Assembly (NCBI RefSeq): GCF_028993575.1
Contig: NZ_CP118615.1
Location: 3,658,001-3,722,000 of the forward strand
Length of the DNA stretch: 64,000 bases
From: Micromonospora cathayae
GTDB taxonomy: Bacteria; Actinomycetota; Actinomycetes; Mycobacteriales; Micromonosporaceae
Direction of reading: 5' to 3'
The translations under genes were made by a program, and so were the position numbers. The notes below the pieces were generated by a model, which saw only the letters and a program-made list of their open reading frames with translations, made no database searches and was not told where the DNA came from. Positions within the stretch are counted from its first letter, which is position 1. Each line of letters opens with the position of its first letter. This document shows, piece after piece, positions 1 through 64,000 of this stretch.

Positions 1-127
1 GCTCGGTCTTGCCGCCCTCGGCGAGCACGCCGAACAGGCCCAGCTCGACGGCGCTGAGGAAGGTCTTGGCCGACCAGTAGCCCGCCGCGAGGTCGAGGAT
101 CGACAGGTCAGAGGTCTTGGTTCCCAT
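1..127 (-). CDS. O-methyltransferase, N-terminal part (cut by window edge)
   Basis: Only the first 42 codons are in the window. They begin at ATG 127, preceded by an AAGGAG ribosome binding site. The peptide (LDLAAGYWSAKTFLSAVELGL) has the alpha-helical dimerisation domain typical of SAM-dependent small-molecule O-methyltransferases of antibiotic clusters. The catalytic Rossmann domain would lie to the left. It is 106 bp downstream of the asparagine-synthetase-like gene on the same strand, so the two are probably co-transcribed. The methyl acceptor is presumably a cluster intermediate, but nothing here identifies it. Confidence 0.7.
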   Translation of the reverse strand, partial: MGTKTSDLSILDLAAGYWSAKTFLSAVELGLFGVLAEGGKTE

Positions 128-233
128 TACGCAGGCTCCTTCGGAAGGTGTGGTGCGGGCAGGTCGGGTCGTTGCCCGAAACGCTGGCAGCCGGGCCTCG
201 ACCGGGGGTCGAAGACGGCTGGGAGGACGGCGG

Positions 234-2096
234 TCAGACGTCGACCCGGACCCGGTACAGGTCGAGCCACATGTTCAGCTGGAAGAGCATCTCCACGTGG
301 GTCCGGGCCACCCAGGCGCGCGGGCCGGAGACCAGGGAGTCCGGGTCGGCGGCGAACGCCTTCGCGGCGGTCAGGTCGACCAGCCCGGCGATCGGCGCGT
401 TGCGGTCGTCGACCAGGGCCAGGAGCTGGTCACAGAGCGCCTTCGCGTACGCCGAGTCCTGGGTCACCGGGTACGGCGACTTCTTGCGGTCCACGATGGA
501 CGGCGGCAGCACGTCCTTCACGGCGGCGCGCAGCAGGCTCTTCTCCCGGCCGTCGAAGCTCTTCTGCGCCCACGGCGCGGAGTAGACGTACTGCACCAGC
601 CGGTGGTCGCAGTACGGCAGGCGCAGCGCCAGCCCGACCGACCCGGCGATCGACTCGGAGTGCGGGATCAGCGTCTCCAGCCAGTTGGTGACGTTGAGGT
701 ACCACATCTCCCGCATGCGCTTCTCCTGGCCGGTCTCACCCGGCAGCAGCGGCACCCGGCCCATCGCCTCCCGGTACCGGCCGCTGGTGTAGCCGCGCAT
801 GTCGAGCCGGTCCAGCAGCCCGGCGTCGATCAGGTCGGTGCCCATGCCGTGCTTGCCGCCACCCCAGTGGGCCATCGCGATCCACGGGAAGGTCTGCGCC
901 TCGATCAGCGGGGGCATCGACATCCACATGGTGCCGCCGAACACCCCGTCGGCGGCGTCGCCGAGCAGCGCGAGGGGGGTGTGCTCCTGCACCGCCCGGC
1001 ACAGCACGTACAGCGAGGTGTTCATGTTGCCCAGCGGGCTCGGCACGTCCTTGGCCCGCAGCGCGTTCACCGCCACAACCGGGTCGAGCAGGTCGGCGGT
1101 GTCCAGCACGATGTCGGTGTGCTCGGCGCCGATCGCGTCGACCAGCTCCTTCACGTACGGCGCGTCCGAGCTGCCCCACACCTCGTCCGGGGTGAACTCC
1201 TCGACCGACCCGAACGACACGGTGAAGGTGTGCAGCGGGCCCGCGCCGCGGGCCTTGAGCGCCTGCGCGGCCAGCGCGGTCACCCCGGAGGAGTCCAGGC
1301 CGCCGGAGAGCATCATGCCCAGCGGCACGTCCGCGGTGAGCTGCCCGCCCACCGAGTTCTCCAGCAGCTCCCGGACGGTCCGGACGGTGGTGTCCAGGTC
1401 GTCGGTGTGCTCCTGGGCGGTCAGCGCCCAGTACTGCTCCTCCCGTTGCCCGGACCGGGTGACCCGGACGACGTGCCCGGCGCGCACCTGGTGCATGCCC
1501 TTGAACACGCCGTGCCCGGGGGTGCCGGCGTAGGAGAGGATCTCCCGCAGGCCGTCCAGGTCCACCGCCGCCTCGACCAGCGGGTGGTCCAGGATCGCCT
1601 TGCGCTCGGACGCGAACACCACGCCGTGCGGGGTGGGGTGGTAGAACATCGGCTTGTTGCCCAGCCGGTCCCGGACCAGCAGCAGCTCCTCGCGGCGGAC
1701 GTCCCACACCGCGAACGCGTACCCGCCGTCCAGCTTCTCCGCCAGCCCGGCGCCCCACTGCAGGTACGCGTACCCGACGACCTCGGCGTCGCCCCGGGTG
1801 CGGAACCGGTGCCCGTGCGACTCCAGTTCGGCGCGCAGCGCGGGCGCGTTGTAGACGTCCCCGTCGAAGGCGACCACGGCGAGGGTCTGCCCGTCCGCCT
1901 CGACCACGAACGGCTGTCCCCGGCCGTCCAGTTCGACCAGGGCGAGCCGGCGGTGACCGATGGCCGCGCGCGGGGACGTCCACACCCCCTCGGCGTCCGG
2001 ACCCCGGTTGGCCATCGTGGCGCTCATGGCGCGCACGGTCGCCTGCGCGCGGGACAGGTCCCGCTCGTAGTCAACCCAGCCAGCGATACCCGACAT
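234..2096 (-). CDS. Asparagine-synthetase-like amide ligase with inactive glutaminase site (copy 1)
   Basis: 620 aa. The start is ATG 2096, giving MSGIAGW, with GAGGAGA upstream. Domains are an N-terminal class II glutamine amidotransferase fold (about 1-200) and a C-terminal ATP-pyrophosphatase synthetase domain with the PP-loop SGGLDSS near residue 262. Active asparagine synthetases begin MCGI, and the cysteine exposed after Met removal is the glutaminase nucleophile. Here it is serine. The usual NGEIYN motif is altered to DGDVYN, although GHRRL and GDAEV are kept. The protein should still adenylate a carboxylate but probably uses free ammonia or another amine, as beta-lactam synthetase and lasso cyclases do (family knowledge). 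Homologues install amides or lactams in aromatic polyketides. The gene leads an operon with the O-methyltransferase and has a SARP-type promoter at 2189-2231. Confidence 0.85.
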   Translation of the reverse strand: MSGIAGWVDYERDLSRAQATVRAMSATMANRGPDAEGVWTSPRAAIGHRRLALVELDGRGQPFVVEADGQTLAVVAFDGDVYNAPALRAELESHGHRFRTRGDAEVVGYAYLQWGAGLAEKLDGGYAFAVWDVRREELLLVRDRLGNKPMFYHPTPHGVVFASERKAILDHPLVEAAVDLDGLREILSYAGTPGHGVFKGMHQVRAGHVVRVTRSGQREEQYWALTAQEHTDDLDTTVRTVRELLENSVGGQLTADVPLGMMLSGGLDSSGVTALAAQALKARGAGPLHTFTVSFGSVEEFTPDEVWGSSDAPYVKELVDAIGAEHTDIVLDTADLLDPVVAVNALRAKDVPSPLGNMNTSLYVLCRAVQEHTPLALLGDAADGVFGGTMWMSMPPLIEAQTFPWIAMAHWGGGKHGMGTDLIDAGLLDRLDMRGYTSGRYREAMGRVPLLPGETGQEKRMREMWYLNVTNWLETLIPHSESIAGSVGLALRLPYCDHRLVQYVYSAPWAQKSFDGREKSLLRAAVKDVLPPSIVDRKKSPYPVTQDSAYAKALCDQLLALVDDRNAPIAGLVDLTAAKAFAADPDSLVSGPRAWVARTHVEMLFQLNMWLDLYRVRVDV

Positions 2097-2188
2097 GGCT
2101 CGTCTCCTCACAGTCGCGTCATTGGGCGTGCAGCGCGGCCCCGGACCGGGGCGATGTCTGACGCCGCCCGGTCGCCTGCTCGCCGTCG

Positions 2189-2231
2189 ATGCTCAGCGGC
2201 CCGTCTCGGGTCTCCCTCGGGGCTCGGTCGA
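2189..2231 (-). promoter_or_regulatory. SARP-type activator site and -10 element for the 2096 operon
   Basis: Read on the minus strand there are three heptamers, TCGACCG, CCGAGGG and CCGAGAC, each separated by 4 bp (11-bp period). Then come 8 bp and GAGCAT, a plausible -10 (NANNNT). This is the arrangement known for DnrI/ActII-ORF4-type SARP activators. The same arrangement recurs at four other promoters in the window. The -10 is about 93 bp upstream of the start codon. Confidence 0.65.
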
Positions 2232-2253
2232 AGGCCGCGCACGCCGACCCACG

Positions 2254-2306
2254 TCGATGCGTGTCGAGTTCGGCTCCACGTCGGCTCGAGGCGACGCCGT
2301 GAGCAT
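2254..2306 (+). promoter_or_regulatory. SARP-type activator site and -10 element for the DUF1772-exporter operon
   Basis: Heptamers TCGATGC (2254), TCGAGTT (2264), TCCACGT (2275) and TCGAGGC (2286) start 10, 11 and 11 bp apart. They are followed by 8 bp and GAGCAT at 2301-2306. The hexamer and the spacing match the divergent site at 2189-2231, so the 252-bp intergenic region is probably switched on in both directions by one SARP regulator. No SARP gene is in the window. Confidence 0.65.
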
Positions 2307-2348
2307 CGCTGACGGAGCCGGTGCCGGACGCGACGGAGATGCGAGCCG

Positions 2349-2816
2349 ATGAGACAGACAATTGCCCAGGCCCTGGCGGTGGTCGCGGTCGGCGGCAGCG
2401 GGATCGTGGCGGGCGTGTTCTTCGCCGTCGCGGTGAGCGTGCTGCCGACGCTGTACACCATGCCCGCCGGGAGCTACATCACCCTGCACCGCAAGCTCGG
2501 GCAGGGGTACCACCCGTCGATGCCGCTGATCGTCAACGCGACGATGTTCGCCGACGTCGCGTTGATCTTCCTGGTCGAGGACGCGGCGACCCGGTGGCTG
2601 TTCGTCCTCGCCTCGGTGCTGGCGCTGGCCGTGCAGGGGGTGTCCCACCTCGGCAACGTCCCGATCAACAAGCGGGTGCTGCGGGTCGACCCGGACGCCG
2701 TACCTGACGACTGGGACGACCCCCGACCACAGTGGCGTCGCCTGCACCAGCTGCGCACCGCGCTGGCCCTGGCGGCCCTGACGGTGACCGCCGCGGGCGT
2801 GGTGGTGCTCCCGTGA
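2349..2816 (+). CDS. DUF1772 family membrane protein (anthrone-oxygenase-like), copy 1
   Basis: 155 aa starting at ATG 2349 with GGAGAT upstream. There are four hydrophobic segments (about 8-32, 62-80, 85-100 and 135-154) with the family's HLGNVPIN motif between the third and fourth. DUF1772 proteins include fungal anthrone oxidases and recur in actinomycete aromatic polyketide clusters, so oxidation of a polyphenol to a quinone is a reasonable guess. A second copy lies at 8284-8751 with the matching motif TKNVPIN. The stop overlaps the exporter start as GTGA, which implies translational coupling. Confidence 0.75.
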   Translation: MRQTIAQALAVVAVGGSGIVAGVFFAVAVSVLPTLYTMPAGSYITLHRKLGQGYHPSMPLIVNATMFADVALIFLVEDAATRWLFVLASVLALAVQGVSHLGNVPINKRVLRVDPDAVPDDWDDPRPQWRRLHQLRTALALAALTVTAAGVVVLP

Positions 2817-4354
2817 CCGCCACCACCCCGGGCACCACCCCCGACGCGGTGACCCCACCGGCCGCCGCCACCACCCCGGACGCGACGACCCCACCGGCCG
2901 CCACCACCGGGACCGCCGCCGGTTCCGCCCCGGCCGCGCCGCCGACGCGGCGGCTCGGCGCGGCGCTCACGGTGGTGCTGCTGGCCACCTTCATGACCGG
3001 CTTCGACACCACCGGCGTCAACATGGCCGTACCGTCCATCCAGGACGCGCTGGGCGCGAACTACGGCGCGATGCAGTGGGTCATCGCCGGGTACACCCTG
3101 CCGTTCGCGCTGCTGCTGGTGACCGGCGGCCGGATCGGTGACGCCTTCGGCCGGCGACGGGCGTTCCTGCTCGGTCTCGCCGGCTTCACGGCCGCCTCGG
3201 TACTGGCCGGGCTGGCCGGCGACGTGGGTTCGCTGGTCGCCGCCCGGGTGGTGCAGGGCATCGCCGCCGCCGTGATGGGCCCCCAGGTGCTCGCCGTCTT
3301 CCAGGTGCTGGTGCCGGCCGCCCGCCGCGCCCCGCTGCTGGCCGTGTACGGCCTGGTCATCGGCCTGGCCACGGTCTCCGGCCCGATGCTCGGCGGGGTG
3401 CTGATGAGCGCCGACCTGTTCGGCTGGGGCTGGCGCACCATCTTCCTGATCAACCTGCCGATCGGTCTGGTGGCCTTCCTCGGCGCGCTCGCCTGGCTGC
3501 CCGAGTCCCGCGACGAGCGGGGCCGCGGCTTCGACCTGGGCGGGGTGTTCCTGGCCGCCGCCGCGCTGCTGCTCCTGCTGCACCCGCTGATGTACGGCCG
3601 GGAACTGGGCTGGCCGTGGTGGTCCTGGCTGTGCCTGGCCGCCGCCGGTCCCGCCTTCGTGCTGCTGGTGCGGTACGAACGGGGCAAGGAACGGGCCGGC
3701 GAGTCGCCGCTGGTGGCGCTGCACCTGTTCGGGCAGCGCACGTTCACCGCCGGGGTGCTGGCGAACGTCATCGTCGCCGCGCTGATGTCCGGGTTCTTCC
3801 TGACCTTCGTGGTGTTCCTGCAGAGCGGCCTCGACTTCACCGCCGAGCGGACCGGTTGGACGGTCGCGCCGTGGGCGGTCGGCACCGCGCTCGCCTCGAT
3901 GGTGGCGATCCCGCTGGCCCGCACCGCCGGCCGCACCGCCCTGGTCGTCGGCGCGGTGCTGATGACCCTGGGTATGGCCGGGCTGAACGCCATCGTGGTG
4001 ACCCAGGGCGCCGAGCTGACCTCGCTGCCCATCGTGGTCAGCCTGTTCGTCGTCGGTGTCGGGATGGGCCTGGTCAGCGCGCCGATCCTGAACGTCACCC
4101 TGGCCGGCATCCCGCACGTCGACGCCGGCTCCGCCGCCGGTATCTTCTCCACCTGCAAGCAGACCGGCCAGGTGCTCGGGGTGGCGGTCACCGGCGCGGT
4201 GTTCTTCGGGCTCCTCGTCGACCAGGACACCGCCAGCCGGGACCGGTTCGTCGACGCGATGAGCTGGACCCTCGGCGTGCAGGTCCTGCTCTGCCTGCTG
4301 GTCGTCGCCCTCGTGTTCGTCCTGCCGCGGAAGGTCGACGCCGCCGCCCGCTGA
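2813..4354 (+). CDS. DHA2-family (14-TM) MFS drug exporter
   Basis: 513 aa. GTG 2813 overlaps the previous stop (GTGA) and is preferred over upstream in-frame codons because of that coupling. A Thr/Pro/Ala-rich N-terminal tail of about 45 residues precedes the membrane domain. MFS motif A (GGRIGDAFGRRR) follows TM2, and the antiporter motif C (GPMLGG) is in TM5. Length and about 14 hydrophobic segments fit the EmrB/QacA drug:proton antiporters. Co-transcription with a DUF1772 gene from a SARP-type promoter suggests it exports the cluster product and gives self-resistance. Confidence 0.88.
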   Translation: MTATTPGTTPDAVTPPAAATTPDATTPPAATTGTAAGSAPAAPPTRRLGAALTVVLLATFMTGFDTTGVNMAVPSIQDALGANYGAMQWVIAGYTLPFALLLVTGGRIGDAFGRRRAFLLGLAGFTAASVLAGLAGDVGSLVAARVVQGIAAAVMGPQVLAVFQVLVPAARRAPLLAVYGLVIGLATVSGPMLGGVLMSADLFGWGWRTIFLINLPIGLVAFLGALAWLPESRDERGRGFDLGGVFLAAAALLLLLHPLMYGRELGWPWWSWLCLAAAGPAFVLLVRYERGKERAGESPLVALHLFGQRTFTAGVLANVIVAALMSGFFLTFVVFLQSGLDFTAERTGWTVAPWAVGTALASMVAIPLARTAGRTALVVGAVLMTLGMAGLNAIVVTQGAELTSLPIVVSLFVVGVGMGLVSAPILNVTLAGIPHVDAGSAAGIFSTCKQTGQVLGVAVTGAVFFGLLVDQDTASRDRFVDAMSWTLGVQVLLCLLVVALVFVLPRKVDAAAR

Positions 4355-4378
4355 GCCACCGTGCCCGTGGCCGGGGCT

Positions 4379-4440
4379 TTGCGTCTTGTTGGGGCCTTGC
4401 GTCCTTGCCGGGGTTGCGTCCTTGCTGGGGCGTTGCGTGC
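4379..4440. repeat. Imperfect 17-19 bp tandem repeat
   Basis: Units beginning TTGCGTC(C)TTG and ending in GGGG start at 4379, 4397 and 4414, with a degenerate one at 4433. They lie just after the exporter stop codon. Confidence 0.65.
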
Positions 4441-4841
4441 GTGGCCGGCCCGGCAGTGGCCACGGCTGAGCCACCCGTCCGCCGTCGGGGTGCCCGGTTC
4501 CACCGGCACCCCGACGACCGTCCGCACCCACATTCGGCCCGGTCGGACCCTGTCCGGGGACGGGCGAGAACGCCCGCTACCGTACGCGTTTCCGTGCGTG
4601 TCGACCCGCGAACCTCACGGTCTGTGACGCCCCGCTCGCGAAGCGATCCGCGTTCCGCTTCCTTCGCTCTGCACCCATCGGCGCACCACCCCCTCTGAGC
4701 AGCAATTACTCCTCGGCTCGGTCAGCAGCCACCGACTGCTGTCGCCCACTGTCGGTGCCTGGCGCTCATCTGGTCGCAAAAAAGGAAACGAACGGCAGTA
4801 CCTCGCCACCATCCTTGGTTGCTCAGAGTGAGCCGTGCTGT

Positions 4842-4960
4842 GCTGGCCGGTCCGCGACGGTCGTGCTGTGCTGGCCGGTCCGCGGTGGCCGTCCTGGCTG
4901 GCCGGTCCGCGGTGGCCGTCCTGGCTGGCCGGTCCGCGGTGGCCGTCCTGGCTGGCCGGC
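4842..4960. repeat. 27-bp tandem repeat array
   Basis: Three identical 27-bp units, each starting GCTGGCCGGTCCGCGG, run at 4870-4896, 4897-4923 and 4924-4950. A diverged 28-bp unit lies upstream (4842-4869) and a partial unit downstream. No coding function is visible on either strand. Confidence 0.85.
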
Positions 4961-5170
4961 CCGGCGGCAGCGAACGGACCCGCCCGGCCAGCGCCACCCC
5001 GACGCGTCGATTCTCGACCTCCCGGACCGCCGCACTCTCCACGTCGAACCCCAACAGCACCCCCGAGCCGCCGGCAGAACACCGCCAGCTCCCGGCCGCC
5101 GGCCAGCCCTTACCCCTACACCGCTCGTCCAGCCCTCGGCCCGCCACAGCCTGGTCTCCTCCAACCAACC

Positions 5171-5245
5171 CTGCCCCGTTGATCATGAAGTTGTTGTTCC
5201 CCGCACGGCGTGTCGCGGACAACAACTTCATGGTCAACGGGGCAG
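5171..5245. repeat. Long inverted repeat (extragenic palindrome)
   Basis: A left arm of 26 bp (5171-5196, CTGCCCCGTTGATCATGAAG...) pairs with a right arm at 5220-5245 with a single mismatch, around a 23-bp loop. The arms are AT-richer than the surroundings. It could be a repetitive extragenic palindromic element or a small non-autonomous mobile relic. It lies 3' of the operon ending at 5360. Confidence 0.75.
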
Positions 5246-5297
5246 GTCCGGGGGTGGGGGCAGGTCCGGGCTGGGAGAGGGTGGGGATGGGGACGGT

Positions 5298-5334
5298 GAA
5301 CGGCCGGGCACCCAGGGGAGGGGCCCGGCCGTTC
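5298..5334 (-). terminator. Terminator of the DUF1772-biotin carboxylase operon
   Basis: Perfect 12-bp arms (GAACGGCCGGGC at 5298-5309 and its complement at 5323-5334) around a 13-nt loop, 25 bp after the stop codon of the last gene. There is no long T run, as is common for actinomycete terminators. Confidence 0.7.
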
Positions 5335-5359
5335 GGGAAAAGGGAGGTAGCGGATCGGG

Positions 5360-6298
5360 TCAGTGTGAGGGGGCGACCTCCGGGTTGCGGCGGCCGGTGT
5401 TGGTGGAGCGGCGGAACGGCAGCCGGACCAGGGTGACCAGGCCGACGATCAGACCGACGAACATGATGATGCCCCACAGCGAGTCGGGCACCTGGCGGGT
5501 GCCGAGCATCGGCATGAGCAGCAGCAGGGTCAGCGCGGCCAGGCCGGGCCAACGCTGGTCGAACGGTACCGACCGCCACCGGTCCCGGCCCCGGGCGGCG
5601 GCGACGGCGAACCAGACCGCCGGGACCACCAGCAACAGGACCCAGAAGCCCGGCAGCCGGATGCCCTCGCCGAGCAGGTCCTTGGCCGGCGGGATGCTCA
5701 GCGTCAGGCCCACCCACCAGTACTCGATCACCACGAAGACGGTCAGCGCGAGCGCGGTGGCCCACATGACGCCCCGCGACCGCTCCCGGCGGAAGCCCTG
5801 CTCAAGGATGTCGATGGCGTTGAACGGGCTGAACAGCCGGGACCGCCGCCGCAGCAGCAGCATGGGCAGCGCGGCCACCTCGAGGCCGCCGTACCGCAGC
5901 ACGCCGCAGAGCAGTACGCCGATCGTGGTGTAGACGGCCAGCGCCTGGTGCATGGGCGCCGAGCCGATGCCCATCGGGTAGAGCATCATCGGCAGCTGGA
6001 GCAGTGCCGACGGAATCCACGGGTTGACCCCCTGGAACCGCTCGATCCGGCCGAAGAACCAGATGACCGCGGTGTAGACGGCGGCCACCACCACGAACCA
6101 GACCGCCATCATGGCCAGGCCGGACGCGTCGAGGGCCTTGTCGATCCGGTACCAGAGGCTGCCGATCGCGATCAGCGCGTACAGGATGCGGAACCAGCTC
6201 GCCACCGTGCCGACGTCGCGGCCGATCACGAAGCGCGGTTCCCCGGGTGTCTCCGCCCGGTCCACCGCGGGGGCGGTGGCGCGTGTGTCATGGGTCAT
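5360..6298 (-). CDS. Integral membrane protein of unknown function
   Basis: 312 aa starting at ATG 6298 with GGAGG 10 bp upstream. A soluble N-terminus of about 30 residues is followed by seven or so hydrophobic segments, with an Arg-rich cytoplasmic loop in the middle (LLLRRRSRLF). I do not recognise a catalytic motif or a named family. It is the last gene of the DUF1772-BCCP-biotin carboxylase operon, 43 bp after the biotin carboxylase stop. It may therefore serve the same pathway, for example as a membrane anchor, transporter part or oxidoreductase partner. That role is inference only. Confidence 0.75.
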   Translation of the reverse strand: MTHDTRATAPAVDRAETPGEPRFVIGRDVGTVASWFRILYALIAIGSLWYRIDKALDASGLAMMAVWFVVVAAVYTAVIWFFGRIERFQGVNPWIPSALLQLPMMLYPMGIGSAPMHQALAVYTTIGVLLCGVLRYGGLEVAALPMLLLRRRSRLFSPFNAIDILEQGFRRERSRGVMWATALALTVFVVIEYWWVGLTLSIPPAKDLLGEGIRLPGFWVLLLVVPAVWFAVAAARGRDRWRSVPFDQRWPGLAALTLLLLMPMLGTRQVPDSLWGIIMFVGLIVGLVTLVRLPFRRSTNTGRRNPEVAPSH

Positions 6299-6341
6299 CG
6301 TCTGCGTACCTCCATCGGGTGGACCGTCGGTGCCCGCCGGG

Positions 6342-7700
6342 TCAGGCCGACTCGGTGCGGGCGAGCATCTGCTCGACGAGCAGGACGCTGTACTTGGCGT
6401 CGAGGAAGCGCGGGTGGGCGAGCACCTCCTGGAGGAACGGACCGGTGGTGCGTACCCCCGGACCCTCCACCAGGGTCTCGTGCAGCGCCCGGCTCATCCG
6501 GGCCACCGCCTGGTCCCGGTCCGGTGCCCACACCACGACCTTCGCCAGCAGCGAGTCGTAGTCGGGGCCGACCGACCAGCCCTGGTAGCCGTGGGTGTCG
6601 ACCCGGGTGAACGGGCCACCGGGCAGGACCAGGGTGTGCAGCGGCCCGGGGGTGGGCACGAAACCACGGGCCGGGTCCTCGGCGTTGATCCGGCATTCGA
6701 TGGAGACGCCCCGACGCTGCACGTCGCGCTGGGTGATCCGCAGGGGCTCACCGGCGGCCACCCGGATCTGTTCCCGGACCAGGTCGATCCCGGTGACCAT
6801 CTCGGTGACCGGGTGCTCCACCTGGATCCGTGAGTTGATCTCCATGAAGTAGAACTCGCCGCCGGAGTCCACCAGGAACTCCAGCGTCCCCGCGCCGACG
6901 TACCCGATGGACCGGGCGGCCTGCGCGGACAGCTCGCACATCTGCTCGGTCAGCTCCACCGGCAGGCCCAGCGCCGGGCTCTCCTCCAGCAGCTTCTGGT
7001 GGCGGCGCTGCACCGAGCAGTTCCGCTCACCCAGGTGCACCCCGTTGCCGTACGTGTCACAGAGCACCTGCACCTCGATGTGCCGGGCCGCCTCGACGTA
7101 CCGCTCCAGGTAGACCCGGCCGTCACCGAAGACGGCCTGGGCGTTCGCGCGGGCCTGCTGGTACGCCAGGGTGAAGTCCTCCGGGTTGTCGACCACGGCC
7201 ATGCCCCGGCCACCGCCCCCGACCACCGGCTTGATGATCAGCGGGAAGCCGACCCGTTCGGCGGCCTCCCGGGCCTCGCCGAGGGTGGCGAGCGCGTCGC
7301 TGCCGGGCAGTACCGGCAGCCCGGCGCGGGCCATGATGGCCCGCGCCTCGGCCTTGTCGCCGAGCGGACCCATCAGATCGCCGGGCGGACCGATGAAGGT
7401 GATGCCGTTCTTCTCGCACACCTCGGCGAAGTCCGGGTCCTCGGAGAGGAACCCGTAGCCGGGGTGGATGGCGTCCGCGCCGGTGCTCAGGGCCGCCTCG
7501 ATCACCGCCGGGATGTTGAGGTAGCTGCGCTTCACCGCCGGTGGACCGATGCAGACGGCCTCGTCGGCGAACCGCACCACGGCGGAGTCCGCGTCCACCG
7601 TGGAGTACACCGCCACGGTCCGGATGCCCAACTCACGGCAGGTCCGCGCCACCCGGAGCGCGATCTCACCCCGGTTGGCGATCAACACCTTGGCAAACAT
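6342..7700 (-). CDS. accC: Acetyl-CoA carboxylase, biotin carboxylase subunit
   Basis: 452 aa. It starts at ATG 7700 (MFAKVLIANRGEIA, the standard AccC N-terminus) with AAGGAGA upstream. A GTG at 7745 overlapping the previous stop is an alternative. It carries out ATP-dependent carboxylation of biotin on the carrier protein encoded just upstream. Visible signatures are the glycine-rich ATP loop VVGGGGRGMAVV, the ATP-grasp motif FYFMEINSRIQVEHPVTE, and ECRINAEDP. At about 450 aa it is the bacterial single-domain subunit rather than the longer AccA3 fusion usual for primary metabolism in actinomycetes. With the separate BCCP it looks like a dedicated malonyl-CoA supply. No carboxyltransferase gene is in the window. 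Confidence 0.93.
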   Translation of the reverse strand: MFAKVLIANRGEIALRVARTCRELGIRTVAVYSTVDADSAVVRFADEAVCIGPPAVKRSYLNIPAVIEAALSTGADAIHPGYGFLSEDPDFAEVCEKNGITFIGPPGDLMGPLGDKAEARAIMARAGLPVLPGSDALATLGEAREAAERVGFPLIIKPVVGGGGRGMAVVDNPEDFTLAYQQARANAQAVFGDGRVYLERYVEAARHIEVQVLCDTYGNGVHLGERNCSVQRRHQKLLEESPALGLPVELTEQMCELSAQAARSIGYVGAGTLEFLVDSGGEFYFMEINSRIQVEHPVTEMVTGIDLVREQIRVAAGEPLRITQRDVQRRGVSIECRINAEDPARGFVPTPGPLHTLVLPGGPFTRVDTHGYQGWSVGPDYDSLLAKVVVWAPDRDQAVARMSRALHETLVEGPGVRTTGPFLQEVLAHPRFLDAKYSVLLVEQMLARTESA

Positions 7701-7741
7701 CGGCCGGCTCTCCTTCGTCTCGTCGTCGGGTCTGCGCGGCG

Positions 7742-8233
7742 TCACGACTGGTCGACGGGGGCCAGCACGATCAGGCCCTGGTCGTACTCGACGCGCCCGG
7801 CGTCGGCGACCAGCACCTCGACCACCCGGCCGGCCTGCGGCGCGGTGACCGCGTTCATCAGCTTCATCGCCTCGACGATCGCCACCTGCTGACCGGCCTC
7901 GACCAGGTCACCGACCGAGACGAACGGCGCGGCCCCGGGCTCCGGCGCGGCGTAGAAGGTGCCCACGATCGGCGCGCGGACGTGGATCAGGTCGCTGTCG
8001 GTGGCGGCCGGCGGGGCGGCCACGGTGACCTGGGTGACGGCGGCGACCGGTCCGCCGGCGGTGGTGACCGGGACCGGGTCACCGGGACGCCACTCCACCT
8101 CCAGGGAGACGTCGCCGGCCCGGACGGCCACCCGGTGCAGTCCGGGCGGTGCGCTGCTCATCAGCGCCTCGGTGGTCGCCGAGAGCAGCTTGAGCGTCCA
8201 GTCGACCTGGTCACCGGGGATCGTCTGGGTCAT
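7742..8233 (-). CDS. accB: Biotin carboxyl carrier protein of acetyl-CoA carboxylase
   Basis: 163 aa starting at ATG 8233. The C-terminal biotinyl domain has the canonical EAMKLMN motif, with the biotin-accepting lysine at about residue 124, 40 residues from the C-terminus as in AccB. A short hydrophilic N-terminal region and a Pro/Ala linker precede it. It carries carboxybiotin between the AccC at 6342-7700 and an unseen carboxyltransferase. It lies 50 bp after the DUF1772 gene and 41 bp before AccC in one operon, which supports precursor supply for a polyketide. Confidence 0.93.
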   Translation of the reverse strand: MTQTIPGDQVDWTLKLLSATTEALMSSAPPGLHRVAVRAGDVSLEVEWRPGDPVPVTTAGGPVAAVTQVTVAAPPAATDSDLIHVRAPIVGTFYAAPEPGAAPFVSVGDLVEAGQQVAIVEAMKLMNAVTAPQAGRVVEVLVADAGRVEYDQGLIVLAPVDQS

Positions 8234-8283
8234 CGTGTCGCCTTTCGCAGGACGGACGGGGGACAGGGACGGCAGCGGGGACG

Positions 8284-8751
8284 TCAGAGCAGCGGGCCGA
8301 CCGCGACCGCGCTGATCGCCAGGGCGGCGACGACGAGGACCGTGCGGAGCGAGTTCCAGTTGCCCCAGCGGACCCGTGGGTTGATCTCCTCGAAGTTCTC
8401 CGGCAGCCGGTCCGGGTCGAGGGTCTTCAGCCAGCGGTTGATCGGCACGTTCTTGGTCAGCGAGATGACCATCGCGCCGAGCAGCAGTACCGCGGCCAGC
8501 CCGAAACCGACCCGGGACACCGGCTGGTCCACCAGGACGGCGAGCAGCACGTCCACCACCAGCGACGTGATCATGCAGATCGGCATGAACGGGTCGAAGC
8601 GGGTCACCAGGAACTGGTGGATCGGCACGTACTGGTCGGTCGGCAGCCGGAGCAGCAGCGGCACCCCACCGAGCACGGTGATCATCAGCCCGCCGGCGGC
8701 CATCCCGGTCCCCGTCAGGGTGATCGGGACCAGGAGCTGGGTCCAGGTCAT
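8284..8751 (-). CDS. DUF1772 family membrane protein (anthrone-oxygenase-like), copy 2
   Basis: 155 aa starting at ATG 8751 with GGAGAACGAG upstream. It has the same length and layout as the protein at 2349-2816: four hydrophobic segments and a conserved TKNVPIN stretch before the last helix. Sequence identity between the two is low by eye, so they are probably functionally distinct paralogues rather than a recent duplication. It is the first gene of the operon with BCCP, biotin carboxylase and an unknown membrane protein. A SARP-type promoter at 8814-8856 precedes it. An oxidase role on an aromatic intermediate is inferred from the family. Confidence 0.75.
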   Translation of the reverse strand: MTWTQLLVPITLTGTGMAAGGLMITVLGGVPLLLRLPTDQYVPIHQFLVTRFDPFMPICMITSLVVDVLLAVLVDQPVSRVGFGLAAVLLLGAMVISLTKNVPINRWLKTLDPDRLPENFEEINPRVRWGNWNSLRTVLVVAALAISAVAVGPLL

Positions 8752-8813
8752 CTCGTTCTCCGCTTTCAACCCGAGGGTGGCTCGACCGCAGGAGGTCGAT
8801 CTGGCTTCCGGCC

Positions 8814-8856
8814 ATCCTCGGGTCGGCATCTCGACGCCAACTCCGGAATCGCTGGA
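8814..8856 (-). promoter_or_regulatory. SARP-type activator site and -10 for the DUF1772-BCCP-AccC operon
   Basis: On the minus strand there are three phased heptamers, TCCAGCG, CGGAGTT and TCGAGAT, each separated by 4 bp. Then come 8 bp and GAGGAT at 8819-8814. The middle repeat is the weakest. The -10 lies about 62 bp upstream of the start at 8751. Confidence 0.6.
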
Positions 8857-8913
8857 GAACCGGCGGCAGGACGCCGTCCGCCGCAACCGGGCCGGCCGTG
8901 CCGGCGGTGGCCG

Positions 8914-8956
8914 GGCCGACCGCGCCGGCCGCAACCCGGCCGACCGCGCCGGCCGC
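8914..8956. repeat. 24-bp tandem duplication in the divergent intergenic region
   Basis: A 19-bp core (GGCCGACCGCGCCGGCCGC) occurs at 8914-8932 and again exactly at 8938-8956. It lies between the two divergent SARP-type sites of the 8752-9130 intergenic region. Apart from the two sites and this repeat I see nothing else in the interval. Confidence 0.7.
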
Positions 8957-8981
8957 GGCCCCGGAGCGGGCGCGGGTGCGG

Positions 8982-9034
8982 TCCGGACCCTTCCAGGTGC
9001 CTTCGAACCGTTTTCGAGACCCGCCGGCCAGTGT
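8982..9034 (+). promoter_or_regulatory. SARP-type activator site and -10 for the acyltransferase operon
   Basis: Heptamers TCCGGAC (8982), TCCAGGT (8992), TCGAACC (9003) and TCGAGAC (9014) have the same 10/11/11 spacing as the site at 2254. They are followed by 8 bp and CAGTGT at 9029-9034 as -10. The start codon is about 97 bp further on. Confidence 0.65.
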
Positions 9035-9130
9035 CGGTCCGGACTTGGACGACATCGGCGCGACCCGCTCGGACAGCCCTGCACGGTCGCCGGCGGTGGT
9101 CGGGCCCGCAGCGGGAGGAAGGTGACCGCG

Positions 9131-11050
9131 ATGGCAGCGACTGACGCCGCGATCGTTGGGTGGGCGATCGGACCGGTGGAGCGGGACGAACCGGAGAACA
9201 CCGGCCGGGCGGCCACCGTCGCGACCGTAGTCGACCGGCTCGGCCCGACGGTACGACGGGGCCGCCGCACCTCGCTCGTGCTGACCGGGGCACACCCCCC
9301 GGCCGGCTACGAGGGCGGGGTCACCTCGGCCTGCGTACCGCCGGGCGCCGCCGGGGCGACGGTGTTCGTACCCCGGCTCTGTGCGGCGCTGCACCGCGCG
9401 ACGACCCTGCTGGCCCGAGCCGGGGCCGACCTCGTCCTGGTCGCGGCCGAGCTGGAGGACGAGCCGGGGCGGTGGCTGGTGGTGGCCCTGCGCCGCCTCG
9501 CCGAGTCCTGGTCCCCCGACCAGCCGCCGCTGGTCGTCGTCCGGCCCACCGACGACCTCACCGAGACCGACCGGTCCCGCTCCGGCGTGCTCCGCCCCAG
9601 CGACCTGCGTCGCGTGCTCACCGACGGCTGCCACCGCCCGAACCCGGTCGCCGACCGCCGCGCCCCGACCCCGGTCGCGCTGCCGGACAGCTCCCGGCGC
9701 GGCACCTCGATCGTCCTGCTGCCGCCGCCCGCGCCGGTACGCCCGCCCGGCGGACCGCTGCTGATCCGCTGGTCCGCCACGGACGAGCGGACCGAGCAGC
9801 GCCGCCGGCAGGCGATGGGCCGGCTCGGCCGCTTCGCCACCGACCTGTTCGGCGACGACCGGCGCCGGGCCGAGACCCTGGCCCGGCAGGCTCCCCGGCC
9901 GGCCGGGAACCTGGCCCGGCCGGCCCCGTCGCAGGCCACCACCGAGGGGGTACGCGGCGCGGTCGTCGCGGCCACCGCCACCGAGGCCGCCGACGCGCTG
10001 GACCGGCACCGGCCGGTCGCGCCGAAGGGCCGCCCGGTGGCGCTCGTCTTCCCCGGCCAGGGCGCCCAGTACCCCCGGATGGGCGCCGGCCTGTACGACC
10101 ACGACCCGGTCTTCACCACCGCCCTGGACACGTTCTTCGCGCTCTGGGGCGACGGCGGGCCCAGGTTGCGCGACGAGTGGCTCTCCGCCGACCCCGACAT
10201 CCCGTTCGACGACGGCTCCCGCGCCCAGCCGCTGCTGTTCGGCGTCGGGTACGCGCTCGGCGCGATGGTCCGCTCCTGGGGCGTACGCCCGGTGGCGCTG
10301 CTCGGGCACAGCGCCGGGGAGATGGTCGCCGCCACCCTCGCCGGCGCGTTCAGCCTGCCCGCCGCCGTCGCGCTGATGCGGGCCCGGGTCACCGAGGTGC
10401 TCCGCACGCCGCCGGGCGGCATGCTCGCCGTCGCGGCCACCGCCGACGAACTCCAGCCGTACCTGAGCCTCGACCCGACCGGGCAGGTCGCGGTGGCCGC
10501 TGTCAACGCCCCCCGGCAGACCATGCTCGCCGGCCCGGACGAGGCCCTGCGGGTGGTGCAGGAGAAACTCCGCGAACAGGGGTACGTCTGCCGGCTCGCC
10601 AAGGCCCGCCAGGCGTTCCACAGCCCCGCCGTCCTCGACGCGTCGCTGGCCACCCGCCCGGCCGTCGAGGCGGCCCGGCCCGGCCCGCCGGTCGACACCG
10701 TCTACTCCGCGTACACCGGCCGCAAGCTCGACGACGCCACCGCCCGCGACCCGATGTTCTGGACCACCCAGATCGCCGACCCGGTGCTGTTCTGGCCGGC
10801 GCTGGATGCGCTGTTCGGCACCGGTGACCTGCTCGTGGTGGAGGCCGGCGCGGGTCAGGGGCTGACCAACGTGGCCCGCCAGCACCGTGCGGTGCGGTCG
10901 AAGGCCAGCGACGTGGTGGGGCTGCTGCCGGCCGCGCCCGGCACCCCGGAGGCGGACCGCCGGGCCGTGCTGGCCGTCGCGGCGCGGCTCTGGACCGAGG
11001 GCCACGACCTGCGGTGGGACGCCCTCGACGGCGTCACCGCCCACCCCTGA
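9131..11050 (+). CDS. Stand-alone malonyl-type acyltransferase with long N-terminal extension
   Basis: 639 aa from ATG 9131. GTG 9122 is possible but sits only 3 bp from the GGGAGG. Residues from about 300 onward form a polyketide-synthase-type acyltransferase domain. It contains FPGQGAQYPRMG, the nucleophile motif GHSAGE (Ser394) and QAFHSP, resembling the HAFH specificity motif of malonyl rather than methylmalonyl ATs. A late VEAGAGQGLT also fits. The first 300 residues have no domain I recognise. One segment (ALHRATTLLARAGADLVLVAAEL) faintly recalls a ketosynthase fold. It probably loads malonyl or another acyl unit onto a carrier protein encoded outside the window. The multicopper oxidase gene follows 35 bp downstream. 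Confidence 0.82.
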   Translation: MAATDAAIVGWAIGPVERDEPENTGRAATVATVVDRLGPTVRRGRRTSLVLTGAHPPAGYEGGVTSACVPPGAAGATVFVPRLCAALHRATTLLARAGADLVLVAAELEDEPGRWLVVALRRLAESWSPDQPPLVVVRPTDDLTETDRSRSGVLRPSDLRRVLTDGCHRPNPVADRRAPTPVALPDSSRRGTSIVLLPPPAPVRPPGGPLLIRWSATDERTEQRRRQAMGRLGRFATDLFGDDRRRAETLARQAPRPAGNLARPAPSQATTEGVRGAVVAATATEAADALDRHRPVAPKGRPVALVFPGQGAQYPRMGAGLYDHDPVFTTALDTFFALWGDGGPRLRDEWLSADPDIPFDDGSRAQPLLFGVGYALGAMVRSWGVRPVALLGHSAGEMVAATLAGAFSLPAAVALMRARVTEVLRTPPGGMLAVAATADELQPYLSLDPTGQVAVAAVNAPRQTMLAGPDEALRVVQEKLREQGYVCRLAKARQAFHSPAVLDASLATRPAVEAARPGPPVDTVYSAYTGRKLDDATARDPMFWTTQIADPVLFWPALDALFGTGDLLVVEAGAGQGLTNVARQHRAVRSKASDVVGLLPAAPGTPEADRRAVLAVAARLWTEGHDLRWDALDGVTAHP

Positions 11051-11085
11051 GGACTCCTGACGACCGACCGCCCCGGAGGCTGCAC

Positions 11086-13167
11086 GTGTTGTTCGAAAGC
11101 TATCTCAACTTCGACATCGAGGCCGCGTTGTTCCTCACCCTGCTGTGGGGGACGACGGCGGTCCTGGTGGCCCGGCGGCCACACCACCGCTCCGACAGGC
11201 GGGGCCGCCGCCGCGCCACCTTCCTGCTGGTCCTGGTCGCCATCGGCATGCTGCTGGTCGCCGGCCGGATCACCACCACGCTGCTGATGGGCAGCTTCGG
11301 CTACCTGTTCGTCGCCGACCGGGTCGCGGTGGCGCTGCCGCTGGTGATCCTGCCCGCGCTGGCGGTACTGGTGCTGTCGGTGCCCCGCTGGCGGGCCCAC
11401 CGGCGGGAACCGTCGGCCGCGACCCGGCTGGCGACCTTCGCCCCGCAGGCGGTGGTGCCGTTCCAGGCCACCGCGCTCGGCGCGCTGCTCGGCTTCGTCA
11501 CCGCCATCCTGGTCACCATGGGACCACCGCAGCTCGTCCCGATCCTCACCGTCTACACCGGGTACCTGACCGTGGTGGTGCTGCTCTGGCTGTGGCAGGC
11601 GTACCGGTTCCGGGTGGCGTCGAACGGCGGGCCGGTCCGCCGGTCGCTGCCGGTACGGGCGCTGCGCGCGGTCGCCGTCGCCACCGCGTTCGTGCTGGTC
11701 CTGGTGGGTGGTCTGAGCTGGGCGGCCGGCACGACCACGCTGCCCGGCCGGATCAACATGGCCGACCACGCGCACGGCGAGGCGTACTCGGCGGCCGGCC
11801 CGCACGGGGCGCACGCCGGACGCTCGGTCAGCGTCGCCGAGCTGACCGGCCCGCGCGCCGAGACCCCGGACCGGAGGTACACCCTGGTCGCCGAGGCGAA
11901 GAAGCTGCGGCTGGCCTCCGGCAAGGAGGTCGACGCGTGGCTGTTCAACGGGCAGAGCCCCGGCCCCGAGCTGCGGGTCAAGCGCGGAGAGCTGATCGAG
12001 GTCACCGTCGTCAACAAGGTGCCGGACACCAACGTGTCGGTGCACTGGCACGGCGTGGACGTCCCGAACGCCGAGGACGGCGTCGCCGGCGTCACCCAGG
12101 ACGCGATCAAGCCGGGCGGCACGCACGTCTACCGGTTCCGCCCCGACGAGGTCGGCACCCACTGGTACCACTCCCACCAGCAGTCCTCGATCCAGGTGAA
12201 GAAGGGCCTGTTCGGGCCGCTGATCATCGAACCGGAGCAGACCGACCTGGCCCCCGGCACCCAGGACGTCATCGTCGCCGCGCACACCTGGTACGACGAC
12301 AAGCTGCCGCTGGAGCCGCCCACCCTGTTCGGCACCATCGACCAGCTCGAACGACGGCGGATGGCCCCCGGCACCCCGGTCCGGCTCCGGCTGATCAACA
12401 CCGACGGGGCGACCCACCGGTACTCGCTCACCGGCACCCCCTTCAAGGTGGTGGCGATCGACGGCAACCCGGTCAACGAACCCACCGACGTCCGGGGCGA
12501 ACAGCTCGTCATCGGCGGCGGCGGCCGGTACGACGTCGAGTTCACCATGCCGACACAGCCGGTCCGCCTCACCGAGCTGCGCCGGTACGGCAGCGAGCTG
12601 CGGGTCGTCGAGGGTGGTCTGCTGCTCAGCGCCGACGGCGCCGGCGACGTCGCACCGGACAAGCCGCAGGACGCCTTCGACCCGACCACGTACGGCTCGC
12701 CGGCCCCCACCCCGTTCGGCCGGGACAGCACCTTCACCAAGACCCACTCGCTGGTCTTCGACAACGAGCTGTGGTTCTACGACGGCAAGTTCGGGGTGGT
12801 GTGGGCCAGCAACGGCAAGGCCTTCCCCGAGGCCCCGTCGATCACCGTCCGGGAGGGCGACCTGGTGAAGGTACGGTTCGCCAACCGCAGCCACTTCGAC
12901 CACCCGATGCACCTGCACGGACACCACGTGCTGGTGCTCAGCCGCAACGGCAAACCGGCCACCGGCAGCCCACTGTGGCTGGACACCGTCAACGTCGAGG
13001 TGGGCGAGATCTGGGAGGTCGCCTTCAAGGCCGACAACCCGGGCCTGTGGATGGACCACTGCCACAACCTCGACCACGCCGCCGCCGGCATGATGTCGCA
13101 CGTCATCTACGAGGGCGTGACCACCCCGTACGAGGTCGGCCACGACACCCCCAACGAACTGGAGTGA
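11086..13167 (+). CDS. Membrane-anchored multicopper oxidase
   Basis: 693 aa. The GTG start at 11086 is preceded by GGAGG at 6 bp. About six transmembrane segments fill residues 1-220. An extracytoplasmic laccase-like module with cupredoxin folds follows. Copper ligands are complete: HWHG (320-323), HSH (362-364), HPMHLHGHH from 606, and HCHNLDHAAAGMM from 658 with the axial methionine. The enzyme should couple one-electron oxidation of phenols or a metal to oxygen reduction at the outer membrane face. Co-transcription with the acyltransferase under a SARP-type promoter favours a biosynthetic role such as quinone formation or phenol coupling over copper tolerance. The polytopic N-terminal anchor is uncommon for the family. 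Confidence 0.88.
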   Translation: MLFESYLNFDIEAALFLTLLWGTTAVLVARRPHHRSDRRGRRRATFLLVLVAIGMLLVAGRITTTLLMGSFGYLFVADRVAVALPLVILPALAVLVLSVPRWRAHRREPSAATRLATFAPQAVVPFQATALGALLGFVTAILVTMGPPQLVPILTVYTGYLTVVVLLWLWQAYRFRVASNGGPVRRSLPVRALRAVAVATAFVLVLVGGLSWAAGTTTLPGRINMADHAHGEAYSAAGPHGAHAGRSVSVAELTGPRAETPDRRYTLVAEAKKLRLASGKEVDAWLFNGQSPGPELRVKRGELIEVTVVNKVPDTNVSVHWHGVDVPNAEDGVAGVTQDAIKPGGTHVYRFRPDEVGTHWYHSHQQSSIQVKKGLFGPLIIEPEQTDLAPGTQDVIVAAHTWYDDKLPLEPPTLFGTIDQLERRRMAPGTPVRLRLINTDGATHRYSLTGTPFKVVAIDGNPVNEPTDVRGEQLVIGGGGRYDVEFTMPTQPVRLTELRRYGSELRVVEGGLLLSADGAGDVAPDKPQDAFDPTTYGSPAPTPFGRDSTFTKTHSLVFDNELWFYDGKFGVVWASNGKAFPEAPSITVREGDLVKVRFANRSHFDHPMHLHGHHVLVLSRNGKPATGSPLWLDTVNVEVGEIWEVAFKADNPGLWMDHCHNLDHAAAGMMSHVIYEGVTTPYEVGHDTPNELE

Positions 13168-13204
13168 CCCGCCCGCGACGGCCGACCCGCCGTCGGCGCT
13201 GACC

Positions 13205-13234
13205 ACGGCCCCCGGCCCTCCCGCCGGGGGCCGT
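13205..13234. terminator. Bidirectional terminator between multicopper oxidase and sigma factor genes
   Basis: Perfect 12-bp arms (ACGGCCCCCGGC at 13205-13216, complement at 13223-13234) around a 6-nt loop, between two convergent genes. Confidence 0.8.
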
Positions 13235-13265
13235 CGCGTCGTCCGGCGGCTGGGGAATCCCAGCG

Positions 13266-15164
13266 TCAGCCGGGTCGCAGGCAGGGGTCGGTGATCTGGT
13301 ACGTCGGGCTCTGCGCGGTGCGTCCGTCCGCGGCGGTCATCCGTACCGACCAGGTCAGCGCCGACGCCCGCAGTCGTCCCACCGTCGCCTGGGCGGCCGA
13401 CCCGTCCACCGTCATGGCCTGGGTCGACGTGGCGGCCCCGGCGGGCGCCCAGCGCACCTGCGCCCCGTCGACCGGGGCGCTGCCGGTGGCCCGCACCACC
13501 AGGCTGTAGGTGTCCTGGGCGCAGCGTACGTGCGCGCTCGCCGTCACCGTGAACGCCCGTACCGGCGGCGGCGTGCTGGTCGGTCGGGCCACGGTCGGCG
13601 CGGCGGCGGGCGCGGCGGTGGTGGGTACGACGGTCGTGCCCGGGGCGGTCGTCGGCGCGGGTCCCGGTCGGGTACCGGGCGCGACGGTGCCGGGGGACGC
13701 GCCGGTGCTGCCCGTCGTGCCGGGTGCCGGTGCCGTCGGGCCTGTCGTGGCCGGGGAGGTGCCGCCGTTGGTGGTGGTGACCATGGCAGTGGTCGACGCC
13801 GGTGCCGCCGCCGTCGATGTCTCCGCATCACCGATCGCCGCTCCGGACGTCGCCGCCACCTGTCCGGCCGGCTGCCCGGCGAGCGCCCAGATACCGGTCA
13901 GGGCGAGGAGCGCCAGCAGTCCGGCCGCCACCGCCATCCGTCGCCGGCGTCGCCGGACGTGGGTGGCGGCCGAGGTGACCCGGACGGGCTGGTCCCCGGA
14001 ACGCGGCAGCGCCGCGCCGCCCACACCCACGGCCACGGCGATGGGCTTGGTAGCCGATCCGGTGGCCGGCTCTTCGCCCGGCGCCGGGGTAGGCTGCCCG
14101 CCCGGCTCACCGGACCGTCCGGAACCGGCTGCGCCGTCCGTGGACCCGCCGGTACCGGTCGACGTCGACGGCGCGGCGGGCACGTCGGGCGACGACCGTA
14201 CCTGGACGCTACCGTCGGCCGGCCCGGCGTCGCCGTCGGCCGCAGTGGTCACCTCGGTGTTGCCGTCGGCCGGGCCGGTCACCTCGATGGTGTCGCCGGT
14301 TCCCGTGTCCTCGGGACCGCCGTCGGTGGTCGTGCCGTCGGTGCTGCCGTCGGTCGTGGTGCTGTCGGTCGTGGTGCTGTCGGTCGGGGCGGCGTCGGCC
14401 AGCCTCGACCACACCGTCCCGGAGACGACCAGGAACCCCGGAGCGGTGTACGCGGACAGCAGCGCCGCCGGGCTGAGCTGTTCCCGGCGGAGCAGCCCGC
14501 AGACCGCGCAGTGGTCGATGTGCCGGGCGACCCGCTTGCGCAGGGTGGGGGTGAGCCGGCCCTCCCAGCCGTCGACCAGACCGGCCAGGTCGGGGCAGTC
14601 CCGGGTACCGCTGCGGGCGACGAGCAACGCGCCGAGCGCCCGTTCGAGCTGCGCCCGCGCCCGGGACAGGCGGGCGTGGGCGTGTTTGGCGGGTACTCCG
14701 AGGGCCGCGCCGATGTCGACCGGGGACAGGTCGTGGCGGATCGCCAGGTGGACCACCTCGCGGTCGCCCGGGTTCAGGGCGGCCGCCGCGGTGTGGACGA
14801 GGTCGCGTACCTGCTCGGTGTTGACGTCCGTGCCCGAGTCGGCGGTGTCGGCCACCGGTTCGGCGGCCTCCTCCAGCGGCGCGGAGCGGGACCGTTCCCG
14901 CAGCTGCCGCAGGCACTCGTTGCGCACGATCGTGTAGAGCCAGGGCCGCAACCGGTCCGGGTCACGGAGCTGGTCGATGCGCCGGCTGGCGGCGAGGAAC
15001 GCGTCGTGCACCGCGTCCGCGGCGGCCTCCGGTTCGCGTACCAGCACCCGGGCGTACGTGTAGAGCCGGTCGGCGTACCGCCGGTACATGCCCTCCAGGC
15101 CGGCCCGCTCGCCGCGGCGGACGGCTTCGACGAGCGCCCGGTCGTCCTGTGCCGCCGTGTCCAT
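13266..15164 (-). CDS. ECF sigma factor fused to zinc-finger, transmembrane and extracellular tail
   Basis: 632 aa from ATG 15164 (GGGAG upstream). Residues 1-100 are sigma region 2 (RRYADRLYTYARVLV, then WLYTIVRNECLRQLRER), and about 125-190 are region 4. Next comes an anti-sigma-like HIDHCAVCG zinc motif near residue 214. A Thr/Ser/Asp/Gly-rich stretch follows, then a basic RRRRRR patch and one transmembrane helix at about 408-428. A Thr/Pro-rich linker leads to a C-terminal domain with two cysteines. Ordinary ECF sigmas stop near residue 190. The tail looks like an anti-sigma factor and sensor fused in cis, resembling ECF groups with C-terminal membrane extensions. It probably responds to an envelope signal and may need cleavage for release. 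It is divergent from a subtilase. Confidence 0.85.
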   Translation of the reverse strand: MDTAAQDDRALVEAVRRGERAGLEGMYRRYADRLYTYARVLVREPEAAADAVHDAFLAASRRIDQLRDPDRLRPWLYTIVRNECLRQLRERSRSAPLEEAAEPVADTADSGTDVNTEQVRDLVHTAAAALNPGDREVVHLAIRHDLSPVDIGAALGVPAKHAHARLSRARAQLERALGALLVARSGTRDCPDLAGLVDGWEGRLTPTLRKRVARHIDHCAVCGLLRREQLSPAALLSAYTAPGFLVVSGTVWSRLADAAPTDSTTTDSTTTDGSTDGTTTDGGPEDTGTGDTIEVTGPADGNTEVTTAADGDAGPADGSVQVRSSPDVPAAPSTSTGTGGSTDGAAGSGRSGEPGGQPTPAPGEEPATGSATKPIAVAVGVGGAALPRSGDQPVRVTSAATHVRRRRRRMAVAAGLLALLALTGIWALAGQPAGQVAATSGAAIGDAETSTAAAPASTTAMVTTTNGGTSPATTGPTAPAPGTTGSTGASPGTVAPGTRPGPAPTTAPGTTVVPTTAAPAAAPTVARPTSTPPPVRAFTVTASAHVRCAQDTYSLVVRATGSAPVDGAQVRWAPAGAATSTQAMTVDGSAAQATVGRLRASALTWSVRMTAADGRTAQSPTYQITDPCLRPG

Positions 15165-15293
15165 CCGTGACTCCCACCGCTCGTCGACCAGTCCAGTAAA
15201 GCGGAGCGAAAAACTTCTGGGGAAATCTGTTGGCATCCCGACCCGTCGGCGCTCACACCGGTGTCACTCCACCACGGACACTGAGGAGACACC

Positions 15294-17804
15294 GTGACAC
15301 CCACCCGTTCCACCCGCCGACTGTGCACCGCCGGCCGCCGCGTCCTGACCACCGCCGTCGTGGCGGCGCTGGTCGGCGGACTCGTCGCGCCCGGCGCGGC
15401 GGACGCCGTCCCGACGGCGCCCGCCAGCCGGACCGAGGTCCCCGGCAGCACGAACGAGGAGCCGCTGGCCTTCGAGATCGACCCGAGACTGCCGGTACCC
15501 CGGCTGCCGCTCGACCCGGTGGGCCGGCTCGGCACGAACCGGGAACTCGGCGTGGTGGCCGGGCCGGACGGGTCACCCGCCGGCCTGGTGCTCGACGAGG
15601 TGATGGTGCGGACCGCCGACCAGGCCGGATTGGACGCCTTCCTGACCCGCTGGGGCGGTCAGCTGCTCGACTCGTTCCCGGCCGACGCGCAGGGCCAGGA
15701 CCATCTGGTCCGAGTGGACGTCGACCGCGCCGACCCGGCGAACCTGGTCGCCGACCTGCGCGCCGCCGAGCCGGGCCAGTCCGGCCGGTACCGGGTCGGC
15801 GACGAGCGGGCGCTGCGGCTGCTCGCGTTGGCCGCCGCCGAGTGGCGGACCGGCACCGAACTGGTCCTCGACTGGCTGGTGGAGCCGGCCGGCATCGCCG
15901 ACGGCAAGGTCTTCGAGGCACCCAACATCATCAACAAGAACGTCTTCGACTGGTCCTACCTGGGGTCGGGCAACCCGATGGACACCGGCGTCGCCAAGGC
16001 ATGGCAACTGCTCCAGGCCAAGGGCAAGCTGACCAGGCAGGTGAAGTACCTGGTGATGGACGGCGGCTTCCAGAACAACCCGGACTTCCCGGCCAAGGTG
16101 ACGCTGTACACGGCGGAGTGGGGCAAACCCAACCCCAGCAACTGCACCAACGACACGCCCTGCCCGTGGCACGCCACCGACGTGGTGCTCGCCGGAATGG
16201 CCACGGTCGACAACGGTTACGGCACCGCCGGGCCGGCCGGGCCTGTGGTCGACGAACTCGTGGCGGTCCGCAACGGCAACGACTACTGGACGAAGCTGCG
16301 CCGGCTGGAGAAGGCCGCCGAGGCGACCCGCCCGGACGTGGTGAACCTCAGCTTCGGCCGAGACGTGACCCTCGGCAAGGACCATGCCCGCACCTGGACC
16401 GACCGGCGGATGAAGCACGTCCGGGACACCGGGGCGCTGATCGTGTCGTCGTCCGGCAACAACGGCAAGAACATCGACGGCAACCCGCTCTACGTGCCCT
16501 GCGAGAGCGTCCACGTGATGTGCGTGGGCGGTGTGAACACGTGGGACGCGACGGTGTCGGACAAGTCGAACTACGGCACCAGTGACGTGGCCACCTCGGT
16601 GGAGATCTACGGCCCGATGTGCGTCCAGCTTCTCCGCGATCCGGCCCAGCCGGGCGCCAACGAGGCGGAGGCGCGGTGCGGCACCAGTTTCGCCGCGCCG
16701 TTCGTGGGTGGGGTCGCCGCCCTGGTGATGGCCGCCAACCCGAACCTGACCTCCGCCCAGGTCCGCGACATCCTCAACGAGACCGCGCACGTCGGCGAGC
16801 TGGGCTGGCATGTGACCGGCAGCCAGCGCCGGATCAACGCCCTGGCCGCGGTCGCCAAAGCGCTGGGCGTGAAGCCCTCGGTGAGCATCAGCACGCCGCA
16901 CACCAAGCAGCAGTTCACCGTGGGGCAGTCGGTGGACCTGTGGGGCACGGCCACCGACTTCGGTGGCAAGGACCTGCCGCTGACCTGGACCAGCAACCTC
17001 GACGGACCGTTGGGCACCGGGTCGATGACGTTCGTGCCGTCGCTGTCGGCCGGCACCCACGTCATCACCGCCAAGGCCACCGACAGCCTCGGCCAGACCG
17101 CCTCGGCGACGGTCACCGTCACCGTGGTGGACAGCCCGGCGACCGCCGCCATCATCTCGCCGCCGGCCGGGCTCAGCCTCGTCGCGGGGCAGCCGGTCAG
17201 CCTGGTCGGCACCTCCAGCGACCCGGACACGTCCGGGCCGGTGCCGGACGCGCAGACGTCCTGGACGGTCCGGCGGGGCAACGAGGTGGTCTTCCAGAAG
17301 AGCGGCCACCAGGCCGTGCTGCCGGCGGGCACGGTCGTCCCGGGCCCGTACACGGTGACGTTCGCGGCGGGCGGAGCGGTCGTGCAGCGCGTCTTCCTGG
17401 TCACCGCGGTGCCGGCCGGGCAGACCCGACCCACCGCCACGATCACCAAGCCGGCGTCGACCCTGAAGCTGTCGACGGTCCATGCCGCGCCGCTGCCGGT
17501 CGCGTTCGCCGGGACCGGCACCGACGCCCAGGACGGCACGGTGGCCGGCACCCGCTACCGGTGGACCGCGTACGGCGACGGCGGGGTCAAGAAGGTGCTC
17601 TGCCAGGGTAGTGCGGTGCCCACCGGTGGCCCGGTCGACGACATCGTGCTTCCGAAGAGCTGCGCGAGTTTCACCGGCGAGCTGGCCCCGCTGGCCAGCG
17701 CGACCACCGTCACCACCTGGTCGGTGTGGTTGGAGGTGTTCGACTCGTCCGGGCTGGTCGGCGTCGACTCCACGCTGGTCGAGATCGAGCGGCTCACGCC
17801 CTGA
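15294..17804 (+). CDS. Secreted subtilisin-family (S8) serine protease
   Basis: 836 aa from GTG 15294 with GAGGAGA upstream. A signal peptide (basic N-region, hydrophobic core, cleavage after APGAADA) is followed by a propeptide-like region. The S8 domain has a putative triad of Asp256 (LVMDGG), His293 (PWHATD) and Ser465 (GTSFAAP). The His motif differs from the usual HGTHV. Asn in SSSGNNG is the likely oxyanion residue. Residues from about 530 onward are Ig-like beta repeats suited to cell-wall or substrate binding. It starts 129 bp from, and divergent to, the membrane-tailed sigma factor. Shared control is likely, and the protease could act on the sigma factor's extracellular domain (inference). 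Confidence 0.88.
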   Translation: MTPTRSTRRLCTAGRRVLTTAVVAALVGGLVAPGAADAVPTAPASRTEVPGSTNEEPLAFEIDPRLPVPRLPLDPVGRLGTNRELGVVAGPDGSPAGLVLDEVMVRTADQAGLDAFLTRWGGQLLDSFPADAQGQDHLVRVDVDRADPANLVADLRAAEPGQSGRYRVGDERALRLLALAAAEWRTGTELVLDWLVEPAGIADGKVFEAPNIINKNVFDWSYLGSGNPMDTGVAKAWQLLQAKGKLTRQVKYLVMDGGFQNNPDFPAKVTLYTAEWGKPNPSNCTNDTPCPWHATDVVLAGMATVDNGYGTAGPAGPVVDELVAVRNGNDYWTKLRRLEKAAEATRPDVVNLSFGRDVTLGKDHARTWTDRRMKHVRDTGALIVSSSGNNGKNIDGNPLYVPCESVHVMCVGGVNTWDATVSDKSNYGTSDVATSVEIYGPMCVQLLRDPAQPGANEAEARCGTSFAAPFVGGVAALVMAANPNLTSAQVRDILNETAHVGELGWHVTGSQRRINALAAVAKALGVKPSVSISTPHTKQQFTVGQSVDLWGTATDFGGKDLPLTWTSNLDGPLGTGSMTFVPSLSAGTHVITAKATDSLGQTASATVTVTVVDSPATAAIISPPAGLSLVAGQPVSLVGTSSDPDTSGPVPDAQTSWTVRRGNEVVFQKSGHQAVLPAGTVVPGPYTVTFAAGGAVVQRVFLVTAVPAGQTRPTATITKPASTLKLSTVHAAPLPVAFAGTGTDAQDGTVAGTRYRWTAYGDGGVKKVLCQGSAVPTGGPVDDIVLPKSCASFTGELAPLASATTVTTWSVWLEVFDSSGLVGVDSTLVEIERLTP

Positions 17805-17869
17805 CCGGGCGACCGGCCCGCCCCGGTGGACGGCCGGGGGGCCGGGTGACCTGACCGGACCGCCGTCCC

Positions 17870-17903
17870 GTGGTCCCGCGCCGTTACGTCGGCGCGGGAC
17901 CAC
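17870..17903. terminator. Bidirectional terminator between subtilase and M23-like genes
   Basis: Perfect 14-bp arms (GTGGTCCCGCGCCG at 17870-17883, complement at 17890-17903) with a 6-nt loop, between convergent stops. Confidence 0.85.
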
Positions 17904-17921
17904 GTCGTCTCGTCGGTCGGG

Positions 17922-18596
17922 TCAGCAGACCGCGCGCTGGCCCGAGTGGTGGGTGCCGATCCGGCCGATCACGGTCTCGTCGCCGAGAGCGGTGTTGGCG
18001 GCGCGGCGGATGTAGCACGAGTACCGGTGCTGGTTGATCACCTCGAGGTGGATGTGCGCGCCGCTGTCGCCGTTGACCTGGTAGCAGCTGGAGTACCGGA
18101 ACCGGCCGGTCTCGCCGAGCTTGGTCCACGGGCCGACCGTCGCGCCGACGACGATGCCGCCGGGCTTGTTGTTGACGTGCATGACGTCCGCCCGGCCGAT
18201 GACCTCGCCGGTCGTGGTGTCCCGCGCCTCCAGCCCGATCCGGTAGCCGCCGTCGGCGAGGTTGCCGGTCGCGCAGCCCGGCCGGACGGTGACCACCGTG
18301 ACCGCCACCGGGTGCCCGGCGGCGGTCTTGCTGCCGAACGGCGAGACGACGGTGGCGCCCGGGTTGCGGTAGATGTCGACCGCCCAGTCGTTGGTGTAGC
18401 CCCAGTTGCCGAAGACGATGTGGTGGCTGGCCGGGGCGGACAGCCCGAACCGGTCCCAGGTGGACGATCCCTCGATCGGCGGGTAGACGTTGATCGTGTC
18501 GGCGGTGGCGTGCGCGCCGGCCGGGCCCGCCGGTACGACGGCGGCTCCCACCACGAGCGCGATGGTGCCGAGCAGGCGGGCGAGACGTGAACTCAT
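17922..18596 (-). CDS. Secreted M23-like (LytM-fold) protein
   Basis: 224 aa from ATG 18596 with GGAGG 5 bp upstream. A signal peptide ends near PAGPAGAHA. The mature part has a possible M23 metal site: SHHIVFGNWGYTNDWAVDIY supplies a His...Asp pair and GAHIHLEV supplies the HxH. Both deviate from the consensus HxGxD and HLHFE. Spacing between the two motifs fits a LytM beta-sheet domain. Four cysteines in the second half may form disulphides. It could be a peptidoglycan or peptide endopeptidase or a degenerate binding relative. It is monocistronic and convergent with the subtilase. Confidence 0.6.
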   Translation of the reverse strand: MSSRLARLLGTIALVVGAAVVPAGPAGAHATADTINVYPPIEGSSTWDRFGLSAPASHHIVFGNWGYTNDWAVDIYRNPGATVVSPFGSKTAAGHPVAVTVVTVRPGCATGNLADGGYRIGLEARDTTTGEVIGRADVMHVNNKPGGIVVGATVGPWTKLGETGRFRYSSCYQVNGDSGAHIHLEVINQHRYSCYIRRAANTALGDETVIGRIGTHHSGQRAVC

Positions 18597-18646
18597 CGTG
18601 CCTCCGGGGATCGGTCGGGCCACAGGGCCATGATCATCAGCGCGAT

Positions 18647-18654
18647 GATATATC
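18647..18654. promoter_or_regulatory. AT-rich palindrome upstream of the M23-like gene
   Basis: The 8-bp palindrome GATATATC stands out in this very GC-rich sequence, 51 bp upstream of the start at 18596. It may be an operator or promoter element. No assignment can be made. Confidence 0.3.
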
Positions 18655-18812
18655 GAAGTAGATCGAGTTCGTCTCGAGCTTCGGCGGGGCCGGCCAGCAG
18701 CGCCCGTCCCAGCCGCCCGGCCGCCCAACCCGACCAGCCACCCGACCACCCACCCGCCGCCGCCGACCGGCCACCCGACCGGCCGATCGACCTGGGCGGG
18801 CAGGATGGTGGC

Positions 18813-19337
18813 ATGGGGTGGCGGCAAGGGCGACGGCAGCGGCGGAAGAGGCGGCTGCGGAGCCGCTGGCTGCCCGGGTACTGGTTGCGTCACCCGTGGT
18901 GCAGCGCGCTGGCGCTGGCGGTCGGCACGACGGTCTTCGGGTACCTGGGTGTCGAGTCGGCCCACCACACGTACCGGCTGAACCACCACGGCGTACCGGC
19001 CGGGGCCACCGTCCGGGAGGTGAACGCCCAGGCACGGGAGGCGTACGTGGTGGTCGCCTTCACCACCGCCGACGGCCGGCAGGTACGCGCGGAGGTCACC
19101 GAATACCGCTGGCACCCCCGACCGCGGGTGGGCGACGCGGCCCGCGTGGTGTACGACCCCGCCGCCCCGGCGGACATCGTGCGCGACGCCCGGTGGGGCG
19201 ACGACTACCTGGACGCCTGGTTCGCGCTCGGCCTGGCGGTGGCGCTCGGCGTCGGTGGCGGCGTGTTCCTGGTCCGCACCTGGTCGATGTGGCGGGAGAA
19301 CGCCGAGGACTGGCGCGCCGGCCGGCACGTCGCCTGA
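18813..19337 (+). CDS. DUF3592-like membrane protein
   Basis: 174 aa from ATG 18813 (MGWRQ). A strongly basic N-terminus precedes a first membrane helix (residues about 28-48). An extracytoplasmic beta-rich domain of about 90 residues (VVVAFTTADGRQVRAEV...RVVYDPAAPADI) and a second membrane helix (about 132-155) follow. The pattern of helix, DG-containing beta domain with YDP motif, and helix fits DUF3592 proteins, whose function is unknown. No strong ribosome binding site is visible. Confidence 0.65.
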   Translation: MGWRQGRRQRRKRRLRSRWLPGYWLRHPWCSALALAVGTTVFGYLGVESAHHTYRLNHHGVPAGATVREVNAQAREAYVVVAFTTADGRQVRAEVTEYRWHPRPRVGDAARVVYDPAAPADIVRDARWGDDYLDAWFALGLAVALGVGGGVFLVRTWSMWRENAEDWRAGRHVA

Positions 19338-19344
19338 CCGCCGT

Positions 19345-19773
19345 TCACCGCCCCGCCGGGTCGGACGGCTCGACCTCCCGGGTGACGAGCGCGAAGTCGT
19401 GCGCGCACTCGACCGCTTTGGCCAGGTGCAGGGTGGTCGCCGGTGCCTGCGCCAGCGGTGGCGTCCGGACGCTGACCGTGTAGCGGGTGCACAGCACCGT
19501 GTCGTCCGGTCCCTCCTCGTCGACCCTGGTGAGGGTCGGCGGCGTGCCGGGCGACCAGTCGCCGGTGGCGGTCCAGGTGTACCGCAGCTCGAGGACACCG
19601 GTGCCGGCGTCCCCGCACGAGGACCAGGTCAGCCGGCTCACCGAACCGCCGCCGACGTTGGCCCAGGCGCTCCAGCCGGTGCCGTCGCCGCGCAGCGCCA
19701 GCCAACCCGACTCCATCACGCCGTAGTCGTAGGGGCCGGTGTCCCACCGGCCCACCAGGTTCTCGTCCCGCAC
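19345..19773 (-). CDS. Hypothetical beta-rich protein
   Basis: About 142 aa if started at GTG 19773. A longer GTG start at 19851 would lie inside the terminator stem of the preceding gene, so the shorter form is preferred. No clear ribosome binding site is seen. The sequence is rich in Trp, Gly and Thr (LVGRWDTG, ALRGDGTGWS, LRYTWTATGDW), suggesting a small lipocalin-like beta barrel. Two internal cysteines are present and there is no signal peptide. I do not recognise a family. Confidence 0.5.
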   Translation of the reverse strand: MRDENLVGRWDTGPYDYGVMESGWLALRGDGTGWSAWANVGGGSVSRLTWSSCGDAGTGVLELRYTWTATGDWSPGTPPTLTRVDEEGPDDTVLCTRYTVSVRTPPLAQAPATTLHLAKAVECAHDFALVTREVEPSDPAGR

Positions 19774-19808
19774 GCCCGCGATGGTCGCAGCCGCGGTCCG
19801 GGCAGCGG

Positions 19809-19854
19809 ACGGTGCCCCTGCGGTATGGAGATCCACCGACCGCAGGGGCACCGT
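19809..19854 (-). terminator. Terminator after the M24 peptidase gene
   Basis: Perfect 16-bp arms (ACGGTGCCCCTGCGGT at 19809-19824, complement at 19839-19854) around a 14-nt loop, starting 9 bp after the stop codon. It closes the SchA/CurD-ligase-PLP-peptidase operon. Confidence 0.85.
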
Positions 19855-19863
19855 CCCCGCACC

Positions 19864-21060
19864 TCAGTCCAGGACGATCAGGTCGCGGTCGAGGGTGGTG
19901 AGGAGTTGGTTGCCGGTGGCGGTCACCAGGAACGGGTCCTCCACCTGGACGGCACCGAGACCGAACTCGTAGTACGGGGTCTCGATGTTGACGACCACGC
20001 CCTCCTCCAGGTCGTCGGTGTTGCCGGGGGTGACGTTCACCCGGTCGTACAGCTCGACGCCGATGCCGTGCCCGACGTGGTTGCGCCGGTAGTGCGGCAC
20101 CCCGGCCTGGTGCACCGCGTCGACGGTCAGGTCGAACAGCTCACCGCCGGTCATGCCGGGCTTGGCCTCGGCGTACGCCCGGTCGCAGCCGGCCTTCATC
20201 GCCGCGTAGTAGCGGACCAGCTTGTCCGACGGCTCACCCAGGCAGGACACCCGGGCGATGTCGGCCCAGTACCCGTCGACCACGCAGCCGACGTCGAACC
20301 AGATCGCGTCGCCCCGGCGCAGCGCCACGTTGCTGGGCCGGGTCTGCCCGGCCACCCCGCCCCGACCGATCTTGATGTGGCTGAACTTGGCCCGCGCGCC
20401 GACCCCGGCCACCGCCCGCTCGAACTCGCGGACCAGCTCCAGCTCGGTCACCCCGGGCCGGGCCAGCGCGTTCACCGCCTTGATGCCCACCTCGGCCGCC
20501 GCCGCGGCGGCGGTGATGCTGCGTACCTCCCGGGCGGTCTTGACCTTGCGGGCCCAGCGCAGCGCCTGGGACACGAAGTGGACGTCGAGGCCGGGCAGCT
20601 TCTCCCGCAGCGCGTCCGGGTAGCCGTGCCCCACCCCGTCCTCGTCCAGCCCGATCCGGGCCCCGTCGAGGCCGGCCCGGCGCAGCGTCTCCACCAGCGC
20701 GTCCAGCGGGGTCGGCACGGTCGGGGCGTCCACCGAGGTGGCGACCAGCTTCTTCTCCCGGTCGGTCAGCTCGACGCCGTCGGGCAGCTCCCGGTAGAAG
20801 ATCCCGTACCCGACCGCGCCGGCGATCTCGACGGCCGCGTCGAGCGCCTGGTCGATGTCGCACCGGGACGCCACGAAGTGCGGTTTGTCCAGGGCGTCCC
20901 GGGTGACCACCGCGTACGCCTGACCGGTGTGCGGGAAGATCTCCAGGCCGACGGCGGCGACCCCGGTCAGGTAGTAGACGTTCTCGATGGTCGTGGCGAC
21001 CAGACCGTCCAGGCCCTGCTCGTCCATGAACCGGGCGAGCCGTTCCAGGTTGGCGAACAC
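19864..21060 (-). CDS. M24 family metallopeptidase (Xaa-Pro aminopeptidase/creatinase-like)
   Basis: 398 aa. GTG 21060 is chosen because GAGGAGG lies 5 bp upstream and overlaps the preceding stop. GTG 21078 is less well placed. There is an N-terminal creatinase-like domain (about 1-150) and a C-terminal pita-bread domain. All five dinuclear metal ligands are recognisable: Asp and Asp in FDVGCVVDGYWADIAR, His in HVGHGIGV, Glu in VVNIETPYY and Glu in VQVEDPF. It should hydrolyse an X-Pro-like or other amide bond in the cytoplasm. As last gene of the operon with an amide ligase and an SbnA-like enzyme, it may trim or unmask an amine during biosynthesis rather than degrade peptides. That role is inference. 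Confidence 0.85.
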   Translation of the reverse strand: MFANLERLARFMDEQGLDGLVATTIENVYYLTGVAAVGLEIFPHTGQAYAVVTRDALDKPHFVASRCDIDQALDAAVEIAGAVGYGIFYRELPDGVELTDREKKLVATSVDAPTVPTPLDALVETLRRAGLDGARIGLDEDGVGHGYPDALREKLPGLDVHFVSQALRWARKVKTAREVRSITAAAAAAEVGIKAVNALARPGVTELELVREFERAVAGVGARAKFSHIKIGRGGVAGQTRPSNVALRRGDAIWFDVGCVVDGYWADIARVSCLGEPSDKLVRYYAAMKAGCDRAYAEAKPGMTGGELFDLTVDAVHQAGVPHYRRNHVGHGIGVELYDRVNVTPGNTDDLEEGVVVNIETPYYEFGLGAVQVEDPFLVTATGNQLLTTLDRDLIVLD

Positions 21061-21070
21061 CGGATCCTCC

Positions 21071-22120
21071 TCAGGCACTCGTGACCAGGCGGGACACCTG
21101 CTCCAGGGTCATCGCCGGCCAGGCCGGGTCCTTGGCGGCGGTGACCAGCAGCTCCGCCGTGGCCAGCGCGGCCACCTGGTCGCCCAGGCCGTGCGCGCGC
21201 AGCCACTCGTCGTCGTACGACTCGCCGAGGTAGTTGCCGCCGTCGTCCGGGGCCACCGCGACGATCCGGGACCCCGGGTGGTGGTGGGCGTGGTGCAGCG
21301 CCCCGAACACCGCCGCGCCGGCCGACTCGCCGACCAGCAGCCCCTCCCGGCGGGCCAGCAGCCGGCTGGTGGCGATGCCCTCGTGGTCGGCGACCAGGTG
21401 CACCCGGTCGACCAGTTCGGTGGTGAGGTTCTCCGGCTTCCAGGCGATGCCCAGGCCGCGCATCAGCCACGTCTCGTACGGGAAGCCGAACGCGCTCGAC
21501 CCCTTGGCGTCCACCCCGACGGTCACCACGTCGGGCAGCTTCTTCTTCAACGTCTCGGCGAGGCCGCTGATGTGCCCACCGGTGCCGACCGCCGCGACCA
21601 GCGCGTCGAACTGGCCCACGTCGTCGAGGATCTCGTACGCGGTCTGCTCGGCGTGGATCTTCGGGTTGGCCGGGTTGTCGTACTGGTTGGGCCAGAACGC
21701 CCCCGGGGTGGACGCCAGCAGCTCGTGCACCCGGTTCAGCCGGGGCCGCTGGTAGCCGGTCTCGTCCGGCTCCCGGACGATCTCCAGCTCGGCGCCGAAC
21801 GCGGAGACGTACTCCACCATGGACGCCGGGGCCTTCGGGTCGGTGACCAGGATGACCCGGTACCCGCGGGCGGCACCGATCAGCGCGAGTCCCTTGGCGG
21901 TGTTGCCGGAGGAGGACTCGATGATGGTGCCGCCCGGCTTGAGCCGCCCGTCGCGTTCCGCCTCCAGCACCATGGACAGCGCGGTGCGGTCCTTGACGCT
22001 GCCGGCCGGGTTGCGGGACTCCAGCTTGAGCAGGATCTCCGAGCCGTTGTCGACCCGGAGCCGGTTGAGCCGGACCACCGGGGTACGGCCGATTGTGTCC
22101 AACACACTGTCATTGATCAT
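21071..22120 (-). CDS. PLP-dependent cysteine-synthase-family enzyme, SbnA-like
   Basis: 349 aa from ATG 22120. It is a fold-type II PLP enzyme: Schiff-base lysine K43 in NPAGSVKDR, SSSGNTAKG, and the phosphate loop GTGGHISG. It is longer than housekeeping CysK (about 310 aa). In the C-terminal half, VDAKGSSAFG and DDGGNYLGESYDDEWL resemble SbnA, which joins O-phosphoserine and glutamate on the way to 2,3-diaminopropionate. The partner dehydrogenase SbnB is absent here. It probably makes a beta-substituted alanine that serves as the amine for one of the ligases. It lies 95 bp after ligase copy 2 and 10 bp before the M24 peptidase. Confidence 0.78.
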   Translation of the reverse strand: MINDSVLDTIGRTPVVRLNRLRVDNGSEILLKLESRNPAGSVKDRTALSMVLEAERDGRLKPGGTIIESSSGNTAKGLALIGAARGYRVILVTDPKAPASMVEYVSAFGAELEIVREPDETGYQRPRLNRVHELLASTPGAFWPNQYDNPANPKIHAEQTAYEILDDVGQFDALVAAVGTGGHISGLAETLKKKLPDVVTVGVDAKGSSAFGFPYETWLMRGLGIAWKPENLTTELVDRVHLVADHEGIATSRLLARREGLLVGESAGAAVFGALHHAHHHPGSRIVAVAPDDGGNYLGESYDDEWLRAHGLGDQVAALATAELLVTAAKDPAWPAMTLEQVSRLVTSA

Positions 22121-22215
22121 GTCGTACCCCTACGCCGTGAAGTCGCCGATGCGAGCGGATTGGTGTCGGTCGGTGCGGGGAGCGGTCGACGCGGGTGCCG
22201 CTCAGGTGGCGGCTG

Positions 22216-24051
22216 TCACAGCGCCAGCCGTACCCGGTAGTGGTGCAGCCACAGGTTGAGCTGGAGGGTCAGCTCAGCCGCGGCGCGGGCGAGCCGGTCC
22301 TTGGCCAGCCGGGGCGCGTTCTCGGCCAGGGCCCGTGCGGCCTCGACGTCGATCAGCGGCAGGACCGGCGCGTTCGGGTCGGCGAGGATCGCCCGGAACT
22401 CGTCCTGGAGCCGTTGCGCGTAGCTGGGGTGGTTGCTGACCGGCGTGGCGCTCTGCCGGCGCTTGAGCACCTCCTCCGGCAGCAGGTCGGCGACCGCCGC
22501 GCGGAGCAGGCTCTTCTCGATCCCACCGTGGTGCTGGTACGCCGCCGGGATGTTGTAGGCGTACTCGACCAGCTTGTAGTAGTTGATCGGGGCGCGGGTC
22601 TGCAGGCCGGCCGCGGCGAACACCGACGAGTCCAGCGGACCCCGGGTGAGCACCAGGTACGACACCCGACGCATGTTGCGCTGCCACTCGTCCTCGCCGG
22701 GCAGGTACTCGATCTCGCCGAGCGCCTTCTGGTACTCGTCCGCGTAGTACGCCGGCAGTTCCAGCGCGGCCAGGGTGTCCGCGTTGAGCAGGGCGGTGCC
22801 GAACCCGTTGGCCGCGCCGAACCGCTGGGCCAGGGCGATCCACGGGAAGGTGCCGGACTCCACCAGCCCCTGGTCGGTGGACCACCGGGCACCCTGGAAG
22901 AGCTGGTCGCCCGCGCCGCCGGTGAGCACGATCCGGCCGCCCTGCGCGCTGGCGTGCTGGATGAACAGGTACTGCGAGGTCTCCATGTCGTAGATCCGGG
23001 TCGGGGCGTCCTTGGCGCGCAGCATGCCCTGCCGGATGATCGGGTGCAGGATGTCGGTGGACTCCAGCTCGACCAGGTTGTGCACCGAGTCGATCCGGTC
23101 CGCGACGGCCTGCGCGTACGGCGAGTCACGGGTGTCCCGCATGACGTCCGCCTCGAACTCGCTGGCCTTGAAGTCCACCGTGTACGTGCGCAGCTTGTCA
23201 CCGCTACGGCGGCGCAGCTCGGCGGCGGCCAGCGCGGCCACCGACGACGAGTCGATGCCCCCGGACAGCGTCGCCACCAGCTTGGACGTGTCCGCCGGCA
23301 GGGTCTCCCGGATGCTGTCCTCCAGCATCCGGCGGACCGTGGCGGTGGTGCTGTCCAGGTCCTCCTCGTGCGGCCGGGAGGTGAGCTTCCAGTACGTCTG
23401 CTTGCGCCAGCCGGCCCGGCTGAACCGGGCGATCTCCGCGCCCTTGACCGACTCCAGCCCCTTGAACAGCGGGCCGGGCGGCAGCGCGTGGGAGATCGCC
23501 TCCCGCAGCCCGGTGACGTCCAGCACCGCCTCCACCTCCGGGTGCGCCAGCAGCGCCTTCCGTTCGGTGGCGAAGATCAGCCCGGTGGAGGTGTGCGTGT
23601 AGTAGAGCGGCTGCTGGGCGAGCTGGTCGCGGGCCAGCACCAGCTCCTCGGTGCGGGCGTCCCAGACGACCACCGCGAACGGCCCGGCCAGCCAGGGGAT
23701 GAACTCCACCCCCCACTGCTGGTACGCGGCGGAGATCAGCTCGACCGCCGGGGTCTCCGGGGCGAAGCCGCGGCCGGCGGAGCGCAGCCGCTGCCGCAGG
23801 TCCTCCAGCCCGAGCGGCGCGCCGGTCACCGCGACGACGACCGGGCTGCCGTCGACCTCGGTGACGAACGGCTGCCGGCCGACGTTGCCGTCCACGTCGA
23901 GGGTGCGGTAGCCCAGGGCGGCGCGCGGGGAGACCCACACGGCCTCGCCGTCCGGGCCGCGCTGGGCCAGCGTGGCCGTCAACATGGTGACGACGGGTCG
24001 GTCCAGGACCAGGTCCCGGGTGAAGTCGATCCAGCCAAAAACGCCAGACAT
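22216..24051 (-). CDS. Asparagine-synthetase-like amide ligase with degenerate glutaminase domain (copy 2)
   Basis: 611 aa from ATG 24051 (MSGVFGWI), with AAAGG upstream. The fold matches copy 1 at 234-2096: amidotransferase-like N-domain, then an ATP-pyrophosphatase domain with SGGIDSS near residue 262 and a C-terminal EKSLLRAAV segment. Position 2 is serine instead of the catalytic cysteine. The N-domain has decayed further than in copy 1: the glutamine-binding YN motif and the GD-containing loop are both gone (GAPLGLEDL, PETPAVEL). Glutamine hydrolysis is therefore very unlikely. The two ligases are diverged and probably act on different carboxylates or amines. The gene lies between SchA/CurD and the SbnA-like gene, under a SARP-type promoter. 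Confidence 0.85.
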   Translation of the reverse strand: MSGVFGWIDFTRDLVLDRPVVTMLTATLAQRGPDGEAVWVSPRAALGYRTLDVDGNVGRQPFVTEVDGSPVVVAVTGAPLGLEDLRQRLRSAGRGFAPETPAVELISAAYQQWGVEFIPWLAGPFAVVVWDARTEELVLARDQLAQQPLYYTHTSTGLIFATERKALLAHPEVEAVLDVTGLREAISHALPPGPLFKGLESVKGAEIARFSRAGWRKQTYWKLTSRPHEEDLDSTTATVRRMLEDSIRETLPADTSKLVATLSGGIDSSSVAALAAAELRRRSGDKLRTYTVDFKASEFEADVMRDTRDSPYAQAVADRIDSVHNLVELESTDILHPIIRQGMLRAKDAPTRIYDMETSQYLFIQHASAQGGRIVLTGGAGDQLFQGARWSTDQGLVESGTFPWIALAQRFGAANGFGTALLNADTLAALELPAYYADEYQKALGEIEYLPGEDEWQRNMRRVSYLVLTRGPLDSSVFAAAGLQTRAPINYYKLVEYAYNIPAAYQHHGGIEKSLLRAAVADLLPEEVLKRRQSATPVSNHPSYAQRLQDEFRAILADPNAPVLPLIDVEAARALAENAPRLAKDRLARAAAELTLQLNLWLHHYRVRLAL

Positions 24052-24144
24052 GGAACTACCTTTCCGCGCTGATCGAGGTGGGGAGATGGACGGTTGCCGG
24101 CGGCGGGGGTGCCGCCGCCGGCAACCGGGACGGGTCGGGGCGGT

Positions 24145-24543
24145 TCAGCCCTCGACGCCGGCCGGCAGCGGGCCGGGGTAGTTCTCCTTGGTGAGCTGCG
24201 CGATGCAGCGCATGTGCGAGGCGCGGAAGTGCTGGGCGAACTTCTCCGGGCTGGTGGTGTCGCGCTTGGTCTTCAGGTACGGGGCGAGCCGGCCCTCCAG
24301 GTCGTGCACGCCGGACTGCTGGCCCATGTGGCGGCCGACGGCGGCCAGGTCGCCCTCGTAGTGGATGACCCGGACGACGATCTCGTCCTTGATGAAGACG
24401 GCGCTGCCGAGCAGCCGGCCGACCTCCTCGCCCTGCTCGTTCTTCATGATCGGCGTGCTGACCCGCCGGAAGTTGGAGAAGATCTCGGCGATCTCGTCCT
24501 CGTGTCCCGGAATGACGTCGTAGCTGATCGCGGCGTACGGCAT
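24145..24543 (-). CDS. SchA/CurD-like polyketide accessory protein
   Basis: 132 aa from ATG 24543 with AAAGGATC about 9 bp upstream. The protein (MPYAAISYDVIPGHEDEIAEI...) has the ferredoxin-like beta-alpha-beta pattern and the RVIHYEGD and FRASHMRCI stretches of the SchA/CurD family. These proteins accompany type II polyketide clusters, including spore-pigment clusters (family knowledge). Their role is poorly defined, probably assisting cyclisation or oxygenation of the aromatic chain. It is first in an operon followed by ligase copy 2, the SbnA-like enzyme and the M24 peptidase. This is the best single indicator that the cluster makes an aromatic polyketide. Confidence 0.72.
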   Translation of the reverse strand: MPYAAISYDVIPGHEDEIAEIFSNFRRVSTPIMKNEQGEEVGRLLGSAVFIKDEIVVRVIHYEGDLAAVGRHMGQQSGVHDLEGRLAPYLKTKRDTTSPEKFAQHFRASHMRCIAQLTKENYPGPLPAGVEG

Positions 24544-24626
24544 GCTCGCGGATCCTTTCGCGTGGTGAACGGTTGAGGCGGCTGGCCTGACGGGCGGGCC
24601 CACGTTCGCCGGCTCCGCCGCTGCGC

Positions 24627-24669
24627 ACGTTTCCACCGGCGGCTCGAAGGCCGATTGGAAAGGGCTCAA
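24627..24669 (-). promoter_or_regulatory. SARP-type activator site and -10 for the SchA/CurD operon
   Basis: On the minus strand TTGAGCC, a weak central heptamer (CCAATCG) and TCGAGCC lie 11 bp apart. Then come 8 bp and AAACGT at 24632-24627 as -10. The outer two repeats are good matches. The layout equals the four other sites. The start codon is 84 bp further. Confidence 0.6.
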
Positions 24670-24828
24670 GTCAGCACGGTCGATGGCCTCGGCCGGCCGG
24701 CCGAGGGACGGGCCGGACACCCACGGTGATCCGGTGGCCGCGTGGTGGCGACCGGGCGCGCAGACGCCGACCGGCGCGCACCCGCAGGGGGTACGCGCCG
24801 GTCGGTGCAGTGGTCGTGAACGGGGGAG

Positions 24829-26412
24829 TCAGACCACCTGGAGGTTGCTCATCATCACCATGTCCTCGTGTTCGAGGTTGTGGCAGTGGAAGACGTACTT
24901 GCCCTGGTAGCCGGTGAACTTCGCGGCCACCTCGACGATCTGGCCGGGGAGGATGTCCACGGTGTCCTTCCAGCCGGCGTCGCGGGCCAGCGGTGCCTTG
25001 GTCATCCGGCTGAGCACCTGGAAGTGCGCCAGGTGCAGGTGCACCGGGTGGTGCACGTCGGTGACCAGCTTCCAGATCTCCACCGTGCCGAGCTTGGGTT
25101 GGGCGTCGATTCGGTTCGGGTCGAACGGTTTGCCGTTGACCGCCCAGATCTGCTTGCCCCCGGAGACGCCCTGACCGAACAGGAACTGCCGGGTCACCAC
25201 GGCCTGGGACCGGTCGAGCTGCTCGAAGTCGGCCAGTTTGCCGGGCACGGTGCTGTCGTCGGTGGCGCGGGAGGCGACGTGGAACTGCATGATCGCGCCG
25301 AGCTTGCCGTTGTCCAGTTCGTTGCGCAGGGTCACCCGGGTGCCGACCTTGAACTGGGAGAAGTCGATGACCAGGTCGTACCGCTCGGCCGGGGCGATCT
25401 CGATCTTGTCGTGCCCGATCGGCGCGCCGAGCAGTCCGGCGTCGCTGCCGATCTGGACGAACGACCGGCCCTCGCCGGGCTTCGGGTCGAGGCTGAGCGC
25501 GTACCGGCGGGCGTTGGAGCCGTTGAGGACCCGGAACCGGTAGCGGGTGTTGGTGACGTCCATGGTGGGCCAGGGCGCGCCGTTGACCAGGATCACGTCG
25601 CCGAGCACCCCGTTGGAGAACTGCCCGGTCACGCCCGGGTCGTGCAGCGAGTGGTCGGATGCCGGATAGCGGAACGAGCCGTCCCCGGCGAAGGCCCGGT
25701 CGCAGATGAACAGCGGCACCTCCTTCTCGCCCTTGGGCAGCGGGAGGGCGTCCTCCTCGTCGTCGCGGACCAGGTGGAAACCGGCGAGCCCCCGGTAGAC
25801 CTGGGGGCCGGTGAAGTCCATCCGGTGGTCGTGGTACCAGAGCGTGGCGGCGGGCTGGTCGAGCGGGTAGATGTAGTCCTTCGTGCCCTCGCTGGTGTTG
25901 CCGGCCTTCATGTCGTGGCCGGGCATGCTGCCGCCGTGCTGGTAGCCGCCCTTGGGGAGCAGGAAGTCGATCGGGTAGCCGTCGTGCTCCGGCGGGGTCT
26001 TCCCGCCGTGCAGGTGCACGACCACCGGCACGGACAGCTCGTTGCGGTGCCGGACGACGGTGCGCCGGCCGGCGCGCGACTCGATGGTCGGCCCGGGGAA
26101 GGTGCCGTTGTATCCCCAGATCTCGGTCTGGTGCCCGGGAATGATCTCGACCTTGGCGGCCCGTTGGGTAACCTCGTAGAAGTCGGTGGTGCCGTCGGAG
26201 TTGCTGGGTTTGAGCACCTGCGGCCGGGGCAGGGGGATCTGGAACGGCTCGGGGATGTCGATCTCGCTGGACATCTTGGAGCCGGTGCTGGAGCCGGACC
26301 GGCTGCCGAGGTTGTCGCCGATCCGGTCGCCGATCTCGGAGCATCCGGCCAGGGGGACGGCGGCTGCCGCGCCGCCGGCCAGTTGGATCAGACGTCGACG
26401 GCTCAGGGTCAT
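24829..26412 (-). CDS. Secreted multicopper oxidase (CotA/phenoxazinone-synthase-like), Tat lipoprotein
   Basis: 527 aa from ATG 26412 (MTLSRRRLIQLAGG) with GAGGAG 8 bp upstream. The twin-arginine signal ends in a lipobox (PLAGC), so it is probably exported folded and lipid-anchored. Copper-ligand motifs are complete: HLHGG, WYHDHRMD, HHPVHLHLAHF and HCHNLEHEDMVMM with an axial methionine. It belongs to the CotA/bilirubin-oxidase type, members of which oxidise and couple phenols. It differs from the membrane-anchored oxidase at 11086-13167. It has no SARP-type site. Instead a palindrome shared with the PadR gene lies 58 bp upstream, so it may be induced separately, perhaps by its substrate. 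Confidence 0.9.
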   Translation of the reverse strand: MTLSRRRLIQLAGGAAAAVPLAGCSEIGDRIGDNLGSRSGSSTGSKMSSEIDIPEPFQIPLPRPQVLKPSNSDGTTDFYEVTQRAAKVEIIPGHQTEIWGYNGTFPGPTIESRAGRRTVVRHRNELSVPVVVHLHGGKTPPEHDGYPIDFLLPKGGYQHGGSMPGHDMKAGNTSEGTKDYIYPLDQPAATLWYHDHRMDFTGPQVYRGLAGFHLVRDDEEDALPLPKGEKEVPLFICDRAFAGDGSFRYPASDHSLHDPGVTGQFSNGVLGDVILVNGAPWPTMDVTNTRYRFRVLNGSNARRYALSLDPKPGEGRSFVQIGSDAGLLGAPIGHDKIEIAPAERYDLVIDFSQFKVGTRVTLRNELDNGKLGAIMQFHVASRATDDSTVPGKLADFEQLDRSQAVVTRQFLFGQGVSGGKQIWAVNGKPFDPNRIDAQPKLGTVEIWKLVTDVHHPVHLHLAHFQVLSRMTKAPLARDAGWKDTVDILPGQIVEVAAKFTGYQGKYVFHCHNLEHEDMVMMSNLQVV

Positions 26413-26469
26413 GATCAGGCTCCTCACGGGGGAGACCGGCGGAGTGGGTGACCGGTCACAGCCTACTAC

Positions 26470-26488
26470 GCTACACGTAGCCACCCTA
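26470..26488 (-). promoter_or_regulatory. PadR-type operator candidate upstream of multicopper oxidase 2
   Basis: Minus strand TAGGGTGGCTACGTGTAGC contains the perfect inverted repeat GCTAC-2-GTAGC. The element at 29322-29340 upstream of the padR-family gene matches it at 16 of 19 positions in the same orientation relative to its gene. Confidence 0.55.
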
Positions 26489-26566
26489 CCTAAACCGAAA
26501 GGCCGAAGGCGACTCCTCCGATCGGCGCTCGTCTGACCCTTGAGTCAGCCTGGCTACCGTCGGCCC

Positions 26567-27295
26567 ATGCCGCAGACCCCCCACGATCCGGAGTGGACCC
26601 ACCGGCTCGGTTTCCTGGTGCCCAGCGTCAACACCGTCATCGAACGGGACCTACGGCTGAGTCTGCCCGATCCGGTCAGTGCCCACGTGGCGCGGATGCC
26701 GATCACCCGGGACACCCCGGAACAACTCGCCGCGCTCGCCGACTCGGTGCCCGGGGCCGCCCGGCTGCTCGCCCACGCGGCCGTCGGCTCCATCGTCTTC
26801 GCCTGCACCAGCGGCAGCCTCTACCACGGGCTCGGCTACGACACCGCGATCACCGAACGGATCACCGAGGCGTCCGGGGTGCCGGCCTCCACCACGTCCA
26901 CCGCGGCGGTGGCGGCGCTGCGCTCGCTCGGCCTGACCCGGGTGCTGCTGCTCACCCCGTACGAGCCGTGGCTGGACGACCTGGTGGTGAAGTTCCTGGG
27001 CGCGCACGGCATCGAGGTGACCGGTACCGCCGGCCCGGCCCTGCCGGATCCGCTGGACACCGCCTCGGTGCCGCCGGCGGGGATCGCCGACGCGGTCACC
27101 GACCTCGGACGCGCCGAGGGGATCTTCATCAGCTGCACCGCCTTCCGGGGCCTGGAGGCGGCCGGGATCCTGCGCGAACGCCTCGGCGTACCGGTCGTGT
27201 CCAGCAACGAGGCGACCGTCTGGGAGGGACTGCGCCTGGCCGGACGCGCCGGTGCCGCCTTCCCGTCCCAGGGGTACGCCGCCCTGCGCCGGTGA
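26567..27295 (+). CDS. Maleate isomerase / Asp-Glu racemase superfamily protein
   Basis: 242 aa from ATG 26567 (MPQTPHDPEW). Two conserved cysteines typical of the superfamily are present: C80 in FACTSGS and C190 in ISCTAFRG. The family start LVPSVNTVIE is also present. Arylmalonate decarboxylase and maleate cis-trans isomerase are the nearest types, and a two-cysteine active site favours isomerase or racemase over decarboxylase. No ribosome binding site is visible. TACCGT lies 6 bp before the ATG, so the mRNA may be leaderless. It stands alone, divergent from multicopper oxidase 2. Its link to the cluster is uncertain. Confidence 0.72.
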   Translation: MPQTPHDPEWTHRLGFLVPSVNTVIERDLRLSLPDPVSAHVARMPITRDTPEQLAALADSVPGAARLLAHAAVGSIVFACTSGSLYHGLGYDTAITERITEASGVPASTTSTAAVAALRSLGLTRVLLLTPYEPWLDDLVVKFLGAHGIEVTGTAGPALPDPLDTASVPPAGIADAVTDLGRAEGIFISCTAFRGLEAAGILRERLGVPVVSSNEATVWEGLRLAGRAGAAFPSQGYAALRR

Positions 27296-27338
27296 GCCGC
27301 CGCAGGTCCGGCCGGGTGGAGTACCGCCGCCGCGCCGC

Positions 27339-27445
27339 CACCTCGGGGTCGGCCGGGTCGATCACCTCGGGGTCGGCTGGGTCGATCACTGCCGGGTTGG
27401 GTGGGTGGATCGCCGCGCCGGCACCTCCGGGTCGGGTGGGTGGAT
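27339..27445. repeat. 24-bp tandem repeat array
   Basis: Units of 24 bp run at 27339-27362, 27363-27386 and 27387-27410, and after an 11-bp gap at 27422-27445. The first two differ by one base and the others are more diverged. The shared theme is CACCTCGGGGTCGG...GGGTCGAT. They lie between the isomerase-like and threonine-synthase-like genes. Confidence 0.8.
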
Positions 27446-27530
27446 CACCGCCTAAACTGGACGCCCCCGGCCGGCCGTCCCGTGGCGGGCCTGTCCGGCT
27501 GCTGTCCGTCCATCCAGGTCTGGGGGAGTC

Positions 27531-28631
27531 ATGCCCACCGTTCAGAACCCGCGGCTGACCGGGCTCGTCTGCATCCGCTGCGGTCGCCGGTACGAGATCG
27601 CCGACCACTCCACCGGCTGTCCCGCCTGCCTGGCCGAGGGCACCCCGGCGAACCTGGAGTGTGCGTACGCGCCCGGTGGCCCCGGCGGGGTCGAGCAGCC
27701 CTACCTGCGGCCGGTTACCCTCGGCGAGGGCGGCACCCCGCTGCTGACCGACGTCACCGGGGCGGTTCCCGGTCTCGACGTCACGCTGAAGTGGGAGGGG
27801 GCCAACCCGACCGGCTCGCACAAGGACCGGTTCAGCGCGGTGGCGGTCAGCCGGGCGGTGCACGCCGGCTACCAGGGGATCGCCGCCGCCTCCTCCGGCA
27901 ACGCCGGGGTGTCCCTGGCCACGTACTGCGGACGGGCCGGGCTGCGCTGCGAGATCGCGGTCACCGACGACACCCCCGGCCAGGTGGTGGACCTGATGCG
28001 CGACCTCGGCGCCGAGGTGGTCTCCTTCCCGCACAGCGAGCAGCGGTGGGAGCACATCGCCGGGTACCGGGACTCGACGACCATGCTCCCGGTCACGAAC
28101 TTCGTCGTCCCCCCGGTGGGGAGCAGCCCGTTCGGCATCGAGGGGTACAAGCTCGTCGCCGAGGAGATCCTCACCGACCGCTCCGGCGCGGCCCCGGAGT
28201 GGGTGGTCGTGCCGGCCTCCCGGGGCGACCTGGCCTGGGGGGTGTACCTCGGTTTCCGGGAGCTGCTCGGTGCCGGCGCGGTGCCCCGGATCCTGCTGGT
28301 CGAGCCGTTCCCCCGGGTGGTGTCCGTGCTCGCCGGGGCCGACCCGTACGCCACCTTCCCCGGCACCACCCGCGCGATGCCGTCGCTGGGCGGCAACCAG
28401 CTCGCCCTGCAGGCGGTCGAGGCGGTCCGCCGTTCCCGGGGTCACGCCGAGGCGGTGGACGACGAGCGGGTGCTGGCCGAGACGCGGCGGCTCTGGCGGG
28501 CCGGTCTGCCGTTGGAGCCGAGCAGCGCGGCCGGGCTGGTCGCGGTCTCCCAGGCGCTGGCCGCCGGCACGATGACCGCCGACTCCGACGTCGTGGTACT
28601 GGCCACCGCGCACGGTCTCAAGGGCATGTGA
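27531..28631 (+). CDS. Threonine-synthase-like PLP enzyme with N-terminal zinc ribbon
   Basis: 366 aa from ATG 27531, with GGGGGAG 4 bp upstream. A zinc ribbon (C14-x2-C17...C30-x2-C33) precedes a fold-type II PLP domain with K98 in TGSHKDRF and the SSGNAGVS loop. The family converts O-phosphohomoserine to threonine, but diverged members act on other phospho-amino acids (for example in cysteate or diaminobutyrate chemistry). It is not beside hom or thrB, which argues that it is an accessory copy. It lies in the same neighbourhood as the SbnA-like enzyme, though without operon linkage. Confidence 0.82.
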   Translation: MPTVQNPRLTGLVCIRCGRRYEIADHSTGCPACLAEGTPANLECAYAPGGPGGVEQPYLRPVTLGEGGTPLLTDVTGAVPGLDVTLKWEGANPTGSHKDRFSAVAVSRAVHAGYQGIAAASSGNAGVSLATYCGRAGLRCEIAVTDDTPGQVVDLMRDLGAEVVSFPHSEQRWEHIAGYRDSTTMLPVTNFVVPPVGSSPFGIEGYKLVAEEILTDRSGAAPEWVVVPASRGDLAWGVYLGFRELLGAGAVPRILLVEPFPRVVSVLAGADPYATFPGTTRAMPSLGGNQLALQAVEAVRRSRGHAEAVDDERVLAETRRLWRAGLPLEPSSAAGLVAVSQALAAGTMTADSDVVVLATAHGLKGM

Positions 28632-28784
28632 GCCGTCCCGGCCCGGACGGGGGCTCGGCCCGGACGGTGACGGTCCCGGCGGGCGGGTGACCGCCCCGCG
28701 CCGGTGGCGGCCCTGCACTGCTGGTTGCCCTGCGCTGCTAGTCGTCCCGCGCCCGGTGGCCGTGCGGTGCGGCCGTTCGGCGGG

Positions 28785-29138
28785 TCAGCGGAGCTGGGAC
28801 CAGAGCCGGCGTTCCACCGGGGTGGGCGGTACGTGCGGGATGAGGCGCTCCGGGTGCCCGGTCGGGGGTGCGCCCACGGGTGGCCCCGCCGGTCGGGTGG
28901 CCCCGGGTGGCCCCGCCGGGCATGCGTCTGCGGCTGGCCCGGCCGGTCGGGCTGTCGGGTCCGGGGCGGCGGTGTCCCGCGCCCTGGTCGGGGCGGGAGT
29001 GCCGGGTGCGGGGAACGCCTCCGGCGGCAGCGGCAGACCGATGAGCGCCGCGCCGAACGACCTCAGCCCGGTGAACACCTCCCGGGCCGCGCTGACGACC
29101 AGTCGCCCGCAACTGCTCAGGAACCTGTACGCGTACAT
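28785..29138 (-). CDS. Possible small hypothetical protein
   Basis: 117 aa if started at ATG 29138, preceded by GAGGGCGGCGGG. The first 45 residues (MYAYRFLSSCGRLVVSAARE...) form an amphipathic or hydrophobic segment that looks protein-like. The rest is Pro/Ala/Gly-rich low complexity. No family is recognised. The interval 28632-29320 otherwise shows nothing, and this could be a chance open frame in GC-rich DNA. Confidence 0.35.
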   Translation of the reverse strand: MYAYRFLSSCGRLVVSAAREVFTGLRSFGAALIGLPLPPEAFPAPGTPAPTRARDTAAPDPTARPAGPAADACPAGPPGATRPAGPPVGAPPTGHPERLIPHVPPTPVERRLWSQLR

Positions 29139-29321
29139 CCCGCCGCCCTCGTCCGCAGGTCCGCGCGGGCGCGGCGACGGCGGTCCCGGTGCGGTGCCGA
29201 CCCGGTCCCGCCGATGCGCCCGGCCGGGCCAGCATGATCGGGACGGCTCGACCCGGGGTCGAGTGACGGTGGTGGATTCCCGTCGGCGGGACGACCGCGC
29301 AGAACCCCTGATCACCGCGAA

Positions 29322-29340
29322 TAGGGCAGCTACCTGTAGC
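29322..29340 (+). promoter_or_regulatory. PadR-type operator candidate (autoregulatory)
   Basis: TAGGGCAGCTACCTGTAGC with the perfect inverted repeat GCTAC-2-GTAGC, 36 bp upstream of the padR-family start. Additional GGCTAC half-sites follow at 29343 and 29370. It shares 16 of 19 positions with the element upstream of multicopper oxidase 2. Confidence 0.55.
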
Positions 29341-29375
29341 TAGGCTACTCCAGGCCGGTCGTGTAGATTGGCTAC

Positions 29376-29717
29376 ATGAGGCCAAACGCGTTGCGGGGGC
29401 ACCTCGACGCCCTGATTCTCTCCGTGCTGGAGCGGGAGTCGCTGCACGGTTACGCGATCATGGAGGCGCTCCAGGCCCGCAGCGGCGGCGCGCTCGACCT
29501 GCCCACCGGCACCCTCTACCCGGCCCTGCGGCGGCTGGAACGGGCGGGCTACGTGCAGAGCGAGTGGAGCACCGTCGGCGGTCGCAAGCGCCGGACCTAC
29601 CAGCTCACCAGCACCGGCCGCCGGGCGCTGGACGCCGAGCGCTCCGAGTGGCGGGACTTCGCCGCCGTGGTGGAGGGCGTGCTTCTCCGCCCGGGAACGG
29701 CCCCCGGCCTCGCCTGA
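29376..29717 (+). CDS. PadR-family transcriptional regulator
   Basis: 113 aa from ATG 29376. The N-terminal winged helix is typical of PadR: LRGHLDALILSVLERESLHGYAIMEAL, then TGTLYPALRRLERAGYV and RRTYQLTSTGRRAL. A short C-terminal dimerisation helix follows (PadR-s2 type). These proteins are usually repressors released by phenolic or drug ligands. The palindrome at 29322-29340 suggests autoregulation, and its match upstream of multicopper oxidase 2 suggests that gene as a second target. The HAAS-type partner gene lies convergently downstream. Confidence 0.88.
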   Translation: MRPNALRGHLDALILSVLERESLHGYAIMEALQARSGGALDLPTGTLYPALRRLERAGYVQSEWSTVGGRKRRTYQLTSTGRRALDAERSEWRDFAAVVEGVLLRPGTAPGLA

Positions 29718-29722
29718 GCCGA

Positions 29723-29747
29723 ACCTGGACGGCGGCCCCGTCCAGGT
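29723..29747. terminator. Terminator between padR-family and HAAS genes
   Basis: 8-bp perfect arms (ACCTGGAC at 29723-29730, GTCCAGGT at 29740-29747) with a 9-nt loop, between convergent stop codons. Confidence 0.65.
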
Positions 29748-29768
29748 GACCCGGTCAGGTGGCCCCCG

Positions 29769-30404
29769 TCAGGCGGCGCTGAGGCAGTTCCGCCCGGAGA
29801 CACCGATCCCGGCCAGCGGAATGCCGAGGAACACCAGCGCGCTGGGCAGCCCGGCGACGCTCATCAGCGCGTTCGGGGTGAGCGCGGTCAACAGCACCCC
29901 GAGCACGGAGAAGACCACGCAGACGGCGAAGGCGAAGACCCCGGTGACCCGGACGAGCCGACGTCGGGCGCCCAGGTAGCGCACGCCGTACCCGGCGGCC
30001 GTGACGACCAGGATGGCGGCGAGCACGGTCGCCGCGCCCATCCAGCTCACCACGTCCTCGACCAGCAGGTAGCCGGGGCTGTCGAAGCCGGCGCTGCCGG
30101 CCAGGTGCCGGGTCAACCGCCACAGCACCGGCTGCGCGGCCAGCACGAAGAAGATCAACAATGCGGTCCGTCGGCCCTGGGCCAACCCCAGTTCGGTCTG
30201 GTAGCCGGACGCGATCTCGGGGACCGCGCCGAACTCGGCCACCGCCCGCCGTTCGGCGTCGAGCCGGTCCAAGCCGGCGCTCTCGTACGCGTCCGCCGCG
30301 TCGACCAGACCGTCCCGCGCCTCGGCGAGCAGATCGGCCTTGGTCGCCCGGGGACCACGGAGGGCCTTGTCCAGCTCGGCGACGTATGCCTCGATCATGT
30401 TCAT
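29769..30404 (-). CDS. HAAS-domain membrane protein (PadR partner)
   Basis: 211 aa from ATG 30404, with GAGGGAG about 9 bp upstream. The first 75 residues (MIEAYVAELDKAL...AKADLLAEARDGL...AVAEFG) match the alpha-helical HAAS/permease-prefix domain that accompanies PadR regulators. Four membrane helices follow. The N-terminal domain is thought to transmit a membrane signal to the PadR partner (family knowledge). Here the two genes are convergent rather than co-transcribed. A ligand cannot be read from sequence. Confidence 0.72.
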   Translation of the reverse strand: MNMIEAYVAELDKALRGPRATKADLLAEARDGLVDAADAYESAGLDRLDAERRAVAEFGAVPEIASGYQTELGLAQGRRTALLIFFVLAAQPVLWRLTRHLAGSAGFDSPGYLLVEDVVSWMGAATVLAAILVVTAAGYGVRYLGARRRLVRVTGVFAFAVCVVFSVLGVLLTALTPNALMSVAGLPSALVFLGIPLAGIGVSGRNCLSAA

Positions 30405-30624
30405 CCGGAGCAGCTCCCTCGCCGGGACCATCGCATGGCCGAGTATAGGCAGGACAGCGGCCCCGTTCTCCTCAGGGAAGGCCCGGAGATCATCCCTGAC
30501 TTCCCGATCCGGGGGCACCCGAAAGCCGTACGGGGGCCACGTTTGCGCCGCTCAGGGCCATCGATGGCGGTGCCGGCCGGTCAGGTGGCGCGAGCGTAAT
30601 TCGAGCGCGGGCCGACCGGGTGCC

Positions 30625-31170
30625 GTGTCAGACTTCCGGCTCGTGGACCACGTCGAGTTGAGCGCCGCCGATCTGCTGCTGCGCCCCTGGCAGGACGGGG
30701 ACGCCCCGGCCGTGCTCGCGGCGATGCGCGATCCGCAGACGGCACAGTGGAACCCGTGGCCGCTGCCGGACCTGGCCGCGGCGGCTGCCTGGGTACGGGC
30801 CCGGGGGGACTGGTCGGCCGGCGACCACGCCTCGTTCGCCGTCACCGACCCGGCCACCGGGGAGCTGACCGGCTCGGTCTCGCTGCACCGTATCCACGGT
30901 GACGAGGCGTCCATCGGGTACTGGACGGTGCCCGCGGCGCGGGGTCGGGGCTTCGCCTCCGCCGCCGTGCGGCTGGTGACCGGGTGGGCGTTCGGCACCC
31001 TCGGGCTGTACCGGATCGAGCTGTGCCACGCGGTGGCGAACCCGGCCTCCTGCCGGGTGGCCGAGCGCGCGGGGTACCTGTGGGAGGGGACGCTGCGCCA
31101 GTCGCACCGGTACGGCGACGGGAAACGGCACGACGAGCACCTGCACGCCCGCCTCGCCGTCGACCCCTGA
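30625..31170 (+). CDS. GNAT acetyltransferase (RimJ/RimL type)
   Basis: 181 aa from GTG 30625. GTG 30643 is an alternative, and neither has a strong ribosome binding site. The GNAT fold is clear: LLLRPWQDGDAPAVL at the N-terminus, the acetyl-CoA loop RGRGFAS in motif A, and the NPASCRVAERAGY signature of the RimJ/RimL-like branch. It would acetylate an N-terminal or small-molecule amine. It stands alone, so the substrate cannot be inferred. Confidence 0.82.
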   Translation: MSDFRLVDHVELSAADLLLRPWQDGDAPAVLAAMRDPQTAQWNPWPLPDLAAAAAWVRARGDWSAGDHASFAVTDPATGELTGSVSLHRIHGDEASIGYWTVPAARGRGFASAAVRLVTGWAFGTLGLYRIELCHAVANPASCRVAERAGYLWEGTLRQSHRYGDGKRHDEHLHARLAVDP

Positions 31171-31248
31171 CGCCGCCGCCGGACACCCGGCGGAGGACGG
31201 CCCGTCGGCACACCTGTCCGACCCCTGACGCCGCCGGCACACCCGTCG

Positions 31249-31279
31249 CGGGCCGGCGGGGGAGAACCCCGCCGGCCCG
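31249..31279. terminator. Terminator between GNAT and stress-protein genes
   Basis: 13-bp perfect arms (CGGGCCGGCGGGG at 31249-31261, complement at 31267-31279) with a 5-nt loop, between convergent genes. Confidence 0.8.
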
Positions 31280-31293
31280 TCGGGCGGCCCCGG

Positions 31294-31878
31294 TCACCGG
31301 TCGGTGCGCCGGGTGGGCGTCAGGTGCATCCGGCCGAGCAGCTCCTGGGCCTGGTCGGCCAGCTGGGCGTCCACGGTGACCGCGTACTGGCCGGCCCGCA
31401 GCGAACTGGCCGAGGTGAAGTCCCGGCGACCGCCGGTCATGGCGTGCGCGATCGCGCCGAAGACGGCACCCCAGATCGCCCCGATCACCAGGCCGACCAG
31501 GATCACCGCCGCCCAGCTGCCGACCGTGAAAAGGCCGAACAGCAGGCCGATGAACAGCCCGAACCAGGCACCCGTACCGGCGCCGACCAGGGCCGCCCGT
31601 CCGGTCGTCATCCGGCCGAGCACCGTCTCCACCAGGGTGAGGTTGGTGCCGACGATGGCGGTGTGCTCCACCGGGAACCGGTTGTCCGCCAGGTGGTCCA
31701 CCACCCGCTGGGCGGACGGATAGTCCGGATACGACCCGATGGTCACGGTGGGCCGGCCACCCTGTGGGCCGTTGCCGTCCCCGAACGGCGCCGGTCGACC
31801 GGCGGGACCGGACGGCATCGCGCCAGCGCCCGGCGGTCCGGGCTGCCAGGCGGCGGTCGGAGTCGAGGGTCTGGTCAT
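31294..31878 (-). CDS. General stress protein (YflT-like domain) with membrane segments
   Basis: 194 aa from ATG 31878 with GAAGGAGG upstream. A Pro/Gly-rich N-terminus (about 45 residues) leads to an YflT/GSP17M-like domain (VTIGSYPDYPSAQRVVDHLADNRFPVEHTAIVG). A Gly-rich hydrophobic pair of helices follows (about 100-145), then a C-terminal beta segment. Related proteins are induced by heat or envelope stress, with no defined biochemical function. It is divergent from the GH15 gene, and the 113-bp gap probably holds both promoters. Confidence 0.72.
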   Translation of the reverse strand: MTRPSTPTAAWQPGPPGAGAMPSGPAGRPAPFGDGNGPQGGRPTVTIGSYPDYPSAQRVVDHLADNRFPVEHTAIVGTNLTLVETVLGRMTTGRAALVGAGTGAWFGLFIGLLFGLFTVGSWAAVILVGLVIGAIWGAVFGAIAHAMTGGRRDFTSASSLRAGQYAVTVDAQLADQAQELLGRMHLTPTRRTDR

Positions 31879-31991
31879 GGTCGCCTCCTTCGGTCGACAC
31901 CCCGCGTTCCCCGCCGGTTCGAGCGGTAACGTCACCGGGCCCGGTCCGGCGGCGCAGGTATGGGCCTCGGCCCGACCGGGTAGGCAGCCCC

Positions 31992-33812
31992 GTGGACAGC
32001 AGCCGGATCAGCGAGCACGGCTTCCTGGCCGACGGCGGCACCGCCGCCCTGGTCGACCGGGCCGGCAGCGTGAACTGGTGGTGCCCGTACCGGTTCGACG
32101 CGCCCTCGGTCTTCGGGCGGCTGCTCGACGACGACGCGGGGCACTGGTCGATCGCCCCGGACGGGGCGGCCGGGTGCGAACGCGCGTACCTGGACGACAC
32201 GCTGGTGCTGCGTACCGTCTTCACCACCCGGCACGGCGCGGTCGCCGTCACCGACGCGCTGGCCCTGGAGCCGGGCGCCCGGGGGCACGAGATCGGTCGC
32301 CGGCCGCCCCGGATGCTGGCCCGCGTCGTGCAGGGGCTCTCCGGCACCGTCCGGATGCGACTGCACTACCGGCCCCGCTTCGAGTACGGCCGGGTGACGG
32401 CGTTCCTGACCGTCCGCGACGGCCTGGTCGAGGCGACCGCCGGCGCGGCCACCCTGCGGCTGCGCAGCGACGTGCCGGTGGAGTTCGGGGTGGGTGAGGC
32501 GACCACCCGGTTCGACGTCCGGGCCGGCGAGACGTACGGGTTCACCTGCGCCTTCACTCCCACCTACGACGGCGGCCGGCCGACCGTGCCGGCCGCCGGC
32601 CGGGTGCTGGCCGACGCCACCACCGGCTGGCGGTCCTGGGCGGACCTGCACGACTACCGGGGCCGCTACCGCGCCGAGGTGCGGCGCAGCGCGATGGTGG
32701 TGCAGGGGATGACCTACCAGCCCAGCGGGGCGGTGGTCGCGGCGGCCACCACCTCGCTGCCGGAGGAACCCGGCGGGGACCGCAACTACGACTACCGCTA
32801 CGTGTGGGTCCGCGACTTCAGCCTCACCCTCCAGGCGCTGTGGCGCGCGGCCTGTCCGGACGAGGCGAACCGGCAGTTCGCCTGGGTGGCCCGCGCGATG
32901 GGCCGGATCGACGGCGAGCCCGCGCCGATCATGTACGGCGTCGAGGGCGAACGTGACCTGACCGAACACCGCCTCGACCACCTGCGCGGGTACGCCGACA
33001 GCCGGCCGGTGTTCGTCGGCAACGACGCCTGGCGGCAACGGCAGTCCGACGTGCTCGGCGAGGTGCTCGACGCGGCCTGGCTGATGCGGCACTACCTGGA
33101 CCCGATGTCGGCCGAGGTGCGTACCCTGCTGCGCGCCCTGGCCGACCAGGCGGCCACCGACTGGCGACGGCCGGACGCCGGCATGTGGGAGGCCCGGGAC
33201 GCCGAACGGCACTACGTCTCGTCGAAGGTGCAGTGCTGGACGGCGCTGGACCGGGCGGTGCGCTTCGGTCCGCGACTCGGTGACGCGGCGGACGTGGCCC
33301 GCTGGGCGGCGGCCCGGGACGCCGTCCGGGAGGCGGTGCTGACCCGGGGCTGGAACGACCGGCTCGGCGCGTACGCCGGGGCGTTCGACTCCGCCGACCT
33401 GGACGCCTCGGTCCTGATCATGCCGCTGGTCGGCTTTCTGCCGGCCGAGGACCCCCGGATGCGGGCCACCATGGACCTGGTCGAGCGGCGACTGTCGCAC
33501 GACGGGCTGCTGCGGCGCTGGGACGGCGACCCGGCCGGTTTCGTGATCTGCTCGTTCTGGCTGGTCGGCTGCCTGGCCCTGGCCGGGGAGCAGGACCGGG
33601 CCGAGCGGCTGTTCGAGCAGCTCGTGGCGCGGGTCAACGACCTGGGGCTGTTCGCCGAGCAGATCGACCCGGTGACCGGCGAGCAACTCGGCAACTTCCC
33701 GCAGGCGTTCTCCCACATCGGACTGATCAATGCGGCCTGGCGGCTGACCGAATGCGCCGACCGGGCCCGCACCCGGGCCGTCCGGCAGCCCGCCGGGGAG
33801 CGGACCCGGTGA
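31992..33812 (+). CDS. Glycoside hydrolase family 15 (glucoamylase/trehalase-like)
   Basis: 606 aa from GTG 31992. No signal peptide is present, so it is intracellular. The N-terminal beta domain (ISEHGFLADGGTAALVDRAGSVNWWCPYRFD) is followed by an (alpha/alpha)6 barrel with YDYRYVWVRDFS and PDAGMWEARD, the first catalytic glutamate region. The second is in EEQIDPVTGEQLGNFPQAFSH-like C-terminal sequence (LFAEQIDPVTGEQLGNF). Members of this subgroup cleave alpha-glucans or trehalose, and actinobacterial relatives have been shown to be trehalases (family knowledge). Which of the two applies is undecided. Confidence 0.88.
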   Translation: MDSSRISEHGFLADGGTAALVDRAGSVNWWCPYRFDAPSVFGRLLDDDAGHWSIAPDGAAGCERAYLDDTLVLRTVFTTRHGAVAVTDALALEPGARGHEIGRRPPRMLARVVQGLSGTVRMRLHYRPRFEYGRVTAFLTVRDGLVEATAGAATLRLRSDVPVEFGVGEATTRFDVRAGETYGFTCAFTPTYDGGRPTVPAAGRVLADATTGWRSWADLHDYRGRYRAEVRRSAMVVQGMTYQPSGAVVAAATTSLPEEPGGDRNYDYRYVWVRDFSLTLQALWRAACPDEANRQFAWVARAMGRIDGEPAPIMYGVEGERDLTEHRLDHLRGYADSRPVFVGNDAWRQRQSDVLGEVLDAAWLMRHYLDPMSAEVRTLLRALADQAATDWRRPDAGMWEARDAERHYVSSKVQCWTALDRAVRFGPRLGDAADVARWAAARDAVREAVLTRGWNDRLGAYAGAFDSADLDASVLIMPLVGFLPAEDPRMRATMDLVERRLSHDGLLRRWDGDPAGFVICSFWLVGCLALAGEQDRAERLFEQLVARVNDLGLFAEQIDPVTGEQLGNFPQAFSHIGLINAAWRLTECADRARTRAVRQPAGERTR

Positions 33813-33930
33813 CGCCCGGGGTGGCCCGCGACGGGCCGGTCCACGCGACACCGAGGGGCCGGCGCGCCGGGCGTCGCCCCGGGACACCGCCCGTGCCGAC
33901 CGGTGCGGGTCCGACGGAAGGAGCAGGACC

Positions 33931-34710
33931 ATGACCGGACGACTGGCCGGGAAGACCGCCCTGATCACCGGCTCGGACTCGGGGATCGGGCAGGCCACGG
34001 CGATCGAGTTCGGGCGGGAGGGTGCCGACGTGGTGGTGCACTACCTGCACGACCACGACGGGGCGAACCGGACCCGCGACCAGGTCGAGGCGGCCGGTCG
34101 GCGGGCGGTGGTGATCCAGGGCGACATCACCGACGAGCGTCAGGTGGAGTCGATGTTCGACGAGGCGGTCGCCGAGTTCGGCACCCTGGACATCCTGATG
34201 AACGACGCCGGGGTGGACGCGTCCGGCATCCCGGTGGCCGACCTGGACACCGAGACCTGGGACCGGGCGATCCGGACCAACGTCTACGGGGCGTTCTTCT
34301 GCTCGCGGCGGTTCGTCCGGCACCGTCGGGACGCCGGCGGCGGCGGGAAGATCATCAACGTCACCTCGATCCACCAGGAGGTGGCCCGGGCCGGCGGCGC
34401 GGACTACGACGCCAGCAAGGGGGCGATGCTGGAGTTCGCCAAGAGCCTGGCCCTGGAGGTCGCCCCGATGCGGATGAACGTCAACAACATCGGGCCGGGC
34501 ATGGTGCTCACCCCGTTCAACCAGAAGGCCATCGACGACCCGCAGTACCTCGAGGAGCAGGTGCAGAGCATCCCGTGGAAGCGGGCCGCCGAGCCGCGGG
34601 AGATCGGCCGGCTGGCGGTCTTCCTCGCCAGCGACGAGGCCGACTATGTCACCGGCAGCACGTACTTCATGGACGGTGGGCTGATGCAGAACCAGGGCCA
34701 GGGCGCCTGA
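33931..34710 (+). CDS. Short-chain dehydrogenase (glucose 1-dehydrogenase-like)
   Basis: 259 aa from ATG 33931 with GGAAGGAG upstream. It is a classical SDR with cofactor loop TGSDSGIG, NDAG in place of NNAG, the catalytic YDASK and PG motif following NNIGPG. The C-terminal GSTYFMDGG is typical of glucose-1-dehydrogenase-like and related SDRs. The substrate is unknown. It follows GH15 by 118 bp, so co-transcription is possible. A shared role in sugar oxidation is only a suggestion. Confidence 0.85.
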   Translation: MTGRLAGKTALITGSDSGIGQATAIEFGREGADVVVHYLHDHDGANRTRDQVEAAGRRAVVIQGDITDERQVESMFDEAVAEFGTLDILMNDAGVDASGIPVADLDTETWDRAIRTNVYGAFFCSRRFVRHRRDAGGGGKIINVTSIHQEVARAGGADYDASKGAMLEFAKSLALEVAPMRMNVNNIGPGMVLTPFNQKAIDDPQYLEEQVQSIPWKRAAEPREIGRLAVFLASDEADYVTGSTYFMDGGLMQNQGQGA

Positions 34711-34717
34711 CGCACCG

Positions 34718-34750
34718 GTGGGCCCCCGGCCGGCGCGGTCGGGGGCCCAC
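34718..34750. terminator. Bidirectional terminator between SDR and cellulase genes
   Basis: 11-bp perfect arms (GTGGGCCCCCG at 34718-34728, complement at 34740-34750) with an 11-nt loop, between convergent stops. Confidence 0.85.
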
Positions 34751-34760
34751 TCTGTCGTGG

Positions 34761-36221
<1,461 letters not shown>

Positions 36222-36285
36222 TCACCCGCAGGCAACGATCTTCTGCTATACCCGGGACGACGAGGTCCTCGTCGGGGGAGGTGCG

Positions 36286-36795
36286 ATGCAGCTGGTGATC
36301 ACGGCGGACACGCACGTACCCCACCGGGCGCGGGACCTGCCCGACCCGCTCTGGGCGGCCGTCGACGCCGCCGACGTGGTGCTGCACGCCGGGGACTGGG
36401 TCGACGTCGCGCTCCTCGACGCCGTCGAGGCCCGGGCCCGCCGGCTGGTCGCCGTGTACGGCAACAACGACGGCCCGCCCCTGCGCGCCCGACTGCCCGA
36501 GGTGGCCCGGGTCGAACTGGCCGGACTCCGGATCGCCGTGGTGCACGAGACCGGGCCGCGTACCGGCCGGGAGGCCCGCTGCGCCGCCCGGTTCCCCGAC
36601 TGCGACCTGCTGGTCTTCGGTCACTCGCACATCCCCTGGGACACCGTCGCGCCGGGCGGGCTGCGCCTGCTCAACCCCGGATCGCCCACCGACCGGCGGG
36701 CCCAGCCGTACGCCACCTACCTGACCGCCCGGGTGCTGGCCGGTCGGCTCGACCGGGTCGTACTGCACCGGCTGCCCCGACGTACCGGTCCCTGA
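36286..36795 (+). CDS. YfcE/MJ0936-type metallophosphoesterase
   Basis: 169 aa from ATG 36286 with GGGGGAGG upstream. Calcineurin-like metal ligands are all visible: DTHVP, GDW (in HAGDW), GNND, VVHE and GHSH. At about 170 aa it is the minimal single-domain type, which hydrolyses phosphodiesters such as bis-pNPP or cyclic nucleotides in vitro. The physiological substrate is unknown. TATACC at 36247-36252 may be its -10 element. Confidence 0.85.
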   Translation: MQLVITADTHVPHRARDLPDPLWAAVDAADVVLHAGDWVDVALLDAVEARARRLVAVYGNNDGPPLRARLPEVARVELAGLRIAVVHETGPRTGREARCAARFPDCDLLVFGHSHIPWDTVAPGGLRLLNPGSPTDRRAQPYATYLTARVLAGRLDRVVLHRLPRRTGP

Positions 36796-36856
36796 CCCCG
36801 ACCGGTCTCCCGGCGTGCCGGTGCGGCCCGCACCACCCACCGCATACGATCACGCG

Positions 36857-37816
36857 GTGACTGGGGAGCGCGCGCGGGTGATCGTGGTGGGAGCCGGTGT
36901 CGCCGGGGTGGCGTGTGCCCGGGAACTGGCCGACGCCGGCATCCCGGTGGAGATCCGGGAACGGGCCCGGGTCGCCGGGGGACGGCTCGCCAGCAAACGC
37001 TTCGACGGCCGCCCCGCCGACATCGGGGCCGCCTACCTCACCGTCGACGACCCGGACTTCGCCCGGGTCGTCGACGGCTGGCGGGCCGCCGGTCTGGCCC
37101 GCGAGTGGACCGACACCTTCGTCGCGTACGGGCCGGACGGTCGGCGCACGGTGCCCGGCCCGATGCGCTGGGCCGCCCCGCGCGGACTGCGCTCCCTGGT
37201 GACCGACCTCGCGGCGGGACTACCGGTGGTGGTCGACCGGCTGGTGCTCGGCGTGGAACCCGGCCCGGCCGTCGACGGTACGGCCTGTGACGCGGTGGTG
37301 CTCGCCATGCCCGGCCCGCAGGCGGCGCTGCTGCTCGACCCGGCGCTGGCCGCGTCGACCCGGGCGGCGCAGGCCCAGCAGTGGACGTCCACCCTGGCCG
37401 CCGTGCTGCGGTTCCCGCGCCGCACCTGGGCCGACTTCGCCGGCGCCTTCGTCAACGACCACCCCGTGCTGACCCTGGTCTGCGACGACGGGGACCGGCG
37501 CGGGGACGGCGAACCCGTGCTGGTGGCCCACACCACGGCCGAGTTCGCCGGGCGGTACCTGCTCCAGCCGACCACCGCCGCACCCGCCGTCGAACAGGCC
37601 GTCCGGGACCTGCTCGCCCTTCCCGACCCGGCCGACCTGGTGCACGTGCACCGCTGGACGTACGCCAAGCCGACCTCGGGACCGGGCGGGACGTACCACC
37701 TGGACGACGACGGGGTGGGGCTGGCCGGGGACGTCTTCGGTACGCCCCGGGTGCAGACCGCCTGGCTGTCCGGCCGGACGCTGGGCCGGGAACTGGCCGC
37801 GCGGCTGAGCGGCTGA
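36857..37816 (+). CDS. FAD-dependent oxidoreductase, renalase-like
   Basis: 319 aa from GTG 36857. The N-terminal dinucleotide loop VVGAGVAGVACARELADAG and the second flavin motif ERARVAGGRLASKR are clear, and the C-terminal flavin segment LAGDVFGTPRVQTAWLSG is present. The short length and GRLASKR signature fit the bacterial renalase-like amine-oxidase branch, which repairs aberrant dihydronicotinamides (family knowledge). TACGAT lies 6 bp before GTG with no ribosome binding site, so the transcript is probably leaderless. Confidence 0.78.
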   Translation: MTGERARVIVVGAGVAGVACARELADAGIPVEIRERARVAGGRLASKRFDGRPADIGAAYLTVDDPDFARVVDGWRAAGLAREWTDTFVAYGPDGRRTVPGPMRWAAPRGLRSLVTDLAAGLPVVVDRLVLGVEPGPAVDGTACDAVVLAMPGPQAALLLDPALAASTRAAQAQQWTSTLAAVLRFPRRTWADFAGAFVNDHPVLTLVCDDGDRRGDGEPVLVAHTTAEFAGRYLLQPTTAAPAVEQAVRDLLALPDPADLVHVHRWTYAKPTSGPGGTYHLDDDGVGLAGDVFGTPRVQTAWLSGRTLGRELAARLSG

Positions 37817-37890
37817 GACTCAGGCGGGGCCGGTCCGCGGCTGCGGCTGACCGGCTGAGCGGCTGAGCGGCTGAAGCTCAGGCGGGGGCC
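37806..37890. repeat. GCGGCTGA short repeats with a flanking direct duplication
   Basis: Copies of GCGGCTGA cluster at the convergent 3' ends of the renalase-like and antiporter genes. The block GAGCGGCTGAGACTCAGG near 37808 recurs as GAGCGGCTGAAGCTCAGG near 37864. The second copy carries the antiporter stop codon. Confidence 0.6.
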
Positions 37891-39158
37891 GGCTGCGGGC
37901 GTTCGGCGGGGTCGCTGGTGCGTTGGCCGTCCCGGTCGAGGAGCTGCATGACCGGGGTGGCCGCGATCCCGTGCACCACCACCGACACGATCACCACCAA
38001 GCCGACCGTGGCCCACAGCAGGTCCGCCTGGGCAAAGTCCGCCTTGGTGGTGGCGTAGGCCAGGTAGTAGAACGAGCCGACGCCCCGGATGCCGAACGAC
38101 GCGATGACCCAGTGCTCGGCCGGCCGGCCGGGCGCGCCGCGCAGGGACAGCCAGCCGAACAGCGGCCGGATCACGAAGATCAACGCTAGGCCGACCAGGG
38201 CGGCCGGCCAGGTCAACGCGCTCAGCAGGCCGCCGACCACCGCCCCGCCGAAGAGCAGGAGCAGCAGGACGGTCAGCAGCCGCTCGACCTGCTCGGCGAA
38301 GTCGTGCAGGACCGCGTGGAACTCGTGGTTCCGTTCCGCCGCGCGGATCGCCCGGGCGGCGACGAAGACGGCCAGGAAACCGTACCCGCTGACCAACTCG
38401 ACCAGCCCGTACGCCAGGAAGGTCGCGGCCAGCGCGAGGAAGCCCTCGGCGTGCCGGGCCAGGCGCAGCTCGCTGGGCGCCCGGAAGAACAGCTTGCCGA
38501 GCAGCCAGCCGACCAGCCAGCCGCCGACCACCCCGGCGGCGATCTTCCAGAGCACGTCGACGGTGAACCAGCGGGCCAGCCAGTCGGCCGGGGCGAGGCT
38601 GGTGGAGGCGATGGCGATGGCCGCGTACACGAACGGGAAGGCCAGTCCGTCGTTGAGACCGGCCTCGGAGGTCAGGGCGAAGCGGACCTCGTCCTCGGAG
38701 TCCTCCACGTCGGTCGGCTCACCCACCTGCACGTCGGAGGCGAGCACCGGGTCGGTCGGGGCGAGCGCGGCGGCGAGCAGCAGCGCGGCGGCCGGCACCA
38801 GACCGGCCCACCACCAGCCGAGCAGTGCGACGGTGGCGATGCACAGCGGCATCGCGATGGCCAGCAGCCGCCAGGTGGACGACCAGCGTCGCCAGCTCAA
38901 CGGCCGGTCGATCTTGAGGCCCGCGCCCATCAGCGCGACGATCACCCCGATCTCGGTGAGGTGGGTGGCGACGTCGGCGTGCGCCAACGGGTCCGGCACA
39001 GGTAGTCCGGTGGGCAACAGGAAGATCAACATACCGAGGCCGAGGAAGGCGATCGGCATGGACAACGGACGGCGTTCCAGCATCCGGGGGAGCACCCCGG
39101 CGAGCAGCGACCCGACGCCCAGTACCGCGAGCGAGACGTCCACCGGTTCCAGTTCCAC
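37878..39158 (-). CDS. Na+(K+)/H+ antiporter, CPA1/NhaP type
   Basis: 426 aa from GTG 39158 with GGAG upstream. Twelve or so transmembrane helices carry CPA-family hallmarks: LAPTDPVLASDVQVG (the TDP motif of TM4), then EVRFALTSEAGLNDGLAFPFV (the ND motif of the ion site), and FGIRGVGSFYYL (the helix-10 RG arginine). It exchanges sodium or potassium for protons across the membrane for pH and salt homeostasis. The C-terminal cytosolic tail is short (about 20 aa), unlike regulated plant or animal exchangers. Confidence 0.9.
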   Translation of the reverse strand: MELEPVDVSLAVLGVGSLLAGVLPRMLERRPLSMPIAFLGLGMLIFLLPTGLPVPDPLAHADVATHLTEIGVIVALMGAGLKIDRPLSWRRWSSTWRLLAIAMPLCIATVALLGWWWAGLVPAAALLLAAALAPTDPVLASDVQVGEPTDVEDSEDEVRFALTSEAGLNDGLAFPFVYAAIAIASTSLAPADWLARWFTVDVLWKIAAGVVGGWLVGWLLGKLFFRAPSELRLARHAEGFLALAATFLAYGLVELVSGYGFLAVFVAARAIRAAERNHEFHAVLHDFAEQVERLLTVLLLLLFGGAVVGGLLSALTWPAALVGLALIFVIRPLFGWLSLRGAPGRPAEHWVIASFGIRGVGSFYYLAYATTKADFAQADLLWATVGLVVIVSVVVHGIAATPVMQLLDRDGQRTSDPAERPQPAPA

Positions 39159-39288
39159 GACTCCACCCTTCGCGCCGTCCGGGGCACCCGGGCAGGCGGA
39201 GAGCAACTGTGCCCAGCGGAGCCGGTGAATATGCCTTCGCGTTCACCTTCGCGGCGCGGGCGACCGGGTGGCCGGTGGTCGGTGGCGG

Positions 39289-41412
39289 TCAGCCGGGCGG
39301 GATGAGGATCTCGAACCAGACCGTGGAACCGCGCACCGTCGGATCCGTACCCCAGGCGTCGCTGAGCTGCTCGATCAGCCCCAGACCCCGCCCCCGGCTG
39401 CTCAGCGTGTCGGTCTGCGCCCGGGTCACGGTGCCCCGGGTGCCGGAGTCGGCGACCGACACCAGCAGCCGCTCCGGGCTGAGGTCGATCTCCACCCGGG
39501 CGGCGGTGCCGGCGTGCAGCAGGGCGTTGGTGGTCAGCTCGCTGGTGCACAGCACCGCCGCCCCGATGATCGACTCAGGCACCCGCCAGGTGGACAACTG
39601 CGCCGTCATCCAGTGCCGGACCCGGCTCGGCGCGGTCGGCTCCGCCGGCACCTCCATGCTCGCCGACCGGCTGGGCATCAGCGCGTGCTCGACCGCCAGC
39701 ACGGCCACGTCGTCCTCGGTGGCCCCGGGCACCGCCCCGGTGGCGACCGCGCAGAGCGCCCGGGGATCGCCGCTGGCCGCCCCGGCGACCGCCCCGGCCA
39801 GCCCGGCCAGCCCCACCGACAGGCTCTGCCGGCGGCGCTCCACCACACCGTCGCTGAACAGCAGCAGAGTGTCCCCCGGGGTGAACGGGACGGTGCTGGT
39901 GCCGGGCCGGCAACCCAGCCCCAGCGGCGCGCCACTGGGGACGTCCAGGTACACCGCCGAGGGCTCGTCGTCCGGAGAGGCGCACCGGCGCAGCAGCGGG
40001 GCCGGATGCCCGGCGCTGGCCAGGGTGAGCTGTTCCCGGTCCGCGTCGATCACCCCGAACACCACGGTCACGAAGAGTTCGTGGGTGCCGCCCTCGGCGC
40101 CCAGGCTGGCCACCAGCCGGTCCAGCGACGCCAGCACGGCGTCCGGACGCGGATCGGTCAGGGCCAGGGCGCGCAGTGCCGCCCGTACCTGCCCCATCCG
40201 GGCCGCGGCCTGCACGTCGTGGCCGGCCACGTCGCCCAGCACCACGCCCAGCCGGCCGTCGGGCAGCAGGAACGCGTCGTAGAAGTCCCCACCGGCGGCG
40301 TTGCCGTCCACTCCCGGGTCGTACCGGGCGGCGATCCGCAGCCGGGGCAGATCCGGCAGGTGCTCCGGCAGCATGCTGCGTTGCAGCAACTGGGCGGTAC
40401 CGTGCTGGGTCTCGAACCGGCGGGCCCGCTCGGCGGCCTGCCCGACCAGCTCCGCCGAGGCGGTCAGCAGCGCCCGCTCGGCGGCGGACCAGGGATGCGC
40501 CCGCTGGTAGCCGACGCTCAGCCCGCCACGCAGCACCGAGGTGCGCAGCGGCAGCGCCGCCAGGGCCCGGATCTTCTGGTCGTGCCGGTCCGCCGCCGCC
40601 TCGGCGAGGGGCTGGCCGTCCGCGGTGAAGCTGGGCACCCCGGTACGCGCGGTCACCACCAGCGGCCCGGGGGAGTCGTCCGGCGCGCGCCGCCAGAGCG
40701 GGGGGAGCCGCTCGTCGGCCTCGTCGAGCAGCTCGCCCCGGACGCGCCGGACGAGCCGCCAGCCGCCGCCGTCGTCCACCGCGAAGGCCACCCGGTCGGC
40801 GTCGAAGGAATCCAGCGTGTACCGCAGCGCGACCCGGGCCACGTCGTCCAGGGTGAGCGTGCCGGACAGGGCGGCGGCCAGCTCGCTCAGGCTCTGCAGC
40901 TGCTCGGTCACCTGGGTGGTCTCGGCCGCCACGGTCAGCACGCCCACCACCGTCCCGGCGCTGTCGCGTACCGGGGAACAGCCCCGGGTGAAGACGGCCT
41001 GCTCCACCACCCCGGAACCGTGCCGGACGATCGGCAGGATCGTCTCCCTGCCCAGCGCCGACCGGCCCTCGTGGAAGCTGCGTTCGACCAGGTCACCGAT
41101 GCCCGGCAGGTGCCACACGTCGGCGAAGACCTCGGCCGCCGGGCGGCCGATCGCCGGGTGCGCCGTCCCGACCAGCTCGGCGTAGCCGTCGTTGTAGAGC
41201 AGCCGGAACTCCGCACCGAGGGTCAGCGCCATCGGCACCGGTGAGGCGAGGACGAGGTCGACGACGGCGCGTACCGCCGGGTCCCACCGCTCGATCGGCC
41301 CGAGTGGGGTGCCGGCCCACGGGTGACCGAGGACGAGCGCCGCCGTGCCGGCGGCGGAGGCCCCCGGGATCGGGGCGGGTGAAGCGGGGACGTGCCCGAC
41401 CGTGCCTGGCAT
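39289..41412 (-). CDS. PAS-GAF-SpoIIE phosphatase with C-terminal anti-sigma-type kinase domain
   Basis: 707 aa from ATG 41412. Four modules are seen in order. A PAS domain (about 35-165, EFRLLYNDGYAELVG) and a GAF domain (about 180-335) come first. The PP2C/SpoIIE phosphatase (about 365-560) has metal motifs GGDFYDAF, GDVAGHDVQAA and LLFSDGVVE. An RsbW-like HATPase (about 595-705) follows with SELTTNALLHA and RGRGLGLI. Such proteins control partner-switching pathways by dephosphorylating an anti-anti-sigma factor and phosphorylating or binding it through the kinase part. No partner gene is adjacent. The ribosome binding site is weak. Confidence 0.88.
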   Translation of the reverse strand: MPGTVGHVPASPAPIPGASAAGTAALVLGHPWAGTPLGPIERWDPAVRAVVDLVLASPVPMALTLGAEFRLLYNDGYAELVGTAHPAIGRPAAEVFADVWHLPGIGDLVERSFHEGRSALGRETILPIVRHGSGVVEQAVFTRGCSPVRDSAGTVVGVLTVAAETTQVTEQLQSLSELAAALSGTLTLDDVARVALRYTLDSFDADRVAFAVDDGGGWRLVRRVRGELLDEADERLPPLWRRAPDDSPGPLVVTARTGVPSFTADGQPLAEAAADRHDQKIRALAALPLRTSVLRGGLSVGYQRAHPWSAAERALLTASAELVGQAAERARRFETQHGTAQLLQRSMLPEHLPDLPRLRIAARYDPGVDGNAAGGDFYDAFLLPDGRLGVVLGDVAGHDVQAAARMGQVRAALRALALTDPRPDAVLASLDRLVASLGAEGGTHELFVTVVFGVIDADREQLTLASAGHPAPLLRRCASPDDEPSAVYLDVPSGAPLGLGCRPGTSTVPFTPGDTLLLFSDGVVERRRQSLSVGLAGLAGAVAGAASGDPRALCAVATGAVPGATEDDVAVLAVEHALMPSRSASMEVPAEPTAPSRVRHWMTAQLSTWRVPESIIGAAVLCTSELTTNALLHAGTAARVEIDLSPERLLVSVADSGTRGTVTRAQTDTLSSRGRGLGLIEQLSDAWGTDPTVRGSTVWFEILIPPG

Positions 41413-41607
41413 GTGACGCAGCCTAGCCGGCACCGTCCCGGGCTGTTCGGCTCGCGCCCCGGCCGGCGACCGCGCCGACGGCCGACGGTCCGCGTCCGAC
41501 GTCCCGGCCAGGACCCCAATGTCCGGTAAAACAGCAGCTCAGCGGCGGGTTGGTGCTTCTCCGGCGGGGTATGCGGGCGGCGCAGACCAGGCGACAGGAG
41601 GGACGTC

Positions 41608-42456
41608 ATGCAGAAAACCCTCGCGGTCAGGCAGGTCGACATCGGCACCGCCTTGACCGACATGTGGAGGTCGGTGCTGCTCTTCGTGCCGAGGGCCATC
41701 GCCTTCATCGTGATCCTCGTGGTGGGCTGGATCATCGCCCGCTTCGTACTCAAGATCGTGGACGCGGCACTGGAACGGGTGGGGTTCGACCGGGCGGTCG
41801 AACGGGGCGGAATCAAACGGGCGTTGGAACGCACCAAGTACGACGCCAGTGACATCCTGGCCCGACTGGCGTACTACGCCGTACTGCTGTTCACCCTGCA
41901 GTTCGCCTTCGGCGTGTGGGGCCCGAACGCGATCAGCAACCTGATCTCGGGGGTGGTGAGCTGGCTGCCCCGGGCGTTCATCGCGATCGTCATCGTGGTG
42001 GTGGCCGCCGCGATCGCCAACGCGGTCCGCGACCTCGTCAGCGGGGCGCTGGGCGGGCTCTCGTACGGCAAGGTCCTGGCCGACCTGACGGCGATCTTCA
42101 TTCTCGCGCTCGGCGTGATCGCCGCGCTCAACCAGGTCGGTATCGCGACCACGGTGACCACGCCGGTGCTGATCGCGGTGCTCGCCACGGTGGCCGGCAT
42201 CCTGATCGTCGGTGTCGGCGGTGGTCTGGTGAAGCCGATGCAGGCCCGCTGGGACCGCTGGCTGGACCGGGCCGCCGAGGAGTCCCGGGCCGTCCAGATG
42301 CAGCGGCAGGCCCAGGCCGCCGGCCGGGGCGACATGGAACGGCAGATGGCCGACCGGGGTGGCGCGCAGCGGGTCTCGCCGGGGATGAGCGGCTCGACGG
42401 CTTACCGTTCCGGCGCGGCGGGGGAGGAGACCCAGCAGTTCCGCCGCACCGAATGA
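41608..42456 (+). CDS. Membrane protein with MscS-type TM-helix repeats
   Basis: 282 aa from ATG 41608 with GGAGGGA upstream. Five hydrophobic segments include two copies of the conserved TM_helix repeat. The first is around RAIAFIVILVVGWIIARFV, the second around RAFIAIVIVVVAAAIANAV. Related repeats precede MscS channels, but the MscS beta domain is missing. The C-terminus (about 225-282) is charged, Gln/Arg-rich and presumably cytosolic. A role in membrane-tension or ion handling is possible. Function is unproven. Confidence 0.72.
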   Translation: MQKTLAVRQVDIGTALTDMWRSVLLFVPRAIAFIVILVVGWIIARFVLKIVDAALERVGFDRAVERGGIKRALERTKYDASDILARLAYYAVLLFTLQFAFGVWGPNAISNLISGVVSWLPRAFIAIVIVVVAAAIANAVRDLVSGALGGLSYGKVLADLTAIFILALGVIAALNQVGIATTVTTPVLIAVLATVAGILIVGVGGGLVKPMQARWDRWLDRAAEESRAVQMQRQAQAAGRGDMERQMADRGGAQRVSPGMSGSTAYRSGAAGEETQQFRRTE

Positions 42457-42474
42457 GGCTTGACCGGTGATCGG

Positions 42475-42505
42475 GGGGAGGACGTCCGGTTCGGACGTCC
42501 TCCCC
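42475..42505. terminator. Strong terminator after the TM-helix protein gene
   Basis: 14-bp perfect arms (GGGGAGGACGTCCG at 42475-42488, complement at 42492-42505) with a 3-nt loop, between convergent genes. Confidence 0.88.
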
Positions 42506-42619
42506 GTGCCGTGCGTCCCGCCCCGGCGGCCGACCCGGGCGGTGCCGGCTGTGGGGGTGTTGGCGGCCGGCCGACCCGGGCGGTGCCGGCTGCGGCGGCC
42601 ATGGCGGCCGGCGGTGGGG

Positions 42620-42976
42620 TCAGGCGGGCCGGGCCGTCGGGCGGGCCAGGGCGCACACCGCCAGCAGACGGGTCAGCGGCCAGTCCGGGTCCGACCAGTC
42701 GACCGGCCCGGCCGGGGGAAGCCACCCGTGTTCCAGGGCCGCCGCGCGGACCCCCTCGGCGTACCCGGCCAGGGCCGCCAGGGTGAGCGGACGCCGGTCC
42801 CCGTCGAGACTGTCGCGGACGGCCGCGGCGTGCTGGTCGACCTGGGCGAGCAGGGCCGGATGGCGGGCGGCGGCGGCCAGCCCGGCGGTGCCGATCGACA
42901 CGGTCAACGCGGCGATCGTGGCCTGCGCCGCGCCCACGGCCGTCCCGGCCGCACCCCCGCTGAACTGCGCATACAT
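42620..42976 (-). CDS. Conserved-looking hypothetical protein
   Basis: 118 aa from ATG 42976 (MYAQFSGG). It is mostly helical: an Ala/Gly/Thr-rich hydrophobic stretch (about 8-40), then AALLAQVDQHAAAVRDSL-like helices. The C-terminal part contains WLPPAGPVDWSDPDWPLTRLLAVC. No ribosome binding site is visible, and a leaderless start is possible because TACCCT lies a few bases upstream. No family is assigned. Confidence 0.55.
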   Translation of the reverse strand: MYAQFSGGAAGTAVGAAQATIAALTVSIGTAGLAAAARHPALLAQVDQHAAAVRDSLDGDRRPLTLAALAGYAEGVRAAALEHGWLPPAGPVDWSDPDWPLTRLLAVCALARPTARPA

Positions 42977-43161
42977 GGGGACCGAGGGTAATCGGCCCGG
43001 CCGTCGTCCGGCGTCGGCCGGTCGGTGGGTACCGCCTCGGTCAGCGGGATGAGTCGCCCCGAGATGCGTGACCTGCCCCACTTCGGGGCACTGTGCCGGC
43101 GTGCGACGTGGGAACGCGTACGAGGTGGGGACGCACGAGGTGGGAACGCAGGGAGGCACCG

Positions 43162-43614
43162 ATGGAGCAGCGACAGGTGGACGGCCCCGACCGGCGGCAC
43201 CAACGGCCGGCGGGGGTCAGCGACGACACGGTCGCTGCGCTCGGCAAGCTCAGCGAGGCCCTGGAGACCGTGGAACGGGCCCGGGGGCATCTCTACTCCC
43301 TGCACCAGCTCATCGGGCACGCCGACCTGATGCTCGACGACGCGGTCGAGAAGTTCCGCGCCGCCGGGCACGACGCCGTTGCCGACCGGATCGCCGAGGA
43401 ACTGCTCGGTCGGAACGTGATCGCCGGCCGGTGGACCTTCCAGATCGTCGAGGACTTCGACGACGGGTACTACGCGCTCTTCCGTGAGCTGGACCGGGAC
43501 GCCCGTACCGAACTGGTCGGCGGGCTGCGGCACCTCTACGAGGCGGAGATGAAGGAGGAACGACGGACCCGGGGCCGCCCCGGCCACGAGGCGCGTCCGG
43601 ACGTCACCGGCTAG
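43162..43614 (+). CDS. Hypothetical alpha-helical protein
   Basis: 150 aa from ATG 43162 with GGGAGG upstream. The N-terminus is charged. The core is helical (ALGKLSEALETVERARGHLYSLHQLIGHADLMLDDAVEKF) and is followed by GRNVIAGRWTFQIVEDFDDGYY, which contains a conserved-looking acidic/aromatic patch. It is soluble with no signal peptide. I do not recognise the family. Its own ribosome binding site and codon pattern make it a real gene. Confidence 0.65.
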   Translation: MEQRQVDGPDRRHQRPAGVSDDTVAALGKLSEALETVERARGHLYSLHQLIGHADLMLDDAVEKFRAAGHDAVADRIAEELLGRNVIAGRWTFQIVEDFDDGYYALFRELDRDARTELVGGLRHLYEAEMKEERRTRGRPGHEARPDVTG

Positions 43615-43622
43615 CCCCGGTA

Positions 43623-43715
43623 CGGACGTCGGCCGGTCGACCGGTCCCGCCCGGACGTCGGCCGGTCCGGGCACGGACGGGGTCGGTGCCGGTACGGGTG
43701 TCGGCCGGTCCCGCC
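43623..43715. repeat. Imperfect repeats of CGGACGTCGGCCGGTC
   Basis: The 16-bp block occurs at 43623 and 43652, with a variant (GGGTGTCGGCCGGTC) near 43697, just after a gene end. The intervening sequence is also GGTCC-rich. Confidence 0.55.
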
Positions 43716-43760
43716 ACGGGCCGGCGGTCGGTCCCGGTGTGGGGCGTCGGTCGGGTCGCG

Positions 43761-43973
43761 TCAGTCGCCGGTACGGGCGTCCGCCGGCCGCCGGCGGCCG
43801 GCGTCGTCAGCGATGATCACGGTCGCCACCATCAGCGCGACACAGAGGCTGAACAGCCAGGAGTCGTCGGTCACCAGCCAGGCGGAGACCGGAGCCTGGA
43901 GGGCGGCGAGCAGGAAGCCGAGCCATGCCAGGCGGCGTTGACGAACGGTGAGGAAGCCATTGCCCTGATGCAT
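43761..43973 (-). CDS. Small two-helix membrane protein
   Basis: 70 aa from ATG 43973. Two hydrophobic helices (about 12-33 and 38-55) are separated by a short polar turn, with a basic C-terminal tail. No ribosome binding site is obvious. It is divergent from the MFS gene at 44130. Function is unknown. Confidence 0.5.
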   Translation of the reverse strand: MHQGNGFLTVRQRRLAWLGFLLAALQAPVSAWLVTDDSWLFSLCVALMVATVIIADDAGRRRPADARTGD

Positions 43974-44129
43974 CCAGCCAGTCTTGCGCGCGATGCCCGG
44001 ATTGCCCCTCGGCCGTTCGGCCGATTCTGAGTGGACTGTCCGGATCGCCGGGCCCGGCGCGCCGACCTTCCGGATCGGCTGTGGTACTGGGCTCGCCAGC
44101 GGTGAGCGGATCGGGCAGGATGGCCCGTC

Positions 44130-45311
44130 GTGTCGACCACCCCCCGGGCCTCCCTGCTGCTGCTCGCCTACCTCGCCTTCGTCAGCCTCGGTCTGCCCGA
44201 CGGCCTCCTCGGGGTCGGCTGGCCCTCGATGCGGTCCGAGTTCGGCGTGCCGACCGAGGCGGTCGGGCTGGTGCTCACCGCTCTCACCACCGGCTACCTG
44301 ACCTCCAGCGTGGTCGCCGGGTTCAGCATCGCCCGGCTCGGCGTCGGCCGGCTGCTGGCGCTGAGCACCGTCCTGGCGAGTCTGTCGCTCACCGGCTGGG
44401 CCCTCAGCCCCGGCCTGCTCCCGGTGATCGGCTGCGCCCTGGCGCTCGGGCTCGGCTCCGGCGCGATCGACTCCGGGCTCAACGCGTACGCCGCCGGGGC
44501 GTTCGGCCCGCGGCACATGAACTGGCTGCACGCCTTCTTCGGCCTGGGGGTGGCGCTCGGTCCGTTGATCATGACGGCGGTGATCGGCGCCGGGCTGTCC
44601 TGGCGGTGGGGGTACGGTCTGGTCGCCGCCGGCCAGCTCGCCCTCGCCACGGCCTTCGCGTTGACCGTCCGGGCCTGGCGGGACCGGGGAGCCGGCGCGC
44701 CCACCGAACCGGGCCAGGCGGTGGCCGTACCGGTCCGGGAAACCCTGCGGTTGCCGGCGGTCTGGCTCGGCGCGCTGGCCTTCCTGGTCTACGTCAGCAT
44801 CGAGTTCGGCGCGGGACTCTGGGCGTTCCTGCTGCTCACCGAGGGGCGCGGGCTGGGTGCGGCGGTGGCCGGCATCTGCGTCTCCGGGTACTGGACCAGC
44901 CTGTTCCTGGGCCGGGTCGTGCAGGGGATGGCCGCGGAACGGTTCGGTAGCGCCCTGGTCCTGCGGGGCAGCCTGGTCGGGCTGGTCGTGGGTGCCGTCC
45001 TGATCGCCATCCCCGGCCCGGCCTGGCTCGCGGTGGTCGGCCTGGCGGTCGTCGGCTTCGCCGCCGCCCCGGTGTTCCCGCTGCTCACCCTCACCACCGT
45101 CGACCGGGTCGGTGTCCGGCACGTCGACCGGACCATCGGGGTGCAGATCGGCATCGCCGGGATCGGGGGCGCGGTCGGCCCGACCGCGATCGGCGTGCTG
45201 ATCGCCCGTACGTCGGTGGAGGCGCTGGGGCCGGCGCTGGTCGTCCTGACGCTCGGGCTGCTCGCCCTGCACGCCGCCGCCACCCGCCGACCCGCCCCGC
45301 AGCCGGCCTGA
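44130..45311 (+). CDS. MFS transporter (FucP/YbjJ-like, 12 TM)
   Basis: 393 aa from GTG 44130. Twelve membrane segments are seen. The start SLLLLAYLAFVSLGLPDGLLGVGWPSMR and the AIDSGLNAYAAGAFGPRHMNWLHAFFGLG segment fit the sugar-transporter-like branch of the MFS rather than drug exporters. CAGGAT lies 8 bp before the GTG without a ribosome binding site, suggesting a leaderless transcript. Substrate unknown. Confidence 0.82.
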   Translation: MSTTPRASLLLLAYLAFVSLGLPDGLLGVGWPSMRSEFGVPTEAVGLVLTALTTGYLTSSVVAGFSIARLGVGRLLALSTVLASLSLTGWALSPGLLPVIGCALALGLGSGAIDSGLNAYAAGAFGPRHMNWLHAFFGLGVALGPLIMTAVIGAGLSWRWGYGLVAAGQLALATAFALTVRAWRDRGAGAPTEPGQAVAVPVRETLRLPAVWLGALAFLVYVSIEFGAGLWAFLLLTEGRGLGAAVAGICVSGYWTSLFLGRVVQGMAAERFGSALVLRGSLVGLVVGAVLIAIPGPAWLAVVGLAVVGFAAAPVFPLLTLTTVDRVGVRHVDRTIGVQIGIAGIGGAVGPTAIGVLIARTSVEALGPALVVLTLGLLALHAAATRRPAPQPA

Positions 45312-45362
45312 CCGGCCGGCCCCTCCAGTCACCCCTTGAGTGCGTGGGGGTGCGGCACGCGC

Positions 45363-45393
45363 TTGACCCCGACGCGACGTCATGGTTTCCGAT
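45363..45393 (+). promoter_or_regulatory. MerR-type promoter with 19-bp spacer
   Basis: TTGACC (45363-45368) and TCCGAT (45388-45393) are 19 bp apart, the long spacing typical of MerR-activated promoters. A TGAC...GTCA dyad lies across the spacer. The ATG at 45400 is 6 bp after the -10, which implies a leaderless mRNA. Confidence 0.6.
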
Positions 45394-45399
45394 GGCCGC

Positions 45400-46620
45400 A
45401 TGAACCGTGTGTCGTCGGTGTATCTCGCCTCCTACCTGCTCTCCCTGCTCGGCAACGCCATCGCCGGCGTCGTGCTGCCGCTGCTCGTCCTGCAGATCAC
45501 CGGCAGCGTGCTCGCCACCGGTGCCGTCGCGGTGGCCTCGGCGCTGCCCGCGGCCGTCGCCGGGCTGGTCATGGGCGTGGTCATTGACAAGATCAATCGA
45601 CGTACCGCCTCGGTGATCACCGACGTCGTCTCGGCGCTGTCGATCGCGGCGCTGCCGCTCGTCGACGCGACCGTGGGGCTGGCGCTCGGCTGGTTCGTGC
45701 TGTTCGCGGTGATCGGGTCGTTCGGCGACGTGCCGGGGATGACAGCCCGCGAGGCGATGATCCCGGGCATCGTGCGGGCCGGGCGGATGGGCGCCGAGCG
45801 GCTGCTCGGCCTGCGCGAGTCGCTGGGCGCCGTGGTCATGCTGGTCGGCCCGGCGGCCGGGGCGGCGCTGATCGCGGTGTTCGACGGGGTGACCGTACTG
45901 TGGGTGACCGCGGCGACCTCGGCAGCGGCCGCAGCCGTCACGATGCTGATCCCGCGGGAGGCCGGTGCGATCCCGGTGGCCGAGGACGGCCCACAGCGGG
46001 TGGTGCTGCGCGACGGCTGGCACACGCTGGTCCGCTCGCCGTTCCTGCTGACCACCACGCTCATCAGCGTCGGCCTTGTGGTGGTGCTGGCCGGCTTCCA
46101 GGCGCTGGTGCTACCGGTCTACTTCACCCTGGAGCAGCGGCCCGAGATGCTCGGCCTGGTGCTCAGCTCGCTCGCCGTGGGCCTGCTGATCGGCGGCGGG
46201 ACCTATGCGGCGGCGGGTGCCCGGGGGCCGCGGCGGGCCTGGTTCCTGACCGGGATGCTGATCACGATCGCCGGGTTCGGGGCGATGGCGACGCTGGCCG
46301 GGCCGTGGTTCGTGCTCGGCGCCGCGGCGCTGGTCGGGCTCGGCAACGGGCTGTTCGGCAGCCTCATGGGCGTGCTCATGGTGGAGCGGATCCCGGACGC
46401 GACGCGCGGGCGGGTGATGGGCCTGCAGAACTCGATCATCACGCTGGCCCCGGCGATCGGCATGGGCGGCACCGCGGTGCTGGTCGACCAGTCCGGGGCC
46501 CGCACCGGCGCGGTCGTCCTCGCGGTGGTCTGGCTGGTCACCGGCGTGGTCGCGCTGGGCGTACGGGCGCTGCGGGATCTGGAGCCGCACCCGGGGCCCG
46601 AGGCCGAGCTCGTACGCTGA
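45400..46620 (+). CDS. MFS multidrug-type transporter under a MerR regulator
   Basis: 406 aa from ATG 45400 (MNRVSSVYLASYLL). ATG 45382 lies inside the promoter spacer and is rejected. There are 12 membrane segments with ITGSVLATGAVAVASALPAAVAGLVMGVVIDKINRR (motif A variant) and a second-half ERIPDATRGRVMGLQNSI. It resembles the MefA/tetracycline-type efflux MFS found next to MerR genes. It is followed after 15 bp by the MerR gene, so the pair is probably an autoregulated, inducible efflux unit. Confidence 0.85.
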   Translation: MNRVSSVYLASYLLSLLGNAIAGVVLPLLVLQITGSVLATGAVAVASALPAAVAGLVMGVVIDKINRRTASVITDVVSALSIAALPLVDATVGLALGWFVLFAVIGSFGDVPGMTAREAMIPGIVRAGRMGAERLLGLRESLGAVVMLVGPAAGAALIAVFDGVTVLWVTAATSAAAAAVTMLIPREAGAIPVAEDGPQRVVLRDGWHTLVRSPFLLTTTLISVGLVVVLAGFQALVLPVYFTLEQRPEMLGLVLSSLAVGLLIGGGTYAAAGARGPRRAWFLTGMLITIAGFGAMATLAGPWFVLGAAALVGLGNGLFGSLMGVLMVERIPDATRGRVMGLQNSIITLAPAIGMGGTAVLVDQSGARTGAVVLAVVWLVTGVVALGVRALRDLEPHPGPEAELVR

Positions 46621-46635
46621 CACCGGGAGGAGCGG

Positions 46636-47409
46636 ATGAACATCGGCGAGATCGCCCGCCTGGCCGGGGTCAGCGTGCGCACCCTGCGCCACTACCACCA
46701 GATCGGGGTGCTGCCCGAGCCCGCCCGACGGGGCAACGGCTACCGCGAGTACACCGTCGGCGACCTGGTACTGCTGCTGCGCGTCCGCCGGCTGGCCGAG
46801 CTCGGCATCCCGCTCGACGACATCCCGCCGATGCTGGCCTCCGGCGACCGGGCCGACACGGTACTCGACGAGCTGGACCGGGAGCTGGCCGCGCAGATCG
46901 AGCGGCTCACCGCCCGCCGCGAGGTGATCGCCCGGCTGCGCGCGGCCGGCGCCAGCCCGGACACCCCACCCGAGCTGGCCGGGCTGCTCGCCGGCGCCGC
47001 CGCAGCCGGTGCGGCGGACCTGCCGTCGGAGATGCTCCAGCACGACCGAGAGGTGATGCTGCTGCTGCACCACCGCCTGGACGAGAACGGCCGGGCCGCG
47101 CTGACCGGGCTGCTGCACCAGTTCACCGAGCCGGACGTGCTGGCCGCGACCACGGCGCTCACCGCACGGTTCGCCGCGCTCGAGCCGGACGCCCCGGACG
47201 CGGAGATCGACCGGTTGGTCGCCGACTACCACGTCGTGCTCGGCCACCTGACCTACGAGGGGTTCGAGGAGGTGGACCCGGGTACCGGGGCGCTGCTCAC
47301 GGCGTACCAGGAAGGGTTCTTCAACGACGCCCAGCGTGACTTTCTCGCCCGGCTGGCCGCCGGGGCCGCAGGTACCGAGGTCGTGCCGTCGGCGTCGCCA
47401 CCGGGCTGA
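46636..47409 (+). CDS. MerR-family transcriptional regulator
   Basis: 257 aa from ATG 46636 with GGGAGGAG upstream. The N-terminal MerR helix-turn-helix (IGEIARLAGVSVRTLRHYHQIGVLP, then GYREYTVGDLVLL) is followed by a coiled-coil dimerisation helix (about 80-110). A large C-terminal effector domain (about 130-250) is related to TipAS-type drug-binding domains (VADYHVVLGHLTYEGFEEVDPG...YQEGFFND). It is expected to sense a drug or peptide and activate the promoter at 45363 upstream of the transporter. Confidence 0.88.
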   Translation: MNIGEIARLAGVSVRTLRHYHQIGVLPEPARRGNGYREYTVGDLVLLLRVRRLAELGIPLDDIPPMLASGDRADTVLDELDRELAAQIERLTARREVIARLRAAGASPDTPPELAGLLAGAAAAGAADLPSEMLQHDREVMLLLHHRLDENGRAALTGLLHQFTEPDVLAATTALTARFAALEPDAPDAEIDRLVADYHVVLGHLTYEGFEEVDPGTGALLTAYQEGFFNDAQRDFLARLAAGAAGTEVVPSASPPG

Positions 47410-47516
47410 CCCGGACCGCCCGCCGCGCCGTCAGCAACGCGGCCAGCACGGTGATCGCCGGCACGATCGCCGCTGTCACGCCAGCGAGCTTCGGTGGTCC
47501 GGCGGGATGGCGGCTC

Positions 47517-47780
47517 TCAGACGTCCGGGCCGGTCCGGCCGGTGGGGGAGGGCCGGTACGCCCGCTGGTCGTCGGTCGCCTCCCGCTCGTGGTCGCCCTC
47601 GGCGGCGGCGTGCCCGTCCGCCGGCACCGGACCGTGCCCGAACGCGGACTCGTAGCCCGCGTCGTTGCCGGTCACATCGTCGGCCTGCCCGTCGACCGGG
47701 GAGGTCGCCACGGCCTTGTCCAGTTCACTGAGCGGAAGCCGCTCCTCGTCCCGCCACACGGTGGGGTCGTTGTCGGTCAT
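47517..47780 (-). CDS. Small acidic hydrophilic protein
   Basis: 87 aa from ATG 47780 with GCGAGG upstream. It is very rich in Asp, Glu, Gly and Pro, with no hydrophobic core, and likely disordered. WRDEERLPLSELDKAV near the start is the only structured-looking segment. It is next to stress-type genes (SRPBCC, DUF2795). No family is assigned. Confidence 0.55.
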   Translation of the reverse strand: MTDNDPTVWRDEERLPLSELDKAVATSPVDGQADDVTGNDAGYESAFGHGPVPADGHAAAEGDHEREATDDQRAYRPSPTGRTGPDV

Positions 47781-47902
47781 GACCTCGCGGTACCCGGGCG
47801 GAATGCCGCCAAACCGACCCGGAGCGCCCACCGGGGCCAGCCCGGAGCGCGCACACGTCGACGGCCGCCGGCATGCCGGCGGCCGTCGACGATCGGAGCG
47901 GA

Positions 47903-48364
47903 TCAGGGCGTCGGGCGGTCGACCTTGCCCCGCCAGGCGCCGGTCTCCTGACCACGTCGCTCGATGAACGACTTGAACCGCGCCAGGTCGCCCTTGGCCC
48001 GGCGGTCCACGATGCCCAGCTTGTCGCCGGCCTGCTCGACCACGCCGTGCGGCTCGAACTCGAGCTGGAGGGTGACCCGGGTGTGCGCCTCGTCGAGGCG
48101 GTGGAAGGTCACCACGCCACCGTGCTTCGTGCCGCCGGTGGAGTTCCAGGCGACCCGCTCGTCGGGCAGCTGCTCGGTGATCTGCGCGTCGAACTCGCGC
48201 TTCACCCCGGCGATCTCGACGGTCCAGTGGGTCATCGTGTCGGACAGCTGCCGGACCTCCTGGACACCCTCCATGAACTGGGGGAACTCCTCGAACTGCG
48301 TCCACTGGTCGTACGCCGTCCGGATCGGGACGTCCACGTCCACGTGCTCGGTCACGCCACCCAT
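47903..48364 (-). CDS. SRPBCC (START-like) family protein
   Basis: 153 aa from ATG 48364 with GAGGAGGAG upstream. The polyketide-cyclase/START fold is indicated by VTEHVDVDVPIRTAYDQWTQFEEFPQFMEGVQEV, then DERVAWNSTGGTKHGGVVTFHRLD and a long C-terminal helix. This subgroup (often annotated as cyclase/dehydrase) is common as an isolated stress-region gene in actinomycetes and is not tied to polyketide synthesis here. The ligand is unknown. Confidence 0.78.
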   Translation of the reverse strand: MGGVTEHVDVDVPIRTAYDQWTQFEEFPQFMEGVQEVRQLSDTMTHWTVEIAGVKREFDAQITEQLPDERVAWNSTGGTKHGGVVTFHRLDEAHTRVTLQLEFEPHGVVEQAGDKLGIVDRRAKGDLARFKSFIERRGQETGAWRGKVDRPTP

Positions 48365-48416
48365 GTCAGGTCTCCTCCTCGTCTGCCGCTGTCGGTACGG
48401 ATCGGGGGTGATCCGT

Positions 48417-48833
48417 TCACCAGCGCTGCGTCTCGTTGCGGTGCCCCAGTGCCGCCCACACCTCGGAGACCGTCCGGTACCGGGTGTCGGCCGGCAGGCG
48501 CTCCAGGTCGGCGATGACGTCGGCGGGCGCCTCGTTCTCCCGGGCACTGCCCAGCAGGGCCTCGCGGTCGCCGGGCAGCGCCGACAGGCCGATGAACCGG
48601 CCGAGCCGACTGCGCTGCTCCACGTCCGCGGAGCTCATCCCCTGGGGTGCGCCGGTGCGCAGGTCGCCCGCGGGCACCGTGGTCGAACCCGGCTGGTCCT
48701 CGCCGGCCGGCTCGGCCTCGCGGAACTCGTCGACCCGGGAACCGCCGACCCCCGGGCCCTGCACCAGGCCGTGGACCTCCTGGCTCATCTGCTCGTCGAG
48801 CCGAGGTCCGTGCTTGCTGCTTCCTCGTTCCAT
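48417..48833 (-). CDS. DUF2795 domain protein
   Basis: 138 aa from ATG 48833. The C-terminal 60 residues (GLSALPGDREALLGSARENEAPADVIADLERLPADTRYRTVSEVWAALG) match DUF2795, a small helical domain of unknown function. The first 70 residues are hydrophilic and Gly/Pro-rich. It lies 52 bp upstream of the SRPBCC gene on the same strand, so co-expression is likely. Confidence 0.72.
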   Translation of the reverse strand: MERGSSKHGPRLDEQMSQEVHGLVQGPGVGGSRVDEFREAEPAGEDQPGSTTVPAGDLRTGAPQGMSSADVEQRSRLGRFIGLSALPGDREALLGSARENEAPADVIADLERLPADTRYRTVSEVWAALGHRNETQRW

Positions 48834-48900
48834 GTCCTCTGCGCTACCCGGGGGGACCGGTGGTAAACCGATGACGCCGCACCGGGCCGGGTGGCCGGGG

Positions 48901-49881
48901 TCACGGCTCGGCCGGGCGTTTCGGGGTGAGCACCGGCTCGTCGGGGTCCGGCACCCCCGACTGGATCACCCGGCCCCGCTGCACCTCGGCGTTGATCTGC
49001 ACGCCGAGCATGAGCGCGCAGTTGGAGAGGTACAGCCAGACGAGAAACGCGATGATCGCGCCCAGGCTGCCGTACGTGACGTCGTACGAGCCGAAGTTCG
49101 ACACGTACAGGCCGAAACCGAAGGAGACCAGCGCCCAGGCCAGCAGCGCCACCGTCCCGCCCACCGTGAGCCAGCGGAACCGGGGCTGCCGCACGTTCGG
49201 GGCGATCCAGAACAGCAGCGACAGCAGCACCATCAGGATCATGGCCAGCACCGGCCACTTCAGCACACTCCACGCGGTACGCGGCACGTCACCCAGCCGG
49301 AGCAGGTCACCGACCGCGTCGGTCACCGGACCGCTGACGATCAGCCCGGTCGCCACCACGGCCAGCAGCACCAGCGAGACGGCGGCCAGGCCGATCTGCA
49401 ACGGCCGCAGCCGGTAGAACGGCCGACCCTCCTCGACGCCGTAGATCGCGTTCGACGCCCGGGTGAACGCGCCGATGAAACCGGAGGCTGACCAGAGCGC
49501 GCCGAGCAGACCCACGCTGAGCAGCGCCTTCACCCCTCCGCGTTGGTCCACCACGCCCTCGATCACGCCGACCACGCCGTCGTTCGCCACGACCGAGCCC
49601 GCGCCGACGTCCCGGGCCAGGTCGAGCAGGGTGTCCACGGTGCGGTCGCCGTCGGAGACCAGACCGACCAGGGCCACCACCACGACGATGGACGGGAACA
49701 GCGCGAGCACCCCGTAGTAGGTGAGGGCGGCGGCCCAGTCCGCGCAGTTGTCCTTGACGAAGTTACGGCCACTGCCCACCAGGACACCCCGCCAGGTGGA
49801 CCAGCTCAACTGGCGCAGTCCGCGCGGCACCGGTAGTTCCTGTGACCGGCCGGTCGCCGTCGGCTCCGTCGTCGTTGCCAT
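48901..49881 (-). CDS. YihY/BrkB family membrane protein
   Basis: 326 aa from ATG 49881 with GGGGAG upstream. Six membrane helices are present, with the family markers DNCADWAAALTYYGVLALFPSIV, LWSASGFIGAFTRASNAIYGVEE, and YGSLGAIIAFLVWLYLSNCALMLGVQINAE. Formerly called ribonuclease BN by mistake, the family is now viewed as a membrane protein or transporter of unknown substrate. The C-terminal tail is short and charged. Confidence 0.88.
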   Translation of the reverse strand: MATTTEPTATGRSQELPVPRGLRQLSWSTWRGVLVGSGRNFVKDNCADWAAALTYYGVLALFPSIVVVVALVGLVSDGDRTVDTLLDLARDVGAGSVVANDGVVGVIEGVVDQRGGVKALLSVGLLGALWSASGFIGAFTRASNAIYGVEEGRPFYRLRPLQIGLAAVSLVLLAVVATGLIVSGPVTDAVGDLLRLGDVPRTAWSVLKWPVLAMILMVLLSLLFWIAPNVRQPRFRWLTVGGTVALLAWALVSFGFGLYVSNFGSYDVTYGSLGAIIAFLVWLYLSNCALMLGVQINAEVQRGRVIQSGVPDPDEPVLTPKRPAEP

Positions 49882-50028
49882 GCCCGCTCCCCGCGCCGCC
49901 GTTGACCGTGCCCGGTACCCCACCGGGGGTATCGACAAACGCGCGCGTGCTGTTTGCCGGTGCCGGCACGGGGAACGGTCGAACCGAAGCAGTCGACCAC
50001 GCGTAGTCGACCACGCGAGGAGGACGAG

Positions 50029-50430
50029 ATGCCAGGACGCGAGGTACTGCCCAGCACCGTGCGGCGCTCACCGGACAAGGCGCAGCGGACCTGGGCGAAG
50101 ACGCACGACTCGGCGGTCGAGACGTACGGCGAGGGGGAGCGGGCGCACCGGACCGCCTTCGCCGCGCTCAAGCACGAGTTCGAGAAGGTGGGCGACCACT
50201 GGGAGCCGAAGGGACGCAAGGGCCCGAGCGACACCCAGGCCGCCGGGGGCGGCCCGGCCCGGCGCGCGCCGACCGCCGGCGGGGTGGACGCCAACGCCAC
50301 CAAGGAGCACCTGATGGAGGTGGCGAAGAAGCTGGACGTCCGGGGCCGGTCCCGGATGACCAAGCCGGAACTGGTCAAGGCCATCCAGAAGGCCAACGAC
50401 CGGAGCACCCGCCGGGCCCGTGGGGACTGA
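50029..50430 (+). CDS. ChaB-domain protein with Rho-N-like C-terminus
   Basis: 133 aa from ATG 50029 with GAGGAGG upstream. Residues 1-60 form a ChaB domain (LPSTVRRSPDKAQRTWAKTHDSAVETYGEGERAHRTAFAALKH). A Gly/Pro-rich linker follows. The last 50 residues (ATKEHLMEVAKKLDVRGRSRMTKPELVKAIQKAN) form a SAP/Rho-N-like nucleic-acid-binding helix pair. ChaB in enterobacteria is linked to cation transport regulation, but this fusion form could be a DNA-binding stress protein. A 13-bp direct repeat (AGTCGACCACGCG, twice) lies just upstream at 49991-50017. Confidence 0.8.
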   Translation: MPGREVLPSTVRRSPDKAQRTWAKTHDSAVETYGEGERAHRTAFAALKHEFEKVGDHWEPKGRKGPSDTQAAGGGPARRAPTAGGVDANATKEHLMEVAKKLDVRGRSRMTKPELVKAIQKANDRSTRRARGD

Positions 50431-50486
50431 CCGACGCCACCCGTCCGGGGTACCCCGCCGGGGCCCCGGACGGCGTGGCTCTCAGC

Positions 50487-51920
50487 TCACCAGTGGCCGC
50501 CGCCCGGCGCGGCCAGGTGCACCACCTTCGTGGTGGTGAACTCGTCGAGCAGCTCCGGGCCGTACCCGAAACCCTGGCCGCTGCCCCGGCGCGGCTGCGC
50601 GGCACCCCCCGGCGCGCCCCCGAACACCGCGTTGACCTTGACCGTGCCGACCGGCAGCTCCCGCCAGGCCCGCTGGGCGTGGCTCATCGACCCGGTCAGC
50701 ACCGTGGCGGCCAGCCCGTACGGCGAACACGCCGCCCGGGTCAGCGCCTCGTCGAAGGAGTCCACCACCAGCACCGGGGCGACCGGCCCGAACGTCTCCT
50801 CACGGACCAGCGGCATCTCGTCGGTGCAGTCGGTGACCACGGTCGGCGGGTAGAACGCGCCCGACCCGTCCGGCAGGATGCCACCGGCACGCAGTCGGGC
50901 CCCCGCCGCCACCGCCGCCGTCACCTGGCCGTGCACGTGGTCCCGGTGCCGCCGGTCCACCAGCGGGCCGAGCTCGGTCTCCGGATCCTGCCCCGGACCG
51001 ACCCGCATCGCCCCGGCCAGGTCCACCAACGCCGCCACCATCTCGCCGGCCACCGCCCGGTGTACGTAGATCCGCTCCACCGCCACACAGATCTGCCCGG
51101 CGTTGGCGAACGCGCCCATCGCCGCCTGTCCCGCCGCCCAGGTCGGGTCCACGTCGGCGTCGACGATCAGCGGATCACTGCCGCCGTTCTCCAGCAGCGC
51201 CTTCGCGCCGGTCCGGGCACACGCGGCGGCGATCGCCCGCCCGGTGGCGGTGGACCCGACGTGCGCCACCACGTCGACCTCCTGCCCGGCGAGCGCCGCC
51301 CCGACCGCCGCGCCCCCGGTGAGCAGGGACAGCACCCCGGCCGGCAGCGCGCTGTCGAGCGCCTTCGCCAGCAGCCAACCCGTCGCCGGCGTCCGTTCGC
51401 TCGGCTTGAACACCACCACGTTGCCGGTGACCAGGGCCGCGCCGAGCAGCCCGCAGGCGACCGCCACCGGGTCGTTCCACGGGGTGAGCACCGCGACCAC
51501 GCCACGCGGCTCCGGGGCCATGAAGTCGACCGCGTCCCGGCCGCCGTGCAGGGTCCGGCCGCCACGCACCGGGGCCAGTTCGGCGTACTGGCGCAGGCTG
51601 CCGACCCCGGCGGCCACGCCGCCCCGGGCGTCCGGCAGCGGCTTGCCCATCTCGGCGGTCGTCGCCAGGGCCAGGTCCTCGGCGACCGCCGCCACCGCGT
51701 CCGCCGCCCGGTGCAGCGCCGCCGCCCGGTCCGCCGGAGCGGTCGCCGCCCAGCCGGCCGCCGCGCCCCGGGCCGCGCCGACCGCCTTGGCGACCTCGGC
51801 CTCAGTCGCCACCGGCACGGTGCTGACCGGGGTACCGTCCGCCGGGTCCGCCACGACGAACTCACCCCCCTCGCCGCCCGCGCCCCACACACCCCCGATG
51901 AGCTGCTCAACCCGGTACAT
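50487..51920 (-). CDS. Aldehyde dehydrogenase family protein
   Basis: 477 aa from ATG 51920. It is a complete NAD(P)-dependent ALDH: LTPWNDPVAVACGLLGAALVTGNVVVFKPSE for cofactor binding, GSTATG, the general base Glu in LLENGGSDP (usually ELGGK), and the nucleophile in NAGQICVAVERIYV. It oxidises an aldehyde to the acid. The substitution of Lys in the ELGGK loop is shared by several succinate-semialdehyde-like branches. No ribosome binding site is evident. It is divergent from the CrtI-like gene with a 72-bp gap. Confidence 0.87.
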   Translation of the reverse strand: MYRVEQLIGGVWGAGGEGGEFVVADPADGTPVSTVPVATEAEVAKAVGAARGAAAGWAATAPADRAAALHRAADAVAAVAEDLALATTAEMGKPLPDARGGVAAGVGSLRQYAELAPVRGGRTLHGGRDAVDFMAPEPRGVVAVLTPWNDPVAVACGLLGAALVTGNVVVFKPSERTPATGWLLAKALDSALPAGVLSLLTGGAAVGAALAGQEVDVVAHVGSTATGRAIAAACARTGAKALLENGGSDPLIVDADVDPTWAAGQAAMGAFANAGQICVAVERIYVHRAVAGEMVAALVDLAGAMRVGPGQDPETELGPLVDRRHRDHVHGQVTAAVAAGARLRAGGILPDGSGAFYPPTVVTDCTDEMPLVREETFGPVAPVLVVDSFDEALTRAACSPYGLAATVLTGSMSHAQRAWRELPVGTVKVNAVFGGAPGGAAQPRRGSGQGFGYGPELLDEFTTTKVVHLAAPGGGHW

Positions 51921-51992
51921 GGCGCGCTGGATGCCCGGGTCCGGCCGGGACAAACGCGTTTCGCCCGGTTGTCCGGGGGGTAGCGGGACCGG

Positions 51993-53624
51993 ATGATGTC
52001 TCCCATGCTGTCCACCGGGCCCCACACGGAGAGCACGGAGACCGCGGACGCCGTGATCGTCGGCGCCGGCCACAACGGGCTGGTCGCCGCCAACCTGCTC
52101 GCCGACGCCGGCTGGGACGTCCTGGTCCTCGAGGCGACCGGCGTGCCGGGCGGGGCGGTCCGCTCCGCCGAGGTCACCGCGCCCGGCTACCTCAGCGACC
52201 TCTACAGCTCGTTCTACCCCCTCGGGTACGCCTCGCCGGTGCTGCGCCGGCTCGCCCTCGACCAGCACGGGCTGGCCTGGCGGCACGCCCCCGACGTGCT
52301 GGCGCACCTGTTCCCGGACGGTCGGGCGGCGGTGCTCAACCGGGACCCGGACCGCACCGCCGACTCGCTGGACGCGTTCGCCCCCGGCGACGGGAAACGC
52401 TGGCTGGCGTCGTACCAGGAGTGGCAGCAGCTGTCCCGGCCGCTGCTGGACGCCCTGTTCACCCCCTTCCCGCCGGTACGCAACGGGCTGGAACTGCTCA
52501 ACCGGCTGGGGCCGGCGGGCGCGTTGCGGCTGGCCCGACGACTGGTGCTGCCGGTACGCCAACTGGGTGCGGAACTCTTCGCCGGAGCGGGCGGCCCGGC
52601 CCTGCTGGCCGGCTGCGCCCTGCACACCGACCTGTCCCCCGACGACGCCGGCTCCGGGGTGTACGGCTGGCTGCTGGCCATGCTCGGCCAGCAGGTCGGC
52701 TGGCCGGTGCCGGTCGGCGGGGCCCAGCGGATCACCGACGCCCTGGTGGCCCGGCTACGGTCCCGGGGCGGCCGGATCAGCTACGGCGCGCACGTCGACC
52801 GGGTGCTGGTCGCCCGGGGGCGGGCGATGGGCGTCCGGGCGGTCGGCGGGCGGACCTGGCGGGCCCGGCGGGCGGTCCTCGCCGACGTGCCCGCCCCCGC
52901 GCTCTACCTGGACCTGGTCGGCCCGGCCTGGTTGCCGCCCCGGCTCGTCGAGGACCTGGCCCACTTCCGGTGGGACGGCTCGACGGTGAAGGTCGACTGG
53001 GCGCTGGCCGGCCCGGTGCCCTGGGCCAACCCGGAGGTGGCCGGCGCGGGAACGGTGCACCTCGCCACCGACCTGGACGGTCTGACCCGCTACTCGGCGG
53101 CGCTGGCCTGCGGGGAGGTGCCGGCGGACCCGTTCCTGCTGCTGGGGCAGATGACCACCGCCGACCCGGGCCGCTCACCGGCCGGCACCGAGTCGCTGTG
53201 GGCGTACACCCACCTGCCGTTCCGGCGGGACTGGCGGGCCGACGACGTGGCCCGGCACGTGGAGCGGATGGAGGACGTCCTGGAGCGGCACGCCCCCGGC
53301 TTCCGGGCGCTGGTGCGGGGCCGGCACGTGGCCGGCCCGGCGGACCTGGAGGAACAGAACCCGAGCCTGGTCGGTGGCGCGGTGGGCGGCGGGACGGCCG
53401 CCGCCTACCAGCAGCTCTTCCTGCGGCCGGTGCCCGGCCTGGGCCGCCCGGACACCCCGGTCGACCGGCTCTACCTGGCGAGCGCGTCGGCGAACCCGGG
53501 CGGCGGCGTGCACGGTGCCCCCGGGGCGAACGCGGCCCGCGCCGCCCTGGCCCGTAACCGGGGGCTCACCGGTGGCCTGTACGCGCGCGCGATCGGCGCG
53601 GCGCACCGCACCGTCTACCGCTGA
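51993..53624 (+). CDS. CrtI/phytoene-desaturase-like FAD oxidoreductase
   Basis: 543 aa from ATG 51993. ATG 51996 and ATG 52005 are near alternatives. The N-terminal Rossmann loop DAVIVGAGHNGLVAANLLADAG and EATGVPGGAVRSAEVTAPGY fit the phytoene-dehydrogenase-related NAD(P)/FAD family. The C-terminal flavin motif is GGGVHGAPGANAARAAL. It is not beside carotenoid genes, and this subgroup is a widespread uncharacterised one, so carotenoid desaturation is not implied. Confidence 0.82.
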   Translation: MMSPMLSTGPHTESTETADAVIVGAGHNGLVAANLLADAGWDVLVLEATGVPGGAVRSAEVTAPGYLSDLYSSFYPLGYASPVLRRLALDQHGLAWRHAPDVLAHLFPDGRAAVLNRDPDRTADSLDAFAPGDGKRWLASYQEWQQLSRPLLDALFTPFPPVRNGLELLNRLGPAGALRLARRLVLPVRQLGAELFAGAGGPALLAGCALHTDLSPDDAGSGVYGWLLAMLGQQVGWPVPVGGAQRITDALVARLRSRGGRISYGAHVDRVLVARGRAMGVRAVGGRTWRARRAVLADVPAPALYLDLVGPAWLPPRLVEDLAHFRWDGSTVKVDWALAGPVPWANPEVAGAGTVHLATDLDGLTRYSAALACGEVPADPFLLLGQMTTADPGRSPAGTESLWAYTHLPFRRDWRADDVARHVERMEDVLERHAPGFRALVRGRHVAGPADLEEQNPSLVGGAVGGGTAAAYQQLFLRPVPGLGRPDTPVDRLYLASASANPGGGVHGAPGANAARAALARNRGLTGGLYARAIGAAHRTVYR

Positions 53625-53700
53625 TCCCGCCGGGCCCGACCCGGTCGCGGTGACCGGCGGGTGCCGGGCCCCGGTGGCTGGTGTCCCGTCCGGCCGGTGC

Positions 53701-53766
53701 CGAGTCCCGGCTGGTGTCGAGTCCCGGCTGGTGCCGAGCCGCGCTGGTGTCGAGTCCGGCTGGTGC
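53701..53766. repeat. 16-17 bp tandem repeat
   Basis: Four units (CGAGTCCCGGCTGGTGT and variants) at 53701-53717, 53718-53734, 53735-53750 and 53751-53766, with looser copies before. They lie between convergent genes. Confidence 0.8.
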
Positions 53767-53805
53767 CGCCGTGCCGGCCGGGCACGGCGGCGGCCTGCCA
53801 CCGGA

Positions 53806-55155
53806 TCAGCCGTCGGTGCCCTTGGCCGACTCCACGACGGGAGCCGGTGCCGGTTCGGTCGCTGTTCCGGCCTTCGCCGTGGGCTCCGTCTTCGCCTTCG
53901 CCCTCGTCCTCGCCTTCGGGGCCGCCTTCGCCTTCGGCTTCGTCGGCCCGGCCGCCTCCGCCGTGGTCGGCTCGGCCGCCTCCGCCGTGGTCGGCTCGGC
54001 CGGGTCGGCCAGCTTGCCGCCGTTCACGTTCGCCGGCTCGGCCGGCCCGGCTGCGTTCGGCGCGACGGCGTCGGCGGCGACCGGCTCGGTCGGGCTGGGC
54101 TCGGTGCTGGCCGGCGTGGACTCGACGGTCGGGCCGGCCGTGGTGGGAGCCGGGTCCGCTTCGGTGACGACCGGGACCGTTCCGGCACCGGCCGGGGCTG
54201 CTGCGGCGGGTGCGGCGACGGCCGGGGTGGCGTCGGCTGCGGCGGGGGCGGACCCGGTGGCGACCGGAGCCGGAACGGCCGCCGTGGCGGGCTCGGTGGC
54301 CGTGGTGGGCTCGGTGGCCGTGGTGGGCTCGGTGACAGCCGGGGTGGGCTCGGTGGTGGCCGGCGGCAGCGCGGTCGGGCGGGGGCTGTCGGTGCCGATG
54401 TCACGGTGCCGGGTCCGGAGCTTGAACGGCATCAGCGCACTTTCGATCTTCGTGGCCGTGCTCATCTTCGACACACCATCCCGCCGCTCCTCGAAGCGGA
54501 TCGGCACCTCCAGGATCGTGTGCCTCAACTTGGTGGCGAGGTAGTGCATCTCCACCTGGAAGCTGTACCCATTGGACTGCACCCGCTCCAGCCCGATCGC
54601 GCGCAGCGTCTCGGCCCGCCAGATCTTGAACCCGGCGGTCAGGTCGCGGATCCGGACCCGCAGCAGGGTGTGCACGTAGAGGTTCGCCCAGCCGCTGAGC
54701 GCCCGCCGGTACAGCGGCCACGCCTCGTCCAGCTCGCCACCGGGCACGTACCGGGAACCGATCACCACGCCGGAGTCGGTGGAGAGCAGCGCGCCGAGCA
54801 TGCCGGGCAGCGCCTCCGGCGGGTGCGACAGGTCCGCGTCCATCTGGGCGACGTACTCGGCACCGTCGGCCAGCGCCCGGGTGATGCCGTCCACGTACGC
54901 CCGGCCCAGCCCCTCCTTGCCCGGACGGTGCACCACCCGGACCCGGTCCGGGTGCTCGATGGCGAGCTTGTCGGCGACCTCGCCGGTGCCGTCGGGGGAG
55001 TTGTCGTCGGCGACCAGAACCCGCAACCCGGGCAGGGGCAGGGCGAGGAGCCGCTGCACCAGCACCGGGAGGTTCCCCGCCTCGTTGTAGGTGGGCACCA
55101 CGACCGTCAGGCGCGCGTCCCGCCACGGCGAGGGTAACTGTACGGGTTCGATCAT
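53806..55155 (-). CDS. Polyprenol-phosphate mannosyltransferase with long low-complexity tail
   Basis: 449 aa from ATG 55155, with GAGG 9 bp upstream. ATG 55164 is an alternative. Residues 1-245 form a GT2 Dpm1-type glycosyltransferase: VVVPTYNEAGNLPVLV, VADDNSPDGTGEVA, QMDADLSHPPE, and GSRYVPGG. It transfers mannose from GDP-mannose to a polyprenyl phosphate for cell-wall glycans or protein mannosylation. Family members of this type end near residue 250. Here a further 200 residues are almost only Pro, Ala, Thr and Glu (repeats of TTATEP and TTAEAAEP), ending in a Lys-rich block (KPKAKAAPKARTRAKAK). The usual fused Lnt/acyltransferase domain is absent. Confidence 0.88.
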   Translation of the reverse strand: MIEPVQLPSPWRDARLTVVVPTYNEAGNLPVLVQRLLALPLPGLRVLVADDNSPDGTGEVADKLAIEHPDRVRVVHRPGKEGLGRAYVDGITRALADGAEYVAQMDADLSHPPEALPGMLGALLSTDSGVVIGSRYVPGGELDEAWPLYRRALSGWANLYVHTLLRVRIRDLTAGFKIWRAETLRAIGLERVQSNGYSFQVEMHYLATKLRHTILEVPIRFEERRDGVSKMSTATKIESALMPFKLRTRHRDIGTDSPRPTALPPATTEPTPAVTEPTTATEPTTATEPATAAVPAPVATGSAPAAADATPAVAAPAAAAPAGAGTVPVVTEADPAPTTAGPTVESTPASTEPSPTEPVAADAVAPNAAGPAEPANVNGGKLADPAEPTTAEAAEPTTAEAAGPTKPKAKAAPKARTRAKAKTEPTAKAGTATEPAPAPVVESAKGTDG

Positions 55156-55309
55156 GACGAGCATCCTCAGTTTGCCGGCAAGTGTCCCTGAAAGGGTAGC
55201 CATCCGACCGTGTCGTGCTCTCAGGGCTCCCCGGTGAGCCTTCGGTCGCACTTCCACCGTCCGGCCCGACCGACCGGTACCCAAGGTCGACCGGGGGTGG
55301 CACTGCTGG

Positions 55310-56311
55310 TCAGCGGTGGCGACGGCCCAGACCGCCGAGGGCGAGCGCCACCGCGCCCAGCGCGACGGCGGTGACCGCCGGCTTGTGCGTACCGACCCAG
55401 AGGGCCGCCGAGCGGTGCCGGGCCCGGTCGGTGAAGACCCCCTCGGCACCCCGGTCGTGTTCCTGGTCGCCCGGCCGGTCCAGGTTGTCCCGCCAGGTGT
55501 GCGGGTCGACCGGGGTGTCGGTCTGCTGGCTGTCGTACCCGTCGCGGGCGAGTTTCCGGTCCAGCAGGCCCGGGAAGAGGATGTTGCCGAGCCGGGCCTG
55601 CCAGGTCGGGCCGCCCACGTTCAGCTCCCGTGGCCCCCGGTCGGCGGCCCACCCGATGGCCCGCGCCGCCACCTCGGGGCTGAAGATCGGCGGTACCGGC
55701 TGCGGGTGCCGGGGCAGCCGGGTCCGCACCCAGGAGAACTGCGGGGTGTTGATCGCCGGGAGCTGCACCATCGTCAGCTTCACCCCGGGACAGTCGTGCA
55801 GCAGCTCGGCCCGGAGCGAGTCGTTGAAGCCCTGGATCGCGTGCTTGCTCGCGCAGTACGCCGACTGCAACGGGATGCCCCGGTACGCCAGCGCCGAGCC
55901 GACCTGCACGATCGTGCCCCGGCCCCGGGCCCGCATGTGGTGCAGCGCGGCGAGGGTGCCGTGCACCGTACCCAGATAGTTCACCTCGGTGACCCGGCGG
56001 AACTCGGCGGCCGGGATCTCCCAGGCCGGCGCGAAGACCGAGACCATCGCGTTGTTGATCCACACGTCCAGCCCACCCCAGTGGTGGACCACGTCGTCGG
56101 CGGCCCGCTGCACCGCCCCGGCGTCGGCCACGTCGAGCTGGTAGGTGCGTACCTCGGCCGCGCCCAGTTCCCGGCAGTCCCGTTCGGCGGCGGCCAGCCC
56201 GGCCGCGCCCCGCGCGATCAGCGCCAACCGGGCGCCCCGGCCGGCGTAGTGGCGGGCCAGCGCCCGACCGACCCCGGCGCTCGCCCCGGTGATCACCACG
56301 GTCGACGTCAT
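55310..56311 (-). CDS. SDR family oxidoreductase with C-terminal membrane helix
   Basis: 333 aa from ATG 56311, which overlaps the previous stop as ATGA. It is a classical SDR: ITGASAGVGRAL, INNAM (NNAG variant) and YCASK. The C-terminal 80 residues beyond the SDR core (DGYDSQQTDTPVDPHTWRDNLDRP) end in a hydrophobic helix (TAVALGAVALALGGLG), so it is probably tethered to the membrane. The membrane-tailed type is frequent in mycobacteria and relatives as an uncharacterised oxidoreductase. It is coupled to the upstream SRPBCC gene. Confidence 0.85.
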   Translation of the reverse strand: MTSTVVITGASAGVGRALARHYAGRGARLALIARGAAGLAAAERDCRELGAAEVRTYQLDVADAGAVQRAADDVVHHWGGLDVWINNAMVSVFAPAWEIPAAEFRRVTEVNYLGTVHGTLAALHHMRARGRGTIVQVGSALAYRGIPLQSAYCASKHAIQGFNDSLRAELLHDCPGVKLTMVQLPAINTPQFSWVRTRLPRHPQPVPPIFSPEVAARAIGWAADRGPRELNVGGPTWQARLGNILFPGLLDRKLARDGYDSQQTDTPVDPHTWRDNLDRPGDQEHDRGAEGVFTDRARHRSAALWVGTHKPAVTAVALGAVALALGGLGRRHR

Positions 56312-56754
56312 CGCGGGTCCTTCTGCCGGGTGGCGATGTCGGCGAGCCGGTTCAGGGTCTCCTTGTTGCGCTGCTTGAGGACCAGGTCGTTGAGCTTGTT
56401 GCGGACCCAGCGCAGCGGGCCGGCGGCGAAGTCCTCGCCCAGCCGGACCCGGGTGCGGTCCGGACCGATCTGTTCCAGGGTGAACACCACCAGCGCCTCA
56501 CCGGCCGGCCAGAGCCCGGCCCGGATGACCAGCTTGTGCGGCGGTTCGCAGGCGAGCACCGTGGAGGCGTCGGTCAGCGAGAACGGCCACGGCCCGGCCC
56601 GGTGGTGCAGTTTCGCGCCGACGGCGGGCCAGGCGTCGTCCACGTCCCGTACGTGGGCCGTGCCGACCACCCAGTCGCTGTACGTCCACCCGTCGGCGAG
56701 CACGTCGAAGACCTGCTGCGGGGGTGCCCCGATCACTTTCTCCACAATCGCCAC
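56308..56754 (-). CDS. SRPBCC family protein
   Basis: 148 aa from GTG 56754 with GGGAG upstream. START-like fold with N-terminal VEKVIGAPPQQVFDVLADGWTYSDWVVG and a C-terminal amphipathic helix. It is translationally coupled to the downstream SDR, so the two probably act together on a hydrophobic substrate. Ligand unknown. Confidence 0.8.
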   Translation of the reverse strand: MAIVEKVIGAPPQQVFDVLADGWTYSDWVVGTAHVRDVDDAWPAVGAKLHHRAGPWPFSLTDASTVLACEPPHKLVIRAGLWPAGEALVVFTLEQIGPDRTRVRLGEDFAAGPLRWVRNKLNDLVLKQRNKETLNRLADIATRQKDPR

Positions 56755-56925
56755 TACGCTCCCATACCCCAGCGCGGGTGCCGGCTAACGGTGGTTAGCT
56801 TCTCCGGGCCGACGGGTAAGGTCCGACGACGCGCGGCGGCGGCACCGCCGTGGCGGCGACGTTTACTCCCGCAGGGGTCGGGAACCCGCCCGCCGTGCGA
56901 GCGGATCACCAGTCGGATCAGCGCA

Positions 56926-56955
56926 GGTCAGTCGGGGTGCACCCCGGTGCTGACC
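56926..56955. promoter_or_regulatory. Nested palindrome upstream of the heptose operon
   Basis: GGTCAG (56926-56931) and CTGACC (56950-56955) flank the perfect palindrome GGGGTGCACCCC. It ends 17 bp before the preferred start at 56973. It could be an operator or an mRNA hairpin. If the upstream GTG 56850 is the true start, it would be coding. Confidence 0.4.
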
Positions 56956-56972
56956 CGGCGGGTCCCGGGCCT

Positions 56973-58655
56973 GTGCCCCGGCTGGCTGTCCCCCGGCTGT
57001 TCGACGCGGTGCTGTTCGACCGGGACGGCACGCTGGTCGAGGACGTCCCGTACAACGGCGACCCGGACAAGGTACGGCCGGTGGCCGGCGCCCGGGAGGC
57101 GCTGGACCGGTTGCGTGCGGCCGGGCTGCGGCTCGGGGTGGTCACCAACCAGTCGGGCCTGGCGCGTGGCCTGTTCACCGCCGACGACATGCGCCGGGTG
57201 CACGCCCGGATCGAGGAGCTGCTCGGCCCGTTCGACACCTGGCAGGTGTGCCCGCACGACGACGGGCACGGCTGCGACTGCCGCAAACCCGACCCCGGGC
57301 TGGTCCGGCGGGCCGCCCGGGACCTCGGCACCACCCCGTCCCGCTGCGTGGTGGTGGGGGACATCGGCCGGGACGTGACCGCCGCGCTCGCCGCCGGGGC
57401 GACCGGGGTCCTGGTGCCGACCCCGGTGACCCGTACCGAGGAGGTCGCCGCCGCGCCGACCGTCGCCCGGGACCTGCCGGCGGCGGTCGCCGAGATCCTG
57501 CGCCGGCAGTCGTCGATCGTGCCGACCGCCCCCCGGCGGGCCGGGACGGTCCTGGTGGTACGGGCCGACTCGGCCGGGGACGTGCTGGTCACCGGGCCGG
57601 CGATCCGGGCGGTGGCGGCCGGCGCACGCCGGGTGGTGCTGCTCTGCGGGCCCCGGGGCCGGGCCGCCGCCGCGCTGCTGCCCGGGGTGGACGAGATCGT
57701 CGAGTGGCCGCTGCCGTGGATCGACCCGGATCCCGCCCCGGTCGACCGGGCCGGCACCGACCGGCTGCTGGCCCGACTGGCCGCCGTCGGGGCGGACGAG
57801 GCGGTGGTGTTCACCTCGTTCCACCAGTCGGCGCTGCCGCTGGCGCTGCTGCTGCGGATGGCCGGGGTCCGGCGGATCAGCGCGATCAGCGACGACTACC
57901 CGGGGGCCCTGCTGGACGTGCGGCACCGGGTGCCGGTCGGGGTGCCGGAGGCGGAGCGGGCCCTGTCCCTCGCCGCCGCCGCCGGTTTCGCCCTGCCCAG
58001 CGGGGACGAGCCGGCCCTGCGGCTGCGCCGGGACGCGCTGCTGCCGTCGCAGTCCGGCCGGTCCGGTGGTCCGGCGGTCCTGCCCGCGCCCGGCTACCTG
58101 GTGGTGCACCCGGGCTCCTCGGCGTCGGCGCGGGCCTGCCCGCCGGAGCTGGCCGCCCGGATCGTCGCCGCGCTCGCCGCCGCCGGTCACCGGGTGGTGG
58201 TCACCGGCGGCCCGGGTGAGCGTGAGCTGACCGCCCGGGTGGCCGCCGCCGGCGGCGTCGACCTGGGCGGCCGGACCGACCTGGCCGGGCTGGCCGCCGT
58301 CCTCGCCGGTGCCGCGGCGATGGTGGTCGGCAACACCGGCCCCGCCCACCTGGCCGCCGCGCTGGGCGTACCGGTGGTGAGCCTGTTCGCCCCGACGGTG
58401 CCGTTCGGGCAGTGGGGGCCGTACCGGGTGCCGACCGTGCGGCTCGGTGACGCGGGCGCGGCCTGCCGGGACACCCGGGCGGCCCGCTGTCCGGTACCCG
58501 GTCACCCCTGCCTGGCCGGCGTCGACCCCGCCGAGGTCGTCGAGGCGGTACGCCGGCTCGGTGCCCCGGGCCCGTCGGACCGGCCGGACGGACCCGGGGT
58601 GCCGGACCGGCCCGCGGTGCCGGCCCGGCTGCACGTCACCGGGGGTGGCCGGTGA
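56973..58655 (+). CDS. Fusion of GmhB-like HAD phosphatase and GT9 heptosyltransferase-like domain
   Basis: 560 aa from GTG 56973. The HAD motif DAVLFDRDGTL is then at residue 10, as in GmhB. GTG 56850 or 56895 would add an untypical extension. Residues 1-175 are a HAD-IIIA phosphatase with the zinc loop CPHDDGHGCDCRKPDP and GDIGRD, the D-glycero-D-manno-heptose 1,7-bisphosphate phosphatase type. Residues from about 190 are a GT9 domain (VLVVRADSAGDVLVTGPAIRAV, then VHPGSSASARACPPELAARIVAAL and GNTGPAHLAAALGVPVVSLFAP), as in ADP-heptose:LPS heptosyltransferases. The two activities are separate proteins in Gram-negative bacteria. It heads an overlapping operon with GmhA- and HldE-like genes. 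Confidence 0.85.
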   Translation: MPRLAVPRLFDAVLFDRDGTLVEDVPYNGDPDKVRPVAGAREALDRLRAAGLRLGVVTNQSGLARGLFTADDMRRVHARIEELLGPFDTWQVCPHDDGHGCDCRKPDPGLVRRAARDLGTTPSRCVVVGDIGRDVTAALAAGATGVLVPTPVTRTEEVAAAPTVARDLPAAVAEILRRQSSIVPTAPRRAGTVLVVRADSAGDVLVTGPAIRAVAAGARRVVLLCGPRGRAAAALLPGVDEIVEWPLPWIDPDPAPVDRAGTDRLLARLAAVGADEAVVFTSFHQSALPLALLLRMAGVRRISAISDDYPGALLDVRHRVPVGVPEAERALSLAAAAGFALPSGDEPALRLRRDALLPSQSGRSGGPAVLPAPGYLVVHPGSSASARACPPELAARIVAALAAAGHRVVVTGGPGERELTARVAAAGGVDLGGRTDLAGLAAVLAGAAAMVVGNTGPAHLAAALGVPVVSLFAPTVPFGQWGPYRVPTVRLGDAGAACRDTRAARCPVPGHPCLAGVDPAEVVEAVRRLGAPGPSDRPDGPGVPDRPAVPARLHVTGGGR

Positions 58656-59626
58656 ACGTCCTGCTCTGGCATGTGCACGGCTCCTGGACCACCTCGTTCG
58701 TGCACGGCAAGCACCGCTACCTGGTGCCGGTCACCCCGGACCGGGGCGCGTACGGGCTGGGCCGGGCGCGCACCTACCGGTGGCCGGACAACGCCGTCGA
58801 GGTCACCCCGGACGAGCTGCGCACCGCCGACGTGGACGTGGTGATCCTCCAGCGTCCCGAGGAGTACGAGCTGGCCGGCGACTGGCTGGGTCGCCGGGTC
58901 GGCCGGGACGTGCCGGCGATCTACGTCGAGCACAACACCCCCAAGGGCGACGTGCCGAACACCCGGCACCCGATGGCCGACCGCGACGACCTGCTGGTCG
59001 CCCACGTCACCCACTTCAACGAGCTGTTCTGGGACACCGGCGGCACCCGGACCACCGTCGTCGAGCACGGCATCGTGCCGCCCGCCGCGACGTACACCGG
59101 GGAACTGGACCGGTTGGCCGTGGTGATCAACGAGCCGGTGCGCCGCTGGCGGGTCACCGGCACCGACCTGCTGCCCCGGTTCGCCGAGATCGCCCCGCTG
59201 GACGTGTTCGGCATGGGCGTGGCCGGGCTCGCCGACCGGCTGGGCCTGCCGCCGGACCGGCTGACCAGCCACGACGACGTACCGCAGGAACGGATGCACG
59301 CCGAACTGGGCCGACGGCGGGCGTACCTGCACCTGTGCCGGTGGACCTCGCTCGGGCTGAGCCTGATCGAGGCGATGAGCATCGGCATGCCGGTGGTGGT
59401 GCTGGCCACCACGGAGGCGGTGGCGGCCGTACCGCCGGACGCGGGGGTGCTCGCCACCCGGCTGGACGACCTGCTGGCGGGGGCCGGGCGGTTCGTCGCC
59501 GAGCCGGACACCGCCCGGCGGGTGGGTGACGCCGCCCGCGTGGCGGCCGGGGCCCGGTACGGCCTGGACCGATTCCTCGGCGACTGGGACCGGCTGCTGG
59601 AGGAGGAAGCATGCGCGTCGCGATGA
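58652..59626 (+). CDS. GT-B glycosyltransferase
   Basis: 324 aa. GTG 58652 overlaps the preceding stop (GTGA). The GT-B fold is suggested by the N-terminal NVLLWHVHGSWTTSFVHGKHRYLVPV, a central EHNTPKGD, and the C-terminal donor-site motif SLGLSLIEAMSIGMPVVVLATTEAVAAVP. No specific CAZy family can be fixed by eye, GT4 being the nearest. It probably adds a sugar to the same glycan as the operon's GT9 enzymes. Confidence 0.82.
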   Translation: MNVLLWHVHGSWTTSFVHGKHRYLVPVTPDRGAYGLGRARTYRWPDNAVEVTPDELRTADVDVVILQRPEEYELAGDWLGRRVGRDVPAIYVEHNTPKGDVPNTRHPMADRDDLLVAHVTHFNELFWDTGGTRTTVVEHGIVPPAATYTGELDRLAVVINEPVRRWRVTGTDLLPRFAEIAPLDVFGMGVAGLADRLGLPPDRLTSHDDVPQERMHAELGRRRAYLHLCRWTSLGLSLIEAMSIGMPVVVLATTEAVAAVPPDAGVLATRLDDLLAGAGRFVAEPDTARRVGDAARVAAGARYGLDRFLGDWDRLLEEEACASR

Positions 59627-60816
59627 TCTCGGAGCACGCCAGCCCGCTCGCCGTCCTCGGCGGTGAGGACGCCGGCGGGCAGAACACGCACGTCGCGGAG
59701 CTGGCCGCCGCGCTCGCCGCCGCCGGCCACGAGGTACGCGTCTACACCCGCCGCGACTCGGTCGCGCTGCCGGTCACCGTCCGCGCCGACGACGGGTACC
59801 ACGTGGTGCACGTGCCCGCCGGGCCGGCCGAACCGGTCGGCAAGGACACCCTGCTGCCGTACATGCCGGCGTTCGGCGAGTGGCTGGCGCGGCAGTGGCG
59901 CGCGGAGTGGACCCCCGAGGTGGCGCACGCGCACTTCTGGATGAGCGGGCTGGCCGCGCTGGCCGCCGGCCGGCGGACCGGGGTGCCGGTGGTGTTGACG
60001 TACCACGCGCTGGGGGTGGTCAAGAAACGCCACCAGGGGGACCAGGACACCAGCCCGCCGGGGCGGATCGACTACGAACGCGCCCTCGGCGTGGCCGTCG
60101 ACCGGGTGATCGTGCAGAGCCGCGACGAGGTGCGGGAACTGGTCGCCACCGGGGTGCCCCGGTCCCGGATGACGGTGATCCCGTCCGGGGTGAACCTGCG
60201 GACCTTCACCCCGGTCGGGCCGGTCGCCGCCCGGGACCCCGACCGGCCCCGGGTGCTGACGGTGGGCCGGCTGGTCGAACGCAAGGGCTTCCACGAGGTG
60301 ATCCGGGCGCTGCCGGCGGTACCGGACGCCGAGTGCGTGGTGGTGGGCGGCCCGCCGGCCGGCCTGGTCGACGACGACCCGCAGGCCCGCCGGCTGCGGG
60401 CGCTCGCCGCCTCCTGCGGGGTGGCCGACCGGGTACGCCTGGTCGGCGCGGTGCCCCGCGAGGAGATGGGCGCCTGGTACCGCTCGGCGGACGTGCTGGT
60501 CGCCGCGCCCTGGTACGAGCCGTTCGGACTGACCCCGCTGGAGGGGATGGCCTGCGGGGTGCCGGTGGTGGGCAGCGCGGTCGGCGGCATCGTGGACACG
60601 GTGGTGGACGGGCTGACCGGTGATCTCGTCCCGCCCCGCGACCCGGCCGCGCTCGGCGCGACGCTGCGGCGGCTGCTGGCCGACCGGGACCGCCGTTTCG
60701 CGTACGCCATGGCCGCCCTGGAGCGGGCCCGGAACCGCTACTCCTGGGAACGTACCGCCGCGCAGCTCGTCGACGTGTACGCGGCGGTGCGCCGGCCGAC
60801 CCGGGTGGTCGCCTGA
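59611..60816 (+). CDS. GT4 family glycosyltransferase
   Basis: 401 aa from ATG 59611, with GGAGGAGG upstream. The start lies 16 bp inside the previous gene. It is a GT4 retaining enzyme: N-terminal ISEHASPLAVLGGEDAGGQNTHVAELA (nucleotide-sugar transferase loop, MshA/sucrose-synthase-like), VIPSGVN, TVGRLVERKG and the E-x7-E motif in PWYEPFGLTPLEGMACGVPVV. It uses an NDP-sugar to extend a glycan. The operon position suggests it acts next to heptose addition. Confidence 0.87.
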   Translation: MRVAMISEHASPLAVLGGEDAGGQNTHVAELAAALAAAGHEVRVYTRRDSVALPVTVRADDGYHVVHVPAGPAEPVGKDTLLPYMPAFGEWLARQWRAEWTPEVAHAHFWMSGLAALAAGRRTGVPVVLTYHALGVVKKRHQGDQDTSPPGRIDYERALGVAVDRVIVQSRDEVRELVATGVPRSRMTVIPSGVNLRTFTPVGPVAARDPDRPRVLTVGRLVERKGFHEVIRALPAVPDAECVVVGGPPAGLVDDDPQARRLRALAASCGVADRVRLVGAVPREEMGAWYRSADVLVAAPWYEPFGLTPLEGMACGVPVVGSAVGGIVDTVVDGLTGDLVPPRDPAALGATLRRLLADRDRRFAYAMAALERARNRYSWERTAAQLVDVYAAVRRPTRVVA

Positions 60817-61631
60817 TGGCGGCCCCGACGGTGCTGGAGGCGCACCTGGCCGACCTGGCCGTGGCCCTGCGGGAGTACCGCCGCACGGCGACCCGGCTGG
60901 CCCGGTGGGGTGACGAACTGGCCGCCACCCTCACCGGCGGCGGGCGGCTGCTGGTGGCCGGCAACGGGGGCAGCGCCGCCGAGGCCCAGCACCTCACCGC
61001 CGAGCTGGTCGGCAAGCTGCGCCACGACCGGCAGCCGCTGTCGGCGATCGCGCTGCACGCGGAGACCAGCGCGGTCACCGCGATCGGCAACGACTACGGC
61101 TACCACGAGGTCTTCGCCCGGCAGGTCCGGGCGCACGGCCGACCGGGCGACATCCTGCTGCTGCTGTCCACCAGCGGGGCGAGCGGCAACCTGCTCGAAG
61201 CGGCCCGCGCCGGCCGGGAGAGCGGGCTGCGCTGCTGGGCGATGACCGGCCCGGCCCCCAACCCGCTCGCCGACGCCTGCCACGACGTACTGGCCGTCGC
61301 CGCCCCGGACAGCCAGATCGTCCAGGAACTGCACCTGGTCTCGGTGCACGTGCTCTGCGAGCACGTCGACCGCGCGGTGCCGCTGCCGGCGGCCGACGGT
61401 CACCGGCACCGGCCGGTCACCGCCGCCCGCGCCACCCCGGCCACCGGCGTGCAGGTGCCGCTCGACGGTACGCCCGCCGACGTGGAGCTGCCGCTCGGTG
61501 GCACGGCCGCCGACGTGGATCTGCCGGTCGACGGTACGGCCGCCGACGTGGATCTGCCGGTCGACGGTACGGCCGCCGACGTGGCGGTGCCGGTCGACGG
61601 CGCGGTCGAGCCGACCCGGGGGGTGGCATGA
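60816..61631 (+). CDS. GmhA-like SIS-domain sedoheptulose-7-phosphate isomerase
   Basis: 271 aa from ATG 60816, overlapping the preceding stop (TGATG). Residues 1-190 are a SIS domain of the GmhA type: GNGGSAAEAQHLTAELVGKL, AIGNDYGYHEVF, LLSTSGASGNLLEAA and HLVSVHVLCEHVD. It should convert sedoheptulose 7-phosphate to D-glycero-D-manno-heptose 7-phosphate, the first step of NDP-heptose synthesis. The last 60 residues are 11-residue tandem repeats (LPVDGTAADVD and variants, about 4.5 copies, encoded by 33-bp repeats from about 61448). GmhA normally lacks this. The start of the next gene overlaps by ATGA. Confidence 0.87.
   Translation: MAAPTVLEAHLADLAVALREYRRTATRLARWGDELAATLTGGGRLLVAGNGGSAAEAQHLTAELVGKLRHDRQPLSAIALHAETSAVTAIGNDYGYHEVFARQVRAHGRPGDILLLLSTSGASGNLLEAARAGRESGLRCWAMTGPAPNPLADACHDVLAVAAPDSQIVQELHLVSVHVLCEHVDRAVPLPAADGHRHRPVTAARATPATGVQVPLDGTPADVELPLGGTAADVDLPVDGTAADVDLPVDGTAADVAVPVDGAVEPTRGVA
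61448..61610 (+). repeat. 33-bp coding tandem repeats in the GmhA-like gene
   Basis: Successive units encode VPLDGTPADVE, LPLGGTAADVD, LPVDGTAADVD, LPVDGTAADVA and VPVDGAVE. The third and fourth are nearly identical at DNA level, pointing to recent expansion. Confidence 0.85.
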
Positions 61632-63085
61632 CCGGGCCGGTGGTGGTGGTCGGGGACATCCTGCTGGACCGGGACGTCGAAGGCGTGGTGAACCGGCTCT
61701 GCCCGGACTCCCCGGTGCCCGTGCTGGACGAGACCGCGCACGTGGAGCGGCCCGGTGGGGCGGGACTCGCCGCGCTGTTCGCCGCCGGGCAGGGCGTCGA
61801 GGTGGCCCTGGTGACCGCGCTGGCCGACGACCCGGCCGGGGCCCGGCTCAGCTCCCTGCTGACCGCCGCCGGGGTGCAGGTGTACGCGCTGCCCCTGGCC
61901 GGTGCCACGCCGGAGAAGATCCGGCTGCACGCCCGGGGCCGGGTGCTGCTGCGGCACGACCGGGGCGGGGCGGCGGGACCACCGGGGGAGCCGAGCGAGG
62001 CGGTGCTGCGGCTGATCGCCCGCGCGTCGGCCGTACTGGTCAGCGACTACGGCCGGGGGGTGGCCCGGCAGCCCGCGCTGCGGGCCGCGTTGGCCGCGAC
62101 CGCCGCGCCGGTGGTCTGGGACCCGCACCCGCGCGGCCCGGACGCGGTGCCCGGGGTCCACCTGGCCACCCCGAACGAGGCGGAGGTCCGCGAGCTGGCC
62201 GACGCCCCGCCGGGGCCGTCCCGGCTGGCCAGCGCCACCCGGGGCGCGCAGGGGCTGCGCCAGCGGTGGCGGGCCCGCGCGGTGGCGGTCACCCTCGGGG
62301 CCGACGGCGCGCTGCTCTGCCACGCCGGATCGACCCCGCTGGTGGTGCCCGCCCCGGGCAACGCGGAGGGGGACACCTGCGGTGCCGGGGACCGGTTCGC
62401 GGCGACCGCCAGCATCGCCCTGGCCCGGGGCGCGCTGATCTCCGAGGCGGTGCAGGCCGCGGTGGCCGAGGCGTCGGCGTACGTGGCGGCCGGCGGGGTG
62501 GCGCAGGTGCTGCCGGGGCCGGTGACCACGCCGGTACCGGCGGCGTTCAGTGCCGGCGGGGAACGGATCGGCGCGGCGGCGGTCGGCGCGGTGGTCGGCG
62601 CGGTCCGGGCGGCCGGCGGCACGGTGGTCGCCACCGGCGGCTGCTTCGACCTGCTGCACGCCGGGCACGTCGCCACCCTCCAGGCCGCCCGCCAGCTCGG
62701 CGACTGCCTGGTGGTCTGCGTCAACTCCGACGCCAGCGTCACCGGTCTGAAGGGTCCGCAGCGGCCGGTGGTGCCGCAGGGCGACCGCAGCCGGATGCTG
62801 GCCGCGTTGAGCTGCGTCGACGCGGTACTGCTCTTCGACGAGGCGACCCCGCACGCGGTGCTGTCCTGGCTGCGTCCGGACATCTGGGTCAAGGGCGGCG
62901 ACTACGTCACCGGCGCGGGCGACCACCCGGTGCTGCCGGAGGCCGAGATCCTGCGGCGCTGGGGCGGGCACACCGTGGTCGTGCCGTACCTGGCCGGCCG
63001 CTCCACCACCGACCTGATCGCCGCCGCCCGCGCCGCCGACCACCGGAGTACCGACGACCGCCCGACCCCGGAGGGAGCACGATGA
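61628..63085 (+). CDS. HldE-like bifunctional heptose kinase / nucleotidyltransferase
   Basis: 485 aa. ATG 61628 overlaps the preceding stop (ATGA). Residues 1-310 are a PfkB/ribokinase-type kinase (VVVGDILLDRDVEG, then RPGGAG, and the catalytic GDTCGAGD with D255). Residues 325-470 are a cytidylyltransferase-fold domain with GGCFDLLHAGH (HAGH at 344-347) and NSDASVTGLKG...RPV. The order equals HldE, which phosphorylates D-glycero-D-manno-heptose 7-phosphate and later makes ADP-heptose from heptose 1-phosphate. Together with the GmhA- and GmhB-like genes the pathway to ADP-D,D-heptose is complete. The epimerase HldD is not seen. Confidence 0.88.
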   Translation: MTGPVVVVGDILLDRDVEGVVNRLCPDSPVPVLDETAHVERPGGAGLAALFAAGQGVEVALVTALADDPAGARLSSLLTAAGVQVYALPLAGATPEKIRLHARGRVLLRHDRGGAAGPPGEPSEAVLRLIARASAVLVSDYGRGVARQPALRAALAATAAPVVWDPHPRGPDAVPGVHLATPNEAEVRELADAPPGPSRLASATRGAQGLRQRWRARAVAVTLGADGALLCHAGSTPLVVPAPGNAEGDTCGAGDRFAATASIALARGALISEAVQAAVAEASAYVAAGGVAQVLPGPVTTPVPAAFSAGGERIGAAAVGAVVGAVRAAGGTVVATGGCFDLLHAGHVATLQAARQLGDCLVVCVNSDASVTGLKGPQRPVVPQGDRSRMLAALSCVDAVLLFDEATPHAVLSWLRPDIWVKGGDYVTGAGDHPVLPEAEILRRWGGHTVVVPYLAGRSTTDLIAAARAADHRSTDDRPTPEGAR

Positions 63086-63783
63086 GCAGCGGAGCCCTGG
63101 CGGACGGGTCGACCGTCCTGGTCACCGGTGGCGCGAGCGGCCTGGGGGCCGCGGTGGTCACCGCCGTCGCGCGGGCCGGCGCCCGACCGGTGGTGCTCGA
63201 CCGGCAGCCGCCCGGCGACGGGGTGCCCTGGATCGAGTGCGACCTCGCCGACACCCGGGCCGCCGAGGCCGCCACCCGGGAACTGGCCGAACGCTCCGGC
63301 GGGCTGGACGCGGTGGTCACCGCAGCCGGCGTCGACGTGCCCGGCCGGCTCGCCGACGTACCCGGCGAGACCTGGGACCGGATCGTCACCGTCGACCTGC
63401 TCGCCACCGCCGCGGTCGTCCGGGCCGCCCTGCCGTACCTGGTCGCCGCCCGGGGCAGCGTGGTGACCGTCGCCTCCACCCTCGGGGTCAAGGCGGTCGG
63501 TGACGCCACCGCGTACTGCGCGGCGAAGTTCGGGGTGGTCGGCTTCACCCGTGCCCTGGCGGCGGAACTCGCCGGTGAGGTCGGGGTGACCCTGCTGATC
63601 CCGGGCGGCATGCGGACCGCCTTCTTCGACGACCGGGACGAGCGGTACCGGCCGGGACCGGACGCCGTGCTCAACGAGCCGGCCGACGTGGCCGCCGCCG
63701 TGCTGTTCGCGCTCGGCCAGCCGACCGGTTGCGCCGTCCGGGAACTGGTGGTCTGCGCCGAGCAGGAGACCTCGTACCCGTGA
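63082..63783 (+). CDS. Short-chain dehydrogenase in the heptose operon
   Basis: 233 aa from ATG 63082, overlapping the preceding stop (ATGA) with GGAGGGAG upstream. It is a classical SDR: VTGGASGLGAAVV, TAAG in place of NNAG, and YCAAK. It is not the extended SDR type of HldD, the ADP-heptose 6-epimerase, so epimerisation at C6 is not its obvious role. It could oxidise or reduce a sugar or an aglycone. Its place in the operon is certain but its substrate is not. Confidence 0.83.
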   Translation: MSSGALADGSTVLVTGGASGLGAAVVTAVARAGARPVVLDRQPPGDGVPWIECDLADTRAAEAATRELAERSGGLDAVVTAAGVDVPGRLADVPGETWDRIVTVDLLATAAVVRAALPYLVAARGSVVTVASTLGVKAVGDATAYCAAKFGVVGFTRALAAELAGEVGVTLLIPGGMRTAFFDDRDERYRPGPDAVLNEPADVAAAVLFALGQPTGCAVRELVVCAEQETSYP

Positions 63784-64000
63784 TCCTGGTGCTGCGCGCC
63801 CTCGGCGTCGGTGACCTCGCCACCGCCGTGCCGGCGCTGCGCGCGCTGCGCGCCGGCTACCCGGACCGGGAACTGGTGCTGGCCGCTCCGCGCTGGTTGA
63901 CCCCGCTGGTGGACCTGGTCGGCGGGGTGGACCGGGTGCTGCCCACCGACGGTCTGGTCCCGCTCGACCTGGCCGGTCGGCCCCCGGAACTGGCGGTCAA
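63780..64000 (+). CDS. GT9 family heptosyltransferase-like protein, N-terminal part (cut by window edge)
   Basis: 73 codons from GTG 63780, overlapping the SDR stop (GTGA). The N-terminus VILVLRALGVGDLATAVPALRALRAGYPDRELVLAAPRWL is characteristic of GT9 (ADP-heptose:LPS heptosyltransferase family). The C-terminal donor domain lies beyond the window. With the fused GT9 domain at 56973 it makes two GT9 units in the operon, suggesting that at least two heptose residues, or heptoses on two acceptors, are added. Confidence 0.8.
   Translation, partial: MILVLRALGVGDLATAVPALRALRAGYPDRELVLAAPRWLTPLVDLVGGVDRVLPTDGLVPLDLAGRPPELAV

Follow-up and report, generated by a model that had tools for sequence, protein, structure and literature searches.

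Gene content and conservation of the operon

The window analyzed here is a stretch of 64,000 nucleotides from Micromonospora cathayae, the right-hand end of which was found to contain an operon on the forward strand. Neighboring genes of the operon overlap by 1–16 bases. The genes, the promoter elements, and three further genes upstream are as follows, with percentages giving identity to the cwg homologues of Streptomyces coelicolor.

50029–50430, + strand: ChaB-like protein, a recurrent neighbor (cluster in 16 group A and 4 group D loci)
50490–51950, − strand: aldehyde dehydrogenase, a recurrent neighbor (cluster in 24 group A, 5 group C, and 3 group D loci)
53806–55449, − strand: GT2 glycosyltransferase (profile scan), the only further glycosyltransferase among the 38 flank proteins scanned
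56794–56819, + strand: upstream SigB-type promoter-like block, GTTAGC-N14-GGGTAA (alignment and pattern scan)
56861–56885, + strand: SigB-type promoter, GTTTAC-N13-GGGAAC (pattern scan; one match in the window and none in 100 shuffles)
56973–57542, + strand: GmhB-like HAD phosphatase domain, N-terminal part of a fusion, cwgD homologue (62%)
57543–58655, + strand: GT9 domain a (GT9a), C-terminal part of the fusion, cwgE homologue (57%)
58652–59626, + strand: glycosyltransferase, GT group 1-like, cwgF homologue (62%)
59611–60816, + strand: GT4 glycosyltransferase, MshA-like below the cut-off, cwgG homologue (52%)
60816–61631, + strand: GmhA sedoheptulose 7-phosphate isomerase, cwgH homologue (64%), with a repeat tail in the gene at 61438–61600
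61628–63085, + strand: HldE kinase/nucleotidyltransferase of the cwgI type (54%)
63082–63783, + strand: short-chain dehydrogenase (SDR), without a counterpart in the cwg operon of locus L112 (see below)
63780–64000, continuing to window-equivalent 64778, + strand: GT9 b (GT9b), cwgJ homologue (50%)

All of the genes named in the preliminary description (GmhA, HldE, GmhB, two GT9 domains, and two other glycosyltransferases in an overlapping operon) were recovered with Pfam and NCBIfam profiles. It had missed the SDR between HldE and the second GT9, and the latter starts with the GTG at 63780, which overlaps the SDR stop and leaves 221 bases inside the window. For the GmhB-GT9 fusion, the start at 56973 is preferred to that at 56850 because the conserved promoter occupies 56861–56885; the upstream limit is at about 56895.

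For the flanking DNA, 38 proteins, a subset of the called genes, were scanned over a span from 24.8 to 94 kb in window-equivalent coordinates. None of the 38 belongs to a flippase, polymerase, or ligase family, including those to the right, where a search for a flippase or polymerase had been suggested; the operon is directly followed by a gene for topoisomerase IB (window-equivalent 64762–65745). Genes for aminocyclitol or nucleoside formation, previously said to be absent, were likewise not recognized among the 38 proteins, as judged by family names. The role of the aldehyde dehydrogenase in the pathway is uncertain.

A comparison across relatives, as had been proposed, was conducted with 80 named loci, a few of them from the same genome, which lean toward close kin because they are the best 80 of 535 relatives. 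Within this set, GmhA is followed by HldE in all 80 loci, the order GmhB-GT9-GT-GT4-GmhA-HldE is kept in 68, and the whole order including the SDR and the second GT9 is kept in 58; among the 12 loci that lack the six-member order, some are truncated where a contig stops. Since the order is kept across related loci, the arrangement is not due to chance. HldE was found in 36 of the 37 genomes of the genus. Within the class, E ≤ 1e-30 gave matches in 53 of 196 genomes, from 32 of 81 genera, a threshold at which 4 of 14 control genomes also match.

Predicted heptose pathway enzymes and glycosyltransferases

None of the three pathway proteins reaches an NCBIfam equivalog cut-off. The scores were determined to be 122.7 bits for the GmhB domain (PRK08942, cut-off 178), 152.6 bits for GmhA (TIGR00441, cut-off 209.45), and 259.7 and 167.3 bits for HldE (PRK11316, cut-off 521; rfaE_dom_II, cut-off 181.5). 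Despite these scores, the active-site motifs of solved heptose enzymes align with each protein. An isomerase, a kinase, a 7-phosphatase, and a nucleotidyltransferase are all present with their active-site residues, apart from departures at two positions in HldE; in GmhA, GmhB, and GT9b the residues are kept in alignments to solved enzymes. The GmhA of the operon is the sole match of such quality in the genome. No HldD 6-epimerase over the cut-off was found in the genome (best match 107.1 bits vs 274.6), and an HldD-dependent formation of L,D-heptose was rejected on this basis.

The single good GmhA and the lack of an HldD over the cut-off support, at the level of sequence, the earlier claim that sedoheptulose 7-phosphate can be taken all the way to an NDP-D,D-heptose. 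The earlier proposal of transfer by the GT9 enzymes is likewise supported. GmhA would convert sedoheptulose 7-phosphate to D-glycero-D-manno-heptose 7-phosphate, the kinase domain of HldE would form the 1,7-bisphosphate, the GmhB domain would remove the phosphate at C7, and the nucleotidyltransferase domain of HldE would then produce NDP-D-glycero-D-manno-heptose, with ADP or possibly also CDP or UDP as the nucleotide. The more specific claim of ADP-heptose does not follow. In cwg-type HldE, Asn55 is replaced by Leu and Asn346 by Gly in 88 of 88 sequences, vs 0 of 20 second-type HldE sequences, and most cwg-type sequences carry the arginine of an HldE motif that has been linked to the use of CDP or UDP (PMC11461863). 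The name ADP-heptose is unsettled for these reasons. The same motif is more divergent in second-type HldE, where it is mostly YxxDRSTS. In GT9a, Asp261 is replaced by Asn in 87 of 89 sequences, and because both cwg-type HldE and GT9a depart from the canonical enzymes at conserved positions, the substrate and the nucleotide are uncertain. The gene tree places window-type HldE in a separate clade (support 0.99). In the trees for GT_B, GT4, and SDR, the smallest clade that holds all group A sequences includes group B, which indicates a mixed history; for the tree of GmhA, the number of rows was too small.

The GT9 domain scores above its Pfam cut-off (PF01075, 77.7 bits vs 22). GmhB and GT9a share one reading frame in 58 of 59 group A–C loci and in 1 of the 17 loci of group D, a number that includes L112. 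An arginine in place of Lys192 of WaaC is common to GT9a, to 45 of 86 GT9b sequences, and to 13 of 13 second-locus GT9 sequences, and is thus not specific to GT9a. The GT4 enzyme scores 241 bits against the mycothiol MshA model, below the cut-off of 462.5, and matches solved structures of proteins that are named D-inositol 3-phosphate glycosyltransferase and PimA; its best match in the PDB is Tll1590 (222 bits).

A second HldE locus, with the order HldE2-GT2-GT9, lies 1.9 Mb from the operon, and its GT2 shares 31% identity with cwgK across 102 residues. Among 18 genomes with at least two HldE matches, 6 have both within about 11 kb of each other. These six genomes span three families, and in each of them, on inspection, the second-type HldE adjoins the operon. 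At L115–L118 the GT9 beside the second HldE resembles GT9a more than it does its counterpart at the second locus in the genome of the window, and no GT2 match was seen at L113. The second locus seems to belong with the operon.

The proteins are of the same families as those of the ADP-heptose pathway for the inner core of Gram-negative LPS (GmhA, HldE, GmhB, and WaaC/F), with most catalytic residues kept. The genome of the window differs in having no HldD over the cut-off and an HldE from another subfamily, and to our knowledge the group of organisms to which Micromonospora belongs has no LPS. Tang et al. (2022) have reportedly surveyed tridomain NDP-heptose synthetases of actinobacteria. A parallel among the related loci is that GmhA and HldE are joined in a single uninterrupted reading frame in 6 of 88, from two lineages; in the window they are separate genes. 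This single frame ties cwg-type HldE to the product of GmhA.

The predicted SigB-type promoter

The promoter at 56861–56885 was found in all 41 of the group A loci in which the region is present, with a spacer of 13 bases in 40 and 14 in one. It was found in none of 13 group B, 7 group C, and 16 group D loci, 6 of the group B loci ending before the operon start. The upstream block at 56794–56819 occurs in its exact form in 33 of the same 41 group A loci. The published SigB consensus is GTTTAA-N12-14-GGGA/TAA/T (PMC8346170). The last base of the promoter, C, departs from it, as it does in SCO5749p and SCO3557p of S. coelicolor (PMC8346170). The conserved block extends about 20 bases beyond the supposed −10 element, farther than a promoter of the SigB type requires.

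The genome encodes two sigma factors that score above the cut-off for SigB/F/G. SigB-type matches number 24 genome-wide, vs 1 for the backward control, and 5 of the 24 lie within 22 kb here, a number that 100 simulated stretches of 94 kb never reached (mean 0.17). The distribution of the matches resembles that of a regulon. Ten downstream proteins, picked by eye from the 24 sites, were scanned, and the genes behind the sites, often of a stress type, include those for catalase, DJ-1/PfpI, ChaB, WhiB, hemerythrin, STAS/HATPase, DUF2188, and DUF2267. Four more sites come from ChaB, which has its own promoter-like site at 49952–49976, from BrkB, from RecQ, and from the operon; among the remaining ten, some are without a convincing downstream gene. 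Group A loci show no site for the sigma-E pattern GGAAC-N15-20-CGTCT around the beginning of the operon; this is a weak test, as the pattern is stricter than the published cwg promoter, which itself fails it. The operon looks to be under a general-stress promoter.

Relation to the cwg operon and proposed function

The published cwg promoter gave no match within 8 mismatches in eight named Streptomyces loci, and the search was therefore widened to 392 Streptomyces genomes, after which the operon behind the promoter was compared. An exact match was found in 1 of the 392 (L112), where it lies 147 bases upstream of the first gene, as published (PMC6767563). Homologues of cwgD-E-F-G-H-I-J are found in the window in the same order as in cwg (SCO6179–6190), with 50–64% identity. 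The window form differs in the fusion of GmhB to GT9a, in the SDR between HldE and GT9b, in the lack of cwgA, B, and C before and of cwgK and L after, and in the SigB-type promoter that precedes it. Within the operon and the adjacent DNA, cwgA, cwgC, cwgK, and cwgL are absent. A NodU-type carbamoyltransferase (cwgB) elsewhere in the genome was rejected, as the search gave no match there and was positive in three of three control genomes.

On homology and gene order, the operon is the Micromonospora variant of the actinobacterial cwg operon and not a new kind. Although we found no description of it in Micromonospora in open-licence papers, the view of it as little described is not borne out, because it is homologous to the cwg operon of S. 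coelicolor. The latter is induced by vancomycin in a partly sigE-dependent manner (PMC6767563), and cwgA is raised by salt (PMC13011467). Both would then be stress-linked envelope operons, cwg by that account and the window form by its type of promoter. The streptomycete wall polymers listed in PMC11481543 are teichulosonic acid and poly(diglycosyl 1-phosphate), which are without heptose, and the cwg product is thus not one of the known major wall polymers listed there.

We consider it probable that this cwg-type operon makes an NDP-heptose that is built into an envelope glycan under the SigB-type promoter. The two GT9 domains and the two other transferases, joined by the third GT9, the GT2, and the second HldE encoded elsewhere, would build up the glycan, with its heptose, on a carrier on the cytoplasmic side of the membrane. 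If the operon is transcribed from the SigB-type promoter in Micromonospora, synthesis of the glycan would belong to the general stress response.

The earlier preference for a surface glycan or glycolipid over an antibiotic holds insofar as HldE is nearly universal in the genus and the scanned flanks are without scaffold genes; the choice between a glycolipid and another glycan does not follow from this. It is rather unlikely, although conceivable, that the heptose is added to a glycolipid of the membrane or to exported proteins and not to a wall polymer, with the MshA/PimA-like GT4 priming an inositol- or lipid-type acceptor. The GT4 matches, the lack of a polymer export family among the scanned flank proteins, and the heptose-free wall polymers listed in PMC11481543 speak for this, but sequence cannot reveal acceptors, and Tll1590, the best PDB match of the GT4, is a different protein. 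We think it improbable that the cwg-type enzymes have turned from heptose to another sugar phosphate: the invariant changes in HldE and that in GT9a would fit such a switch, but the residues are kept in GmhA, GmhB, and GT9b, and the shared GmhA-HldE frame occurs in two lineages. A secreted small molecule is very improbable. Septacidins do use heptose precursors (PMC11461863; PMC10948575), and like hygromycin B draw them from sedoheptulose 7-phosphate (PMC10948575), but the operon is widespread in the genus and class with its order conserved across genera, lacks recognized nucleoside, aminocyclitol, or other scaffold genes in the scanned flanks, and has a stress-type promoter; a specialized-metabolite cluster was rejected on conservation and flanks.

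A bolder extension of the preferred reading, a heptose-containing envelope glycan, is offered tentatively and with considerable doubt. Many actinobacteria may pair a canonical, second-locus HldE with the divergent cwg-type HldE, the two differing in their sugar and nucleotide pockets and drawing on one GmhA/GmhB supply, the cwg-type with a divergent GT9. Two activated heptoses (another isomer, or CDP- or UDP-heptose beside ADP-heptose) might then serve one stress-induced envelope glycan, under SigB in Micromonospora and sigma-E in Streptomyces.

Since 2002 the cwg product has gone by the description of a putative cell wall glycan, and no paper naming it was found in the literature searched. 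The comparison reported here yields a minimal gene set, heptose as a chemical prediction, and a candidate second locus, together with two regulatory wirings, one through sigma-E and one of the SigB type, each of which suggests a link to stress. The old question of the cwg product is now directly testable in a laboratory strain, and its answer bears on heptose metabolites beyond the Gram-negative bacteria.

The operon and its predicted heptose enzymes

The genome carrying the window is a single contig of 7.2 Mb (window at bases 3658001–3722000), and its closest named relatives are Micromonospora. From 56973 to the window end, the plus strand holds one operon of overlapping genes.

Genes of the operon (window positions)
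56973–58655, +, GmhB-GT9 fusion (GT9 domain GT9a), domain boundary near 57543
58652–59626, +, glycosyltransferase (GT) group 1-like transferase
59611–60816, +, GT4
60816–61631, +, GmhA
61628–63085, +, HldE
63082–63783, +, short-chain dehydrogenase (SDR)
63780 to window-equivalent 64778, +, second GT9 (GT9b)

The GmhA-, HldE- and GmhB-like genes, two GT9 domains and two other glycosyltransferases of the preliminary description are all present. The rightward extension that it proposed for a flippase or polymerase reached the end of GT9b and, directly downstream, a topoisomerase IB; no flippase, polymerase or ligase was found, and no export genes were recognized, among 38 flank proteins scanned (24.8–94 kb). 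The transport-type proteins in these flanks are two MFS transporters, a sodium/proton exchanger and mechanosensitive channels, and the operon itself contains none.

GmhA shares GNGGS, GNDYG, STSG and QE..H with phosphoheptose isomerases of solved structure, also when aligned pairwise with the E. coli enzyme. The GmhB domain retains FDRDGT, the CPH...CDCRKP site and the GD motif, and scored higher with the beta-anomer phosphatase model (122.7 bits) than with the alpha-anomer model (37.3 bits). HldE retains GAGD in the kinase and HxGH and KGGDY in the transferase. The functions named here for the operon proteins are predicted. The M. cathayae genome holds one match of window-GmhA quality, two HldE and three GT9, and no HldD match above the cut-off. 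At 61438–61600, a 33-base tandem repeat (4.9 copies) gives the C-terminus of GmhA a tail of GTAADVDLPVD-like units; the nine related loci with a readable tail differ here.

Relation to the cwg operon

Of 392 Streptomyces genomes, one has an exact match to the published promoter of cwg, a putative cell wall glycan operon of Streptomyces coelicolor (SCO6179–6190); at this locus, L112, the operon starts 147 bases beyond the promoter, equal to the published distance. We take this genome to belong to S. coelicolor or to one of its close relatives. The gene order in L112 is extended SDR, carbamoyltransferase (family assigned via a related protein of locus L042), GT2, GmhB, GT9, GT, GT4, GmhA, HldE, GT9, GT2 and GT2. 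The window proteins correspond to genes 4–10 in the same order, with identities of 62, 57, 62, 52, 64, 54, and 50%. Judged by sequence, the window operon is a homologous form of the cwg operon, and the product previously called little-described would come from an operon of known kind. The two differ in that L112 has the extended SDR, carbamoyltransferase and GT2 before GmhB and two GT2 after the last GT9, whereas a genome search with controls found no carbamoyltransferase in M. cathayae. Conversely, the SDR between HldE and GT9b was not found in L112, and is absent from this place in the 6 Streptomyces loci holding the region.

Named genomes gave 535 relatives of the window HldE, of which the best 80 were taken for locus comparison and sorted into group A (44 loci like that of the window, Micromonospora and Salinispora), group B (13 second operons, Micromonospora), group C (7 loci, Actinoplanes and kin) and group D (16 loci, Streptomyces, Pseudonocardiales, Nocardioides and Thermoleophilia). 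All of these 80 loci have the GmhA-HldE pair, 68 the six-gene order GmhB-GT9-GT-GT4-GmhA-HldE, and 58 the full series of eight domains. Within the genus, 36 of the 37 genomes carry HldE, and 35 have at least two matches. At E ≤ 1e-30, HldE was found in 53 of the 196 class genomes surveyed and in 4 of 14 control genomes. No A locus has a carbamoyltransferase in the flanks retrieved; those of 7 B, 7 C and 15 D loci contain one. GmhB and GT9a form a single reading frame in 43/43 A, 8/9 B, 7/7 C, and 1/17 D loci (L112 included) and in 0/7 further loci. GmhA and HldE share a frame in 6 of 88 loci, in agreement with the published actinobacterial tridomain NDP-heptose synthetases (Tang et al. 2022).

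Some Micromonospora have a second operon that includes the carbamoyltransferase (L042–L064, group B), with identities to the window of about 66% for HldE and about 77–82% for GT_B, GT4 and SDR. At 51993–56754, where group C loci have carbamoyltransferase and GT2, the window has a CrtO-like oxidoreductase, a GT2 with a long low-complexity tail, an SDR and an SRPBCC-type protein. Replacement of the former genes by the latter is possible because the aldehyde dehydrogenase and topoisomerase IB flanking on either side are common to the window and some group C loci.

In 88/88 cwg-type HldE, Leu replaces the Asn of GGAANVA (E. coli position 55) and Gly that of TNGVFD (346), and the window HldE itself reads GGAGL and TGGCFD; HldE of the second type, represented by HldE2 elsewhere in the genome, have Asn at both positions (20/20). 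In GT9a, Asn replaces WaaC Asp261 in 87/89 sequences, the Asp being kept in 83/86 GT9b, and Arg occupies the Lys192 position in 89/89 GT9a and also in 45/86 GT9b. The compared WaaC and PfkB positions presumably have functional roles. PMC11461863 and PMC11573728 link one HldE arginine to CDP- and UDP-heptose synthesis; this residue is present in 82/88 cwg-type and 17/20 second-type HldE, where E. coli has Cys. The published motif starts with F or L, most of the HldE compared here have Tyr in that place, and therefore the CDP/UDP motif is only partly matched.

A probable SigB-type promoter

Promoter-like sites before the operon (window positions)
56794–56819, second block GTTAGC-N14-GGGTAA, exact in 33 of 41 group A loci
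56861–56885, SigB-type GTTTAC-N13-GGGAAC, conserved in group A

The site at 56861–56885 matches the SigB consensus printed in PMC8346170 except for the last base. It occurs in all 41 group A loci holding the region (3 further A loci are cut by contig ends). It was not seen in any B, C or D locus (of the 13 B loci, 6 are cut off before the region) or in 100 window shuffles. A looser pattern, GTTT-N14-16-GGGWAC, gave 24 genome matches, and the backward control gave 1. A stretch of 22 kb in this region holds five of them, a number reached in 0 of 100 simulations of 94 kb, and one lies between HldE2 and the divergent DJ-1/PfpI gene of the second locus. Among the genes behind the sites are catalase, WhiB, DJ-1/PfpI, ChaB, hemerythrin, a STAS/HATPase regulator, DUF2188 and DUF2267, which are typical of the general stress response; ten proteins were chosen by eye from the 24 sites, and ChaB, BrkB, RecQ and the operon add four. 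Two SigB/F/G sigma factors were found above the cut-off in the genome. The SpoIIE phosphatase at 39292–41433, which has GAF and HATPase domains and lies 15 kb from the operon, belongs to a kind of protein that controls SigB-type factors, and could be such a regulator. Together, the conserved site, the regulon-like sites across the genome and the two sigma factors make it most likely that the operon is part of a general stress regulon of SigB type. Salt raises cwgA (PMC13011467) and a Frankia heptosyltransferase of unstated context (PMC5563000).

Divergent BrkB/YihY and ChaB genes at 49915–50430 each have a SigB-type site before them. ChaB and aldehyde dehydrogenase recur beside heptose operons elsewhere, in other orders.

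The second HldE locus and the predicted glycan

At 1.82 Mb in the M. cathayae genome, HldE2 is followed by a GT2, and a convergent GT9 also lies there. HldE2 (L097:14575–17249), divergent from the DJ-1/PfpI gene with its SigB-type promoter-like site, is a long protein and has a low-complexity insert in the kinase domain. In the class survey, 6 of the 18 genomes with at least two HldE matches have two HldE within about 11 kb, others having them on separate contigs or far apart. In these six genomes, of three families (L113–L118), the second-type HldE adjoins a cwg-type operon, with a GT9 nearby in 6/6 (closer to GT9a in L115–L118) and a GT2 in 5/6. We infer that the second locus serves the same glycan as the operon and became separated in Micromonospora. 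Genes resembling an extra GT4 and an extra GT9, judged by eye from translation, lie between both heptose loci at L117:11277–13827 and L118:9289–11921.

The operon would produce a heptose-containing glycan. Among the streptomycete wall polymers that PMC11481543 lists, none has heptose, which counts against a heptose wall polymer. The operon is real, conserved and of a known kind, and its build and promoter are peculiar to the branch to which the window belongs.
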